Assembly (NCBI GenBank): GCA_003116975.1
Contig: BGKB01000165.1
Span: forward strand, 1 to 64,000
From: Aurantiochytrium sp. KH105
Taxonomy: Eukaryota; Sar; Bigyra; Thraustochytrida; Thraustochytriidae
Length of the DNA stretch: 64,000 nucleotides
Direction of reading: 5' to 3'
Shown one piece after another: positions 1-64,000 of this stretch (the stretch's first letter is position 1; every line of letters begins with the position of its first letter). The notes under the pieces were generated by a model, which saw only the letters and a list, made by a program, of their open reading frames with translations, was not told the DNA's origin and ran no database searches. Both the position numbers and the translations under genes were made by a program.

Positions 1-260
1 AAACGATCGTCGATACCCGCCGCTGGACTCTGTCGATTCCAGTAGGAGATTGAACGATGATCAGCCAGCTGCAGGTGGTAGAGTATATGCACTTTAACTT
101 GACCGGTGCGGAATCCTGGAGGCGCGACGAGCGGGACCTGTCTCTCTCGCTGTTAAATAAATTCCCGCGTCTCATCTTAGTTTGTTTGCTTGTTCGCTCG
201 ATTGATCGTTTGCTGATTTGACTTGACTTGATTGTATGTTTGTTTGTTTTAGGCCTATGG

Positions 261-288
261 CAGGCTCAGCAGCAGAGCGCTGAGCCTG
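261..288. repeat. Perfect short inverted repeat
   Basis: A 10-bp arm (261-270) is exactly complementary to 279-288 across an 8-base loop, making a GC-rich hairpin. There is no poly-T run directly after it and no gene nearby, so its role is unknown. Confidence 0.6.
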
Positions 289-3081
289 CTTCCTCGGGAG
301 AAACAAAAGAAAGTCTCGTTCGACGCCTGCAGCTGCAGCTACAGCTGCATGCCTGTCTCGCTGGTGGCTGAATAAATGATGGGTTGCAGATTGGGCGAGC
401 GATCTTCCCGCCCAAGTCTGGCTGCTGCCTAGCCGACCGTGCTGAATGCACCTGGGAACTCGGCGGAAGGCACGACTTCGCCGCGCACAATGGCTTGTGT
501 CCCTCGGCTTCTGACCAACTTGGTTTTTTCAACGCCGAGCTCGTTCAAACGGACTGGCAGGCCGTCTGACACTGACATGCCAAAGAATGAATTGACTGTG
601 AGGTCCGAGGGTTCATATCAGGCGCGCCTCGCTGTCGCGGTTCTTCTTGGGCGCGAATGAATGTTCGCGCAGTTTGTTTTGTTTGGTCGGCAGTGCCGGG
701 CGGCACCCTCCCGCCTCCCACCTCGCCTCCAAGTGCGCAGCCGCGGTGGCTGCTCGCTTATCCACCACTGTCAGGCCTCTGCATCATTCATTCATTCATT
801 TTGCCTGTCATTCATTCATTTTTCGCCAGCGTGGCCGTCCGGCCGACCGCGGACCAATTCCTGGGGCTCGCAGTGCACGCGCGGACCGGCCAGGCGGCTC
901 GTTAGCCTGGCCGCTAGGCGGGGCCCCGTCCCCGCCGCTTTGATTCCATCGCTGCTTCACCACCCCCTCGCCCGCGCGTGGCAAACGCCGCCGCCGTCGT
1001 CCGCGTCGCGTCGCGCTGCGCCGGTGCGCTCAAAGGTGGTGGGCGGTGGTGCCTGGCGGTCAGGTTCGATGGCGGCGTGCGAGCTCTGGCCGCTGTTTTT
1101 GGTCCGTCGCTGAGACATATTGCCATATACTACACATACTACGGTCAGTCGTTTGGCTGGAACGCGACTCCATTCCTCCCACTCCGGAGCCACGCGGTGG
1201 CGACAGCAGCTGCACTGCAGCAACCCCGCCTCCGCCGCCGCCGCAGGCCGCCCCGCCCTCTCGCGGCTGGCTGGCTTGGACTCGGGAGCTTGCATTTGCG
1301 ACAAGACTGTCGCGACTTCGCGGCAGCAGCAGCTGGCCGGCCGGCCGCGGTATCCGACCGGAGGAGCGCAGCGCGGCAGTGCATGGCGAGCTCGATGACA
1401 TTCATTTTTGGCAGGGCGCGTCACGGCCAGCCTCGATCATCGCACTTACTCCAGTCATACATCCACCATGCTACACACATTCATCACGCCGGCAGACTTG
1501 GCACTTTGGCGCCTTCCTCCCCCTGCACCCCGCCGAGAAGGGCGGAGCGGTCGAGGCGACGCGGAGTTCGGAGGGAGGAAGACCGCGCTGCGGACGCTCC
1601 AGTGTGCACGCACGCACGCACGCACGCGCGCCGCAGCAGCAGTCGCAGCGGCAGCGGCGGCGGCCAGCCCCCGCCGCGAGCACGGCTTGAGAGGGCGTTG
1701 GGATGACCTGCCTCTGCGGCTTGCCGCGTTTTTGAGCTTGGAGGCGAGCACGGTAATTCCCATGGCGCACACCGCGAGCGCGCAGTGCAGGGGCGGGGCC
1801 CCGCGGCGGGCGGCACGCTCACGAGGCAGAGAGAAAAACGGAGTTCGTTCTCGTCGCGTCACATGCTGCTGCAGCAGCAGCTGCGATGCTGGCGCTGCTA
1901 CAGCTGCGGCGGCTGCTCCCACCCGCCTCTGCCGCGCGGAAAACAGGGGCCTTCGCGGTACAAGCGAGAGGACGCGCGTGTGCGTGCATGTGCCTGGGTG
2001 CTGAGAATGAAAGTTTGAAAGAAAAGGAAGGGAGTAGCGTGTGTGTGTGTGTGTGAGAGTGGGTGAGTGAGTGGGTGAGAGTGTGCGCGCTGCTGCTGCT
2101 GTTGGTCGCAGGTGCCGGGCGCTTCGCTTTGTCCAAGCGACGCGAGCGACAGGCCGGCCGCTGCACGCGCGCAGACGGCCGCCGCGGTGGGTGTCTGTCC
2201 TCCTGCCTGTCGCGCGCGCGCCCTCGCTTCGCGCGTCCTCGGCCGCAACCAAGCCCGCGAGCAAGGAAGTTTAACGCGCGCGACTCGACATGTCTCAAGT
2301 TGGCAAACTTTCTCGCTTCGCAATTCCACCAGCCTCCGTCCCTCCCCGTCCCTGGTCGGCCGCCTCGGCGCACGTCCCAGGTAGCCCTGGCCGTCGCGTG
2401 GCGCCCCATCGCGGTCCAGCCCAGCCCGTGCGTGCCGGCCAGCGACGGCGCCCGCCTCGGCGCAGTCGCGGGTCGGCCTGCGCCGCTCGCCGCCTCCTTG
2501 CGCGCGGGGACATGTCGGCACGCGAGCCTCGCGAGAATCCGCGCGACTCGACACAACCCAGGTCCGCGTTCGCGGGAGAGGCGCCACGCGGTGGCGCAGC
2601 GGCGGCGGCGCTGCCAAGCGGGCGGCGAGGGTTCTGGATACGTGCTCGTCGGGCGCGAAGACGCGACACCGTCGGCACGAGCGTGGCGCGCGGGCCCGCC
2701 CGGTCCGGCCCGGCGAGCGAGCGAGCGCGTGCTGTATGTATATACTCGGGCGGTCGGCCGGGTTCGCCCGGGAGAGGAGGAACATACGCGGGGGCGCAGG
2801 AGGAGGAGGAGGGAGGGAGGAGGGCGGTCGCAGGCGGTACATCGGGAGTGTCGTCCCCTGGCCGGTCGATCGGTTCAGCCGAGGGAAGGAAGGGGCGCGG
2901 AGGAGGCGGAGATGCGAGAGGAAGATGGGCGAGGGCGGAGAGGACGGCGGGGTCGCGCGGCGGAGTTCGGGAGGTCTTGCCTTCGCTCGCGAGGCCGAGG
3001 CAGGCTTGGTTTCGAACTTTGTTGTTATCTTGTGCTCGTGTCGGAGGGCGCTTCTTCTTTCTTAGTAGTTGCAGGTCTAAG

Positions 3082-3211
<130 letters not shown>

Positions 3212-3846
3212 TCTTTCTTTTCTTTTCTTTCTTTTTCTTTTCTTTTCTTTTTATAATTTTTCTTTTTCTTTTCTTTTGTTTCGTTTTCTTTTCGTTAGTT
3301 CTGTGAGGGGGCGTCCGACAAGAGGCTAGGGCTGAATTGCGGTTTTCTTGGAAAGAAACGAAAAAGGAAACCGGGAATCGGAGGAAGGAAGGCAAGGGAA
3401 GGCAGGTGGGGGAAGGAGAGGAGGGAGAGCCTTTTTGCGACAGCGCCCTGAGAATTCGTTTCAGCGCGCACGGGCCTCGCAAGTTCAGGTTCGCTCAGCG
3501 CCAAAAGTTCCCTCTTCCCTCCCTGCGATTCGACGACTCTCGCCTCTCGGAGGAGAAAAGAAGAAAAGTAAAAAAAATAGAAAAGAAAGAAAAAGGAAAG
3601 TAAAAAGAAGGGACGCCTGGCTGGCGGGTGGGAGAGAAAAAGGAATCCGATGGGAAAAGGAAGGAGCGAACGACGAAAAGAATAGAGAATGGAAAAAGAG
3701 AAAGAAAGAAAGAAAGAAAGAGGGAATAGAGGACCGACCGGGACTCGCTTCGCAGGCGCGCCTCGCCAAACCCGCAACCTCGCGAGCCGCGCCGAGTCCA
3801 GAAGCACAAGCACAAGCACGCTTGACCCGAGCCCGACCTCGCGAAG

Positions 3847-5568
3847 ATGGCGCAGCACCAGACGCAGACACAGACGCAGACGCAGCAGCAGCAGCAGCAG
3901 AGGGACCTGCTGGGCGCGCTGGGACTCGAGGCGTCGACGCCGCTCCACGCGCAGCTGCAGATGATGATGCAGCACCAGCAACAGCAGCAACAGCAGCAGC
4001 AGCAGCAGCCCGCGCTCGCGGCCCTGCTCGAGCAGCTGGCTCGGGCCCAGCAGCAGCAGCTGAACAGCGGCAAGGCGGACGACGGAGACAAGACCACCAC
4101 GACCACGTCGACGTCCCTCAAGCGCCCGCTCGAGCGCAGCGACGCCGACCTCGAAAAGAAAAAAGTCAAGACCGAGGGAGACAGCAGCAGCGAAGAGGAA
4201 ATGAAAAAGACGGGCGCCAAGGACGAAGACGCAGCGGCCGCCGCCAGCCGAAAGCCCCAGAGCGCCAGCCGCCAGCCCAGCCACAACAGCGCGAGCGAGT
4301 CCAGCCACAGCATGAGCGCGAGCGAAGACGACGACGATGAGGACGACGAGGAAGATGACGAAGAGGAAGCCGGTCAAAAGGGCCGCGGCGGACGCATGAA
4401 GGGCCGCTTCTCCCAGAGCGAGCGCCGCCTTCTCTTCAGCATCATCCGCGAGGACCCCGAGCTCCTCCGCTCCTTCCTGCACCAGCTCAAGCGCAGAATC
4501 TGGGACGGCAAATCATGGATGCACGAGATCGGCACCCGGTTCAATAAGCGCGCCAAGAAGAAGCGCTCCCACGACGCCGTGCGCCACCATCTCAAGCTCC
4601 GCCGCCCGCAGCCCACCGACTCGCGCGCCGTTGTCTCCGCCGAAGAGCAAGAGGTCACGGACTTCCTCCACCTCCTCGAGCACTCAAGCACCTGCTCGCG
4701 CCGCGACGCATGCGCTCGCTGCCTCCAGCTCTCGCGCCTGCGCGTCCGCCGCGGACTCGCGCGCTGCGGATACCCGGGATGCGATAAGTGCGACCCCACG
4801 CTGCCCCACGTCCTCGAAGACTTTGACGTGCGCGCTCTCCTTCGCTACACACAGCAGCACGAGCAGCATCGCCACTTTCACCATCAGCAGCAGCAGCGCC
4901 ACCACCGGCTGCAGCTCTCCACGCTCAACATCACCAACCCGGCCCTCGCCGCTTCGATCCGCAAGGCCGACGAGGAAAAGGAAAGACTGCAAAAGCAGCG
5001 CCAAGAGCTTGCCAAGCAGCAGCAGCAAGTCTTTGACACCCTCGGCCCCGCACCGGAGCGCAGGAACTCTACCGGAAGCACCTGCTCCACCACCTCCGTC
5101 GCAAGCAACAACCACCCCTCCGCTTCGATGCTGCTCGCGCAGCAACAGGCCCTCCTCATGCCCAAGTTCCAGCAGCACCAGCACCAGCTTCAGCTGCCAC
5201 TCCCTGGTGCCAACACCAACATGGCGGACCTCATCAAGTTCATCGGCGCCTCCAACGCGGCTCTCCCCGTTGCCACACCACCGCAACAGCAAAACGAGAG
5301 TTCTCACACCGCCACGCTTATGCGTCTGCTCCAGGAGCAGCGCGATCGCCAGGCCATGCTTGGCGCGCTTCTCGCCGATGCGAACGCCACGCGTGCTGCC
5401 ATGCCCATGACCCCGGTCGGCAGCTTCCCGGGTCTCAATTTTGCCGCGTCCAGCAACAACAACTCCGTCAACCCGGACCCCAAGGTCCGCCCGACACCAC
5501 GCGCATTCTCCGATTTTGAAGTCTCCCTCGCCGAGACCCTCGCGCAGGCGAGCAGGAAGCAAAACTAA
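3847..5568 (+). CDS. PolyQ nuclear regulator A1 with SANT-like region and Cys/His cluster
   Basis: A 573-residue single-exon protein, not recognised as a named family. The N-terminus is Gln-rich with TQ repeats. Next come a basic stretch containing the SUMO-acceptor-like site VKTE and an acidic Asp/Glu run. A compact conserved region (about 186-250) follows, rich in aromatic, basic and His residues and ending in VRHHLKLR; it resembles a small helical DNA-binding domain of Myb/SANT type. Directly after it is a Cys/His cluster, H279-x3-C283-x5-C289-x2-C292-x14-C307-x4-C312-x2-C315. Its first half is spaced like a TAZ zinc finger, but the second TAZ histidine is absent. The C-terminal half is Gln/His-rich and low complexity. 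The gene at 51577 shares the core and the exact cluster spacing. A nuclear transcriptional role is inference. The start lies in AAGATGG context after a purine-rich leader. Confidence 0.8.
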   Translation: MAQHQTQTQTQTQQQQQQRDLLGALGLEASTPLHAQLQMMMQHQQQQQQQQQQQPALAALLEQLARAQQQQLNSGKADDGDKTTTTTSTSLKRPLERSDADLEKKKVKTEGDSSSEEEMKKTGAKDEDAAAAASRKPQSASRQPSHNSASESSHSMSASEDDDDEDDEEDDEEEAGQKGRGGRMKGRFSQSERRLLFSIIREDPELLRSFLHQLKRRIWDGKSWMHEIGTRFNKRAKKKRSHDAVRHHLKLRRPQPTDSRAVVSAEEQEVTDFLHLLEHSSTCSRRDACARCLQLSRLRVRRGLARCGYPGCDKCDPTLPHVLEDFDVRALLRYTQQHEQHRHFHHQQQQRHHRLQLSTLNITNPALAASIRKADEEKERLQKQRQELAKQQQQVFDTLGPAPERRNSTGSTCSTTSVASNNHPSASMLLAQQQALLMPKFQQHQHQLQLPLPGANTNMADLIKFIGASNAALPVATPPQQQNESSHTATLMRLLQEQRDRQAMLGALLADANATRAAMPMTPVGSFPGLNFAASSNNNSVNPDPKVRPTPRAFSDFEVSLAETLAQASRKQN

Positions 5569-6333
5569 ATGCCCCTGCTCCTCAGCCGAAATGGCACCAA
5601 CCAGCCAATGATAACACAAATGGACTGAGTGGCAGTGCCTATGCCATGCCTTGGTATGTCATGTCGCCATCCATACATTTACCCAACCTTTTTGACTCGT
5701 ATATACAAACAACCACATCTGATTCTGTGCCTGCTCTTTACGTATTCTCTACTTCCTTGTGCTTGAGTCTATCGTTCGTTTGCTCCGTCGTGCGCGCTTG
5801 CCCACGCTTGGCTGTTTATGCCTGCTTTGTACAGATTCCTTTCTAAGCTCGAAAAGCTCATCACAACAATCATCCCGAAAGTTGCTTCAGAAACAGTAAG
5901 TTTGAGATGGTATTCTCCTTCTTCGTGTCTCAGCTGCTCAAACTATACTCTGCTTTTTCACTGTGCACGCATACCAGATACGGAGATCCTCAAAAGATGT
6001 CGAGACAACCTACGAAGACACTCCATTTTGCAAGCTAAACGACTTCTACCTCGCTTCGAATTTCCGCTCTCTTTCTCCCCTTCGGAAAGAAAAACATCAA
6101 AATAAGGACAGCTTAGCGCAGCCAATACCAAATGTCTCGCGCCAGGGCGCAGATTGCGGTATCGAGCTAATGCATCGCCATTTCGAAGCCATCATAGGAA
6201 CTGTTCCGGAAACGTTGCCTCGGGTCATCTCCGCTATCAATCCGTCTCAGTCTTTTGCAAGGTCAATCGACACAGTCGCAAACCCAGAACGAGAGCTACC
6301 ACACACAGAGCAGCCAATCAAAACGCAATTACA
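5569..6333. other. Intergenic spacer, no gene seen
   Basis: This stretch is more AT-rich than the flanking coding sequence. It contains the 3' end of the polyQ regulator gene and the leader of the tautomerase gene. I see no conserved protein, RNA gene or strong repeat. Confidence 0.5.
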
Positions 6334-6693
6334 ATGCCTTTTCTTCGCGTTCTCACCAATGTCGCTTTTTCTGCGCAGGACAAGATGAAGTTTGCGAAAG
6401 CATTGACCAAGGTCTCTGCAGAAGCCCTCGCCAAACCTGTTCCCACTGTCATGATTAGCATCGAGACGAATGCCGATGGTCTCGTCTTTGCAGGGACTTC
6501 TGACCCTTGTGCCATGGTACACATCCAAGGCGTTGGCTGCGAGTTTTCCAAAGCTCTTGAACCCGTCGTGCTTGCCATAACAGACCACACCAAAATCCCA
6601 GAGCCTCGCATCTTTCTGAACCATATCGACTTTCAACCCACCGAATGGGCCATGGGTCGTCGCACCATCGCCGAGATTCGTGCCAAAGCTTGA
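6334..6693 (+). CDS. MIF: MIF-like tautomerase, copy A
   Basis: A 119-residue protein of the macrophage migration inhibitory factor/D-dopachrome tautomerase family (usual length about 115). The frame opens further upstream, but this ATG is chosen because it puts Pro directly after Met. That Pro is the family's catalytic N-terminal base, exposed after Met removal. The active-site Lys is present (K34), as are the family stretch SDPCA and the RIFLNHIDF strand. The CxxC of animal MIF is missing, since the Cys is followed by AMV. Keto-enol tautomerase activity is expected from the family; the natural substrate is unknown. It precedes a dynamin-like GTPase gene, and a second tautomerase gene lies beyond the GTPase pair (14814). 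Confidence 0.9.
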   Translation: MPFLRVLTNVAFSAQDKMKFAKALTKVSAEALAKPVPTVMISIETNADGLVFAGTSDPCAMVHIQGVGCEFSKALEPVVLAITDHTKIPEPRIFLNHIDFQPTEWAMGRRTIAEIRAKA

Positions 6694-6952
6694 CTGACAG
6701 TGAGTGGATGACTGCATTGGCTTGCTGCTTCAAAGTCATACGCGTTGTCTTCGGCCCACCGCCCTCTTTTTCCTCCCGGCAACTTGCATACGCTTTTTCA
6801 TGCATTGGCCAATCAAGTATATACCTCGCATTCAGAAGCTGGCTCTCAAAGGAAAATAGAGTTGCGTTACATGCCAACGCTGACCGCGTCGGGATCTGCT
6901 AGCATTCTCCGCCTTGCATGGTTTTTATCAAAGATAGTATGAAGGTAAGGAT

Positions 6953-8484
6953 GTGGGGGCTACTTTACAACTTGTATAGTATCACACTATCCCCAAATTA
7001 GTGAAATGTTCTTCTTCCTCATTATCTACCCCGATATTCTTCGAAGATCTAAAAAGAAGTTCTAAAGTGCCCTACTTGCTCGGCACGTGCACGACAAGAA
7101 AAAGCATTTCTGCTCAGGAAAACCAATTCTTCAACCAGAAGAACTGTCGGCTTCGACACGAGAGAAGACCGATCGGCAACAAGAAGACCTGCCTGCCTCG
7201 ACGGGAAAGATGGCCGACGCCGCGAGCGAGAGCAGTTGGACGCGCGTGGACCGGACCGCCTTCGAGGTTCTTGCTATCGACGGAAGCGCCAGTGTTACAG
7301 ACGAAGACGTCCGAGCCGCGTACGACGAGCAAGCAAGCAAGGCGACCGACGACCATCAGCGCCAGCGCCTTCGTGAGGCGTTCCAGACGATCGAGACAGA
7401 AGCTTTTCGTGCAGGCTATTGTCTCGCGCTTTCAGTTTTTGACGATCAAAGCCACGATGGATTCTTTGACAACGCACAAGTCGAGCCCCGAGCAGATCCC
7501 GTACATAGCAAAGGGATTGCTGGCATCCTCTGTGCCCCAGACGCACCGTATGCTAGACTGCTCCAGGCAGCTATGCAGGTCCAGGGCCGATTCGAGCTCG
7601 AGCTTCCGCAGATCGTCGTCTGCGGCACTGAGAGCCAAGGAAAGTCCTCGACTCTTGAGCGCATCGCCATGCGAGACATCTTTCCACGCGACCGCAGATT
7701 CTGCACGCGGCTGCCAGTACGTCTCATGCTACGCACGAGTCGGCATCAGAACCAGGTCACGATTCGTGTCAAGGACCTCAACACAAACGAGATTACGCGT
7801 GAGACCGAGCCGCAAATCTGTGTGACGGGAGACCAGACCGACGAACCATTTTCTTCGCAGGTCTCGGAGCTCATTCGCGAGTTCATCAGCGACGAGCATC
7901 CCGACGATAAAGGTCGTCAGGTGGTCATCGACCGCGAAGTTCAGATCGAGATTCGAGCTCCGTCGGTGCCAACAATCGACCTTGTCGATCTGCCTGGCAT
8001 AGTGGCCGCACCCGAACATGCCAGGCAGGCCACGACGCACATTACACAACGCATGCTGGCTCAAGAGCACGTTTTGGTGCTAGCTGTGGTCTCTGCGCAA
8101 TCAGAAGCGCTCAACAGCAACGGCATCTGGCCTTTGCTGCACGAGGCCAACAAGCCATCGATTGTGGTACTGACTCGGGTAGATTTGGAGGGTGGCGAAG
8201 AGGATCTCCGCGCGCGGCTTGAGCGCGACCCAGAGGTCATGCCGGATGATGTTCGGATCGACTTTGTCGTTCCCGTAGCGAACCGCGATACGCGAAAACA
8301 CATCGACATGGATAGTCTACGAGACTCGTATACTCGAGAAGAGACCGCGCTGCGGGCCGCATGCGAGATGGAAGGCATGGAGTATGATGTGACGAAGCAT
8401 GGCATGCCTGGTGTTCTGCACGCCTTGAACGAGATGATTCGCGCGTACATGCGCGACGAGTGGGTGGATGCAGAGCTTCAGCGT
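6953..8484 (+). repeat. Near-identical tandem block, copy A
   Basis: About 1.53 kb that reappears at 11826-13357 at a constant offset of 4873 bp. It begins abruptly 257 bp before the GTPase start codon and ends at about codon 424. By eye there are roughly a dozen base differences and two amino-acid changes. Beyond it only one further near-identical island (about 8522-8615) remains. This indicates recent duplication or gene conversion limited to the promoter and GTPase half. Confidence 0.95.
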
Positions 8485-11337
8485 TGTAAAGTTGCTTTTC
8501 GAGAAATCTTCGATGATCTTTTGGATCTCGGTACCACGCCTGAAGCCATCAAGCCGGAAGCGATTGTGTCTGAGATTAGAAAGGGTCTCGATGTATTCAT
8601 GGATATGCCAACATCGAAGCTGCTACAAGAAGTCGGGAGTCCTCTTGATTTCCCCAAGTTGCACGAGCTCCCGGATTTTGTGCCGTATCTTCGCAGAGCG
8701 CATCATGTGAAAGAGTGCGAGGCAATGATCAGGGAAAATATCATGAATTCCATCAGTTCGTCATGGGAGAACTTCAAGGCCCTCGCGATGCACGAGATTC
8801 TCGACAAGTCCGAGCTTCCGCTCAAGATTGGGCGTTTTTGCTTTGTCGCGGAGCACATCGGGACCACATTAGAAGAAGCTTATTGCGCTGCGCGCGGCGT
8901 AATCATCGAGGAAGCAACGCGGTGCGCGTTGAGCACACTGCGGGGAGCTCTCGTGAATGGGAGCGATCGGCTTGATATTTGCCACTTCTTGTCTGCTGTT
9001 CACGAGTCAGCGAGCATAAGCCTCGTGTGTTCGTTCTCGACGACCGCTCTGTCCGAAAGGCTCTTTCCTGGATGTGAATTCGATCTCAAAGAAATTGATG
9101 ACGTAGCGGGAAAGCGCGCAGACATTGAACAGCGGATAGATGCAATCTACCTGTCTGTGCAGGTGCTGTTCGAACTGCAAGGCTTCGACAGCGTACTGGC
9201 AGACTTGGTCATACGTGCCAAAGATCTCGTCGATGAAGGCGTCCCTGAGAAATTGGGAGTTCTGGTAGAGGACACGTCTTTCCCCAATGACTTGCTATTT
9301 GGCACTTTTGCAAATGTGCTAATCAAGTTTCTATTTCTTGATGCGATTGAGTATGCACAAGAGCACATGGATCTTCCAGATGATGGTTTCGATGTTTTGT
9401 TAAGATATCCTCCGGCCGTCTTGAAGTTGATTCAATTAACTGAGGGAAAAGTTCTTTCTTTCGTGGCTCGAAATAGCGACCTCTTAGAGGACAGGGCCTT
9501 CTTGCTCTCTCTCTATTATAGCGAGAGTGAAAGTGGCGGGGAAGAACACCAAAACGATTACGACGAAACGAAGAATGAGGAGGGTTGGTGGAAGCATATG
9601 ATCTTTGAGCACGTCCCAAAACATCTGTGGTGTGATAAAGAGATGCTTCTGGAAGCATTCAAGTATACAGGTTCTGACGAGGTACTCGAATATCTACGCG
9701 AGTCTGGTTCGAGCTTGCTCGCAGACAAAGACATCCTGCTGTCCGCGGTTCTGAAATCTCCTGGCGCTATTAAATATGCGCCGGCGCAGTTGAAAACAGA
9801 CAAAGACATTGCGCAGCTTGCAGTTGCGCAAGGGGTTTGGGACTTTGTGTCCTTACCTCCAGCAATTCATGACGAGAAAAAAGTGGCGGTTGCAGCAGTC
9901 AAAACGGATGGACTAAACCTCTGCTATCTTTCGCCACATTTGCAAGCCGACAGAAAGCTTGTCACCCACGCGCTTAAGCAAAATGGATTAGCGCTGGAGT
10001 ATGCGTGGTATCCTCTACGCGATGATCGCAAGCTCGTAACGCTTGCGGTGTCGAAAAATGCGTTAGCCCTCCAATATGCTTCTCGTAGCCTGCGGAATGA
10101 TAGGAAACTGGTGACGCTGGCCGTAAAGAGGTATGGCTCGATGCTTCAGTATCTGCCTTCCAACCTTCGAGACAACAAGAATATCGTCGCGCTCGCGCTG
10201 GCAAAGAATGGACTGGCACTCAAATATGCCTCCGAGACTCTTTGCGCTGACAGAGGGCTCGTCAAACTCGCGGTATCGAAAGATGGACTGGCACTTCAAT
10301 ATGCGTCTTCTGCACTTCGAGACGACAAAGAGATCGTTGCGCTCGCGATGGCACAAGATGGGTCGGCCCTCCAATACGCATCGATTGATCTTCGTGGAGA
10401 CAAAAAATTTGTCACGCGTGAGGTTGCGCGGAATGTCTTGGTGCTAAAATATGCCTCCACTTCTCTTCGTAGAAACAGAGCGCTCGTCACGGAGGCGGTG
10501 AAAAAGAATACGATTGCACTCGCATTTGCTTCCCCTACTCTCCGGGGAGACTCAGGCCTCATCGAGCTTGCGGTGTCGAAGGATGGATCGGCGCTTCGAT
10601 TCGCATCTAGCATCGTTCGCCGCAGCAGGGCGCTTGTCAAGCTCGCAGTATTGAAAGATGGAAGGGCGCTTGAATATGCACCTGCGACTCATCGAGCTGA
10701 TGAAGAGCTCGTTACGATTGCAGTGGCGAAGAACGGAGAAGCTCTTCAGTTTGCGTCACCTGCTCTTCGGGCTGACAGGCAGATTGTCCCTCTCGCTGTG
10801 TCAAAGTGTGGCATGGCGCTTGAGTATGCGTCCACAGCCCTTCAAGGCAACAGAGAAATCGTTTTGATTGCTGTGACGATGAATGCATTCGCCCTCCAAT
10901 TCGCATCACCTGTCCTTCAAGGCGATAAGGAGATAGTGAGGGAAGCGGTTCGTGGAAAGGGCTTGGCGCTGGAATTCGCGTCGTCCAAATTGAAGGATGA
11001 CGACGAGATCGTATTCATTGCCTGTGAGGGGAATGCAAATGCAATACGCTTCGCCAGTTCGAGGCTCCAAACGGCTGAAATCGAGAAGAAGAAGAAGCGA
11101 GAGCGCGAACGAAGGGCAAAACTGGAACGAAAAGAAGCTAGAGCAAGGCGAGACTTATGGAGATCGAAGTGTAAGTCAAGGAAGGAAAAGAGGGAGCTAT
11201 TCCTCAGACGCGAACAAAACATATCATCGGAGAGGATGCAAGAGGAAGCAAAAGAAAGGAGAGAACGATGGAAAAAAAGAAGCGAGAGCAGAAGAAAAAG
11301 ACGAGCAAAGATCAAGATGCGGGGATTGTTCTCATAA
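7210..11337 (+). CDS. Dynamin-like GTPase with C-terminal DUF4116-type repeats
   Basis: A 1375-residue large GTPase. Residues 10-75 resemble a J-domain (FEVLAIDGSASVTDEDVRAAY) but lack HPD. The dynamin-type GTPase domain follows, with P-loop GTESQGKSS (139-147), G3 DLPG (260-263) and G4 TRVD (322-325). A helical stalk-like region runs to about 800. Residues about 822-1288 are some eighteen tandem 25-residue repeats of the type ALQYASxxLRxDKEIVxxAV, which match the DUF4116 pattern. The last 85 residues are extremely basic. Dynamin relatives self-assemble on membranes and hydrolyse GTP; the repeats could be a binding surface, but that is inference. I chose the ATG at 7210 (GGAAAGATGG context); the frame stays open to 7087. 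A second, shorter copy starts at 12083. Confidence 0.85.
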   Translation: MADAASESSWTRVDRTAFEVLAIDGSASVTDEDVRAAYDEQASKATDDHQRQRLREAFQTIETEAFRAGYCLALSVFDDQSHDGFFDNAQVEPRADPVHSKGIAGILCAPDAPYARLLQAAMQVQGRFELELPQIVVCGTESQGKSSTLERIAMRDIFPRDRRFCTRLPVRLMLRTSRHQNQVTIRVKDLNTNEITRETEPQICVTGDQTDEPFSSQVSELIREFISDEHPDDKGRQVVIDREVQIEIRAPSVPTIDLVDLPGIVAAPEHARQATTHITQRMLAQEHVLVLAVVSAQSEALNSNGIWPLLHEANKPSIVVLTRVDLEGGEEDLRARLERDPEVMPDDVRIDFVVPVANRDTRKHIDMDSLRDSYTREETALRAACEMEGMEYDVTKHGMPGVLHALNEMIRAYMRDEWVDAELQRCKVAFREIFDDLLDLGTTPEAIKPEAIVSEIRKGLDVFMDMPTSKLLQEVGSPLDFPKLHELPDFVPYLRRAHHVKECEAMIRENIMNSISSSWENFKALAMHEILDKSELPLKIGRFCFVAEHIGTTLEEAYCAARGVIIEEATRCALSTLRGALVNGSDRLDICHFLSAVHESASISLVCSFSTTALSERLFPGCEFDLKEIDDVAGKRADIEQRIDAIYLSVQVLFELQGFDSVLADLVIRAKDLVDEGVPEKLGVLVEDTSFPNDLLFGTFANVLIKFLFLDAIEYAQEHMDLPDDGFDVLLRYPPAVLKLIQLTEGKVLSFVARNSDLLEDRAFLLSLYYSESESGGEEHQNDYDETKNEEGWWKHMIFEHVPKHLWCDKEMLLEAFKYTGSDEVLEYLRESGSSLLADKDILLSAVLKSPGAIKYAPAQLKTDKDIAQLAVAQGVWDFVSLPPAIHDEKKVAVAAVKTDGLNLCYLSPHLQADRKLVTHALKQNGLALEYAWYPLRDDRKLVTLAVSKNALALQYASRSLRNDRKLVTLAVKRYGSMLQYLPSNLRDNKNIVALALAKNGLALKYASETLCADRGLVKLAVSKDGLALQYASSALRDDKEIVALAMAQDGSALQYASIDLRGDKKFVTREVARNVLVLKYASTSLRRNRALVTEAVKKNTIALAFASPTLRGDSGLIELAVSKDGSALRFASSIVRRSRALVKLAVLKDGRALEYAPATHRADEELVTIAVAKNGEALQFASPALRADRQIVPLAVSKCGMALEYASTALQGNREIVLIAVTMNAFALQFASPVLQGDKEIVREAVRGKGLALEFASSKLKDDDEIVFIACEGNANAIRFASSRLQTAEIEKKKKRERERRAKLERKEARARRDLWRSKCKSRKEKRELFLRREQNISSERMQEEAKERRERWKKRSESRRKRRAKIKMRGLFS
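9672..11073 (+). repeat. Coding array of about 18 DUF4116-like 75-bp repeats
   Basis: Each unit encodes about 25 residues with hydrophobic, aromatic and Asp/Arg positions held in register (ALxYAS, LRxDR, LVxxAV). The units differ at the DNA level, so the array is old and kept by selection on the protein rather than a recent slippage product. Confidence 0.85.
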
Positions 11338-11825
11338 ATGCAAAATAAGATACCATCAGTCACTGCCGATCACTTATTTCTTAAAATTTTTAGAATCTTG
11401 AATTGCTGCGCCTTGTAAGCAGCCTTAGTGAGTCTCGCGGCGCTGCACCCTATCTTTCACCTCATGCACCTCTTTGTCCGCAGCAGAACAACAGCACCGT
11501 GACCATTCGTGAAATGTAGAATTCATGGACCTTGCTGCCTTTGCCCGTGCGATGTCATCGTCAACGACTACGACAAAAAAAGCCGGCGAAGGACTCACAC
11601 TCACAGTCAGACCGCTTGAATGGAGCTCGCGAAGCACATCCCCGCTCGCAATCTCGCAAGCGCGTTCGAGATCCATGTTAGCACCTCTCATTGTTCATCG
11701 AATTCAACGGCTGAGCATCATCACGATGAATTGAGTACGTCCTACAAGAAAAAGACAGAGCGAGCTAGAGTCAGTCATACCTGCCGCAAGCACTCACTTG
11801 ATCGTCACTCTGTTCGTCATTTGGC
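11338..11825. other. Spacer between the two GTPase genes
   Basis: Contains the 3' end of the first GTPase gene. A minus-strand open frame of 88 codons (11425-11691) is present but has no recognisable domain. The tandem block begins again at 11826. Confidence 0.5.
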
Positions 11826-13357
11826 GTGGGGGCTACTTTACAACTTATATAGTATCACACTATCCCCAAATTAGTGAAATGTTCTTCTTCCTCATTATCT
11901 ACCCCGATATTCTTCGAAGATCTAAAAAGAAGTTCTAAAGTGCCCTACTTGCTCGGCACGTGCACGACAAGAAAAAGCATTTCTGCTCAGGAAAACCAAT
12001 TCTTCAACCAGAAGAACTGTCGGCTTCGACACGAGAGAAGACCGATCGGCAACAAGAAGACCTGCCTGCCTCGACGGGAAAGATGGCCGACGCCGCGAGC
12101 GAGAGCAGTTGGACGCGCGTGGACCGGACCGCCTTCGAGGTTCTTGCTATCGACGGAAGCGCCAGTGTTACAGACGAAGACGTCCGAGCCGCGTACGACG
12201 AGCAAGCAAGCAAGGCGACCGACGACCATCAGCGCCAGCGCCTTCGTGAGGCGTTCCAGACGATCGAGACAGAAGCTTTTCGTGCAGGCTATTGTCTCGC
12301 GCTTTCAGTTTTTGACGATCAAAGCCACGATGGATTCTTTGACAACGCACAAGTCGAGCCCCGAGCAGATCCCGTACATAGCAAAGGGATTGCTGGCATC
12401 CTCTGTGCCCCAGACGCACCGTATGCTAGACTGCTCCAGGCAGCTATGCAGGTCCAGGGCCGATTCGAGCTCGAGCTTCCGCAGATCGTCGTCTGCGGCA
12501 CTGAGAGCCAAGGAAAGTCCTCGACTCTTGAGCGCATCGCCATGCGAGACATCTTTCCACGCGACCGCAGATTCTGCACGCGGCTGCCAGTACGTCTCAT
12601 GCTACGCACGAGTCGGCATCAGAACCAGGTCACGATTCGTGTCAAGGACCTCAACACAAACGAGATTACGCGCGAGACCGAGCCGCAAATTTGTGTGACG
12701 GGAGACCAGACCGACGAACCATTTTCTTCGCAGGTCTCGGAGCTCATTCGCGAGTTCATCAGCGACGAGCATCCCGACGATAAAGGTCGTCAGGTGGTCA
12801 TCGACCGCGAAGTTCAGATCGAGATTCGAGCTCCGTCGGTGCCAACAATCGACCTTGTCGATCTGCCTGGCATAGTGGCCGCACCCGAACATGCCAGGCA
12901 GGCCACGACGCACATTACACAACGCATGCTGGCTCAAGAGCACGTTTTGGTGCTAGCTGTGGTCTCTGCGCGATCTGAAGCGCTCAACAGCAACGGCATC
13001 TGGCCTTTGCTGCACGAGGCCAACAAGCCATCGATTGTGGTACTGACTCGGGTAGATTTGGAGGGTGGCGAAGAGGATCTCCGCGCGCGGCTTGAGCGCG
13101 ACCCAGAGGTCATGCCGGATGATGTTCGGATCGACTTTGTCGTTCCTGTGGCGAACCGCGATACTCAAAAGCACATCGACATGGATAGTCTACGAGACTC
13201 GTATACTCGAGAAGAGACCGCGCTGCGGGCCGCATGCGAGATGGAAGGCATGGAGTATGATGTGACGAAGCATGGCATGCCTGGTGTTCTGCACGCCTTG
13301 AACGAGATGATTCGCGCGTACATGCGCGACGAGTGGGTGGATGCAGAGCTTCAGCGC
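11826..13357 (+). repeat. Near-identical tandem block, copy B
   Basis: Second copy of the 6953-8484 block, including 257 bp of upstream sequence. Both copies therefore probably share promoter elements. Its left edge is sharp: the sequence before 11826 does not match the sequence before 6953. Confidence 0.95.
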
Positions 13358-14248
13358 TGTAGAGAGGCCCTCAAGGTTCGCTTTAGCGACCTCTGGGATC
13401 TCGGTACCACGCCTGAAGCCATCAAGCCGGAAGCGATTGTGTCTGAGATTAGTAAGGGTCTCGATGCATTCATGGATATGCCAACATCAGAGTTGCTCAA
13501 GGACATGCAGCTCCCTGTCTGCTTCAAGTTTATATTGGATTTCCCGAGGAGCGCACCTCTCGTGCGCAGAGCATACCTTCTCAAGAATCATGAGGCTGAA
13601 GTGAAAAATCACATCGCAGCTCTCACGTACTCTGCATGGGAGAGCTTCAAGGCGCTTGTAATGCGCGACGTCATCGATGGATCTAGAATTCCGCTCAAAA
13701 TTGGGCGTTTCTCCTCCATCAGAGAGCATATCGGAACGACCTTGGAAGACAGTTTTCGCGCGGCGAGTGACTCAATCATCGAGGAAGAATTTCTCCGTGT
13801 AATTTTGCAGCTGAAGGATGCTCTCACAACCAGAAGCGATGAACTTGATACTGACGTGATTTGGGCGGATATTTACGAGTCTGTGATCATGAATATCATT
13901 TGCAGGTTCTCAACAGAGACTCTGACTGAAAGACTCTTCGCCACCATCGACCTTGAGCTCAGGGAGGAATACGGCGTCGCCGTGGGGCGTGTGAAAATCG
14001 AGGAGCAAATCGATGCCATTTACCGCACCGTGCAAGTGCTTCAAGAGCTGCGTGGCCTCGACGATATCCCCGACGATTTTCAAGGTGCGAAAGGTCTCAT
14101 TAAGGGTGGTGTCACCGATGAATTATTGGCATTACTTGAGGCTGGGATTATTCATACGAGTTTCCTCTTTGGCACCATCGAGACTGTCTTGCAAGAGACA
14201 GGTGTTGAATTTACTGCCTACCTACTTGGGGATGATGGCACTTGGTAG
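12083..14248 (+). CDS. Dynamin-like GTPase, short copy without DUF4116 repeats
   Basis: A 721-residue tandem duplicate of the gene at 7210. The first roughly 424 residues, including the degenerate J-like segment and the GTPase motifs (P-loop GTESQGKSS, DLPG, TRVD), differ by only two residues. The stalk-like region then diverges strongly apart from one island (TTPEAIKPEAIVSEI). The protein ends with GDDGTW at about the place where the long copy goes on to its repeat array. No frameshift is seen; the stop looks natural and the divergent half keeps an open frame, so it is probably functional. It could act as a partner or regulator of the long form, since dynamin-family proteins oligomerise through stalk regions; that is inference. 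The MIF-like gene at 14814 follows. Confidence 0.85.
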   Translation: MADAASESSWTRVDRTAFEVLAIDGSASVTDEDVRAAYDEQASKATDDHQRQRLREAFQTIETEAFRAGYCLALSVFDDQSHDGFFDNAQVEPRADPVHSKGIAGILCAPDAPYARLLQAAMQVQGRFELELPQIVVCGTESQGKSSTLERIAMRDIFPRDRRFCTRLPVRLMLRTSRHQNQVTIRVKDLNTNEITRETEPQICVTGDQTDEPFSSQVSELIREFISDEHPDDKGRQVVIDREVQIEIRAPSVPTIDLVDLPGIVAAPEHARQATTHITQRMLAQEHVLVLAVVSARSEALNSNGIWPLLHEANKPSIVVLTRVDLEGGEEDLRARLERDPEVMPDDVRIDFVVPVANRDTQKHIDMDSLRDSYTREETALRAACEMEGMEYDVTKHGMPGVLHALNEMIRAYMRDEWVDAELQRCREALKVRFSDLWDLGTTPEAIKPEAIVSEISKGLDAFMDMPTSELLKDMQLPVCFKFILDFPRSAPLVRRAYLLKNHEAEVKNHIAALTYSAWESFKALVMRDVIDGSRIPLKIGRFSSIREHIGTTLEDSFRAASDSIIEEEFLRVILQLKDALTTRSDELDTDVIWADIYESVIMNIICRFSTETLTERLFATIDLELREEYGVAVGRVKIEEQIDAIYRTVQVLQELRGLDDIPDDFQGAKGLIKGGVTDELLALLEAGIIHTSFLFGTIETVLQETGVEFTAYLLGDDGTW

Positions 14249-14813
14249 ACCGCACGAACACATGTAAATTCCTTCATCTAGCTAGGGCTCTGTCGACTCA
14301 TCAACATGTTTGCTTCGCGCAAAAGTCCACACATTTCAACTCGAGAGATTCACGTATCAAAACCGAAAAAGTCAATATGTTCTCCTTCACCGATCGCTCC
14401 CGTGCCCCTTTTTCCGTCCTCAATTCTTCATTTCTCAACGATGTCGCCTCCCCTCGTTACTGACGCCATGATTGAATTAGATCCCGCGCAGAGAGCGAGA
14501 CGTGCTTTCAAAGCTCTGCAAGTTTAGCCTGTGCACGCGCGAGTTGACTCTTCAAAGTTCTCCTCAAGCTCGGGTGAAGCGTCCGTGTTCCCGAAACAAG
14601 ACTCCAAAAGAAAGCGGCGCCAGTGTGAGAGCGAGCAAACCTGCTATCCTCTCGTCAGCCAAACCGCGATCTTTTTCCTGCGAACGCTGGCACGCTCGTA
14701 CGAGCACACGCGTGGGCTCTCGCTTCCGCACGCACGCACAAGTTCTCGCCCTCGCACACGCACACGCGCACACGCACACGCACGCTCGCGCAAGCAAGCA
14801 AGCAACTTCAAGG
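14249..14813. other. Intergenic spacer and repeat-rich leader of the second tautomerase
   Basis: No gene seen. The last 100 bp contain a CACACGCG/CACGCA tract (about 14740-14785) and then a GCAAGCAAGC run ending just before the start codon at 14814. Confidence 0.5.
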
Positions 14814-15176
14814 ATGCCTTACATCAAGGTGACGTGCAGCGTGGAGCTGGACAAGGCGACCAAGACGGAGGTTGCCATGGCCGTCACCAAGGCTACCTCC
14901 GAGGGCTTTGGTAAGCCCACCTCGGCCGTCATGGTCAGCGTTGACACCTCAGAGTGCCTCATGTTTGCGGAGTCCATGGATCCCTGCGCCGTCGTCAATG
15001 TCCAGGGTATCGGCGGCGAGCTTTCTCAGGTCCTCAAGCTTCTCTCGGCCGCCGTGCACGAGCACACCAAGATTCCTGAAAACCGCATCTTTGTTAATAT
15101 GGTTAGTTTTGAGGCCACCTTTTGGGGTAGAGGACAGCTCACCATTGCAGAGCATCGTGCAGCTGCGGCGCCGTAA
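14814..15176 (+). CDS. MIF: MIF-like tautomerase, copy B
   Basis: A 120-residue MIF/D-dopachrome tautomerase family protein. Pro2 (the catalytic base after Met removal) and K34 are present, with MDPCAVVNVQGIGG and the RIFVNMVSFE strand in the usual places. As in the first tautomerase, the animal CxxC is absent. The frame runs upstream to 14502, but only this ATG gives the Met-Pro start. The leader directly before it has a GCAAGCAAGC run. It is clearly homologous to the protein at 6334 but well diverged, so the two are not part of the recent block duplication. They bracket the GTPase pair, all on the plus strand. Confidence 0.9.
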   Translation: MPYIKVTCSVELDKATKTEVAMAVTKATSEGFGKPTSAVMVSVDTSECLMFAESMDPCAVVNVQGIGGELSQVLKLLSAAVHEHTKIPENRIFVNMVSFEATFWGRGQLTIAEHRAAAAP

Positions 15177-15760
15177 GAAGTCCCCAATCATTGCAAAGCA
15201 ATCTCAGTTTCTATTCTTTCACAGTTGAGTTCTGCGCGACCGTCCCATCCCGTGTTTTCCAGCAGCGATCGGCTCGAAAATGTAGCACAACCGTCTTGTA
15301 CTCTCGGGACAATCGCGTTTCGTTTTCATCGTCAGAGCTCCAGATCCGTGTATTTATCGCTCAAACGATGAATGTCTACATTTCAGTCTTGCGAGTCAGT
15401 GAGCTGCACGTAGCATGAGAACCCAAGCTTCCTTGCCGACCTTGCAGTCAGCTTCTCTCTCGCATCTCTCGCTGGTGCGCAGAGGTCTTTTTCTTGATTT
15501 GCATAGTACAGAGAACCGGCTGGGCTCCCTCTCATGCGTTAGACGTGTACGTCAGACTTGCCCGTTCAAGCACCCGCATCGCTCTCGCGTATGCCCTTGC
15601 TCTTCTCGAGGATTTCCCAACGCACTCGCCGGTCGGCATCGGAATGCCCTCTCCAGCTGGCTGAATGATCCGGCGACCACCGAGCTATCTCTCTCTCTGC
15701 TCAGAACATGAAGCAGAGAGCACACTCCGAATCGGAGGACCACAGAACCCCAACAAGCTC
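15177..15760. other. Intergenic spacer, no gene seen
   Basis: Holds the 3' end of the tautomerase gene and the leader of the HscB-like gene. No repeat or RNA gene recognised. Confidence 0.5.
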
Positions 15761-16573
15761 ATGATGTTGCGCGCAAGCTGGACGGTGGCACGGCGCGCCG
15801 CGACGGCGGCGGTGGCGAGCCCCAGCCCGCTGGGCGGGTCCGCGCCGCGCGCAGGCGCTCTCGTCGCCGCGACGCGCTCCGCGCCGGCAGCAGCAGCAGC
15901 AGCGACCCTGGGCGGTCATGGCGGCGCTGCGCTTCGGGCAAACTTCGCGACGACTTCAGCGTCGACCGCCGAGGAGAAGAAGAAGCCGTGCTGGAACTGC
16001 AGCGCAGCGGTAGGCTCTGCGGAGCTGTTCTGCGACAAGTGTGAGCACCTGCTCGCCCCTGACGAGGAGGCGAGTCACTTTGAGGTTCTCGGACTCGAGG
16101 AGTCCTTTGACGTCGACATCAAAAAGCTGGAAAGGGACTTTTGGTCGCTGCAAAAGAAACTCCATCCGGACCGCTTTGGGTACAGACACGAGACAGAGCA
16201 AGACTTCTCGGCAGAGCACTCGTCGCGAGTCAATGATGCCTACAAGGTGCTGAAAAGCCCCATTGATCGGGCAATTTACATGCTCGAGAAGCGCGGTGTC
16301 ACTGCACTAAGCGAGGGCGGGTCATCCGATGTAGACCCGGCAGTCCTCATGAGCGTCATGGAGACACGCGAGGAGCTTGCAGATGCCGAGACAAGCGAAG
16401 AACTCTCACGTCTCGAAACCGTCGCGCGCAATGATGAGGATCGCCTTATTGCTCAAATTTCCGACGCCTTTGCGCGCGATGACCTCGAAACAGCAACACG
16501 TGCCGCCATCGAGCTGCGATATGCGACCAAGCTGCGTGAAGAGGTGGAGGCGAAGAGAGTTTCTCAAATGTGA
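15761..16573 (+). CDS. HSCB: Mitochondrial Fe-S co-chaperone HscB/Jac1
   Basis: A 270-residue J-type co-chaperone for Fe-S cluster transfer. It delivers the scaffold ISCU to mitochondrial Hsp70 and stimulates its ATPase. The first 60-70 residues are Ala/Arg/Ser-rich with no acidic residues, a good mitochondrial presequence. A zinc-binding tetracysteine follows (C77-x2-C80, C91-x2-C94), as in animal and plant HscB. The J-domain begins SHFEVLGL and has the catalytic HPD at 135-137 (LHPDRFG), then the SSRVNDAYKVLKSPIDRAIYML segment in shortened HscB style. The C-terminal helical domain (SVMETREELADAETSEEL onward) is the ISCU-binding part. Two Met codons are adjacent at 15761 and 15764; either could start. 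Its chaperone partner mtHsp70 is the next gene, convergent, 616 bp away. Confidence 0.93.
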   Translation: MMLRASWTVARRAATAAVASPSPLGGSAPRAGALVAATRSAPAAAAAATLGGHGGAALRANFATTSASTAEEKKKPCWNCSAAVGSAELFCDKCEHLLAPDEEASHFEVLGLEESFDVDIKKLERDFWSLQKKLHPDRFGYRHETEQDFSAEHSSRVNDAYKVLKSPIDRAIYMLEKRGVTALSEGGSSDVDPAVLMSVMETREELADAETSEELSRLETVARNDEDRLIAQISDAFARDDLETATRAAIELRYATKLREEVEAKRVSQM

Positions 16574-17189
16574 GGCAATTGTCATGAATCTTGGAGACAA
16601 AAGTTTTTCTCTTTTCCGGACTTACGAATTGATTTTTTGTTTACTACTCAGGCTTCTAAACTTTGACGGCGTGATTGACGCACAACATTCATCCAGGCTC
16701 TATGCCCATCGAGAGATGGGGCCAAAGAGAGATTCGCAAATCGCCATAAATTTGGGAGAGACATAGTTTTTCACTTTTCCGGACGTACAAATTGATTTTT
16801 TGGTGACTATCTTTGTTTACAGCTCTCACATCAGGCTCTTGAAGTTTGAATGGCTGATAGTATGATCGACGAGCAACATTCATTTGGACAACATGCTCAT
16901 CTCATGCTGATGCAGTTTCTGGAAAGAGAAAAGCTATAACTTTTTCCTCTCACGCCCACTGCACGTTGCTCAAGCTCACGGTCCGAGTATGAGCCGCGTT
17001 CTGACAAAGTTTCCTTTTCGAAGTCTGTCTTTGCCAAGTCGGTGAATCAAAATTTGCATGGTTGAAGAATGCTGCCTGGCTCGCGCGACAAAGAGCGGTA
17101 CGAAACAAGTGAGTTTGGCAAGAACAAAAGCAAATAGAATCGGGACGGATACGGGTTTCGACTATCTCGAAAAAAAATAAGGCTGCTAT
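16574..17189. repeat. Convergent intergenic space with diverged tandem duplication
   Basis: Two related segments (about 16588-16700 and 16748-16890) share, in the same order, a TTTCTCTTTTCCGGAC-like core, an AATTGATTTTTTG stretch, a CAGGCT motif and a CAACATTCAT motif. They lie in the 3' flanks of both convergent genes and have no coding potential. Confidence 0.7.
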
Positions 17190-19271
17190 TTACTTCTTCT
17201 TGTCATCATCCTTCTTCTCCTCGTACTCGGCGTCCTTGACGTTCTCCTTGGACTGGTCCTGCTGGGCGTCCTGGGACTGGCCAGCGCCGCCCTGGCCGTA
17301 GATGGCCGAGCCGATCTTCATGGAAGCCTGCTGAAGAGTGTCCTTCTTGGCGCGAAGGTCATCGAGAACCTTGGGGTCAGCCTCGAGAGCGGCGCGCATC
17401 TCCTTGATGGCGGTCTCGACGGCCTGCTTGTCCTCGGCGGAGAGCTTGTCGCCGTGCTCGGAGAGGGTCTTCTCGGTCGAGTAGCAGAGAGCATCGGCAT
17501 CGTTGGTGATGTCAATGGTCTCCTTGCGCTCCTTATCGGCGGAGGCGTTGGCCTCGGCGTCCTTGACCATCTGCTCGATCTCGTCGTCGGAAAGACCGCC
17601 CGAGCTCTGGATGGTGATCTGCTGCTCCTTGCCGGTGGCCTTGTCCTTGGCCGAGACGTTGCAGATGCCGTTGGCGTCGATGTCGAAGGTGACCTCGATC
17701 TGGGGGATGCCGCGGGGAGCGGGGGGGATGCCGACGAGCTCGAAGTTTCCGAGGAGCTTGTTGTCGACGGCCATCTCGCGCTCGCCCTGGAGGACCTTGA
17801 TGCTGACCTGCGACTGGTTGTCGGCGGCGGTAGAGAAGACCTGCGACTTCTTGGTGGGGATGGTGGTGTTGCGGTTGATGAGACGGGTAAACACGCCGCC
17901 GAGGGTCTCAATACCGAGCGAGAGCGGGGTCACATCGAGAAGGAGAATGTCCTTGACGTCACCGCGCAGGACACCACCCTGGATGGCGGCGCCGAGAGCG
18001 ACGACCTCATCGGGGTTGACGTTCTTGGAGGGCTTCTTGGAGAAGACAGTCTCGACAGTGTCCTGGACCTTGGGCATGCGAGTCATGCCACCAACAAGGA
18101 TGACCTCGTCGATCTCGCTGGTGGACACGCCGGCATCGCTCATGGCCTTCTTGCAGGGGCTGACGGTGCGCTCGACGAGCTTGGAGACGAGGTTCTCGAA
18201 CTGGGAACGGGTGATCTTGACGTTCAAGTGCTTGGGGCCCGAGGCGTCGGCCGTGATAAAGGGCAGGTTGACGTCGGTCTGCTTAAGGGCATCGAGCTCG
18301 CGCTTGGCCTTCTCGGCGGCCTCGCGGAGGCGCTGGGTCGCGAGGCTGTCGGAGCTGAGGTCAATGCCGGTGTCCTTCTTGAAGGCGTCGCTAATGTGCT
18401 GCATGAGGGCCTCGTCGAAGTCCTCGCCACCGAGAACAGTGTCACCGTTGGTGGCCTTGACCTCAAAGACACCGCCGGAGATCTCGAGGATGGAGACATC
18501 AAAGGTACCGCCACCGAGATCGTAGACGGCGATGAGGGCGTCATCGGACTTGTCGCAGCCGTAGGCAAGGGCGGCGGCGGTGGGCTCGTTGATGATGCGC
18601 AGGACGTCGAGGCCGGCGATCTTGCCAGCGTCCTTGGTGGCCTGGCGCTGCGAATCGTTAAAGTAGGCGGGCACGGTGATGACGGCCTGCTTGGGGGGGC
18701 TGCCGAGGAAGGCCTGGGCGGTCTCCTTCATCTTGTTGAGGACCTTGCTGCCAATCTGGGAGGGAGAGTACTCCTTGCCGGAGCTGCCGGCAACCCAGGC
18801 GTCGCCGTTCTTGGCCTTGACGATCTTGTAGGGGACCATGTCGATGACCTTCTGGACCTCGGGGCCATCGAACGACTGGCCGATGAGACGCTTGGTGGCG
18901 TAAAAGGTGTTCTCCGGGTTGGTGACGGCCTGGCGCTTGGCGGGCATGCCGACGAGCTCCTCGCCGTCCTCAAGGATGGCCACGATGGAGGGCGTGGTGC
19001 GGGCACCCTCGGAGTTCTCGAGCACGCGGGCGTTCTTGCCGTCCATAGTGGCGACGCACGAGTTGGTCGTACCGAGATCGATACCGATCACGTCGCCGGT
19101 CACCTTGCCGGCGAACCCGCGCTGGGGGGCCATCTGCCACGCGCCGGGCTGCATGGCCAGCGTCTGCGCGGCGCCGGCGTCGCGCTTGCCCAGCGAGCGG
19201 GCGCCCATGTGCAGTCCGCGGGCGCCGCCGGCGCTGCGCGCGGCGCGCCGGGCGAGCATGTTTCCCAGCAT
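17190..19271 (-). CDS. HSPA9: Mitochondrial Hsp70 (mortalin/Ssc1 type)
   Basis: A 693-residue Hsp70. The start (19271) is the Met that begins an Arg/Ala/Gly-rich presequence of about 52 residues ending in QRGFAG; upstream codons in this frame are low-complexity leader. The nucleotide-binding domain has [11 protein letters not shown] near residue 64, [11 protein letters not shown] and the [10 protein letters not shown] segment. The substrate-binding domain and helical lid follow, ending in a Gly/Gln-rich stretch and an acidic/Lys tail without the cytosolic EEVD. NSCVA and [15 protein letters not shown] are typical of the DnaK/mitochondrial branch. It drives protein import, folding and, with HscB, Fe-S transfer. 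HscB is the convergent neighbour. A 50-bp perfect inverted repeat lies about 300 bp upstream of the start. Confidence 0.97.
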
Positions 19272-19408
19272 CTCTCTACCTCGCTCTCTGCCTCGCTCGC
19301 GCGGGTCCTGTCTCGCTCGCTCGCGCGCGTCCTCTCGCTCGCGTCCTCTCGCTCGGCGACGCAGGCACGCTCGCTCCGTTCGGGGTCTACGCGCCGCCGC
19401 CGCGCCGC

Positions 19409-19460
19409 CGCACTTGCGCGCGCATTCTCCACTTGCGCGCGCATTCCCCACTTGCGCCGC
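19409..19460 (-). repeat. 19-bp tandem repeat in the mtHsp70 leader
   Basis: Two near-identical copies and a partial third of a unit beginning CACTTGCGCGCGCATT (plus-strand reading), 140-190 bp upstream of the mtHsp70 start codon. Confidence 0.7.
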
Positions 19461-19569
19461 CGCTATAGCCCACTTCGCCGCCGCCTCCGAGCCGCCCCGC
19501 CAAGTCCACAATCCCCGCCGCTGCTTCACAGGGAAACACGATTCAAAAAAATTCAAAAAAATCCAAAAA

Positions 19570-19702
19570 CTCGCCTCGCCTCGCCTCGCCGCCGCTCCCC
19601 TCCTCCCTTCCGGCCCAGCCCTCCGCGCGCGCCCTCCCCGCCGCGGCGCAGCGCTGGGCCGGAAGGGAGGAGGGGAGCGGCGGCGAGGCGAGGCGAGGCG
19701 AG
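19570..19702. repeat. Perfect 50-bp inverted repeat, 33-base spacer
   Basis: 19570-19619 is the exact reverse complement of 19653-19702. The arms combine a GGCGA/TCGCC repeat with a non-repetitive GGGCCGGAAGGGAGG core, so the match is not just simple sequence. It lies 299 bp upstream of the mtHsp70 start, in promoter position. Confidence 0.95.
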
Positions 19703-20948
19703 GCGGGGCGGGGCGGGGCGAGGCCGCCCCTGCGAGGCGCAGCAGAAGCTTCGAGAAGAACCGCGGCTCGGGCGCCTGGTGGAACGCGCAGGAACGGCGC
19801 CGGCAATGGCTGGCTGCGAGAGCGCCGCGACCCGGGGGTTGACGGCATGTGAATTAACACGCGGCCGGCAGAGGCGGGAATTTCGGTCCCGGGAGAGACA
19901 CCGACTGCACGGGCCCGCGCACCGGGGTTTCGCGAATTCTCTGGGCAGAGCGAGCAAGCAATGCGTGCATGAAATCCACCCTCACGCAGCCTGCGGAGGT
20001 AGACAGGGACCGCGAGGACGTGCAGCAGCAGCTGCAGAGAGATGTTGCTTTTTCGAGAAGCCGCGCTGCGTGGGTCTTCGCATGCGTGGCGGATGTCCGG
20101 TCCCAGGGCGGCTCAGCGCGTGCGAGTATCGTGGCTGGCCAGGGAAGGAGGGAATGGAGGGTGATCACACGCAGGCAGGCAGGCTTGCGGGTTGCCAGCG
20201 CCGAAAAGTGATGCCAGAATCCAAGAAAAGAAAAGAAGAGGAATGAAGGAAGGAGTGAAGGGAATGAAAGAATGAAGGGAAGAAAGAAAAGGCCGCCACT
20301 TTCGCCGTGGCTGGCAGCTGGCTGCAGCGACGAGAGAAGACGAGAGGAGACGAGACGAGACGAGAGGAGACGAGAGGTCTTCTGGCTAGCGAGCGTGGGA
20401 ACAGTGCAAATAATTCAGATTGCGCCGACAGTGGTGACCGGCACCAGCTAGCTCATGATCAGGGCGTTTTCTTTTTCCGGAAAAAAGTCGCTCCTGCTCG
20501 TGCTCCTGCTGCTGTTTTCTCGTGTTCGTGCTCGTGCTCGCGCTCGTGCTGCTCGTGTGAGGCTCGGCCTGGTTTCTTGCGCGAGTCAGTCAGTCATTTG
20601 GGACGCCGCCTTTCCTCTTTGGGCGCTGCCCTCCATCGTCATGGAATAAAAAAGACTACTTGCACACACGCATGCACACACCTCGTTCTCAATGGGAGTA
20701 GAGGGGTCCGCGAACGTCGTAGCGCGGGATCAAAAGAAAGGGATCATCGAGCGCGCGGCGCGAGCAGACAAAGCCGCGACGGCGGGAACGATCGGGGCCG
20801 CTCGCTGCGCGCAGGGAGAGAGAGAAAGAGTGAGCAAGGCCGCACCGCATCGCACCGCATCGCACCGCATCGCACCGCATCGCACCGCATCGCCCGCGCG
20901 GGGGCTTGACCTCGTGGCCTCGCGCGGGAGGACCGAGGACACAGCAAC
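19703..20948. other. Intergenic region with GAGAC and CGCACCGCAT repeats
   Basis: No credible gene. Holds GAGACGAGAC-type repeats at about 20330-20380 and five tandem copies of the 10-mer CGCACCGCAT at about 20842-20892, just before the next start codon. The shared region should contain divergent promoters for mtHsp70 and the gene at 20949. Confidence 0.5.
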
Positions 20949-21722
20949 ATGGTCTACTACGTGTACTCGAGCGAGTACGAGATGGAACCCGGACGCGAAT
21001 TCTTGCATTCGCTGCAGGTCGCGGAGAGCGGCCTGCAGGGCCTCGGCGCCTCGAAGCAGAACTCGCAAGAGATCTCAGAACCTGAGCGCGCAAAAACGCG
21101 ACCTGGCAGAAGTCGAAGGCAGCCGCCGCCCTCGACGCGACAGGGCCGACACGGCGAGCTGCCACCTGCAACGAATCGCCGCAACGGCGCGAGGCCTCGG
21201 ACAAGCAGTCCCTCACGGTCATCGCGAAAGAGGATAGATCGGGCCGCTCACGGTGAACACAAGCATCGCGCTCGCTCTCCGTCGCCATCGAGGAGGCCTC
21301 TTTCCCCAGCGTACATCCCAGCCGCCACGAGCTATCAGGAACTGAGCATCTCCGAACGTAGACTGGGCAACGAAGCCATTAAGAGCATCCTCGACCGCGG
21401 CAAGACGCACAACGGGCTCATTGCGCGCGCGCAGGCCAGCGTTGACACCTCGGAGCCCAAAACGCGCAGCATCAACCGCTGGCACAATGCCTTACGCCTT
21501 CGGGATCCGATGCCCGAGCTCGAGCTCCCCAAAGACGTCAAGATGCATTCCAGCTGGACCCAGCTCGCAGAGATGAAGTGGCGCAAAGACTGGCACGAGC
21601 GTCTGCTCAAGTCGACAAAGTCCAACATTGACGTGCATCTGCCCAAGCACGTGAAAATATACCAACGCCGCAAGAAGGAGGAGTTGAGAAAGCTCGTCGA
21701 GGGCGATCGTATCATTGCATGA
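20949..21722 (+). CDS. Unrecognised basic protein
   Basis: A 257-residue frame without a recognised domain. The N-terminal third begins MVYYVYSSEYEMEPG and is followed by a Ser/Arg/Pro-rich basic linker with SPSPSRR. The C-terminal half (about 135-257) is more ordered, with alternating charged helices (ISERRLGNEAIKSILDRG, EMKWRKDWHERLLKS) and a Lys/Arg-rich end. Homologues, if any, should match this C-terminal part. The start follows a run of CGCACCGCAT repeats, a leader type seen before other genes here. The N-terminal reading is less certain, as an upstream exon or different start cannot be excluded. Confidence 0.55.
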   Translation: MVYYVYSSEYEMEPGREFLHSLQVAESGLQGLGASKQNSQEISEPERAKTRPGRSRRQPPPSTRQGRHGELPPATNRRNGARPRTSSPSRSSRKRIDRAAHGEHKHRARSPSPSRRPLSPAYIPAATSYQELSISERRLGNEAIKSILDRGKTHNGLIARAQASVDTSEPKTRSINRWHNALRLRDPMPELELPKDVKMHSSWTQLAEMKWRKDWHERLLKSTKSNIDVHLPKHVKIYQRRKKEELRKLVEGDRIIA

Positions 21723-22019
21723 TGCGAGTCGCGCGCTGTACTCACTGTATTGGGCTTTTGAACTTTCGAATAACAAATGTATGCTGTCACATTATTGATT
21801 GTTTCAACTTCTGGAAGATGGAAGAAGATGTGTCTTGGAGAACTCGGACCCACGGGACCGGCATGGTCCCAGAGCTTACTCAAAGAGCCAAGAGCAAAGT
21901 TTTGTTTTTCTTTTCGAATCATCTCGTTCAAATGTGTCATCAAGCCAAGAGAATGAATTCAAAAATACAAAAGCGAAGAAGAAGAAGAAGCAAAAGTAAG
22001 TGAAGAAGATGATAAGTGC

Positions 22020-22240
22020 GGGAAATGCAAATGATGTGCGTAGACAGCACTGCTACGGAAGTGGTGAGATCAACTTGGCACCCATGGAAAGTCTCACGCA
22101 GATTTTCCATGGGTGCCAATAGAAGAAGTATAAGAAGGATGTGTTGGGAAATGGAAATGGCGTGAGCAGACAGCAGCGCCCTTCTGTGGCGAAGTCAACT
22201 TGGCACCCATGGGAAGTCTACTGTAGACTTGCTGTGCCAA
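22020..22240. repeat. Tandem duplication forming two hairpins
   Basis: Two diverged direct copies (about 22020-22119 and 22147-22240) share GGGAAATGxAAATG, AGACAGCA and CAACTTGGCACCCATGG. Copy 1 has perfect 16-bp arms at 22075-22090 and 22104-22119 around a 13-base loop. Copy 2 folds differently but to similar size: outer arms TTGGCAC (22200-22206) and GTGCCAA (22234-22240), inner arms AAGTCTAC (22214-22221) and GTAGACTT (22223-22230). Confidence 0.85.
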
Positions 22241-22864
22241 CAACCATCCCATCTCAGCAGCCACTAGCTCGTGCGACATTGAGGTAAGTCTAACATCGCT
22301 CAGAGCACACACTAGCACGGCCAAAGATTTGTGATCATCAAGCTCTTCACTACATCCTCGAGACGACATTTAAGGTAGGGAGAAACATCGATCTTCACCA
22401 CCAGACAAATACGTCTCAGCAGACGCGAAAACTCCCCAGGCATTCCTAGCGTACTTGGGCAATCCATTTGATTCATAAGAAGGAGAGGAAGAATAAAGGA
22501 GAAACCCGCGCTTTTGCCTGAGAAAAGAGTTCCAGAATATAATAACAACCCACATTCGACAGACTGCCGTGCGAGGGATCAAACTTGGGCCAAGAAAAAT
22601 TCTCGTGTTGTTTTTTACATTTTTGCTCAAGGACAAAGGGAAGAAAAGGAGGATAACAGGGCTGAGAAATAGCTGCGAAGAATTCCAACGGCCAGTTCTC
22701 CCAGCTGGAGCTGCCGCCATTGCGACCAAAAAATCACCGCGCGTCTCTGTGTGTAGCGCGCCGCGACTTGCCAAAGGAATGCATTCCACGCTGACTGATC
22801 AAAACATGCCGCGGCAAGTCTTTTTCCAATTTCTTCTTTGTCAGTTTTCTCTTTTCCTTTTGCT
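22241..22864. other. Intergenic spacer, no gene seen
   Basis: Lies downstream of the cytochrome b5-domain gene (minus strand). Open frames here have no recognisable content. Confidence 0.45.
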
Positions 22865-24196
22865 TCAGCAGACAATGCATCCCTCCTGCTCAGCGGCGTC
22901 CTTGGAGGCAGGGGAAGAAGCAGCGGCGGCTCGCACAAGATGCGACTTTGGCCGATTCTTCCGTCGGGCGCTGGCACGAGAAATGCCCTTGTTTGGAGAT
23001 ATGGTGCTTTCACGATCACCACACTCGGAGGACGCCAATGCACTCGGCCCCTGCGAGTCGGCGTTCTGTAGTCCTGGAGAACAGGGCGAGCCCACTGGTG
23101 TCGCGGTAGTCGTCGCCGCCGCCGCTGCTGCTGCAAGCTGCGCGGGAGAGCGTTCGAAGGATGCGCTGGTCGTATATACTGGCTTGGACCCAGGCTTGGC
23201 GGGACGATTCTTACAAACCGCCACAGCTCCAACCTTGAACTTTGGCCACAGTTTCTTTTTGGAAAATTTGGTGTGAAACTCGTAATCCGGCGTACAGTCC
23301 TCGCCTGCACGCGACAAGATCGACTTCATTCCACCCGGATGTTTGTGCAGATAGCGCGTGACATCGTAGACCTGGCCGTGCGCAATGATCCAACAATCGT
23401 CCACGGAAGCGTGCAGGCGAACCTGTTCCAGCGTGTACGTGCCGACGGCTGGCCGAACGGCGAGACAATCGTCCCGTTGACAGCGTCTGCACACGGGCGG
23501 GGCCCCTCCGCCTGCCGAGAAACTGCCAACGTGCCGGTCGCGCACAGTCTCCCCCGAGACGCGAACTTTCGGCGTTGCTTCTGCCAGCTCCTTGACGCGC
23601 GCCTGTCCTGGCGCCAGGACCATGTCTTCAATGTCTACCTGAATATCGTGCACTGCAATCGTCCGCGCCGTATGCGAGGTGAGGGGCGAAGAAGGTGTCG
23701 ACATTGAAGACGATGGTGGTGGGGAAGACGATTTCGGGGACGATTCTTCAGCCTTTGCAACCGACATTGTGCTCTGCGTTTTTGCGTGATCATTTGCAGC
23801 GCTAAACGACTGCGACCCGTCCGAGTCGGCCGCTCGCGCACTCCCGCTTAGGGAGAACGCGCGCCTTCGCGAGCGGTTGCTGGCGTCCACCTCGGACAGT
23901 TCTGGGCCTTGCTCAAACACCGTGAGCCCGCACGCGCAGTACTCGAAGCGCGTCGAGGACAAGGTGCGTCGCCTTCTGCCAAGAGGCTTCTCCTCGTCCG
24001 CGGCCCCGTCGACGGCAGCGCTTTCCTCCGCAAGGCTCTCCGCGTGCGCGTCGCGCACGTCCCAGCCGTGGTGCCGGCTGCACGCATGTTTCTGCTGCTG
24101 CTGCTGCCGCCACGGATCGGAGCCACTTCGCCGCAGCTCCACGGGGCCCGCGCCGTCGCGCCTCGCCGCCGCCGCCGCCGCCGGGGCGCTCTCCAT
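22865..24196 (-). CDS. Cytochrome b5-domain protein with C-terminal CaaX box
   Basis: 443 residues from the Met at 24196; the frame continues upstream but only as Arg/Ala-rich sequence, and M144 is another possible start. The first 230 residues are low complexity with short Cys motifs (CACG; CRRCQRDDC at 236-244). A cytochrome b5 heme-binding domain spans about 252-330: YTLEQVRLHASVDDCW, then HPGG (286-289, first heme His), AGEDCTPDYEFH with H308 as second ligand. The tail is Ser/Ala-rich and basic, and the protein ends in CIVC, a good CaaX prenylation box. No membrane helix is seen, so prenylation could replace the usual C-terminal anchor of cytochrome b5. An electron-transfer or heme-binding role follows from the family; the partner is unknown. 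Confidence 0.8.
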   Translation of the reverse strand: MESAPAAAAAARRDGAGPVELRRSGSDPWRQQQQQKHACSRHHGWDVRDAHAESLAEESAAVDGAADEEKPLGRRRRTLSSTRFEYCACGLTVFEQGPELSEVDASNRSRRRAFSLSGSARAADSDGSQSFSAANDHAKTQSTMSVAKAEESSPKSSSPPPSSSMSTPSSPLTSHTARTIAVHDIQVDIEDMVLAPGQARVKELAEATPKVRVSGETVRDRHVGSFSAGGGAPPVCRRCQRDDCLAVRPAVGTYTLEQVRLHASVDDCWIIAHGQVYDVTRYLHKHPGGMKSILSRAGEDCTPDYEFHTKFSKKKLWPKFKVGAVAVCKNRPAKPGSKPVYTTSASFERSPAQLAAAAAAATTTATPVGSPCSPGLQNADSQGPSALASSECGDRESTISPNKGISRASARRKNRPKSHLVRAAAASSPASKDAAEQEGCIVC

Positions 24197-24699
24197 CGCG
24201 CTCGCTCGCACGCCCGCCCGCCCGCCCGCGCGCGCGCGCCCGCCCGCTCGCTGTGTTTTCCATCTGCCTGCCGCCGCTGTAGTCGTCCTCGCCGAGCTGT
24301 TGCAGCTGCTTCTTGTCCTCCACCTTGTCGGCCTTGTCCTACTTTTCGTCCTTTGCGCAAGGAGGGAGGGCACACCTCCACGAGTCGTAGCTGGGCGAGC
24401 CGCGCGTGGTCCCAAGTTCCGGGGCACTCGAAAGCGTGCCAGAGCTTGCGCTGGGCTGCAGACTGCTTTGCCAGGGATGCACCGCGCTGCACGGCGCGGC
24501 ATCGCGCGGACGCCGCCGAGACCGTCGTGACCGCAGCTCTGCGGACGGGGGAGAGTGATGGTATTGACCCAAAGCTTGCATGCCGGGGAGGGGGGAGGGG
24601 GGAATATGCGCCTACGCGTGGACAAGCTGGAGGGCAAGCAAGCATGGTTGCAAGGGAGAGACTGGAAAAAAGGGTCGCTCTTCTCGTGGGATTGGTTTG

Positions 24700-25668
24700 C
24701 TAAATGGTAAGCGAGGAGGGTCTGCGCCATACAAAGGAAAGCTGGCCTGTGCGACGACGTTTGGGTTGTCGCTGCTTTGGCCGGCGCTCGCGTGGTGCCG
24801 CACGCGCGAGCTGTGTCTCGAGGCGCTCGAGCAGATCCCGATCTGACTCGTGAGGCAGCCAATTTGAATCCTCCTTGTCAGCCAGAGACAGTGTCAGGCT
24901 AGACTGCTGTGCCCCTAGCTTCCGACGTTTGTTTTGACGGACGGTCGCATTGCTTGTCGCTCTCGCTCTCGTCCCCGCTGTCGGTGCCCGTGTTTCTGCT
25001 TTTTGTGCAATCTGATCTTCCCGTGCACGCTTTCTGGCATCTGCTTCAGGCGCACGAGTCGAACGCACGGCAGGAGGAAGCGGTGCTTCCTCGTGCATCT
25101 CGACAAAGAGAACACGACCCACGTTGCTTTCCTGCTTTTGCAAAGAGAGACCTTGATTACAATCAGCATCTTCATTGCTAGCGTGGCTTCGGTTTTCATT
25201 ATTCTTCGAGTGGTCTTTGTCAATGTAGGTCAGCCCGGTCTTCAGAGAGTCTGCGATGGAACTCGTTCCAGCACCCTCAAAGTTAGACTCCTTTTCATGG
25301 TCGTTGAGCTCACGGGTCTCATCCTCGGCGGCCTCTGCCAACGCGAGGAGAAGAGCTTCGCCAGACGAGACGGAGGAGCTCGAGCGCTCTTGGCTGCTTG
25401 ATGACATTGAAGACGATGATGAAGAATAGACATCGTCGCTGCTCGAGGCATTGCCCGAGGCACTGCTCGCAAGTCTCCTCGAGCGTCTGAGCCGACGTGG
25501 AGTGATTCGAGGTCGTCTTGCGACTTCATGTGTCGGGCCATACGCACCGCGAGGCGTACATAAGTCGCCTCCGTCGTCTGCCGCATGCAATCGCAAGCTC
25601 ATGCGCAAGGCTCGCCGCCCCCTCGTTTCGCGAGGTGGCGTAAGGGGCCCAGTCCCTGACGTCTCCAT
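24700..25668 (-). CDS. Unrecognised Ser-rich, basic, probably nuclear protein
   Basis: 322 residues from METSGTG (an upstream in-frame Met lies at 25722). It has an N-terminal basic segment (ITPRRLRRSRRLASS), a long Ser run, an acidic-mixed middle, and Lys/Arg clusters resembling nuclear localisation signals (RQNKRRKLG; RERRPKQRQPKRRR). No domain is recognised. It is tandem with the cytochrome b5-domain gene on the minus strand, 503 bp upstream of that start. It could be a genuine disordered nuclear protein. The middle is not as simply repetitive as the chance frames nearby, which favours a real gene. Confidence 0.45.
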   Translation of the reverse strand: METSGTGPLTPPRETRGRRALRMSLRLHAADDGGDLCTPRGAYGPTHEVARRPRITPRRLRRSRRLASSASGNASSSDDVYSSSSSSMSSSSQERSSSSVSSGEALLLALAEAAEDETRELNDHEKESNFEGAGTSSIADSLKTGLTYIDKDHSKNNENRSHASNEDADCNQGLSLQKQESNVGRVLFVEMHEEAPLPPAVRSTRAPEADARKRAREDQIAQKAETRAPTAGTRARATSNATVRQNKRRKLGAQQSSLTLSLADKEDSNWLPHESDRDLLERLETQLARAAPRERRPKQRQPKRRRTGQLSFVWRRPSSLTI

Positions 25669-26506
25669 GGTTCCACGAATGGAGGGATCACGGATCTGGG
25701 ACGCGATGAACCTTGCGTGCAAACCTTGAGAGACACCAAAGACTGGGGTCTCCTTGCGAGCGAGACGAGGCGAGAGGCCGTATCGACCGCGCGCGCGCGC
25801 GCGCCCTTTCCGTGCACGCCCGTATGCAACGCTCTGTGCCCTGCTCCGCTCCGTCTCGGCGTCAATGGTTTGAATTTTTGAACACGTGCTACTACACCCG
25901 CTCTCCTTCGCCTATGTGTTCTCGTGAGTGAGTGCGCAACCCAGGAGTCGCTCCATTAAAATGCGTTGTTGTAGTTACAAAGGTTCTCACCGGATAGCTG
26001 CGTAGGACGTGCGCGCGGAATGAAAGAGTTGAGACGAAAACTGCGCGCTTGCGAACGATAGCGAGCGAGGGAGCGAGCGATTTCTGACACGAAGTGCGTG
26101 CGCATGATCAAAGCTCCCTGTTTGTTTGTTTGTTTATCTTTCAAGCCCGGTCAGCTAGCTAGCTCGCGAGATGGTGGAAAAGAGCCGAGAGCGCTAGACC
26201 CTGTTAGTACCGCGCGCGCATTTCTCGGCCCGCGGAGTCAATTTTTCCTCGTCTCGCTTGGGCTGCGCTGACGGGGTCCACTTGCAGACAGCCGCTTTCC
26301 CTTGTACGCAACCACATTATACGGGTTTGCTCGTAAGTTAGCAAGGCAAAAAAAAAAAGCAAAGACGCCATTTGTTTGTCCATCCGTCCGTCCAGTACTG
26401 GTGACTGAAGGCCGGCAAACACGGAGCGAACAAGGTTCGCTCTTTGCGTGCCGCTCTTTGCGTGCGCACACGCACGCGCGCACGTACATACGCGGAGTCA
26501 GTCGTT
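25669..26506. other. Intergenic region between divergent genes
   Basis: Probable divergent promoters. Contains a CG dinucleotide run near 25790-25803, a GTTT run near 26122-26135 and CACACGCACGCG leader sequence before 26507. No gene seen. Confidence 0.45.
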
Positions 26507-27268
26507 ATGGCGGCGACGCGGCGGTCGGTGCGTCTGGTGGAGGGCGGCCGACACGCCGCGGGCAGTGGCCAGCGTCTGCCAAGACGAAACTTTTGGGGAC
26601 CAAGTGTGCATGACAAGGACAATGGTCTGCGCGATGAGGACGAGCAGGGATGGGAAATGCGCGGAGCCCAGGGGTCGGGCCCACGCGAGGAACTGCACCA
26701 ACACAACCAATTCCGCCAGCACGAGAAATATCATAATCATGAGCAGCAGCAGCAGCAGCAGGGGCATAAAAAGGACCAGAGTTCGAATGGAGCTTCGTCA
26801 TCGTTTGTGAATCGACAGCAAGAGCATCGTCAGCAGCGAGGTCTACAACGCCAGCAGACGTGGCGATATCAAAACGTCTCCGAGGTGACAAGTGCACGAT
26901 TGCAGACGCCCAGGTCAGTGCAGTCGCAAATACACCACCGCGCAGTGCAAAAGGTTGTTCGCGTGAGGGCGCGACGGCCACAGCCATACAGCTCCTTCGA
27001 CAAATTTGCCGCCATCAAAATCGGCGAGCGTCCGGCGGACCCTTATGTGAGCCCTGCCGAGAAACGTCGGCGCGACGAGAACGCCGCGCGACAGCGTTGG
27101 ATTGGCAAGGCTTTCATCGTGACCGACCACAAGGCTGCCGTTGCGAGGAGAGAACGTCTCTCCGCGGCTGGCTGCGTCACGGCCTCTGGGCCATATTTGG
27201 ATTCGCCGCCTTGTTCGCGTCCGGAGGACAAGACCAAGTTCGTCGGGCCCCGCAACTTTATTTACTAA
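26507..27268 (+). CDS. Unrecognised protein, possibly cilia-associated
   Basis: 253 residues from MAATRRS. The first half is Gln/His-rich low complexity. The C-terminal 100 residues look ordered: SFDKFAAIKIG, ADPYVSPAEKRRRDENAARQ, RWIGKAFIV, and the end GPRNFIY. The order ADPYV, then a basic stretch, then GKAF, faintly recalls the C-terminal part of CFAP96 (C4orf47), a ciliary microtubule protein, but the similarity is too short to name the gene. The leader before the ATG is CA/CG-repeat rich, as at other genes here. Single exon. Confidence 0.55.
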   Translation: MAATRRSVRLVEGGRHAAGSGQRLPRRNFWGPSVHDKDNGLRDEDEQGWEMRGAQGSGPREELHQHNQFRQHEKYHNHEQQQQQQGHKKDQSSNGASSSFVNRQQEHRQQRGLQRQQTWRYQNVSEVTSARLQTPRSVQSQIHHRAVQKVVRVRARRPQPYSSFDKFAAIKIGERPADPYVSPAEKRRRDENAARQRWIGKAFIVTDHKAAVARRERLSAAGCVTASGPYLDSPPCSRPEDKTKFVGPRNFIY

Positions 27269-29254
27269 TTCCGCGCGAGCACGGCCCGTTGTGGCTGCAA
27301 ATTCAAATCACTCCAAGATGTTGATGAGATGCATTGCGTTGCATTGTAATGTGAAGCTCGACCAGCGATCAAGCTTGCGGCACCAGCAACCCTGACTGAC
27401 TCTTGCTCATCCTAAATGATGATCCTCAAATTGTTTTCCGTTCTTGAATGATTTTTCGTTATCGCTTGCTCCGACCTCGACTGTCAAACGAACTGCATGT
27501 TCGGCTGGTGAAGTTTCGAGTCGAGATACTGGCTGCGAAAACGAAGCAGCCATGCTCGATTGCTTGACTGCTCGATTGCTTGACTGCCTGCACGATTGCT
27601 TGCTTATCGGCAATGCGCCATGGAAAGAAGACGGCGCTCGCGCATTCCGGGCGCCGCTCTCGCATCTCCATTTCACCCTCCGCCGCGACCTGTAGCGAGC
27701 GGCACTTCTGCATTTACGGCCGGCGTCATCCACGTCGCGCTCTCCCGCTCTCCCCATCTAACCCCCGTCGCTCCCCGAATCCTGACTGGCTGGCGCACGA
27801 CCGTTCTTCGCCTCGTCAATCTTCAAGTTCTTCACAGGCTGCTCCGCATTCTCCGGCCGCAGTCTCGCCCGGCGGTCCCGCGAGACCGAGACGAGCCTCG
27901 GCGGCGGGCACCAGCCAGGCCCTCCGCGCGCTCGGCCGCCGGCAGAGCGTCGGGCCTCGGCTCATGATCGCATCTCGCGATGAGCGCAGCGCGTGCAGAG
28001 CGTGCGGGCGTAATTTTGCCTGTGTGTACCGGCCGGGGGAACCCGGCGTGCTACTCGTAGTAGGCTGAGCCGCCCTCCGCGGGTTCCCTCCCTCCCTCCC
28101 TCCCTCCCTCCCTCCCTCCCTCCCGCGCTGCTCCGCTCTGCTCTGCTCTGCTCTGCTCTGCTCCTCTCTGCGTGGCGCGAGCACGCGGCGTGGCGGCGCG
28201 GCGGCGTGCGGGCGCGAGGGGGCGGCGCGGCGCGGCGTGGCGGCCGCCGGGGCCATGCGATCTAATTTTAACGATCGCCCGGCACGATGAGCCGCGGCCA
28301 TGGGCGACGCGACGCGGCGCAACGGGCGCGAGCGCTGGCTGCGCGTCCTGGCTGGGCTGCGTGGCTGGCGGCGTGGGCTGCGAGACGAAGCAAGGCGAGG
28401 CGAGGTGAGGTGAGGCGAGGCGAGGTGAATGGGCGGCGCGTGCACGCACACTGGCCGCCGTTACTCGTAGTTTCGAGGCCGGAGAACGATCAAACATATT
28501 TCTCACTTTGTGCTCACTTCCTTCTTCCTCGTCTGCACCTTGAACTTGAAGTTAGACGGGATCTTGATCCGCAAGGATGAGGATGCGGACGGAAACTCTT
28601 GGCGATTTGCTTCGAGACACAACCGTCTTCCGCGTTTGTCGTCTCGTCTCGACAAAGATCTGACAGTGACTGTTCGTACATAATTGTGCGCGCGTGCGTT
28701 GGCGTGCGAGGGCCAAAGGGAAGCCGGCCCGCCGGGGTAAGCAAGAAGACCCGGCGAACGCAAAAGGAGCGGAGTTTGAACGAGACCAAGCTCTGCTTGC
28801 CTGCAGCCCAAGAAGCCAAGCTCATCGAATTGATGTTGGCTGGTTCGAGCCGTCGTCGAAGACCGCGGGAGCGCTGTTGGCTCCATCGTTGTCCGTTCTC
28901 CGCGCGTCCTGGCGGACTCCCCTCTGCGCTCACACTGTCATGATAAATCGTCATGACCATGAGCGATTTCGGGCTGCAGCAGCCTCGTAAAGTATACAGA
29001 TGATTTCCGCTTTGGTAGACGCAGCGTAAAAGTAAGGTCCGCGGGCAGTATCACGAAAGTGTTCACGGATAACGCCCTTTCTCAGCGGGACAGCTTCATC
29101 AAGGTGATGCTCCCGCGGTGATCCCGAGGGAGGAGTCCCCACCATCCCCTCAAGTCCGAGTCCTTGCTTCCATTGTTCCGCGTATAATAACTTTCACCGT
29201 CAATCAGGAAACGAGCCCCGGCAGCAAAAGCGGAATTCACTGGAGAACGCACGC

Positions 29255-29339
<85 letters not shown>

Positions 29340-29478
29340 CGCGCGCGCGATAGCGAGCAGGCAGGCAGGCGAGCAATAACGCGCGCGGGCGACGTGCAAC
29401 AAGACGTAACGAGACAGCGCTCAGCACGTGCACAAGGAAGGAAGGGAAGCGTACCAAGGACAACAAGCAGACAGACGA

Positions 29479-29512
<34 letters not shown>

Positions 29513-29551
29513 GGACAGACAGACGAAGACAGCACGCGGAAGAAGAAGGCC
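27269..29551. other. 2.3-kb region without a credible gene
   Basis: Open frames here are Arg/Ser/Pro-rich and overlap on both strands. Simple repeats include CCCT at about 28085-28123, GCTCT at about 28130-28165, GGCGA near 28390-28425, AGC at 29256-29338 and ACAG at about 29475-29522. The last two lie in the leader of the gene at 29552. Confidence 0.5.
29256..29338 (+). repeat. AGC trinucleotide repeat, about 27 copies
   Basis: Uninterrupted AGC, about 215 bp before the start of the next gene and outside its chosen coding frame. It is probably in the leader or promoter. Confidence 0.95.
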
Positions 29552-31696
29552 ATGCGAAGGGCGCATTCGCTCGAGCCGGCACGTGGGCGCAACCACTCCC
29601 GCCAAAATGGTCAAGATACCATGGGGATCAGCAGCAACTTCCACAGCAGCAGCAGGGACATTGAGGAAGAAATCATAAACTTGCTCACAATGGATGGCGA
29701 AGACTTTCGCGAGTCGTACGCAACCTGCAAGGTGGAACCAGAACAAGATGATGACGACGACGATGATAACAATCCGTCCACCAAGAAGGAAAGCTTTAAC
29801 CGAGACGTTTACGCATCCAGGAACAAAGGCGGCCTCATGGTGGACAAGTCGAGGCCGCACGGCCTAACCAAGAGGTCCAGACTGCGCGCCCGGGCCAATA
29901 CGATGTACAGCCACACTTTCAGTCGCTCCCTCCCGACTCGCTTCGTGTTGCCAAATGCCGCGGAAACGATGAACGAGCGTTCTCTCTCGAACCGCTCCAT
30001 GTTGTCAGATGCCACGGAAGCGCTGGGCGGAAGCGCCAGATCCTCCTTTGCGTCGCAAGAATCAGCGCTTGTTCCGCAAGGGTTTAAAACGAATCTTCGA
30101 CGCAACAGTCTCCTCGATAATGGCATGTGCGAGTCGTCCCCGCGACTCCTTCCGCGCGAGACGCGACTCTGTGCCTCGCTCGATTCCTTCGAGGTCGCGG
30201 AGGCCAGCGCTCCTGAAGAATTACCCAATGTCAAAATCGAGTTGCACGCAGACTCCACTCTGGCAACGAGTTTGGCCTTTGACGGCGATTTTGAGCCTGG
30301 CGATTTTGTGCGCCTGGATTCAAATGTCGTGGCAGCAAGCGATTACAACGAGCTTGAGAGCCTTTGCGCTCCGCCTGCACAAGAGCTGTTCGTCGCGAGT
30401 GCCCCCATTGCTGCGGACCCCTTCCTTGGCGCGCCAAGCTTTCTTGAGGAACCCTTGGCTGTGACGCGCTCCTCCTCCGTCGGCAAGCGTCATCTCGACG
30501 GTCCCGCACCCTTTCCCCCGCTGGAGACTGGGCTGCCCTTTGGCGAGAGCGATACAGAATTGGGCGACGAGAATATCGAAACCAGGAACCTCAATATGCG
30601 GACAAACCTGGATGTCTTGACATCAAGTTCGGGGCAAGCCGGAGCTGCGGCGTCGGGGCAAGCCGGAGCTGCGGCGTCGGGGCAAGCCGGAGCTGCGGCG
30701 TCAGGTCAAACCGGAGCTGTGGCGGCGGGTCGAACCGGAGCTGCGGCGTCGGATCAAACCGGAGCTGCGGCGTCAGGTCAAACCGGAGCTGTGGCGTCGG
30801 GTAAAGCCGCAACTGCAGCGACACTCTGGATTCTCGAAAGTGTCATGAAGTCTATGACGACTAATGTGCGGGGTGAGCGCGACTGGGAGGGAGCGCGGCG
30901 GAGGTTGGAAACCGAGCGCGGACACAATCCTCAAATCATGCAAGACAAGCGCGTGGGTAAAGGTTTCAAGAATTCAGTCAAGAATCTTTTGCACGAACGG
31001 AGGAAACGCAAGCAGCTCGAATTTTGGAAAACTCTCCAGTCGAAGACCGACATGCGCGCGGCTCTCCGTGACAGCATCTTTAAAGACACCGAAAAATTCC
31101 CCGACGACTTTGTGGGACCTCTTGCGGAGTACCTGCATCGCCAGCGCGTAAAGCCGGCTCCAGGGAGCGTGCTTCAGTGGCCACTGGCAGCGCATCGTGC
31201 CTTCTTGGACCTCGCGTTGCGCCAGCATCGCGACGTCTATGGTCTGCGTTTTCACGCCTTGCATAAAGACCTTTTCGGCACACTCCTCCCTCCTGGCGAG
31301 GTGGAGATGGCGATTTTGTCAGCTTGTGATTGTGAATCCTGTCGGACAGCCTGGGCGCTCGACGAGTGCCCAAACCGCGCCACAGACGCCAAGGCCCTAC
31401 GGCTGCATTGGACTCGCCACAAGGCCGGCCTTCTCTTTGAGGTGCTCAACGCGCACATGAACCTCAACGGTGCAGACATGCACGCATACCTCCGCGAGAA
31501 TGTGCCAAAGCTTCGGGGCTGGAAACACGACGACATTGAAGACTTGCTGTCGCAACTGCACGCTCGAAACAACTGCACGGTTTGCAGGCGCTCGAAGCGT
31601 CTCTGCCAACGAGGTGGCGATCCCGTGGCGCGCCCATTTCCAGAGTGGGAGCCTCGTCACCGAGGCTCATTCTCCTCAGAGGATGATTCCAAATGA
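29552..31696 (+). CDS. Cys/His family regulator B1
   Basis: 714 residues, single exon; starts at 29621 and 29690 are also possible. The N-terminal half is disordered with SUMO-acceptor-like sites (CKVEPE before an Asp run; VKIE). Eight copies of an 8-residue SGQxGAxA repeat lie at about 360-423. The conserved half (about 430-690) is shared with the gene at 35356. It has VRGERDWEGARRRLE, a basic helix VKNLLHERRKRKQLEFWK, a helical stretch, CDCESC (C592, C594, C597), LHWTR (H619) and CTVC (C675, C678). The cysteines and histidine keep order and near-identical spacing in both proteins, suggesting one zinc site. I recognise no named domain. A nuclear regulatory role is inferred from the basic helix, acidic runs and SUMO-like sites. 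Confidence 0.75.
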   Translation: MRRAHSLEPARGRNHSRQNGQDTMGISSNFHSSSRDIEEEIINLLTMDGEDFRESYATCKVEPEQDDDDDDDNNPSTKKESFNRDVYASRNKGGLMVDKSRPHGLTKRSRLRARANTMYSHTFSRSLPTRFVLPNAAETMNERSLSNRSMLSDATEALGGSARSSFASQESALVPQGFKTNLRRNSLLDNGMCESSPRLLPRETRLCASLDSFEVAEASAPEELPNVKIELHADSTLATSLAFDGDFEPGDFVRLDSNVVAASDYNELESLCAPPAQELFVASAPIAADPFLGAPSFLEEPLAVTRSSSVGKRHLDGPAPFPPLETGLPFGESDTELGDENIETRNLNMRTNLDVLTSSSGQAGAAASGQAGAAASGQAGAAASGQTGAVAAGRTGAAASDQTGAAASGQTGAVASGKAATAATLWILESVMKSMTTNVRGERDWEGARRRLETERGHNPQIMQDKRVGKGFKNSVKNLLHERRKRKQLEFWKTLQSKTDMRAALRDSIFKDTEKFPDDFVGPLAEYLHRQRVKPAPGSVLQWPLAAHRAFLDLALRQHRDVYGLRFHALHKDLFGTLLPPGEVEMAILSACDCESCRTAWALDECPNRATDAKALRLHWTRHKAGLLFEVLNAHMNLNGADMHAYLRENVPKLRGWKHDDIEDLLSQLHARNNCTVCRRSKRLCQRGGDPVARPFPEWEPRHRGSFSSEDDSK
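30629..30820 (+). repeat. 24-bp coding minisatellite, 8 copies
   Basis: In-frame tandem repeat encoding SGQ(A/T)GA(A/V)A. The first three units are identical and later units carry substitutions, which suggests expansion at the 5' end. It is absent from the paralogue at 35356. Confidence 0.9.
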
Positions 31697-34600
31697 CTAT
31701 TCTTGTCATTGGCGGACTCTGATGAAAAGAACGATGCACGCGATTTGGGAGAGCATTGAAAGCCATGAAGAATGTACAATCGCAGACAAGAAGGCAAGGC
31801 GTGCTTGTACTATTTGGCAGGCAGCAAGTCCTTGGCCCCATCACTATAAGAACGACATGATGCGAATGAATCGAAAGGAAGAGGCCGCTGCCGGCGAACG
31901 AGATCGCGTCGCTCCAGAGAAGAAGGAAGAGACTACGCCGTGGGGGATTGTACACATATGTTCACGTTTGTAAGCAAGTTGAGTTTGAGTTTATTCACTC
32001 ATCGCGAGTTCGCGGGCGTGAGTCCCTTCTCCCTTTCTTTTCTTGTGATCAAAATGTTTGTCTCATCTGCGGCCAGGTGCTCCGCGCAGCGCGACCTGTT
32101 GACTGCTGCTCTGCTGCTGCGATGAAATTTCTTGCTTTTAAGAACAAGCCTTGCACATTCCAGGAGTACGTAGGCCCGGCCCGCACGAATGATCAGACTT
32201 CACTTCAGAGTGAATTATGACAATAATTTCTTTACTCGCCTGCCTGGTTGGATGAACAATTCGCGCGAGTGAAGGAGAAACGCGGGCTACGCTTGCGGCG
32301 CCGCTCGCGACCTGCGCTTCTTCTTTATTTTCATTTCCAGTGGCACAAGAACCAAGATTCCTTTCATCATAGCTGGCTGAGTGATGAGGAGCAACCCGAC
32401 TCGCGATGAGCCAGACCCCGGAACGCGCCGCCACCAACGAAGATTGCAATTTTCTGGTTCGCCTGGCTGGCAGAGGCGACGTTACGTAGTACAACGCCGC
32501 ATCTTTCATTCACATCAAGCAAGAGCAGGCTAAAAGATCTAGGAAAGCGTTCCGCTCACGCTGGATTCCGCTCGCCTCGGAAGGATCCGTGGTAGTTCCC
32601 GCCGGCCGCTGCTGATGCTACCGTACGAGGGCTGCTTCCATCATGAGGACGTGTACGAAAAGCGGGGCGTTGGGCGACGGCCCGAGCATCGCTCCCTTTC
32701 TCTCCAAACTGCGCCCGCTCACTGTCAGCGGCGCTGCAGGCCGGTCTGCCGGCGAGCCAGCGCGAGCGAGGTCGCAGCTGCCGGCAGAAAAGCGGCGCTC
32801 GCCCTCGCTGCGTCGCCCTCGTCCTCGTGCTCCACGATGGTCGCCTGCCTGCCAGCCAGGTGGGCGTGCGCCCACTCCGGCACGCGCACCGCCAGCCAGA
32901 CCGGGCTGGGCGAAGGCCTGCCTGGCTGCCAGCGCAGGGCTCCCTCCGGTCCCTCGACCCTCGCTTGCGTTCCCCCGGCGCGGCCGCACGGGGGCCGCGG
33001 GCTCGAGGGCTCGAGGCAGGGGAGCGGGATTGCGAGCAGCCGCGGCAGAGGCGCGGGATCCAAATCGAAGGTGGATTCGCGTCAGATCAAACCAAACCAA
33101 GTCAGATCGAAGAGGCGGGATTCAAATCGATGCGGCCAGCATCCACCATGGCCAACAGACAGAAAGAAAGCGGCCATGGTGGCTAGGAGAGAGTCAGCAA
33201 AGAGGCAGGCGAAGCCAAGATCCCACCCGCCCTCGCTCGCCAGCGGTTCCCGGGCCTGCTGGCTGGGTGGCTGTCTGGCTGTCTGTCTGTCTGTCGGCGG
33301 CAGCGGCGGCGCAGGTGCAGCGGGTTCAAGCGCCGCGGCGCTGCGTCGCGCGTCGACAGCGGCGAAGGGAGCGCGGCGCTGGCTGTGGCTCGGCGGACAG
33401 AAAGAAGCTGCACAGGTTTCGGGAGGGCCGGCCGCCACTGCCACGTGCGAGTCGCGGGCGGCTGTGGGGCCTCCATCTCGCAGGTGGAGAGCGCGCCGCG
33501 GCAGGCTTCTTCATACATTCATTCTCGCTCTCGGGCGGGGCGAGCGAGGCGGAGGCAGGCGCAGTGCAGTGCAGGCGACGGTCCAGGGCGAGAGCAAGAG
33601 CAGAGCGTGTGCGCTGCAGAAGAAGAAGAAGAAGAAGAAGAAGTAGAAGAAGGGGAATTGGCGGGAGAGCGGAGGGGAAGCGTCCGGAGAGATGGAGGTT
33701 GTGGCTGGCTGGCTGCCTCACGGGACTTACTCGCTTGCTTTCTCCCGCACCTCACCCCTGACTGTGACTGGCGAGCTGCTGCTGAGGTGACCTCCCGTCC
33801 TCTTTTTCTTTTTCTTTCCTACTCTCTCACGCTCTCATCTTCTCAGTAGCTTGCGGAATCAACCGCGAGCAAGCTTCAGCTGCCGGGGCTGCGGCACGGT
33901 GGGAAACTGCGGGGCGCGGCGGCCTTCTTTCTATCTCAGCAGGGTCACTGCAAGTCCGTACGGCAGTTCCCGGAAGATGCGGGAAGGGGCGACGAACCCC
34001 GCAGCCGCGCTTGTGAGGAGGCACCACTGGGCGGCGTCCAGCGTCGGAAAGCGTTTCTGGAGTTCCCGCCTTAATTTCCAAATAACCGCCTTGAGGGCGG
34101 AGGAGTCAAACGCGCTGTTTAAGGCGGCGCCGCGACCGGGAGGTGGTTTTTGCCATGCTAGATGGGCCCTGGCGGTACACACCCCCATCCACCCTCTCAG
34201 CTCTCATCAGTCGTGCCGGCCTGGGCGGTCGGGCGTCGCAGGTGGTCTGCTCTGCCGCGAGACATGTCATGTCCACCAACCGGGCGACCGGGCGGCCAAC
34301 GGACGCACGCACGACCGCCGCACATCGATCGCTGCACAGCCTCGGCCTCTTCCTTTCCCGTCCCCGGCGCGCAGAGCCGCGTGAAACGCGCGTCTGCGGC
34401 GGAAGAAAGCAAGCGAGCGAGCGCGCGAGCGAGCGTGGCGCGCGAAAAAGAAACAAAGAAAAGAAACAAAAGGCGGAAAGGAAGGTTTCCAAGTCTCGTC
34501 GAACGTGGAAACCAGCCAGTCGAGAAGAAAAGAAGGAAAAAAAAAGGGGGGGGGCGGGCGCGGGAAAGAACGAGTGGGCGGGGCGGCGGGAAGTGCGGAA

Positions 34601-35355
34601 AGCGCGGCGCGCAAGTGGAGCAAAGCGCGGCGCAAGTGCGGAATGCGCGGCCGGCGGGGGGGGCGCGGCGCGCGGGCTCGGCGCGCAGCAGACTGCCAAA
34701 GCCAGGCCCGGTGTGCGGGAAAGGCGCGAAGCAGCGGCCGAAAGCAGGCGAGAAAAGCAGGCGAGAAAAGCAGGCGGGCAGGCGAGCAGCGGCTTGCGCA
34801 CGCGCAGCGAGGCCGCGGCGACGCGAGGCGAGGCGACGCGAGGCGAGGCGAGGCGAGCGCGGGCCCGCGCAGACGGCGGGAGAGATACCCGCGCGAGGGA
34901 GGAAGCGCGGCGGAGAGCCGCAGCGAGAGAGGCGCGCGTGCAGCGAGCGAGCGAAAAGCGTAGCCCCGGCAAAGCCCTGGGAGGCGACGCTAAGGGCTAG
35001 CTAGAACAAAAGGCAGGGGGCGCCAGCACGCGCGCGGCGTGCGCTGCCTGCGTGCGTGCGAGCGTGCGTGCGAGCGTGTCTGCTTGCGCTGCTTGCTTAC
35101 GCTGCGTGCGAGCGTGCGAGCGTGTCGGCTTGCGTGCTGGCGCACGAGACAACGCGGCGTACAGAGACCGGCGCAACGCGCGTGGTGACGCAACAAAGTA
35201 GCGCAGCGCAGCGCAACGCAGCGCAACGCAACGCAACGCAACGCAAGTCGTTGACGCTCAAGCAGACGTCAAGCTCAGCGCTTGGACCGAAGACCTTGAA
35301 TCGCTAGCTTTAGCCCTGTTGCCTGCCTCGCGGCGTACTCGACGGACTCATCAAG
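31697..35355. other. 3.7-kb region without a credible gene
   Basis: Open frames on both strands are Arg/Ala/Ser-rich with no domain. The 3' end of B1 is AT-richer to about 32540. Beyond it the sequence is strongly GC-rich with an AGAAGAAG run near 33617-33648, GGCGA/GCGAG repeats at about 34810-34860, GCGTGCGAGC repeats at about 35050-35130 and CGCAA repeats at about 35200-35246 in the leader of the next gene. Confidence 0.5.
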
Positions 35356-37494
35356 ATGGGGTCCGAGTATCAATATTTGGCGGAAGTCCTCGAAGAGGAA
35401 GCAGATGTTGATGACATGAGCATGAAGCAGCGTACCCTCGCGATCCCCAACCTGATGCTCCTGCAGCAGCAACAAGGGGCAGAAGTCCTCAACACGCAGC
35501 TCGCCGAAATCGTATGGCGGAGTGAATTCCTCTCCGCGCCAGTGTCCCACGACGCGCATTCAGAAGCACACTCGACGCGCAGCTACGAGGAGTCCGACTG
35601 GCTGCCCTCTTCGCCGGAATCGAGTACGACTTGCGACGAGTCCACCTCCAGTGCGTGCGACAACGGAATCTCCGACATCTTCATCAAGGAAGAGTCGCGC
35701 TATTGCAAGTTCAACATTGAGTCCTCCATCCCACTCGTTCCTGAGACACTCATTGTCAACCCTTTTCAGTCATCGCTCCCCAACCTCGCACCTGCCGACG
35801 CCCTCGTTGGCATCAAGGCTGAACCTTCCGAGTCGATGACCTCTGTTCCCGTAACGGCAACGTCCTCCTCCTCTACTTCTTCTTCTTCCTCCTCCTCCTC
35901 CTCCTCATCATCATCATCATCATCATCGTCGTCGTCATCGTCATCAATATCATCGTTCTCGAGCATCAGTGACCCAGATGCGATGCGGCAAAGGGCCACG
36001 AGCAACGCGAGCAGCAATCACGCCGGGTCAAAGTCAGCAAGTCCGACAACCTTTAGCGCCTTCGTCAGCTACCCCCAGGAAGACGACGCTGACGCACAGA
36101 TTCTCGAGTTTGTCTCAGGCATGGGACTCGGCGGCGGACAGGTAGATCGGGCCTCGTCTTATGCGGAAAGGTTAGCCTCGCAACCAATTCCTGTCATGGT
36201 CTCAGAAGCCCCGCTGCCCCCCGCTGAATCCTGTGCACCAACTCTGGGCAAGCGCAGCCGCGAATTGCAAGCTTCTGCGTTTCCAACAAACGCGCCCGCT
36301 GTTGCCTCCGTTGCCTCTTCATCTTCGTCGGCATTGCGCGGCAAGATGTCCGAATCCGCTCTCAATGAGATCACCGGCATGTACTTTCTCATGATGTACA
36401 TTAGCACAGACCTCACCGCTAATGCGCGCGGCGAGCGTGACTTTGAGGGACTCAAGCGCAAAATACAAGAAATGGGCGAAGTGCCCAAGGCCGTGAGCGC
36501 CTGCCTCAACTCGTCCTTCAAGCAAAAGGTCAAGAACCTCGTCCAAGAGCGTCGTAAGCGTGCACAGCTTGACAGCTGGAAGCAACTCCGTGAGGCGCCT
36601 GACATTCGCGCACACTTGCGCATGCGCCTGCGAGACCCGGCCAAGTTTGACCCTGCATTTATTGAGACGCTCGCCCAGTACCTCGAGGAGCTCCTGCGCG
36701 AGGACAGAAAGGCGCCTGGTGACCTCCTCGAATGGCCCACCCTCCAACGCGAGGCTGTCATCAGCAAGGCGGTCTTCTTGCACCAGACGTTTTACCACAA
36801 TCGCCTCTTTGACCTCTACCAGGACCTTGGCTTTCTCTTCGCTCTCGGGGAACTTCAACTCGCCATTCTCTCCAAGTGCAGCTGCGCGCACTGCATGGAT
36901 GCCTGGAATCTCACCCAGGTCGATCGCTCGAATCACCAGGCGCTCAAGCTTCACTGGACGCGCGAGTCGGCGGGTCTTCTCGGTCGCTTGCTCAACCTCC
37001 ACCTCGAGCTCGGTTCCGAAATGTTTCACCATGTTGCGCAGGTGGAGCCCAAGCTTCGTGACTGGGATCCGGAGCACATCCGCGTGCTGCTTAAAAGCCT
37101 TCACACCTCCACCAAGTGTGGCATTTGCAAGCTGAACAAGCGCGCAAAGCACCGCAGTGATCGTCGCAGAGTCGATGACGACTGCACCAGCAAATACCAT
37201 TACCATGTCTATGTCGATGACGAGGACACGGACACGGACGAGTCCACGGACTACGACGGCACTTCAGACGACGAAGACGACGTGGAAGAAAAGAGCGAAC
37301 TTATCAACCTGCGCCACCACCATAACAAGAACGCAAAGTCCAAGGTCGACAATGCCATTGATGAGATTGCGGTTTCGTGCCGCGCCCTTGAGGCCATGCG
37401 CATCGACAGAGCAGACTACAGTGAACCGATCTCGGAGCTCTTTTCAGGAGCTACTTCTCCCTGGGAGCTTGCGCAAATGTACGAACTCGACTAA
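35356..37494 (+). CDS. Cys/His family regulator B2
   Basis: 712 residues, single exon, paralogue of the gene at 29552. The N-terminal half is acidic and disordered, with SUMO-like sites (IKEE; IKAEPSE) and a Ser run (about 171-197). The conserved half (about 345-600) has ARGERDFEGLKRKI, the basic helix VKNLVQERRKRAQLDSWK, a helical block, CSCAHC (C508, C510, C513), LHWTR (H533) and CGIC (C588, C591). The C-terminal 100 residues add acidic and His-rich stretches and a short ordered tail (ELFSGATSPWELAQMYELD). Spacing of Cys and His matches B1 to within two residues. The leader is a CGCAA repeat. Function is unknown; nuclear regulation is inferred. Confidence 0.8.
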   Translation: MGSEYQYLAEVLEEEADVDDMSMKQRTLAIPNLMLLQQQQGAEVLNTQLAEIVWRSEFLSAPVSHDAHSEAHSTRSYEESDWLPSSPESSTTCDESTSSACDNGISDIFIKEESRYCKFNIESSIPLVPETLIVNPFQSSLPNLAPADALVGIKAEPSESMTSVPVTATSSSSTSSSSSSSSSSSSSSSSSSSSSSSISSFSSISDPDAMRQRATSNASSNHAGSKSASPTTFSAFVSYPQEDDADAQILEFVSGMGLGGGQVDRASSYAERLASQPIPVMVSEAPLPPAESCAPTLGKRSRELQASAFPTNAPAVASVASSSSSALRGKMSESALNEITGMYFLMMYISTDLTANARGERDFEGLKRKIQEMGEVPKAVSACLNSSFKQKVKNLVQERRKRAQLDSWKQLREAPDIRAHLRMRLRDPAKFDPAFIETLAQYLEELLREDRKAPGDLLEWPTLQREAVISKAVFLHQTFYHNRLFDLYQDLGFLFALGELQLAILSKCSCAHCMDAWNLTQVDRSNHQALKLHWTRESAGLLGRLLNLHLELGSEMFHHVAQVEPKLRDWDPEHIRVLLKSLHTSTKCGICKLNKRAKHRSDRRRVDDDCTSKYHYHVYVDDEDTDTDESTDYDGTSDDEDDVEEKSELINLRHHHNKNAKSKVDNAIDEIAVSCRALEAMRIDRADYSEPISELFSGATSPWELAQMYELD

Positions 37495-37857
37495 TCATGA
37501 TGAAAAGGCCAAGTCGACCTCGAACGACCCGCCCCCCTCCCCCCCATCTCTGTGTTAAAAAATTAAATCATGCCTGTAGATTATAGCCCACGTATTCCCT
37601 TTTAGACCTGGCTTCGAACACCCCGACGCCTTTGCTGCGCATCATCTCATTCAACCTTTGTACAGTACTCTATGCGATCACAAAGGAAATACAAATAGTT
37701 GGAACACTGGGCAAGATGAATTGAAAGATGAAAGAACTCGTCTCTGCCTTTGTTGCCCCTGTGTTCCATACTCTTTTTCGAAAACATGAATACAGCTTTC
37801 AGTTTGATGAACAGCTCTCAGTTCTGACATGTTGTCAACTTCGCTCTTTCACACCAT
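37495..37857. other. Convergent intergenic spacer
   Basis: AT-richer than its surroundings; 3' ends of two convergent genes. A C-run lies near 37532-37544. No gene seen. Confidence 0.5.
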
Positions 37858-39747
<1,890 letters not shown>

Positions 39748-39761
39748 GGTGTACGCCAGTC

Positions 39762-39841
39762 GCTTCCTGGCGGCGAAGCTGGAAGCGATCTACATCCGCA
39801 CACCACTCGCTGCTTCCTGACGGCCAAGATGGAAGCGATCT
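39762..39841. repeat. 30-bp imperfect direct repeat in leader
   Basis: 39762-39791 and 39812-39841 match at most positions (GCTTCCTG, then CGG, AAG, then GGAAGCGATC) at 50-bp spacing. They lie just upstream of the BRO-N/START start codon. This could be a duplicated regulatory site. Confidence 0.7.
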
Positions 39842-40090
39842 GGGTCCATTCTCGTCGACGAAGACATGGTCTACACTTTACTAAAAAAGAGAACCAGTCG
39901 GCAAGAACTAGTTCTTTGCAGTTTTTATAGAGCAAAATGGAAATAACTAGTTGTCAAACTATAGAATCAATAGCTTGGCGCGGAGACGCCCCGGCGCGGA
40001 CCCGAGAGCGGCCTCCAATTGTTTGTTCGATCCAGTTCTCGCGGAGCGCCGCGGAGCGCCGCGGAGGCGAAGGACGCCGGTCGTGCGTAA

Positions 40091-40171
40091 AGCAAGCAAG
40101 CAAGCAAGCAAGTAAGCAGAAGCATGGACCCATTGGGCCAGCACGAAGCCAAGTTTTACAAAGGTTCGTAG
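40091..40171 (+). promoter_or_regulatory. CAAG-repeat leader with 15-codon upstream ORF
   Basis: An AGCAAGCAAG run (40091-40112) is followed by ATG at 40124 and an in-frame stop at 40169-40171, giving a 15-residue upstream ORF beginning MDPLGQ. It ends 53 bp before the main start at 40225. If the transcript begins upstream, this uORF could dampen translation of the main frame. Confidence 0.4.
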
Positions 40172-40224
40172 ACGCGCTTTTCGTTTGACCGCGACACAGA
40201 CTCGGGCGGCGGGCCTCGCGCACG

Positions 40225-40632
40225 ATGGCCAAGAAGAAGAAGGGCGGCAAGGCCAAGGCCAAGGGCGGCGATGCCAAGGCTGTCGAAAAGCGCGCAGTCG
40301 TTCCCATGGAACCACCCGGATGGATCAAGGTGCAGCTCAAACTTGTCAACTGGACCTTTGACAACGAGACGATCTTCGTACGGCCGAACTCGGCCCTGCA
40401 TTCGATTGCGCGTCGCGTAAAGGAAAAACACGGACACGTGAGCGACCTTGCTCTTTATAAAGGCCAGGTGACGCCCGCCAACCTTTTGGAGGACCTTAAC
40501 CAGACCTTTGACGATCTTGGGCTCGAGGGCGCCCTTCGCAGAGAAGATGCAAAGGCTGTGTCCATATACTACGACTTTAAGCCTATTCTAGACAGCTCGC
40601 CGTTGCTCCTCATCACGCCTCGGACATTTTAA
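40225..40632 (+). CDS. Small conserved beta-grasp (ubiquitin-like) protein
   Basis: 135 residues. A Lys/Gly-rich start (MAKKKKGGKAKAKGG) is followed by a compact domain. PPGWIKVQLKLVNWTFDN gives two strands, NSALHSIARRVKEKHG a helix, and LALYKGQVTP and VSIYYDFKPI later strands; this is the order of a ubiquitin-like fold. There is no C-terminal Gly-Gly, so conjugation is unlikely. The pattern looks like a widely conserved short eukaryotic protein, but I cannot name it. A role in cilia or as an adaptor would be guesswork. The start is in ACGATGG context. Confidence 0.7.
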   Translation: MAKKKKGGKAKAKGGDAKAVEKRAVVPMEPPGWIKVQLKLVNWTFDNETIFVRPNSALHSIARRVKEKHGHVSDLALYKGQVTPANLLEDLNQTFDDLGLEGALRREDAKAVSIYYDFKPILDSSPLLLITPRTF

Positions 40633-41025
40633 TTCGAGAGAACTGTAACAAACACAATATAGTAGTAGTAATAGCACGAACATGAACCGCTTACCTCCTT
40701 ATTTTTCATCCTGTCTTGGGTCGCTGTTAAAACCTTCGCCGTGAGCGTTTTGGACTTTGAATTTGTTTGTAAACGTGGCGAGAGTTGTCTGATGGAATAC
40801 ATTGTCTTCTCGACCTTCGTCTCTCGGCACTTTTTCAGAAAACATTTGTCTGCTGGTGCTTTGGGCACTTTTACACTGCCACTCGCGATTGTTTCGAGGA
40901 AGGAATAAAGGTCTAATACTTGCATGAAGAGAACACACGGAGAAGCAGTCAAGCAATCAAACTGGAAAGACAAGCAAATTACAATGGCATGTTCTGCACA
41001 TCTCAACTGGTTTAGAACCCGACGC

Positions 41026-41105
<80 letters not shown>

Positions 41106-41257
41106 AAACAAGCAAACAAACACTCACGGAAAAAAAATGCAGTTTCATGTTCAGTTTTGCGTAACCTATCTGTAACGATCAACCTAACTGCGACAGCGGC
41201 CAAGCGACCACGGACCGCACGCAGTTCCGATTGCTCGAGCACGCTGCGTGCGCAAGC
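40633..41257. other. Intergenic region with CAAG microsatellite
   Basis: Contains a GTA/ATA run near 40660-40675 and twenty CAAG units at 41026-41105 in the leader region of the next gene. No gene seen. Confidence 0.5.
41026..41105 (+). repeat. CAAG tetranucleotide repeat, 20 copies
   Basis: Pure CAAG on the coding strand, ending 152 bp before the start codon at 41258. The same unit is found close to several other start codons in this window. Confidence 0.97.
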
Positions 41258-44200
41258 ATGGACGGCCCCGGGGACACGGTGTCGGCCACGACACCTGCAG
41301 CAATTGCCGAGGTAAGTGCAAAGCCCTGAACGCTCAGACATCTCCGGCGCCGGGCCTCGATGACCGCAGGCAGAACCTCGAAGCGCTGGCGCTTGCTTGC
41401 TAACCACGACGCACAACTTTGCTTCTTCGTACGCCGCAGGTGATACGCTGCGCAGGCAACGACAACAACAACGACGATAGTACTGCCGTGAGCTTCACGC
41501 CGCAATGTCTCGAAGCATTAAAGACAATATTCACTTGGTTCGATGTGGACGGCGACGCAGCACTCGATTATGCCGAGGCAAACGCGATGTTCAAGAGTAG
41601 GTTATCATTCGCTACCCACGCGCCATCTCTCGCTCCCCCCCCCTCCCCTGTGTCCGTAAAAACTAACCTTGTTTTGGTCTCGGATATCTCTTCATAGGCA
41701 GCAATGGGGACTCCATTTCAAAGGATAGCTTTCACGCTCTCGTCAAACTCGTAGACCACGATGTTCGGGGCAATCTTACCTTTGAAGGCTTCGTCAAGCT
41801 CTACAAACTCGACTACGAAGAGCAAGGCCAAGCCATGGGTGATCTCAACGTCTGGAATGATCTATCAAAGTTTGGCTTCGACACAAAACTCGTCCATAAC
41901 GGCCAGTTTCCTCCTCGAGCGCAAAAACATCCCAACGCATTCGCTCTTCTTGGGAAGCCCGCTGCAAGCACAGCGGCAAATAACTCCAAAAAGGCAAAAT
42001 TGCCTGCAACCTCGGCGAAAGCAACGAAGTCGCCTCGCCACAAGCTTGACAAGAGCGCCAAACATTTCTCAACCAACGCGAAGCAAGGAAAGGACGCGCT
42101 TACTCTTACAAAGAAGGCCGTTCATACCGAGTCAGCGGTAAACTCCAATCACGAGCTCGCCGTGGCTTCAGAGGCGCCCGTGCCTCCGTCCCAAGCTGAT
42201 GCCGCAAGCCCAGAGGTCATTGACATCACCGCCATTGTTGACACAAGTCACACTGGGCCTGTGCCTGTGCCGGTTCCACCGCCTGCTTCATCTGGCCAGC
42301 CGGCCAACGCAACGAAACGAAAGTCTGCCTTTGACATCTTGGGAAGCAAACCTCAGAAACAGAAAAAGCCTGCAAAGGCTCCGCAAGTCCACAAGGCACC
42401 CGAAGCACCATTACCGCCATCATCACCTCCGCCTACAACAGCGTCTTCGTCACAGAATTCTCAGCGAGCCCCAAGCTGGCCGCGCAAACCTTCAAACACC
42501 CCGGTGGACCCCTTCTTCCAGCCACGCACAAGGCCTCTGGCCCGCGCTCACTCGGCTGGCAAGGATGGCGAGTCTCACCTGTCGCGCCCCTCTAAAAAGT
42601 GGAGATTACTGAATTTTCCACCAGCCAGCTTGGCTCACGTTGGATATCCCGGCAAATTTGACACCGTACACACCAAAAACTCTGAGTTCTTGCGTCACAC
42701 GCGTGCGCCGGTACGGGATTTCGTCACGGATGGTGAGGGCCTGGCTTGGTCTCTTGCCAAGGAAGAGACATCCGGAGCTGCGCGGCCTTTGCTAAAGTGT
42801 CCTCGGCAGGTCCGTGTCCAAACCTTGTCTCTGCCTAGCGACGCAAAACCCGATGATCTGATTGCCGAGCTCAAGGTGAGAGGCCTGATGGCACACCTGG
42901 GCGACCTTCGTCTCGAAACCTTGCGGGAATTTGCGCAATTGCGCTTGGGAATTCAAGATGATAAGACATGGGAGAGCCTCTATCGGCCAGCCTACGCAAA
43001 AATTCTCTTTGAGAACACTGAGACCGCTCGAGGTTTGCGCGAGTGGCTGGAAACATGGGTCAAGGTCCTGCAACCTGGTGAAAACGCAAATCTCGAAGGA
43101 GCCGCCGACAACAGCCGATCAAGTTGGCATTCTGGGTCGTTCTGGGACGGCAATTGGGATGATCTGGACGAGGATGCGCTCGATGGACCTGCCGTATCTT
43201 CCGCGCCAGTGCACGTTGTTGTTGGCGGCACCGGTCTGGGCAAGTCGAACATTGCTCATTACCTGGCCGATCAATTTGAATTCCTGGTCACTGAGGTGCA
43301 TGCCGGAACAGTTCGCTCGGCGGTGCAGCTCAAAGCGGCGATTGGCGAGGCGACCCAATCGTGCGCCATTAGCAAGTCGCGACGTCTCAACAAGGCGCTC
43401 ATCCTCATTGACGAGGTCGACATTGTCTTTGAGGATGACAAGCAGTTTTACGCGGGGATCAAGGCTCTCGTAAACAATGCCAGATGCCCCATTCTCTTTA
43501 CGTGCAATCGTGTCCCAACCGAGTTTTTGCGCATGTTCCCCGACAGAGTTATCGAGCACAGAATGGGTCCTGGTGCGCCGGGTCCAATTCTCGAGGCCTT
43601 GCGCTACACTTGCATCGTTCAGGGAATTGAAGTTTCTGATGCGCAGCTCCTCAAGCTCTTGGGCTTTTGCAAGGGCAAGTTTTCGCAGACTTTGCATCAA
43701 CTTCAATTTCGCTGCGCCATTCCTGTCCGCCGTCGGCAACTCGCGCCGATTGGGTCGCCACAAAGGAGTACCCCGGGCGTGATTGATATCACGACGCCCA
43801 AGCGATCCTCCTCCTCTTCCATTGGACACGATGACGAAGTGGAAGAAGTTGAGACCCTCACAACTGTGGTCGAAACGAACCTCTTTCCTCAACCTCTTGG
43901 CTTGCGCGATGCGCGCGAAGCGGCACAAGATGATCAGTGGAACCTGGACACCGCCAGTCAAGTTTTGGAGAGCGCACTCCAAGCAGCATTGGCCTCACCA
44001 TGCTCCAAGTCGCAGTGTAGATTTCATCTCGGCTCTGTGCCGGAAGATCCGATTGTCGAAGGCCTTGAGCCGCCACTCGGCGCGCTTCGTGGCGGCACCA
44101 AAGTACATGTTTATGGAACACACCTTGCGCATCCTTGCGCATCTCATGTTTCCGTGGACATTGACGGCTGCGAATGCGAGGTTTTGACCGTGTCCGAACA

Positions 44201-45401
44201 TCTCATTGTAATGCGGACACCGCCGATGCGTACCTATAACGCTCTCATGGACAATGCTCATTCTGGCAATCGTAGCTCGGAGGAGAGGCCAACACGAGAG
44301 CCTGGGGGTAGCGAGGAAGACAGCTCTCCCTCATCAGACTCGGATTTCGAGGAGCCTTGTACGAGAAGACCTTCTCGGCTTCGCAGAGGTCGAAAGAAGA
44401 CGCACGTTCCCAAACGGCGGCGCGTGGTTGCTTCGTTGTCCGGTGCCACGCACGAAGTCGATGCGATTGAGGACTCGGACGATGACGACAATGACCCGCT
44501 AGGCGCAACGCAGACACAAAGTCCAGAGGACCAGGCAGCAGAGGCTCGCATGAAGGCACCACAGCAGCGTAAACTTCGGCCCTTTGACAAGCTTGTACAC
44601 AGCAGACTCTGGCCCGTTGATTTGCACGTGACGGTGCGTCTTCCCCAAATGATTCTTGCGACTTCGCGGGGGCGAGCAGAGCGCCAGAACAATGGACTTT
44701 TTGAGTACAGCCGCTTCGTTGACCCATCGCAAACACAGCTTTCTGGTCAGCTGCAGAAAAGCGACGCACAACCCGTCGTCCCGTCGCAAGACGAGAAGCC
44801 AGACGCGAGCTTGGCTTGCGAATGGAATGGGACAATGGAAGAACTCTGTGCTCTCGCGGATTGGGGATCATGGTGCGACGTTTTACAAACGCCACCTGGC
44901 AATCCCGCAGCATTGCGAGGATGGCCGGTGCAAGAAGACTTTCGCTACGAAGATGCTTCCTTTGATGACGATTTACGCAACGTAGATGCAGCACAAGCCA
45001 ATATTGTGGCCAACTTCGAGTGTGTTGGGGCGCGAGTGTTCTCAAAAGGCCGGCTGGGCGACGCAGGTGCTGCAAATCTGACGAACCGTGCTCTGGCGCA
45101 GCGCCGCGTCTCTTTTATGTACAGTGCTCGAGGCTGCGCAGAAGCTGCGCTGACGCCATTCGGGCTTGGTGCTGCCCGTGGGCTCGGCCTTGCCAATACA
45201 AGACGTGTTCAGCACGCTGTACTTGACGAAGTAGGCTGCTTGACTCGCATCGCTTGGCTAGAAGAGGGACGCAAGGCAGTGGATACGAGTCGTCGCGGAT
45301 TTCGACATTACATGGATAACCGAGGTCTCTCAGAAGCCAAAGGGCCAGCGCATGAACATCTCGGAAACTTTTGGCTCTGGAGCCGCGAGGAAAACTTATG
45401 A
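41258..45401 (+). CDS. ELG1: EF-hand / Elg1(ATAD5)-like AAA ATPase / TIG protein
   Basis: Three exons: 41258-41311, 41440-41596 and 41698-45401 (1304 residues). A canonical EF-hand loop, DVDGDAALDYAE (53-64), and a degenerate second one (DHDVRGNLTFEG) span the second intron. After a long disordered linker comes an AAA+ module: Walker A GGTGLGKS (580-587), EVHAGTVRSAVQLKAAIGEA TQS, and Walker B LILIDEVD (638-645), with DKQFYAGIKAL following. The TQS and IDEVD-DKxF features mark the Elg1/ATAD5 branch of clamp loaders, which unload PCNA with RFC2-5. About 860-915 is an IPT/TIG-like fold (PPLGALRGGTKVHVYGTHL). The C-terminal region includes an acidic/basic linker and an ordered end. PCNA unloading is inferred from family; the EF-hands suggest calcium input. 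Confidence 0.8.
41312..41439 (+). other. Intron 1 of the Elg1-like gene
   Basis: 128 bp, GTAAGT donor and CGCAG acceptor, phase 0. It contains stops in the exon frame, so it must be removed to join the first 18 codons to the EF-hand exon. Confidence 0.75.
41597..41697 (+). other. Intron 2 of the Elg1-like gene
   Basis: 101 bp, GTAGGT donor and TCATAG acceptor, splitting a Ser codon. Removing it restores one continuous frame through two EF-hand-like motifs into the 3.7-kb exon. Confidence 0.8.
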
Positions 45402-45755
45402 TTGGTAGACAACAAGCGACAAAAATATGGTGCAGAGAGAGAGGGGGGGAAAGAGAGTGAGAAAGAAAGAGAAGCGCTGCATCTTAAATCACGAACCTGA
45501 GCGTCATTCCCAAACAAGAAATACGTTAGAAGTCAGCAGTCGCTACTAAAAATGAAGCCAAGGCACGGCAGAAAGCAATAACGACCCGACCCAGGAGATC
45601 AGCGAGTTTTTGAGAATCCGAAGAGAAGCTTTTCTTTACTTTCTTACTTTTTGTTTATCTCTGAAACATATCACTTTCAATCCTCGCACGCAAAGACTGG
45701 GCAAGTAATTTTGCCGTGTACCTGCAAGTTGGCCCCTGCCCATAACACAATGCCC
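45402..45755. other. Convergent intergenic spacer
   Basis: 3' ends of two convergent genes, with a GA-rich run near 45432-45475. No gene seen. Confidence 0.5.
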
Positions 45756-47864
45756 TCACGTCAACCAACAAAGAAGGACCGCGAGGTGCAGCAGCGCAGT
45801 ATAGCCAACAAGAAACACCCGACCTCGCGAACGCGTCAAAAAGGCGTTGCACACCGTAAGAGCGAGACGCTCGACTTGCGGAATAGTCTGGTACATGCGC
45901 TCGGATTCTTGCTGCTTGAAGGCCTTGAGCGGGTCAATATCCGACTCGTAGAGACCGCGATAGCGATGTTCAACGCCGCGACCGAGGCCTCCGACTTTGA
46001 CGAGGCCTTGTGCATTGAAATGCGCGCCACCCGATTTAGATGCCGCGCCTTCCTCGAGGTCCGCGTTTTGGCCGGAGGGGAGACCGCCGTCGGAAATGAG
46101 CGTGGACCTCTCGCTGACTTTGTAGTTTTGCAAGAAGCGAATGCGCTGGTAAAGCTGTACATTGTCCTCTTGCATTGAGCGCATGCGCTGCTCTCCGTCT
46201 TGAATCCTTCGTCGCTGCGTGTCCAGCTCTTCTTCATTGGCCTGGAGTTGGGCGCGAAGTCGATTGCGTTGCGCACAGACAGCTTGCAACATGCTATTGA
46301 GCGCCTGCACCTGCTTTTGTGATTTCGGCGCGGGCATGGATTCAGACGCAGTCGCTGTCGAAGACATGGAAGTCTGCGGGTCACCACCGGCAGTACCGGC
46401 AGCAGAAGGGTCATCCGCCATGGTCTGTACGGCGGACATTTCACCAGAGCTCTGTGCAGAGGCCGATCCAAGGTCCATATCACTGAGATCGAGGACAGGT
46501 TTGACCGGCATCGTCGGCAACGACGACGTGCCGAGGGCAAGGTCGCTCTCGAGCTTGGCGGCGAGATCGCGCTGATCCTTGAGAGCATCCCCGAGGCGCT
46601 GCTCGGTCTCCCTAAGCATGCGAATTTCAGCGCGCTGATCGTCGATTGTCATTCTAGCGGTCATGAGATCTTCTTTCAATTGTCGCGTCGATTTGACAAA
46701 AAAGGCCTCGAGACTGTCAGGCTGCTCCTCTGGCGCCGCGCCGCCGGCAAGGTCGTCCTCGCCATCGTCCTGAACGTTGTACAATTCACGTTGGATCAAG
46801 GTCAACTTGCGGCGCAAGCGATCATGGTCTTCGCGAGATACGGCAGCGCCAAGTTGCTCGCGAGCTTGCGAGAGCTGGTCCGATTTTGCCGCCAGCGCTT
46901 GAGTTAGCGAGTTGACTTCTTCTTGCTGCTGCGTCCGTAAGTGGTCCGCTTCTTCGCGAGCGGCCGTAATTTCTGCAAGAAGACGACTCTGCTCATCTTG
47001 AGCAGCCTGGAGATCGCGCAAGAGTCTGGCATTCTCCTCTTTGAGTGAAAGGTGGCCAGCGCTGGAGGAAGCATCGTCTGGGCCAGGGCTCTGGCGCTCA
47101 CGTTCGCGGAGCGCGCCTAATTCCTGGAGCTGTCCCTCAAGAACCTGGACGCGACCGGTCTGGGTCTCGAGGTCGTTCTGTGCGAGCTCCAGCTGCATGC
47201 TGATGTTCGCGAGCTCTTCGTCAGCCTTGGCGCGCGCCTCAGCAAGTTGGTCTTGGTACTTTTGGTCGAGCTCCTGGGCAATCGTTTCGCGGCGTTCTGC
47301 CTCTTCGGCGCGAATGAGCTCGAGCTCTGCGGCAGCGGCGTCTGCGTCCTCGCTCGCATTTTTGTTTGCTTTGCTCTGAAAGACTTTGGCAGCTTCGAGT
47401 TTCTTTTGGAGCTTGGCAATTTCCTGATCCTTTTCGAAACAGGCCTGCTTGAGCTGCGATGTCTGCATCTCGGCGTCAAAGGAGATGTGCGAAGCCTCGG
47501 CGAGCGCGTAGCTTGGGTCTGGCGCTTCGCGAATGAGTCTATACATGCTTAGAAAGCAATTCTCGGCAAATTTGGCCCGAGTCGTCAGCGAGTCGACTTC
47601 TTCCTGATACGATCGTAGTAGCTTACGGACCGCCGTTTTCACGACACTGTTTTCGTCGGCTTTGCGCACATCCTCTCGCTTCTTGAACTCGCGCGTCTTG
47701 GTCGCGAGCTTATTCCGCGAGCTTGTGCACGTTTCCCGGTACTCGGCGACCTTGCTGGCCTGGTCGTCGAGCGCCAGCTGCACGTTGCCCAGGTCGATGG
47801 CCTGCCAGGCCTCGAGCACCGACGTCGCGCTCGGGGTCTCGCTCATCTCCGCACCGCCCTCCAT
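45756..47864 (-). CDS. CASP: Golgi coiled-coil protein CASP (CUX1 short-form family)
   Basis: 702 residues from MEGGAEMSE (47864); MSE at 47846 is an alternative. CASP is a C-terminally anchored Golgi golgin that tethers vesicles in retrograde traffic. The N-terminal signature is present (VLEAWQAIDLGNVQLALDD, then SSRNKLATKTREFKKRE). The middle is almost entirely coiled coil. The C-terminal CASP domain has NVQLYQRIRFLQ, HRYRGLYESDIDPLKAF and QVERLALTVCNAFL, then one membrane helix of about 18 residues ending at the C-terminus. It is transcribed divergently from another Golgi membrane protein gene (48683), with 818 bp between the starts. Confidence 0.93.
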   Translation of the reverse strand: MEGGAEMSETPSATSVLEAWQAIDLGNVQLALDDQASKVAEYRETCTSSRNKLATKTREFKKREDVRKADENSVVKTAVRKLLRSYQEEVDSLTTRAKFAENCFLSMYRLIREAPDPSYALAEASHISFDAEMQTSQLKQACFEKDQEIAKLQKKLEAAKVFQSKANKNASEDADAAAAELELIRAEEAERRETIAQELDQKYQDQLAEARAKADEELANISMQLELAQNDLETQTGRVQVLEGQLQELGALRERERQSPGPDDASSSAGHLSLKEENARLLRDLQAAQDEQSRLLAEITAAREEADHLRTQQQEEVNSLTQALAAKSDQLSQAREQLGAAVSREDHDRLRRKLTLIQRELYNVQDDGEDDLAGGAAPEEQPDSLEAFFVKSTRQLKEDLMTARMTIDDQRAEIRMLRETEQRLGDALKDQRDLAAKLESDLALGTSSLPTMPVKPVLDLSDMDLGSASAQSSGEMSAVQTMADDPSAAGTAGGDPQTSMSSTATASESMPAPKSQKQVQALNSMLQAVCAQRNRLRAQLQANEEELDTQRRRIQDGEQRMRSMQEDNVQLYQRIRFLQNYKVSERSTLISDGGLPSGQNADLEEGAASKSGGAHFNAQGLVKVGGLGRGVEHRYRGLYESDIDPLKAFKQQESERMYQTIPQVERLALTVCNAFLTRSRGRVFLVGYTALLHLAVLLCWLT

Positions 47865-48682
47865 GCTTCTCAAATACAATCTGGTCTGCTCCCTGATCTG
47901 GTCTGATCCAATCCGATTCAATCAGATCTGATTCGATGTGGTCTGATCTGACCTGATCCAATCTACCCCGATGTGATCTGACTGTCGCCTTCGCCTTCGC
48001 CTTCGCCTTCGCCTTCGCTGCCGCTGTCGCTGCTGTCGCAGGTGTCGAGGTCCAGAACGAGGTCGAAGGAGCCAGTTGACCTGCTCGTCGTCGCCTCGCC
48101 GCGTGCGGGCGAGCGCGCGCGCAGGCAAGAAAGAGCGACGCAGCGCCCGCTCTCCCGCGGCAGCGCGCCCCCGTGTCCGCCGGCGCCGCGCCGGTCCCGC
48201 CCGGACTGCCCGCGCACGAGCCGCGCGCTCGCGTTCTGCCGCCGCCGCGTCTTTCTTTCTGTGCTGCGTCTCTCTCTCGCTCGCGCTCGCGAGGCCAGGC
48301 CGCGGCACCGCTGCGGAACGCCCGCGGAACCAGGCCCGGTTTCGAAACGGCGCGCGGCGGCGGTTGCGGCGGCGGTTTCGCCAGGATACGGACGACTGAT
48401 CGACTACTTGGCGGCCGCAGACGACGGCAAAGCGTGTTCGAGCGGGGGCTTCGAGCGCGCGGGCGGCTCGGTGCGCGCGGCGGAGTCGGCGGAGGGCGCG
48501 CGCGGAGGCAGGCAGGAAGGCGCGACGCCGCGCCGAGCGCCTGGAAGAGCGCGCGCGGGAGCGCGTCGGGCTGGCGGAGATTGGATTTGAAAGGAAAAAG
48601 AAGGAAGGCCAGCAGGCCAGCAGGCCGAGGACGAGCGTGCCGCGCGCCACGTTGAAAGAAGAGGACAAGGGCGGCGGGAAAG
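47865..48682. promoter_or_regulatory. Shared divergent promoter region of two Golgi genes
   Basis: 818 bp between the CASP start and the COPI-associated protein start. Next to CASP lies a degenerate TGATC/TGGTCTGATC repeat array (about 47883-47980), then a CTTCGC run (about 47988-48021). The rest is GC-rich without a credible gene. Co-regulation of the pair is inference. Confidence 0.45.
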
Positions 48683-49549
48683 ATGGCGGACGTGGAGGCG
48701 CAGCAGCAGCAGCAGAGCGGCGGCGGGATCTGCTCGTGGTAAGTTCTTTTCTTCTCTTGTGCGGGTCGAGGAGAGCCTGGAAAACCGTCGCTGGTGTCGT
48801 GGAGGAGACGGAGAAGGAAGGAGAAGAACTGACAACCAAGGGTGACGACGCCATCGCGCGGAACCCGAACCATCTCTCTCTTTCGTGTTGCCCTCTTTGA
48901 CGAGCACAGCATCACAAACACGAACTTCAAGGAGGCTTCAACGGTGTTGCGTTTGCTAAACTTGATCAATGCGGCGCTCATAATCTTTGCGGGCGTGTGG
49001 ACCATGGTGGATCTTGGCAAGCTCGTGACTCTCAAGGTTGCGACCGTGGCCATCTCCATCTACCTTGCGTGCTTTGGCTGCGTGCTGTGCTGCTTTGAAA
49101 TGCGCATCAGCATGTTGGAGAAACCGGTCCGTAAGCGCTTCGGCTTCATGTACACGTACCTCGGCAGGACGCTCTTTCTCTTTTTCGTGGCAACGTTTTT
49201 GATCGCGCGCCAGACCACGACAACCTATGTCATTGCTGCGCTCACGTTGGCCAACACGCTGATCAACTGCTACGTGACGGTCAAGCACGGCGAGTACTAC
49301 GCGGACCCAACAGGCAAGTACACGACGGCAGAGGCGGCGACGGCCTCTTATGTGGAGCAGAACCCGCAGCTCGCTCAGGCCGCCATTGGCCACACTGTGA
49401 ATTACGCGCGGGAGAACCCTCAACTTGCGCAGGCGAGTCTCAATGCAGGCGCCCAATATGCACAGAGCCACCCGGACCAGGCCCAGCGACTTGCTTCTAC
49501 AGCCATGCACCAGTCAGGGTCCAACCCGTTCCAGGTGACCAACCAGTGA
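48683..49549 (+). CDS. COPI-associated / TVP15-like Golgi membrane protein
   Basis: Two exons, 48683-48738 and 48910-49549, giving 231 residues; the splice joins TG to C as Cys. A short polyQ N-terminus is followed by four predicted membrane helices (roughly 29-50, 58-80, 97-113, 117-136). The order is VLRLLNLINAALIIFAGVW, IYLACFGCVLCCFEM, FGFMYTYLGRTLFLFFVATF and IAALTLANTLINCY. The conserved FGxxxxxLGRxLF element matches the COPI-associated protein family (Pfam COPI_assoc, including yeast TVP15). The cytosolic tail has three related NPQLAQA/HPDQAQR repeats and ends in NPFQVTNQ; NPF is an EH-domain-binding motif. It likely acts in Golgi vesicle traffic. CASP is its divergent neighbour. Confidence 0.87.
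48739..48909 (+). other. Intron of the COPI-associated protein gene
   Basis: 171 bp, GTAAGT donor and CACAG acceptor. The first exon encodes MADVEAQQQQQ in AAGATGG context. Without splicing the second-exon frame has no comparable start. Confidence 0.8.
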
Positions 49550-51576
49550 GGCAAGTCTATATCTGCCTTATTGGGGAAATCGCGCACGATCGATGAAAGC
49601 CAGTCAGCCAACCAGTTCGCCTGCTAGCCTGCTAGCAAGGTGTACCGGGATGCTTCGTTTGGTGTGTGCGATCTTGGTGTGTAAGCTAAAGTCATTTGTT
49701 AGCGTATACCTTGATTGGTATAAAGCAAAGTCATATGTTGGCGTGCAGACTGTTTTGTTGTGACTCGCGCACAGCTCGTCTGTCCTGTGACCGTCGTGCG
49801 AGGCGACGCTTCTCTCCACCTCCCGCCCTCCCTCTTGCTTTCTCTGTCTGTCTTTCCCTCTCCCTCTCTTGGTCATTTTTTTTGCGGAGTCGAGCCAAAA
49901 GATAAAGGCCGACCGACCTACCGACCTTTCAGCGCAGTAGGCCTAGTAACGCAAAAGATCTCAAAGATGTTTATCCGCTCACCGCCTGCATCGAATCATA
50001 ATGTCCCTGGACGCCAGTAGTGCTAGCCTGTGCCAGCCTGTGCCACCAGCAGCTGCAGCTGCCAGCCAGTTCAAGTTGGTTAATGCGAGGACATTCGGCG
50101 CCGGAACGGCTTGACTGTGACTGTGCTCCGACCACACCCGTTATCCTTCTCCTGGCTACCCACGTCGCGGCGGTGTCGCCTTGCATGTTGCTATACTTGC
50201 AAGGCGCAATTGGTCTCCCCACTCCAGCACTCGCTTGCACGTCGGAGTGATGAATCCGACTGGGACCGACGTTGTACTACATCGGCGTTGCCTTGCGTTA
50301 CGTTGCGTTGCATGCTTCGCGAAGCCAGGAATCTGGGAGCAAGATGGCTGGCCGGCCACCCACCTGGCCCAGGGGCCTTTTTGCGTGCGGGCAGTGACGG
50401 GTCAAAAGGTTCCTGGCGCGAGCGGAGCTGAGACAGCAGCGCAGCGCAGAGCAGAGCAGAGCAAGCGAAACGACACCTCCCGATGGTTCCAACGGGGCTG
50501 GAAATGCGTACAAAAGGTTCGCAGCTAGCCGCCTCGGGCGTCTTCCCGGGCCAGGGCAGTGCACCGTCTCCCGTCCACCTCTCCTCACCTCGCGCCGTCG
50601 CCGATCGCCATCGTGTGTCGGCGTTCAACTCGAAGACGGGTCGGCATCCCGGCTGCACGGCATCTTGTGCAAGCTAAGCTCGGCCCGGCCCGGCCTGTCT
50701 CAATCTTCGCTCGTTCGCTCGTCCGTTTGCTCGTTCGTTTGTCTCTTCGCGGGTCTTTCATCCGATCTTCGTCGCAGCCCTTGCCGAGCGCACCAGCCAG
50801 CTCCAGCTCGCGCGGCCCGAGGCCGGGCGCGGCGCCGCAGCAGCGAACCGGCGCTGGGCCATCCGCCCGCTCGCGGCGGAGCGGCTGCGGCCTGCGCGGT
50901 GACGATTCTCGCCCACGCTCTCGGGGTTGGTTGATTCTCCCTCCAAGCAAGCGGCGGAGAAGGAGCCGCCGAGGAGAGAGCGAGATGGGACGAGAACGCA
51001 GCGGGGGACACGCGCTGGGTGTCTTTGGCCGCCCTGCGTCCCAGTGGCGTCCAGAAATCGTCCCAGCGGTCTTGGCGCCAAGGCGCTGGTCCCGCAGATC
51101 TCCAGCCTCGCACAGAGGTGCGATTGGCCGAGGCGGGATCCGCGCGTTGGCCGTCGCCGCGCGAGAGGGAGAGAACCCCCACCTCCCCGGTTCGGGGGCG
51201 GGTGCCTTGCCTCCCCGCGACTGCGACTTTGCGACTTCGCCTCACAAGTAAGTCGTTGTTGTCCTTTGGACGGTAGAGAGCAAGTGAGCCGCCCGGCGAG
51301 GTCGGGCCAAGGTGTGGTGGGCAGACGGACTCCTCGACGTGGCACGTTGAGATTCTGGCGGCGCCGCAACCGGAAGGGGAGAGAATACGCGGACCCTGCG
51401 GGCCTGCGCCTGGAGCAGATCTGCATCAACCTTTGGGCGCTGTTGCCTGCCTGGCGATCTGCGTTCCCGCTCGCCTGGCTGTCTGTAGTGAGTGCCTTTG
51501 CCAAGCCACCATTGCAGTAGCGTTTGTACGACCAAGCCAACGCGCAAACCAAAGCAAAGCAGAGCAGACCAAAGCC
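49550..51576. other. 2-kb region without a credible gene
   Basis: Overlapping Arg/Ser/Ala-rich open frames on both strands, none with a domain. Contains pyrimidine-rich tracts (about 49810-49885) and GCAGAGCAGA runs. The end is the leader of the gene at 51577 (AAAGCAAAGCAGAGCAG). An upstream noncoding exon cannot be excluded. Confidence 0.45.
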
Positions 51577-52899
51577 ATGAAGTCATGCGTGCCCAGTGCG
51601 GAGGAATCTGCCCGAACGCTCGAGACCAAGCACGAGGAGCAGCGCATCAAGAGCGAAATGGACGACGCAAGTAGCAGTGAAGGCGGGAGTGACAGCGGGA
51701 GCGACATCAGCAACGAAGGCGGGAGCGACAGCAGCAAAGGGCGCTTCTCCGATGTTGAAAAGGCGATTCTTTTTGACATTATTCGCCAGGACGGACGCAT
51801 CTTGCACGAATTTTTGCACCAGACCAAGGCGCGGACGCACGGACGCAAAGGCTGGATGCACGAAATCGGTGACCGCTTCAATCAGCGGGCGCCCAACAAG
51901 CGACGTCTCGATGCCGTGCGCCACCATTTACTTCTTCGCAAGTCGTCCAGCGGGCTTCAAGACGAATTTTCGCAAGTGCATCACCTTTTAAATCATGCCG
52001 TGTACTGCGGCAGACGCGACACTTGCACCAAATGTCTTCTCTTGGATCGCTATCGCGTTCAGCAAGGCCTGGCGCGGTGCGGTCTACCCAAGTGCATTGC
52101 ATGCGATGAGTCGCTCCCGCACGTCAATAACGTGTACGATGCCGAGGCCCTGCGTCTTCAGATTTCGACGCGGCTCGCCGCCCGTCGCGACTCTCCGCGT
52201 GCATTGCATGAGCCAAAGCAGCAGTCTCAGCCACAGCAATACCCCGCGCAGCCTCACGTCTCGCCAACGCAATCGCCGAGGACGCGACATCTTTTTGGTC
52301 TCCCTTCAACCTCGCTGCCAATTTCGCAGACTGGCCCATCTTTTGCAATGCCCGGCATGGCTGTCGAAAGCGAGAAGCAGTATCAACACCAGCAGCCGCT
52401 GTCTCATTTCTCAGGGATCCCGCGCCCACTTTTTGCCGCCACGCCAGGCGTGCCAGCGCAATACCCTGAGGATAACATGGGTTTCGCCTTGCGTCTCCAT
52501 CCAACACACTCGCTTCGCTTGTTGCAGCAAATGAGTCTTGCAAAGCAAGGTCCGCCGCCCATGCTCGCAACACCAGCTTCCGTGCCCAGCATCCCGAAGC
52601 GCCCTGCCAAGCGATCCGCGGACTTCATCTCGGCCTCGCCAGGCCCAACAACTTTTAGCAAGTCCGCCGAATTGCCTCTGTCCCTGAGTCTTGCGCTTCT
52701 CCAGCAATTGAATTCTTCCATCGAAGGGTCTTTGCCGGCTTCGAAGTGGACGCCGACCTCCACTTTCGAGGACCATTGTTCTCAGGCTGCACCGCTGCGC
52801 AAGCGCGCTTGTCTTGAGAAATTCTGCGTCCCTGCACCTGCCACATCGCTTGAGGCCCTCGCCCGCCAGCTCAGCCGGCCTCTTACCACGACGTTGTAA
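51577..52899 (+). CDS. Nuclear regulator A2, paralogue of the polyQ regulator
   Basis: 440 residues from MKSCVPS; the frame opens to 51433, but the upstream part looks like leader. Near the N-terminus is a SUMO-acceptor-like site, IKSE, followed by acidic and Ser/Gly-rich residues. The conserved region starts GRFSDVEKAILFDIIRQD, continues through KGWMHEIGDRFNQRA, and ends DAVRHHLLLRK; it has a Myb/SANT-like feel. The Cys/His cluster H140-x3-C144-x5-C150-x2-C153-x14-C168-x4-C173-x2-C176 has exactly the spacing seen in the protein at 3847. The rest is Gln/Ser/Pro-rich without the long polyQ of the paralogue. Not a recognised named family; DNA binding and nuclear location are inferred. Confidence 0.8.
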   Translation: MKSCVPSAEESARTLETKHEEQRIKSEMDDASSSEGGSDSGSDISNEGGSDSSKGRFSDVEKAILFDIIRQDGRILHEFLHQTKARTHGRKGWMHEIGDRFNQRAPNKRRLDAVRHHLLLRKSSSGLQDEFSQVHHLLNHAVYCGRRDTCTKCLLLDRYRVQQGLARCGLPKCIACDESLPHVNNVYDAEALRLQISTRLAARRDSPRALHEPKQQSQPQQYPAQPHVSPTQSPRTRHLFGLPSTSLPISQTGPSFAMPGMAVESEKQYQHQQPLSHFSGIPRPLFAATPGVPAQYPEDNMGFALRLHPTHSLRLLQQMSLAKQGPPPMLATPASVPSIPKRPAKRSADFISASPGPTTFSKSAELPLSLSLALLQQLNSSIEGSLPASKWTPTSTFEDHCSQAAPLRKRACLEKFCVPAPATSLEALARQLSRPLTTTL

Positions 52900-53773
52900 A
52901 GCAGACCAAAGTAAAAGTACCAGCAACATCGGCATCAGCACCAGCAGCGCTCTTCCTTTCGTCTGTCGCTTCCCTCGGCCCCAACATTTCTTCATTTCTC
53001 TTGATTTCTCGTGCTCTGCACCGCCGTCCGCAGAGCTATTCTAAAAGTATACATGCACAAGTAAAAGAATGTACAAGTTTGCCCATGAGCCTCCGCCTTC
53101 TCCCCGCGCGCAATGCAAATCATTCTTGTCTCAAGCGCAGTCAAGAGTCGATCTTCCTGCAGCCCAAGAGTCCCGTGCCTCGCGCGTCGCGCCGCGACCC
53201 GCCCGAGTCGCCTCTCGACCCGGTGCACACTGGGGTCCCCGGGGACCCGCGGTTTCATCGTTTCGGCCTCGAGCGAGCGCCGCTTCGGGCCCAAGATGAG
53301 GCGCCGTCGAGTCTCGCGCCGCGTCTGGAGAGGCAGGCAGCCCGCGCCCGCCAGACAGAACTTCGCCGGAGAGGAGACCGGCGGCCCCGGCGTCGCGGAC
53401 GCGGAGGCCCTGGCGCTCCGAGGCGACGCGACGCGGCCTGGCTGTCCGGTGAAAAGTGAGCGGGCGTCTGCGAGCTGGTCCCTGCTCAACGGGAGGGAGA
53501 CGAGCAGCTGCGAGACCAAAGCAAACAGTGCAGAGCGAAACCAAAGCAAGGCTAGGCTAGGAAGGCCTGGGCCATTCAGGCCGGAAGAGCGCACGCGACC
53601 CCGCGCACGAGCCCTCTGTCGCGCTGGAGAGACGTACGTGCGCGCGAAGAGCTGGCGAAGCAGAGTCGGAACTCGGGGCCTCGACAGCAAAGACTGACGA
53701 GGGCACCGAGAAGAAAGCGCAGGCACGCAGGCACGCAGGCACGCGCGCAAAGCAAGCAAGCGAGCAAGCAAGC
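52900..53773. other. Intergenic region and CAAG leader of the kinase gene
   Basis: No credible gene. The last 50 bp are CACGCAGG and CAAGCAAG repeats running directly into the start codon at 53774. Confidence 0.5.
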
Positions 53774-55933
53774 ATGGACAAGTATGAGATCGTACGGCCA
53801 ATTGGCAAGGGCTCGTTCGGCAAGGTTTATCTTGTGAAACACAAGATGGAACGCAAGCAATATTGCATGAAGACAATCCGGCTCGACGGCGTGGCACAGA
53901 ACGAACGACAAGCTTGTGAAATGGAAGTCAAGCTGCTCGAAAGCATGCAGCATCCGAATATTGTTGGCTTCAAAGAGTCTTTCAAAGGCCGTTCGGGTCG
54001 CATGCTCTGCATTGTCATGACGTATTGCGACGGCGGTGACCTGGCCGGACGGCTGCAGCAGGCCGCAGGCAAACGGCGCTTCAAGGAGTCGCAGATTCTC
54101 CACTGGTTTGTCCAACTCGCTCTAGGACTTCACTTTATGCACGAAATGAATGATAAGTGCGTGCTGCATCGTGATCTCAAGACCCAAAACATCTTTCTGC
54201 TGGGCAACGGCAGACTTGTGATTGGCGATTTAGGTATCTCAAAGGTGCTCGACGGTACTACAGACTTTACCAAGACGACTATTGGAACGCCGTACTACAT
54301 GTCGCCCGAGGTGTTCAAGTCTCGTCCGTACAATCACAAATCGGACGTGTGGGCGCTCGGCTGCGTTCTGTACGAGATGGCGACCTTGCGCCATGCGTTC
54401 AACGCCAAGTCGCTCAATGGCCTCATGGGCAAGGTGGTCAAGGGTCGCTACGAGCCACTTCCAAGCGTCTTTTCGCGCAATCTTCGCGGCCTCGTCGATC
54501 GTATGTTGGCACTGGACCCCGCAGCACGCCCTTCGCTTCCTGAGGTGCTCTCCCTACCCTTTGTGAAGCGTCACGTCTATCTTTTCTTGCACGAGATTGC
54601 CGAGCGACCTGCGGCCCAAATTGGAGATGGGACCATGGTGCTGCGCAAGGCTGCCATGGGCGTTGGATGTGCAGTTCCTGCCCTTGGGTCGGCTGCGGAG
54701 GGTATGGCCGTTTTGCAGACCCAAAATCTCAAGCGTCAGCTCGAACGACTCGGCATGGAGGATCTCGTCCAGCAAGCTTTTGCTGGTGTCAGATTACCAA
54801 TAAGTCCGCAACAACCGGTACAGCGCGGAGGAGGAGGAGGAGGAGGCGCAAGGAGTGAAGCATTGTCCGATCGGAAGAGTATCCGTACGCCAGACGAGAA
54901 CAACACCCGTCGGAGCAACCGTGGTCATGGGTCTGCGGACCCACAGCGAGCCGAAATACGACGCGCGACGCGCGATCAGCGTAGTGCTCTGATCTTTGAG
55001 CGAGAGCGAAAGCGAGCCGTCGAGGTTGCGCTCGATAAGCTTCGCAAAGAGCGTCTCGCGCGTGTGGACGAACGTCGCCGACGATTGCAGCGTCAAAAGG
55101 ACCGCGAGGACCGTGTTCGCCGTCGCCAGGAGGAGCTTCGTCTCAAGGAGGAAGCACGCCGGCAAGAGCTTATTCGCAAGCAGCGTCGAGCCGATGAGCG
55201 TGTACGAGCCCAGGCTTCGGAACGACACAAGGAGGCTGCATTGCATCGTCTGCGCCAGCAGAACCCACGACTTGTGGCGCAGCGCAAGGCACGGCAATTT
55301 GAGCGCCACTTTCACGAACATCAGACCCCGAGCAAGCGAGCTGTCTCGCCGCCTCCGCCGCCACCGCCACCGGTACCTCCACCCTCATCTGGACAGGCAA
55401 TGCATATTATCGGTCGGGGCGGGGATGCCGAGAGAGCGTCTCGCAAAGGCGGTGCAGATGGCTCGCAGGCTTTCGAAAACCCGCGTGAAGCTGCAATGGC
55501 ACGGCGCCGTGAGCGACGTCTTTCGTCGGAGCGAGAACAAAAAGAGGCTTTGCGATACGCCGCTATGGAACGCATGCGCGAGCTTCAGCGTGCTAGTGAG
55601 CAACACAAGCAGCAATTTCTCGCGTCGCCAGCACCAGACACGAGGGATAGTCAGGACACGTATGCGAGCGAGGACGAAAGCAATAGCAACGAGGGCGACA
55701 ACTCGTACGAGTACATTGTGAGCGAGTCTGACTCTGAAGAGAGCGAAATCGAGCAGGAGATGGAGGCTGCAGACTCGGACGACGACGATCTCGACAACAA
55801 GGAAATCGAATTACGTCAAGAGCTCGAGGCAGCTACAATTCGCTGCTCAAGCATCAAGAAGACGCTCGACAATTTTCGTGCCAAGCTTGGAAAGGTTTCT
55901 GGGGAAGGGGTTCTTCACGAGAATGACGATGAC

Positions 55934-55971
<38 letters not shown>

Positions 55972-56548
55972 CGACGGCGAAGAGGACGAGAATGAGGACG
56001 AGGACGTCTCAAATGACGAGTTTGCTGGGGGTGTTGCAAAAAGCAAGCAGCAAGCAAAAGGCCCGCTTGATGCTCAGGGGGTGGCACGCACACGAAAGTT
56101 GTCCGTACAACCTCTCTGGCAAAAGGAAGAGGAAGTTGAAGCTGGTAACGCTTTGCCGAAACAGCCCTCAAGTGTGACGTACGGCGAGTTTGAATTCTCC
56201 GATAGCGACTCGGATGAAAGCAGCGATGATGGACTCTTTAGTCCTGTAGATGTGGACAAGAATGATGCAGGCGGCAGCAACATTGCAGGCCGGGCTGCGG
56301 GCGGGCTCAAGCTTCGTGTACAGAACTTGCGCGAGGAGTGCATTCGCGCGCTAGGGCAGCGACGCTTTGACAAGGTTTACGCAATTCTCAAGGCTCATCT
56401 AGAGACGAAGCTGCATCACCCGGATCATAATCTGGTGCAGAGCGAACGCAATGTTCAAGAAAAGGTGAGCACTCTCCTTGCGGGCGATGGCAAGCTCGTC
56501 TACTGGAGCAAGATCGACAATCTCATTTTCATGCAAGAGGCCTTGTAA
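53774..56548 (+). CDS. NEK-family (NIMA-related) Ser/Thr kinase
   Basis: 924 residues. The kinase domain (about 4-270) has the glycine loop GKGSFGKV (11-18), Lys33 in YCMK, HRDLKTQN (132-139), DLG rather than DFG (152-154), GTPYYMSPE (171-179) and the DVWALGCVLYEM block. TPYYMSPE, YCDGGDL and the HRDLKTQNIF loop are typical of NEKs. After the kinase comes a basic Arg/Glu-rich coiled-coil-like region (about 390-500), as in NEK1/NEK5-type kinases, then a poly-Pro stretch, an acidic middle with a long Asp run, and a conserved C-terminal helical segment (LRVQNLREECIRALGQRRF). NEKs act in cilia and the cell cycle. The start codon directly follows a CAAG repeat. Confidence 0.92.
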
Positions 56549-56578
56549 ATAAGCAAATCCTGCTAGAATATCTTTCCA

Positions 56579-56795
56579 AAGATTCCCTGCAAGGAGGCGG
56601 TGCCAGCATCTCGTTTCTTTTTCGAATCTTGCAAATAATAGGCCCTTTCGTCCTTGCTCATAAAAGTATGGAAGGGCACGAAATGTCTTGATCTCTAAGA
56701 TTCCCCGCAAGGAGGCGGTGCTAATCTTTTCGTTTCTGCTTGGAATACAAGGCCTTTGTCCTTGCTCGTAAAAGCATGGGAGGGCTCGAAAGTGT
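56579..56795. repeat. Diverged tandem duplication 3' of the kinase gene
   Basis: Units at about 56579-56685 and 56697-56795 (offset 118) share AAGATTCCC, GCAAGGAGGCGGTGC, a TCGTTTCT stretch, GGCC, GTCCTTGCTC and TAAAAG. Non-coding. Resembles in kind the duplications at 16588 and 22020. Confidence 0.8.
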
Positions 56796-56804
56796 TCATC
56801 TGTT

Positions 56805-56873
56805 ATCCCATTGCATCCCATCCCCAGTTCATCCCATTCCATCCCGCTCCACTCCATTCCCATCTCCGCAACT
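56805..56873. repeat. Degenerate CATCCCATTC repeat
   Basis: Short irregular array of CCATTC/CATCCC units between the kinase 3' flank and the next gene's promoter. Confidence 0.6.
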
Positions 56874-57157
56874 CCTCCTCCGCCCCACTCACTGCCCGTC
56901 AGCTCGCGATAAAGCTCGATCGCGGCGGGCCGCCGATAACCCGCGCCCGGGAACGGCACTGCGGTCCGGAGTCCAGACGGTCGATTACATGCCCCCTCCC
57001 CCAAAGAGCGGCGCCAGAGCGGGCCAAAGAGCGACAAAAAAGAGAGACAGAAACGATCGCGAGCCTCGGCGCAGCTGGTGCTGGCAGTGGCGGTGGTGCT
57101 TGCAGATCCCGAAAGCGCGGCGGCGGACCGTTATAGCGGCCGCGCGGGGCGGCGGAG

Positions 57158-60100
57158 ATGAGCATGCTGGGCGCGCTGCAGAAGGCGGTGCGCGAGGAGG
57201 TGGCGGGCAGCCTGGGGCCGGGCGCGCGCGTGACGCAGGCGGCTGCCGCGCGCGCGGCCGGCGAGGTGCTGCAGGCGAGCGCCGGCGCCGGCGAGGAGCT
57301 CGTGAGCGCCGGCGAGGAGAAGGGCGGCGGCGCGGCGCGCGAGGACGTGCTCGCGCGCGTGTGCGAGGAGGGCCGCCTCTCGCGCGTGGCCCGCGTGGGC
57401 CACAGCAAGAGCAGGAGAGGAACGCTCGTCGTGAGCCCGACGGCGGCGCAGAACCTCGCGGTCAAGGAGGTCGATCTCTTGGTCCCCGACGATGAGGCCT
57501 CGGCGCTGGCGTCGAGCAAGGCGAGCCTTCGCAACCGACACAAGATCCTTCGCTCGACGGCGGGACAAGTATGGAAGCTCAAGAGCAACTGGATCAAGAT
57601 GTGGAAAAAGCAACACCTGAGCGTGGACGCCAACGGCCTCGTCTACGCCAAGCAGGCCAATGGGCAGTCGCAGACCCACATTCCGCTCGACAAAATCGTG
57701 ACGGTGGCGTTGGCACGGCCGGCAGACGTCGGCCCTAAGGTCCGCCTTCGGCCCGAAAGCTTTTTGGTGGAGACGCGCGGTGGACGAACCTATGTATTTG
57801 CAAGTGACGCATTGTCTTCGGGAGGACAAGAGGGTGTGGTGGGTGGGGATGCCTCGGATGGCGTGCGCGGCGCCGGAGGTCTGGGCGGCGCATATTCGCA
57901 AAATCCGTACTCGCAAGGCTACGCGCGTGGCGACGGCGGTGACCGAGGCGCCTGGGGCTCGCAGGCCGGGGAGCAGACCTCGGTTTCAGGCCCAATGTGG
58001 TGCAAGATCATTGCGTCGCACGTGCTCCTGCATGCCGTTCAGCACGGCATGAGTCAGGAACGGATCGCTCATTTTTGTGATTTGGGCGCAGACCTGAATT
58101 GCGCGTGGGCCGATGGACGGCAATACCCTCCGCTGGCATTGGCTATGCAAAGTGGCAACGTCGAGGTGGCCAAGTATCTTTTGCGGAGGGGAGCAGATCC
58201 GAGCTGCCTGTTGCGTTGGTCGTTTCTGATGATGGACAGGATTGCTCGTCCGGTGGATCTTCTGAACATGCTCATCGAGACGAAGAAGGACCTGAATGTT
58301 TGCAGCGACGATCCGCACGGGTGGACGTTGTTGCACTATTTAGCATATGAGGGCGACCTGGAGTCTGTGCAACGGCTCATTGCGCGAGTGGATGTGCCTA
58401 CAATCCGCGCCGTCAATACGCTGGGTGACTGCTCTCTCATGTTGGCTCTCAAAAAGCATGGCGCGAAACCTGGGGAAGTAATTGAAAACCTGTGTCTGGC
58501 GCTTGCTCGCAACAGCGATGTGACACGACATGATAAGTGGAACGACACGGTACTGCACGTGGCTATCAAACAAGGCCACCTTGCGCTTGCGCGCAAAGCG
58601 ATTAGTATGGGCGCCAAGATTGAGCAGCGCGATGCGGAGGGCAATACTGCGCTGCACGTTGCAGTGAAGACGCGCAGCTTTGCGCTTGCGCGGTGGATGG
58701 TGGAGCGTCTGGCAAGCCAAGAGGTTCAACGCAAGGAGGTTCTTGACTTGCGCGATGAGCGCAAGGGCGATACAGTGCTGGCTCTGGCTTTGAAGCTGGG
58801 CGAGCAAGACCTTGCGCTGTTCTTTTTGCGGCAGGGAGCAAGTCCGGCGATTCGCTCGAGCAGCTGGGACTTGACGCCCGACTGTGCAAGCGATTCACCG
58901 CTTCATATTGCCATTAAGATGGAAATGCGCGAGCTGGCGGAAGCCATGGCGGCCGAGGGCAGCCCCTGGGGCCAGCAATTATTGCGAGAAATGGATACCC
59001 GCGGCGTGCCTGCAGTGGTGCTGGCGTTGCGGCGCTCGATGCTGCGTTTAGCATTGCAGATGATTCGTGTATCACGCGGGGATGCTGTCGTTTTGGACGC
59101 GGTCACGCGAAAAGAGGGTGACACGTCATTGCATGTGGCCCTGGAGCGCGGCTTGTTCTTGCTTGCATGCGCCCTTGTTGATGCAGGTGCTTCGGTTAAT
59201 GTGCAGAATCGCAAAGGTCACACGGCGTTGCATTTGTGCGTTGACCGTTTAGCAATGCTAGGACCGGTGTCGGCACGCTGCGAACGTATGGTGCTGCTGC
59301 TGATGCGTGGACTCTTGGACCGCGGCGCAGACGCAGCGCTACGATCTGGTTCGCTCGAGTACACGAGTCTGCACAGCGCCGTGGTTGGTGGCCAGCGGGA
59401 AGCGGTGGCACTCTTGCTGGAGCGCCAGTCTGCGTTGGCGGACATGTGTGACAAGGATGGAAACTCTGGGTTGGCGCTGGCCGTGCTTCGTGGCGAGCCG
59501 GCGCTGGTCCAGTTGCTGCTGGACTATGGTGCCGACGTTGATGTCGTGAGCAAGGCGAGTCTTTCGACGCTGCATCTTGCTTTGCAAGCGGCCCCGCAGG
59601 ATGAAGCGCGCACGGCGGAGCTATGCGGACTTTTGCTGCGCCATGGCGCGTACCCCGGTATTTGGGATCGCTCTGGACGTTGTCCTGTGCACCACATGGC
59701 GGCTCGGAACCTTGGGCTCGTGGTGGAAGCCCTGGCCGCGCACTGCAAAGTTGCGGGCCACTTGGACTTGCGCACGGAGACGGGCGAGACTGCGGCAATG
59801 CTCGCTGTAACGCACGGGGCGTTGGACGCCTTGAACGTCTTGCTGGCACATGGCATCGATTTGGACGCGAAGATTCCCGCAACGCGGCGCGGCATCTTTC
59901 ACATTGCTGGCGATTTATGCGTGTCGCGCTCGGAGCCATTCTGGTCGTCGGGGATCCCGCAACGTTTGCTCGAACTCAAACACGTGGCCAAGGTATATGA
60001 CCGAGACGTGGCGGGCACATCTGTGGTCGGTGCCAAGAGTTTTATTCGGCGCTGTTTGACGTCAGACGGCCCGGTGAGTCCTCGCGCGTCTACGGAGGAC

Positions 60101-61225
60101 GAACCTCTCGTGATTGATGATCCTGCTCAGAGTGTGAGTGGCCTTGGCGTGGCGTCAGCAGTTGGTGTGGATGCCGATGCGCTGATCTCGCCAGCGTCCG
60201 CATCTTCGAGCTCGTCTTCGTCTTCGTCGTCGTCCTCCTCGGCGTCGTCACTTCTTTCAAACGAGGACACTCGAGGTGTGGCGCATGGACGCAGGTCAAC
60301 CAAGGTGATTTCGCCGCTGCGAGACGTTGGCGGCGGTGGACTAAGAGCAGCAAGGGTAGTAGCAGGAGGCGCTGCCGCTGACGGAAGCGAGAGCCGCAAA
60401 GGTCAGGGCCTGACGCGTGGGGACTCGGACGGGATGAGCAGCGGGAGCGATACGGAGGGTGGGAATGTGGCGCACGAGCTCTTGCCCTTGTCGCCGGACT
60501 CGGGGGCCGCTGGGGCGTTGCAGGCGGTGCAGCCCGCGCAGCCGCCGGCTCCTGTGCTTGTCCCAAAACGCACGGGCCAGCTGACCCCGACGAGGGAGGG
60601 CTCACGCGCCGCGCCGGTGACGGGGACTTCTGCGCCAGGGACTCCAGTGTTGAAGATGGGATCTTTGACGTCGGCGTCAACGGATGTGCATGGAACAAAA
60701 CTGAGTGGGATGTCGGACTCGCTGCGGCCCTCGACGCCTGCAGTGCCTGCGTTGTCGTCTTCTGCGCCAGCATCGCCGAAAGAGAGCAGTCTGCTGCTGA
60801 TGGAGTCCGAGTCGAAGGACGAGTCGTCCAGGCCGGAAGAAGAGAGCGGCAACGGCCTGTCAAGCGAGGAGAAGAAGAAAAAGAAGCGGCCCCGGCGGAA
60901 CAGCCTGTACGATCCGGAGCTCAAGGATCTCTATCTGAGCTTGCCGCCGCTGCAACGCGTGGAGATCGTGGAGGTGATCAAGCTAGAAGGCAAGCTGGTG
61001 GCGCAGCAGTGGCTTATGACGCCGCAGGGCCAGGCGCGTCTGAACGAGGATGCGGAGCAGCTCATGGCCTCGAACCCAAGTCTGGCGCCCGTGCAGGCGC
61101 AGCAGCAGGCGCGACAGCGTTTCGTGGAATCGCACCTGACGTCGTGGTTCGCCGAGCTGGAGATTCTGCACGCCGCGGCGTCTCCGGCGTCGCCTGCGTT
61201 GCCGGGTTCGCCGCTCTCGAGCTGA
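57158..61225 (+). CDS. PH-domain and ankyrin-repeat scaffold protein
   Basis: 1355 residues, single exon. An Ala/Gly/Glu-rich N-terminus is followed by a PH-like domain from about residue 138 (VWKLKSNWIKMWKKQHLSV, FLVETRGGRTYVFAS). Its last helix (MWCKIIASHVLLHAV, about 280) is separated by a Gly/Tyr-rich insert of about 60 residues. Some ten or more ankyrin repeats fill about 310-915 (GNTALHVAVK, GHTALHLCVDR, LVQLLLDYGADVDVV). A Ser/Pro-rich linker with acidic and Lys-rich runs follows. A short conserved C-terminal block (about 1250-1330) contains YDPELKDLYLSLPPLQRVEI and LVAQQWLMTPQGQARL. PH domains bind phosphoinositides or proteins and ankyrin repeats bind proteins, so a membrane-associated scaffold is likely; partners are unknown. 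Confidence 0.85.
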   Translation: MSMLGALQKAVREEVAGSLGPGARVTQAAAARAAGEVLQASAGAGEELVSAGEEKGGGAAREDVLARVCEEGRLSRVARVGHSKSRRGTLVVSPTAAQNLAVKEVDLLVPDDEASALASSKASLRNRHKILRSTAGQVWKLKSNWIKMWKKQHLSVDANGLVYAKQANGQSQTHIPLDKIVTVALARPADVGPKVRLRPESFLVETRGGRTYVFASDALSSGGQEGVVGGDASDGVRGAGGLGGAYSQNPYSQGYARGDGGDRGAWGSQAGEQTSVSGPMWCKIIASHVLLHAVQHGMSQERIAHFCDLGADLNCAWADGRQYPPLALAMQSGNVEVAKYLLRRGADPSCLLRWSFLMMDRIARPVDLLNMLIETKKDLNVCSDDPHGWTLLHYLAYEGDLESVQRLIARVDVPTIRAVNTLGDCSLMLALKKHGAKPGEVIENLCLALARNSDVTRHDKWNDTVLHVAIKQGHLALARKAISMGAKIEQRDAEGNTALHVAVKTRSFALARWMVERLASQEVQRKEVLDLRDERKGDTVLALALKLGEQDLALFFLRQGASPAIRSSSWDLTPDCASDSPLHIAIKMEMRELAEAMAAEGSPWGQQLLREMDTRGVPAVVLALRRSMLRLALQMIRVSRGDAVVLDAVTRKEGDTSLHVALERGLFLLACALVDAGASVNVQNRKGHTALHLCVDRLAMLGPVSARCERMVLLLMRGLLDRGADAALRSGSLEYTSLHSAVVGGQREAVALLLERQSALADMCDKDGNSGLALAVLRGEPALVQLLLDYGADVDVVSKASLSTLHLALQAAPQDEARTAELCGLLLRHGAYPGIWDRSGRCPVHHMAARNLGLVVEALAAHCKVAGHLDLRTETGETAAMLAVTHGALDALNVLLAHGIDLDAKIPATRRGIFHIAGDLCVSRSEPFWSSGIPQRLLELKHVAKVYDRDVAGTSVVGAKSFIRRCLTSDGPVSPRASTEDEPLVIDDPAQSVSGLGVASAVGVDADALISPASASSSSSSSSSSSSSASSLLSNEDTRGVAHGRRSTKVISPLRDVGGGGLRAARVVAGGAAADGSESRKGQGLTRGDSDGMSSGSDTEGGNVAHELLPLSPDSGAAGALQAVQPAQPPAPVLVPKRTGQLTPTREGSRAAPVTGTSAPGTPVLKMGSLTSASTDVHGTKLSGMSDSLRPSTPAVPALSSSAPASPKESSLLLMESESKDESSRPEEESGNGLSSEEKKKKKRPRRNSLYDPELKDLYLSLPPLQRVEIVEVIKLEGKLVAQQWLMTPQGQARLNEDAEQLMASNPSLAPVQAQQQARQRFVESHLTSWFAELEILHAAASPASPALPGSPLSS

Positions 61226-62022
61226 GAGCTGCTGCTGAGATCATCGCTGAGAGACACCTTGCTTGACCCGCTGCCGCGGACGCGGCCTGGCCTGACGCAC
61301 GCGGCTGGGCGGGCGCGCATCTTGATACTACCCTCCTTGTTGGTCGACCGAGTGATGAGCAAGTGATCAACCAAGGGAGCGAGTGAGTACAACTCCTGCA
61401 GCGTAGCACGGCACGCAACGCAACGCAACGCAACGCTGGCTGGCCGTAGTAGCTGCAGCTGCTGCTGCTGTTCTCGCGCCCCTTCCAAAGTAACCACGGC
61501 TGGCCAGCAAGAAAGACGAGAGAGAGAGAGACGAGGGACGTGGCCTCGCTCTCTCGCCTTCTCTTCTGACTGCTGGTCGGCTGCCCGCGTCCGGACCGGC
61601 CCTCCCCGAGGCCATAGCACGCGAGAGCCCACCACTGGCCTACGAAGTTTGTTCTGCGTTGACTATGAATGTAAAGCATACTACCCTTGCGTCCCGCCTA
61701 AATTATACTGCGCTGTCCTTTGTGCTTGTAGCAGTAGTGTAGTTTGAGGCCGCCCGCTGCGGCGCGACGCTTGCACGGATTTGATCCGTCGCCCTGAGCT
61801 GCCGCTCCGGTCAGGTAGAGAGGGAGGTATGCAGTGCATGCAGCAGCAGCTGCAGCCGCAGCAGCAGGCAGCAGCGACCGAGAGACGCGCGCAGGCCGGG
61901 CATTGAGGCGGAGAGCAGAGCGGGGAGGGAGAGGGAGAGGCGCGAAAGCGCCCACACTAGCGAGGAGGGGGCGCGACTGCTTCGAGAGCATACGCCGGCC
62001 AGAGCGGCGTCCGGGCTGTGGT

Positions 62023-62276
62023 GACTGCTTCGAGCGCATGCATACCTTGGCACTGTCACAGCCACCGGGAGCGGCGCCAGGGTCGCGGCGACTGCTTCGA
62101 GCACATACCTTGGCACTGCCGCCGCCACAGGGAGCGGCGTCGGGGCTGCGGTGACTGCTTCGAGCACATACCTTGGCACTGTCACAGCCACCGGGAGCGG
62201 CGCCAGGGTCGCGGCGACTGCTTCGAGCACATACCTTGGCACTGCCACCGCCACCGGGCTAGGACGCGGCAGCGGC
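62023..62276. repeat. 63-bp minisatellite, 4 copies in alternating types
   Basis: Units begin with GACTGCTTCGAGC at 62023 (67 bp), 62090, 62153 and 62216, with a degenerate partial copy before. Units 1 and 3 are nearly identical, and units 2 and 4 share a different middle, so the array looks like a duplicated 126-130-bp dimer. Because 63 is a multiple of three, all six frames stay in register and give misleading repetitive open frames. Confidence 0.9.
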
Positions 62277-62814
62277 GACAGCAGCAGGAGCAGCAGCTGC
62301 TGCTGCTGCTGCTGCTGCTGGCTGTGGCTTCGTGGCTGTTGTGGCTGAAGCTGTTTGTCAAGAACGCAGCCCTGCCACGGCATCATATGTATAGATGGAT
62401 GGACGGGCGGATGGATGGACGGATCGGATGGGCAAGGTGCAGGAGCAGCAGCAGCTGCAGCAACCATGGCAAGTGGCTGGAGAGAGAGACGGCGGGGTGG
62501 ACTCCCCGTGCAGCGTCGCGTAGAGTCGTGCAGCGTCGGGTACGCGCGCGGCGCGGTGATCGTGCGCGGGGGGAAGAAAGGGAGAGAGGGAGAATGCGGC
62601 GAAGAGAGGTCAGGTGGGTAAATTAAGGGTCCCCACCGCGTCTGTGGGAAGGAAGTCTGCGGGCCGATGCTTGCTGCGTGGACGCGGCGTCGGCGTCCTC
62701 ACTGACGTCGGAGGCCGCTGCGGGGCACGGAGGCCGGCGCTGCAGGAGAGCGCCGAGGAAGGGAGAGGAGGGAGCAGTCAGTGAGTGGGGCGAGCGACGG
62801 CGACCGCGCGATAG

Positions 62815-62882
62815 GTCGATGGATCGATGTATCGCCATGGTCGATGAATCGATGGATCGATGGATCGATCGTTCATCCATCG
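62815..62882. repeat. GATCGATG microsatellite
   Basis: Degenerate tandem GATCGATG units, interrupted once near 62835. Partly self-complementary. Confidence 0.8.
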
Positions 62883-63400
62883 ACCGAACGCGCGAGCGAT
62901 GAGCCGCCAGGCCAACCAACCTCCAACGGCCAGCAAGCGCGAGTGGCTGTGGCACCAAGATTCCGCCTCTGCGCATGCAGCGCACGGCCGGTTGCTTGCT
63001 TGTAGGGCCGGGGCGGAAGCCTGCCCTGGGGCCAGTCGCAGGCTCGGCGGCGGGAGGGTCACGTTCTGGCCTAGTTAGCGCGGTCTGGCCGCCTCGGCTC
63101 GGGCCTCGGCCAGTTTCGGACGCGCGGCAACGGCCGGCGGGGCGGGGCGAGGCGGGGCGAGGCGGGCCGAGGCGGGCCGAGGCGAGGCGTGCTGTGGCGC
63201 AGGTCTGGCTGGCTGGCTGGCTGGCTGGCTGGCACAGTCCGCAGAGGCCAGCAGGAGGGAGGCAGCTGGGGGAGCTGAGGGCCCCTTCGGCGGGCCGGAG
63301 CTAGCAAGCCAAGATTGCCTGCAGCCGCGTTTCCCGCCCAACGCGGCAACAGCACGCCTCGCTTGGCTTCGCGACACTCTCCGAAGGCTAGCAGGGCCGA

Positions 63401-63484
63401 CGTCTGTCTGTCTGTCTGTCTGTTCCTCTGTCTGTTTCTCTGTCTGTCTGGGTCTGCTGTCTGTCTGTCTGTCTGTCTGTCTGT
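63401..63484. repeat. GTCT microsatellite
   Basis: TCTG/GTCT units with short interruptions, in a region lacking genes. Confidence 0.85.
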
Positions 63485-64000
63485 AGGATTGGCTGTACTG
63501 CTTGCTTGCTCGTCTGGTCTCCCTTCCTCGTTGCGTTTGTTTGTGCGCTTGCTTGTCCCTGTCTGCATCCACGCAGCTGCTTCTCCTGCGCCGGCCACGC
63601 AGGCTGTGCTGGCTTCGCGCCAGCCTCACCGGGCGATCGATCGAACGACCGCCCAACCGATCGGAGGCGGCGACGCAACGTGCCTGCCTCGGCCGCCTAG
63701 CCTGCCTGTCGCCACAGCAGCTCAGCGGTGGAAGGCGCCGTGACTACACGGCCGGAGCAGAGAGGGAGGCAAGGGGGAGGGAGGGAAAGAGGGAGGGGGA
63801 AGGCGGGAGAGAGGGAAGCAGGCGCGACGCTGCGCTGCGCTGCGCTGCGCCGCGCCGCGCTAAGAGGGGCGCGCCAAGAGGGGCGCGGGTCCGCGTCGGC
63901 GTGGAATCAGGCGGGCTTCGGGGGGGGGCTCGGGGCAGGCGGGGGCGAAGGCGCAGAAGGCGGCAGAAGGCGCTCGAAAGACGGTCGAAATGCGGTCGAA

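Follow-up and report, generated by a model that had tools for sequence, protein, structure and literature searches.

A single gene in the window (the whole 64,000-nucleotide stretch that we analysed, on contig C165) encodes a dynamin-type GTPase followed, in one uninterrupted frame, by an array of DUF4116 repeats. This gene, g1 (7210..11337 on the forward strand, as are all the features below; 1375 amino acids), belongs to a small family of eight genes in this genome, and we found no members elsewhere among the collections that we searched. The N-terminal segment and the GTPase are common to all eight genes; the DUF4116 solenoid and the basic tail are found only in g1. The anatomy of g1 (its domains and its single frame) is established, whereas its role is inferred.

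The open frame spans 7087 to 11337 (1416 codons without a stop). The start codon is the ATG at 7210, which aligns with the starts of the seven other family members, and the stop is at 11337. A reading of this DNA from the sequence alone (the sequence-only reading) had claimed a dynamin GTPase and DUF4116 repeats in one frame, with coordinates and motifs that proved correct. It had proposed a Pfam search as a check, and this search matched both Dynamin_N (E = 1.3e-19; 71.3 bits versus a cut-off of 27) and DUF4116 (PF13475; E = 8.4e-123; 400 bits versus a cut-off of 24.9; matched over 14 stretches) within one protein. The architecture had also been called unusual, and indeed we found no relative with the same fusion in this assembly or among 206 prokaryotic and viral DUF4116 loci. 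None of the titles and abstract openings that we screened names a dynamin-DUF4116 fusion either. The protein begins with a segment that is conserved across the family (amino acids 1-75; 7210..7434), which is presumably J-domain-like, judging by eye, and which has a weak match to the Pfam family RPT in three of the eight members (best E = 7e-4).

The Dynamin_N core (amino acids 135-304; 7612..8121) contains the P-loop GTESQGKSS (7624-7650) and a DLPG motif (7987-7998), and it is followed by a G4-like TRVD (8173-8184); these motifs were read directly. The P-loop (as G-x-E-x-Q-GKSS), T166, DLPG, and TRVD are kept in all eight members. T166 aligns with the dynamin switch region, and TRVD carries an arginine where lysine is usual. 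Dynamin_N matches all eight members (71.6 bits for the tandem paralogue g2, versus the cut-off of 27), and eight family places exceed the curated cut-off in a scan of the genome. Going by these motifs and matches, g1 is a dynamin-superfamily GTPase, with predicted hydrolysis and self-assembly. When the GTPase of g1 was searched against sequences in the PDB, the matches to Drp1, Vps1, and dynamins (E = 5e-15 to 6e-9) were stronger than those to Mx proteins (E = 0.002 or weaker). A profile of the eight members similarly placed dynamins, Vps1, and Drp1 first and Mx last (1e-4 at best). So, by sequence comparison, the GTPase appears to be closer to Drp1, Vps1, and dynamins than to Mx. We found no relatives of the GTPase in phage records or viral contigs. 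PADLOC had no match to g1, and its match of g2 to LeoA (E = 0.011) is not one that we trust. A scan against NCBIfam gave small_GTP under its own cut-off, the remaining matches being chance-like, and Rfam had no match within the window.

Amino acids 431-705 of g1 (8500..9324) form a family-specific region, which is 42-49% identical to the corresponding regions of the seven other members. The version in g1 is of type X. This region has no Pfam match, including to the dynamin middle domain or GED, and no significant match to PDB profiles (best E = 0.15). The AlphaFold2 model of the GTPase plus this region, built with two sequences, had a pLDDT of 34, and we draw nothing from it. Because profile matches are absent and the model is poor, we use the name "stalk" by position only. 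The sequence-only reading had referred to a stalk, and this survives as a family-specific region in the position of a stalk, not as a match to the dynamin middle domain or GED.

An acidic linker (amino acids 706-835; 9325..9714), perhaps with degenerate repeat units, judging by eye, is helical in the model from amino acid 791 onwards. It leads into the array (amino acids 836-1285; 9715..11064). About 18 repeats of 25 residues had been reported, and we counted 18 consecutive units without an insertion or deletion. Pairs of units have an average of 38% amino acid identity, versus 8% for shuffled residues (maximum 9.5% across 200 shuffles), and the mean BLOSUM score is +1.55 at a lag of 25, while each of the remaining lags between 20 and 30 gives a negative value (-0.71 to -1.09). 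At the DNA level, the units average just 51% identity (maximum 71%), and each of three conserved alanine positions uses all four alanine codons across the units, so the array is not a recent DNA repeat. We tried recent expansion as an explanation for the array, and it is ruled out on these grounds. As the conserved positions have persisted while the codons diversified, the array itself has been under constraint at the protein level. The final 90 residues (amino acids 1286-1375; 11065..11334) have a net charge of +23, in agreement with the description of the tail as very basic.

The structure prediction that had been suggested succeeded for the array, and the model of the GTPase plus stalk was unusable. 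AlphaFold2 predicts that the array is an alpha-solenoid (pLDDT 91.8), with three short helices per unit, a possible likeness to ARM/HEAT-type alpha-solenoids. Comparing this model to solved structures (VIA) gave weak matches, with armadillo proteins prominent, mostly over residues 1-233 of the model. We do not take the absence of better matches for this predicted structure as evidence of a new fold. GC content at third codon positions is 0.52 in the array, 0.58 in the stalk, and 0.64 in the GTPase, and ranges from 0.56 to 0.84 in six other long ORFs in the window; in composition, these values neither favour nor oppose a horizontal origin of the array.

Outside of this genome, scanning for the unit pattern located DUF4116 in viral contigs (94 stretches) and bacterial contigs (at least 111 stretches); 8 plasmid records and 1 phage record also have matches. 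We studied 206 loci (L034-L239: 94 viral, 111 bacterial, and one phage), of which 205 were fetched by the DUF4116 pattern. An HMM built from the array in the window matches all 206 loci. An HMM for the GTPase of this family matches a DUF4116 ORF in none of the 206, although some of these ORFs are clipped at the ends of the loci. One locus (L146) has a weak GTPase-like match in a separate ORF (E = 0.005). In these loci, the proteins of bacteria and phages share the 25-residue unit with g1, but not its GTPase. We also looked for partner domains in 10 of the 15 ORFs with the most non-array residues, which were drawn from 174 loci. Two domains, LUD and BRCT, were over the cut-off as a single stretch, in one ORF each. 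SpoVR_C was over the cut-off in L162, with no single stretch, and we took this to be a repeat artefact. No function for DUF4116 is given in the available parts of two papers (PMC8078820, PMC13119156).

Several of the viral contigs that bear DUF4116 look phage-like from the genes beside it. We typed 10 ORFs other than DUF4116, one per locus, out of 30; these cover 10 of the 94 viral stretches. Five of the 10 are primase-type replication proteins (VapE-like primases in L109, L055, L060, and L112, and PriCT_2/AAA_25 in L118), and one is a family-A DNA polymerase (L101). The others include a ribonucleotide reductase (L099) and a protein with RCC1 repeats (L081), and the ORFs from L085 and L107 had no domain match. 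Some viral contigs carry multiple DUF4116 ORFs (8 in L043, 6 in L037, 6 in L100, and 5 in L051). We also considered a giant virus as the source of the array, for which we found no support: a protein-query scan of the viral contigs found no relative.

Within the assembly (76 Mb in 367 contigs), C165 is collinear with another contig, C9, from 3174 to 61988 outside of the cluster that contains g1, at 91-92% identity; at the ends of the window the identity is 71-82%. In five further cases, contigs that surround dynamin-type genes can be matched in pairs, mostly at 87-96%, with C162/C219 dropping to 73% downstream. Given these paired contigs, the assembly seems to hold two chromosome sets; C9 and C165 could be alleles, or they could be subgenomes of a hybrid. 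The C9 locus has two paralogues (712 and 825 amino acids from a shared ATG), and DUF4116 is absent from both. The second of them (L010; C9:605756-608527) has at its end a short internal repeat, TKDAGNKQQ, and a basic tail unlike that of g1; by eye, this end does not resemble the DUF4116 array. From 608530 onward, C9 carries a 3' remnant of a Y-type gene. In C165, the segment 8900..11830 has no match on C9 beyond about 8916 and no second copy in the 76-Mb assembly. A scan of the assembly for DUF4116 scored 17 candidates and found 10 matches, all within g1, though diverged copies could be missed; the same scan matched none of 14 control genomes. Using the array as the query against the assembly found only the array itself (4 candidates). 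Of the two collinear contigs, apparently only C165 has the array. Elsewhere, at the other two loci of this family, gene structure does not differ between contigs.

Next to g1 is its tandem paralogue g2 (12083..14248; 721 amino acids), which has a stalk of type Y and no DUF4116. The two genes share a 5' cassette: the upstream region, N-terminus, and GTPase of g1, to about codon 473 (6953..8629), are 97.8% identical to 11826..13501 in g2. Beyond the cassettes, in the 3' direction, the identity collapses. For the GTPase (codons 131-425), dS is 0.039 between g1 and g2 and 0.019 within C9, versus 0.13-0.16 between the contigs. For the stalks (codons 480-705), dS is in effect saturated, at 2.6 within C165 and 2.2 within C9. 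Among themselves, the X, Y, and Z stalks differ at dN = 0.35-0.49, and the Y stalk differs from those of the family's two other loci at 0.34 and 0.43, so neighbouring stalks on one contig appear to be about as distant as those of different family loci. Between contigs, the Y stalks have dS = 0.29-0.37. The corresponding values are 0.05-0.13 at the two other family loci and 0.06-0.11 in nine flanking ORFs, which are the ones used out of 12 that we tested against C9; three were dropped after their values were seen, because their frames look non-coding, and if they are kept, the flanking baseline becomes 0.06-0.72. The dropped ORFs are 2290-3306 (dS = 0.465; 130 of 338 codons aligned; 63% amino acid identity), 32615-33646 (0.718; 297 of 343; 48%), and 47710-49059 (0.316; 202 of 449; 71%).

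Phylogenetic trees of the two halves of these genes conflict. In the GTPase tree, the genes pair by contig (bootstrap 98-100). In the stalk tree, g2 groups with the first gene from C9 (100), and these group with a gene from another locus (90 for DNA, 74 for protein). By the AU test, the topology from either data set is rejected by the other (p = 3.4e-10 and 3e-96). Together, the dS values and the trees indicate that homogenisation acted on the GTPase halves of each contig independently, and that the ends remained old and distinct.

The family resembles Drp1, Vps1, and dynamin (PF00350) in having Dynamin_N with the P-loop, DLPG, and T(K/R)xD motifs. Unlike those proteins, it has no match to the middle domain, GED, or PH domain, it has its own N-terminal segment, and in g1 there is a C-terminal DUF4116 solenoid. 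Mx proteins (MxA/MxB and Mx-like) are also dynamin-type GTPases, and among their paralogues too, a GTPase segment has been converted while the remainder of the gene is divergent; Mx proteins are not known to have a repeat solenoid. In mammalian MxA and MxB, the BSE-GTPase segment was homogenised by gene conversion and the rest is divergent, which the authors discuss as either tolerated or favoured by selection (PMC4687636). Mx-like proteins reach the stramenopiles, and host and giant-virus proteins of the dynamin superfamily are interspersed in several lineages, according to another study (PMC11789081).

We tentatively propose that g1 couples a GTPase of the dynamin superfamily to a C-terminal sensor that can be swapped, and cell-autonomous defence or self-recognition would be its likeliest role, though we put this at somewhat under an even chance. 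The variable outer positions of the solenoid would bind a protein or another ligand, and the basic tail may help to place the protein on a membrane or on nucleic acid. Clustering driven by the ligand would then let the GTPase oligomerise and either sequester the target or remodel it, in the way of Mx and other dynamins. At this locus, C-terminal modules are exchanged behind a homogenised GTPase cassette, and the two chromosome copies differ, as would be expected of a cell-autonomous defence or self-recognition locus. The earlier suggestion that the repeats recognise and the GTPase executes gains circumstantial support because the locus is a mosaic that differs between contigs. The sequences establish the domains, the single frame, the mosaic history, and the presence on one collinear contig only, together with a predicted solenoid; ligand binding, oligomerisation, action on membranes, and defence are what we infer. 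Several observations count against a defence role. The GTPase seems nearer to Drp1 and Vps1 than to Mx; tandem copies undergo gene conversion without selection as well; C9 and C165 could be hybrid subgenomes, and the two other family loci do not differ in structure between contigs; and support for the deepest split in the stalk tree is weak (59 for DNA, 79 for protein).

It is also possible, if rather unlikely, that g1 is an adaptor for trafficking or for an organelle: a membrane GTPase like Drp1 or Vps1 whose solenoid is simply an arm for targeting or for scaffolding a partner in the cell, and which takes no part in conflict. We would expect such a housekeeping gene on both chromosome copies, but the array is on only one, and between contigs the Y stalks have diverged faster than the flanking genes. 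More doubtful is that unequal crossing-over and gene conversion made a dispensable chimera whose frame is intact by chance. Such neutral turnover would account for the tandem copies, the near-identical cassettes, and the remnant of a Y-type gene on C9, and X is the longest branch in the stalk tree. But 1375 amino acids are open, the 18 units are in register, and the array has been under constraint and has diverged too far for a recent by-product. That the GTPase and the array come from separate genes or were misjoined is very improbable, as there are 1416 codons without a stop, a diverged family member (stalk X) lies between the GTPase and the array in the same frame, and, on either side of the cluster, the contig runs collinear with C9.

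If g1 is a defence or self-recognition protein, it invites comparison with the NLRs of plants and animals, in which a nucleotide-binding switch, a STAND ATPase, is joined to a variable repeat end. We mean this as an analogy and claim no homology, as g1 is a dynamin-type GTPase and not a STAND ATPase. A more specific and quite speculative version is that a protist, probably one of the stramenopiles, has an analogue of NLR receptors that is built on a dynamin. Gene conversion would place one homogenised cassette of promoter plus GTPase repeatedly ahead of recognition ends that are old and interchangeable, the DUF4116 solenoid among them, and haplotypes would carry different sets under balancing selection, as a self-recognition or antiviral locus. 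A defence role would extend Mx-like evolution, with a constant GTPase and a variable end, far beyond animals. Since the enzyme that precedes this array is of a known type, one could assay whether the GTPase is switched by a ligand that binds the solenoid.

Two MIF/tautomerase-like genes (6337-6693 and 14814-15176; Pfam MIF E = 2e-11 and 6e-10) flank the pair of GTPase genes. Further along are an HscB-type co-chaperone (15665-16573; DnaJ and HSCB_C), a flanking gene that is 98% identical to its counterpart on C9 at the amino acid level, and a 1355-residue ankyrin-repeat protein (57158-61225) that is 97.7% identical. The assembly also contains other dynamin-type genes with the P-loop GSINAGKS: L018 (C270:819-7494, two in tandem), L021 (C162), and L022 (C219). 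On C162 and C219 these adjoin a dynamin with GNQSSGKS. C270 matches C219 at 95%, at one end only, and, with the drop in C162/C219 identity downstream, these genes are possibly a second variable cluster, judging from the contig alignments. PUFA synthase is typical of thraustochytrids (labyrinthulomycetes), and a labyrinthulomycete host, as the sequence-only reading implied, agrees weakly with the content of this assembly. On paired contigs, PfaA-type PUFA synthase scores 930 bits across positions 6-1035 of 2582, under the cut-off of 1010; of 14 control genomes, 11 have matches as well, none over the cut-off.
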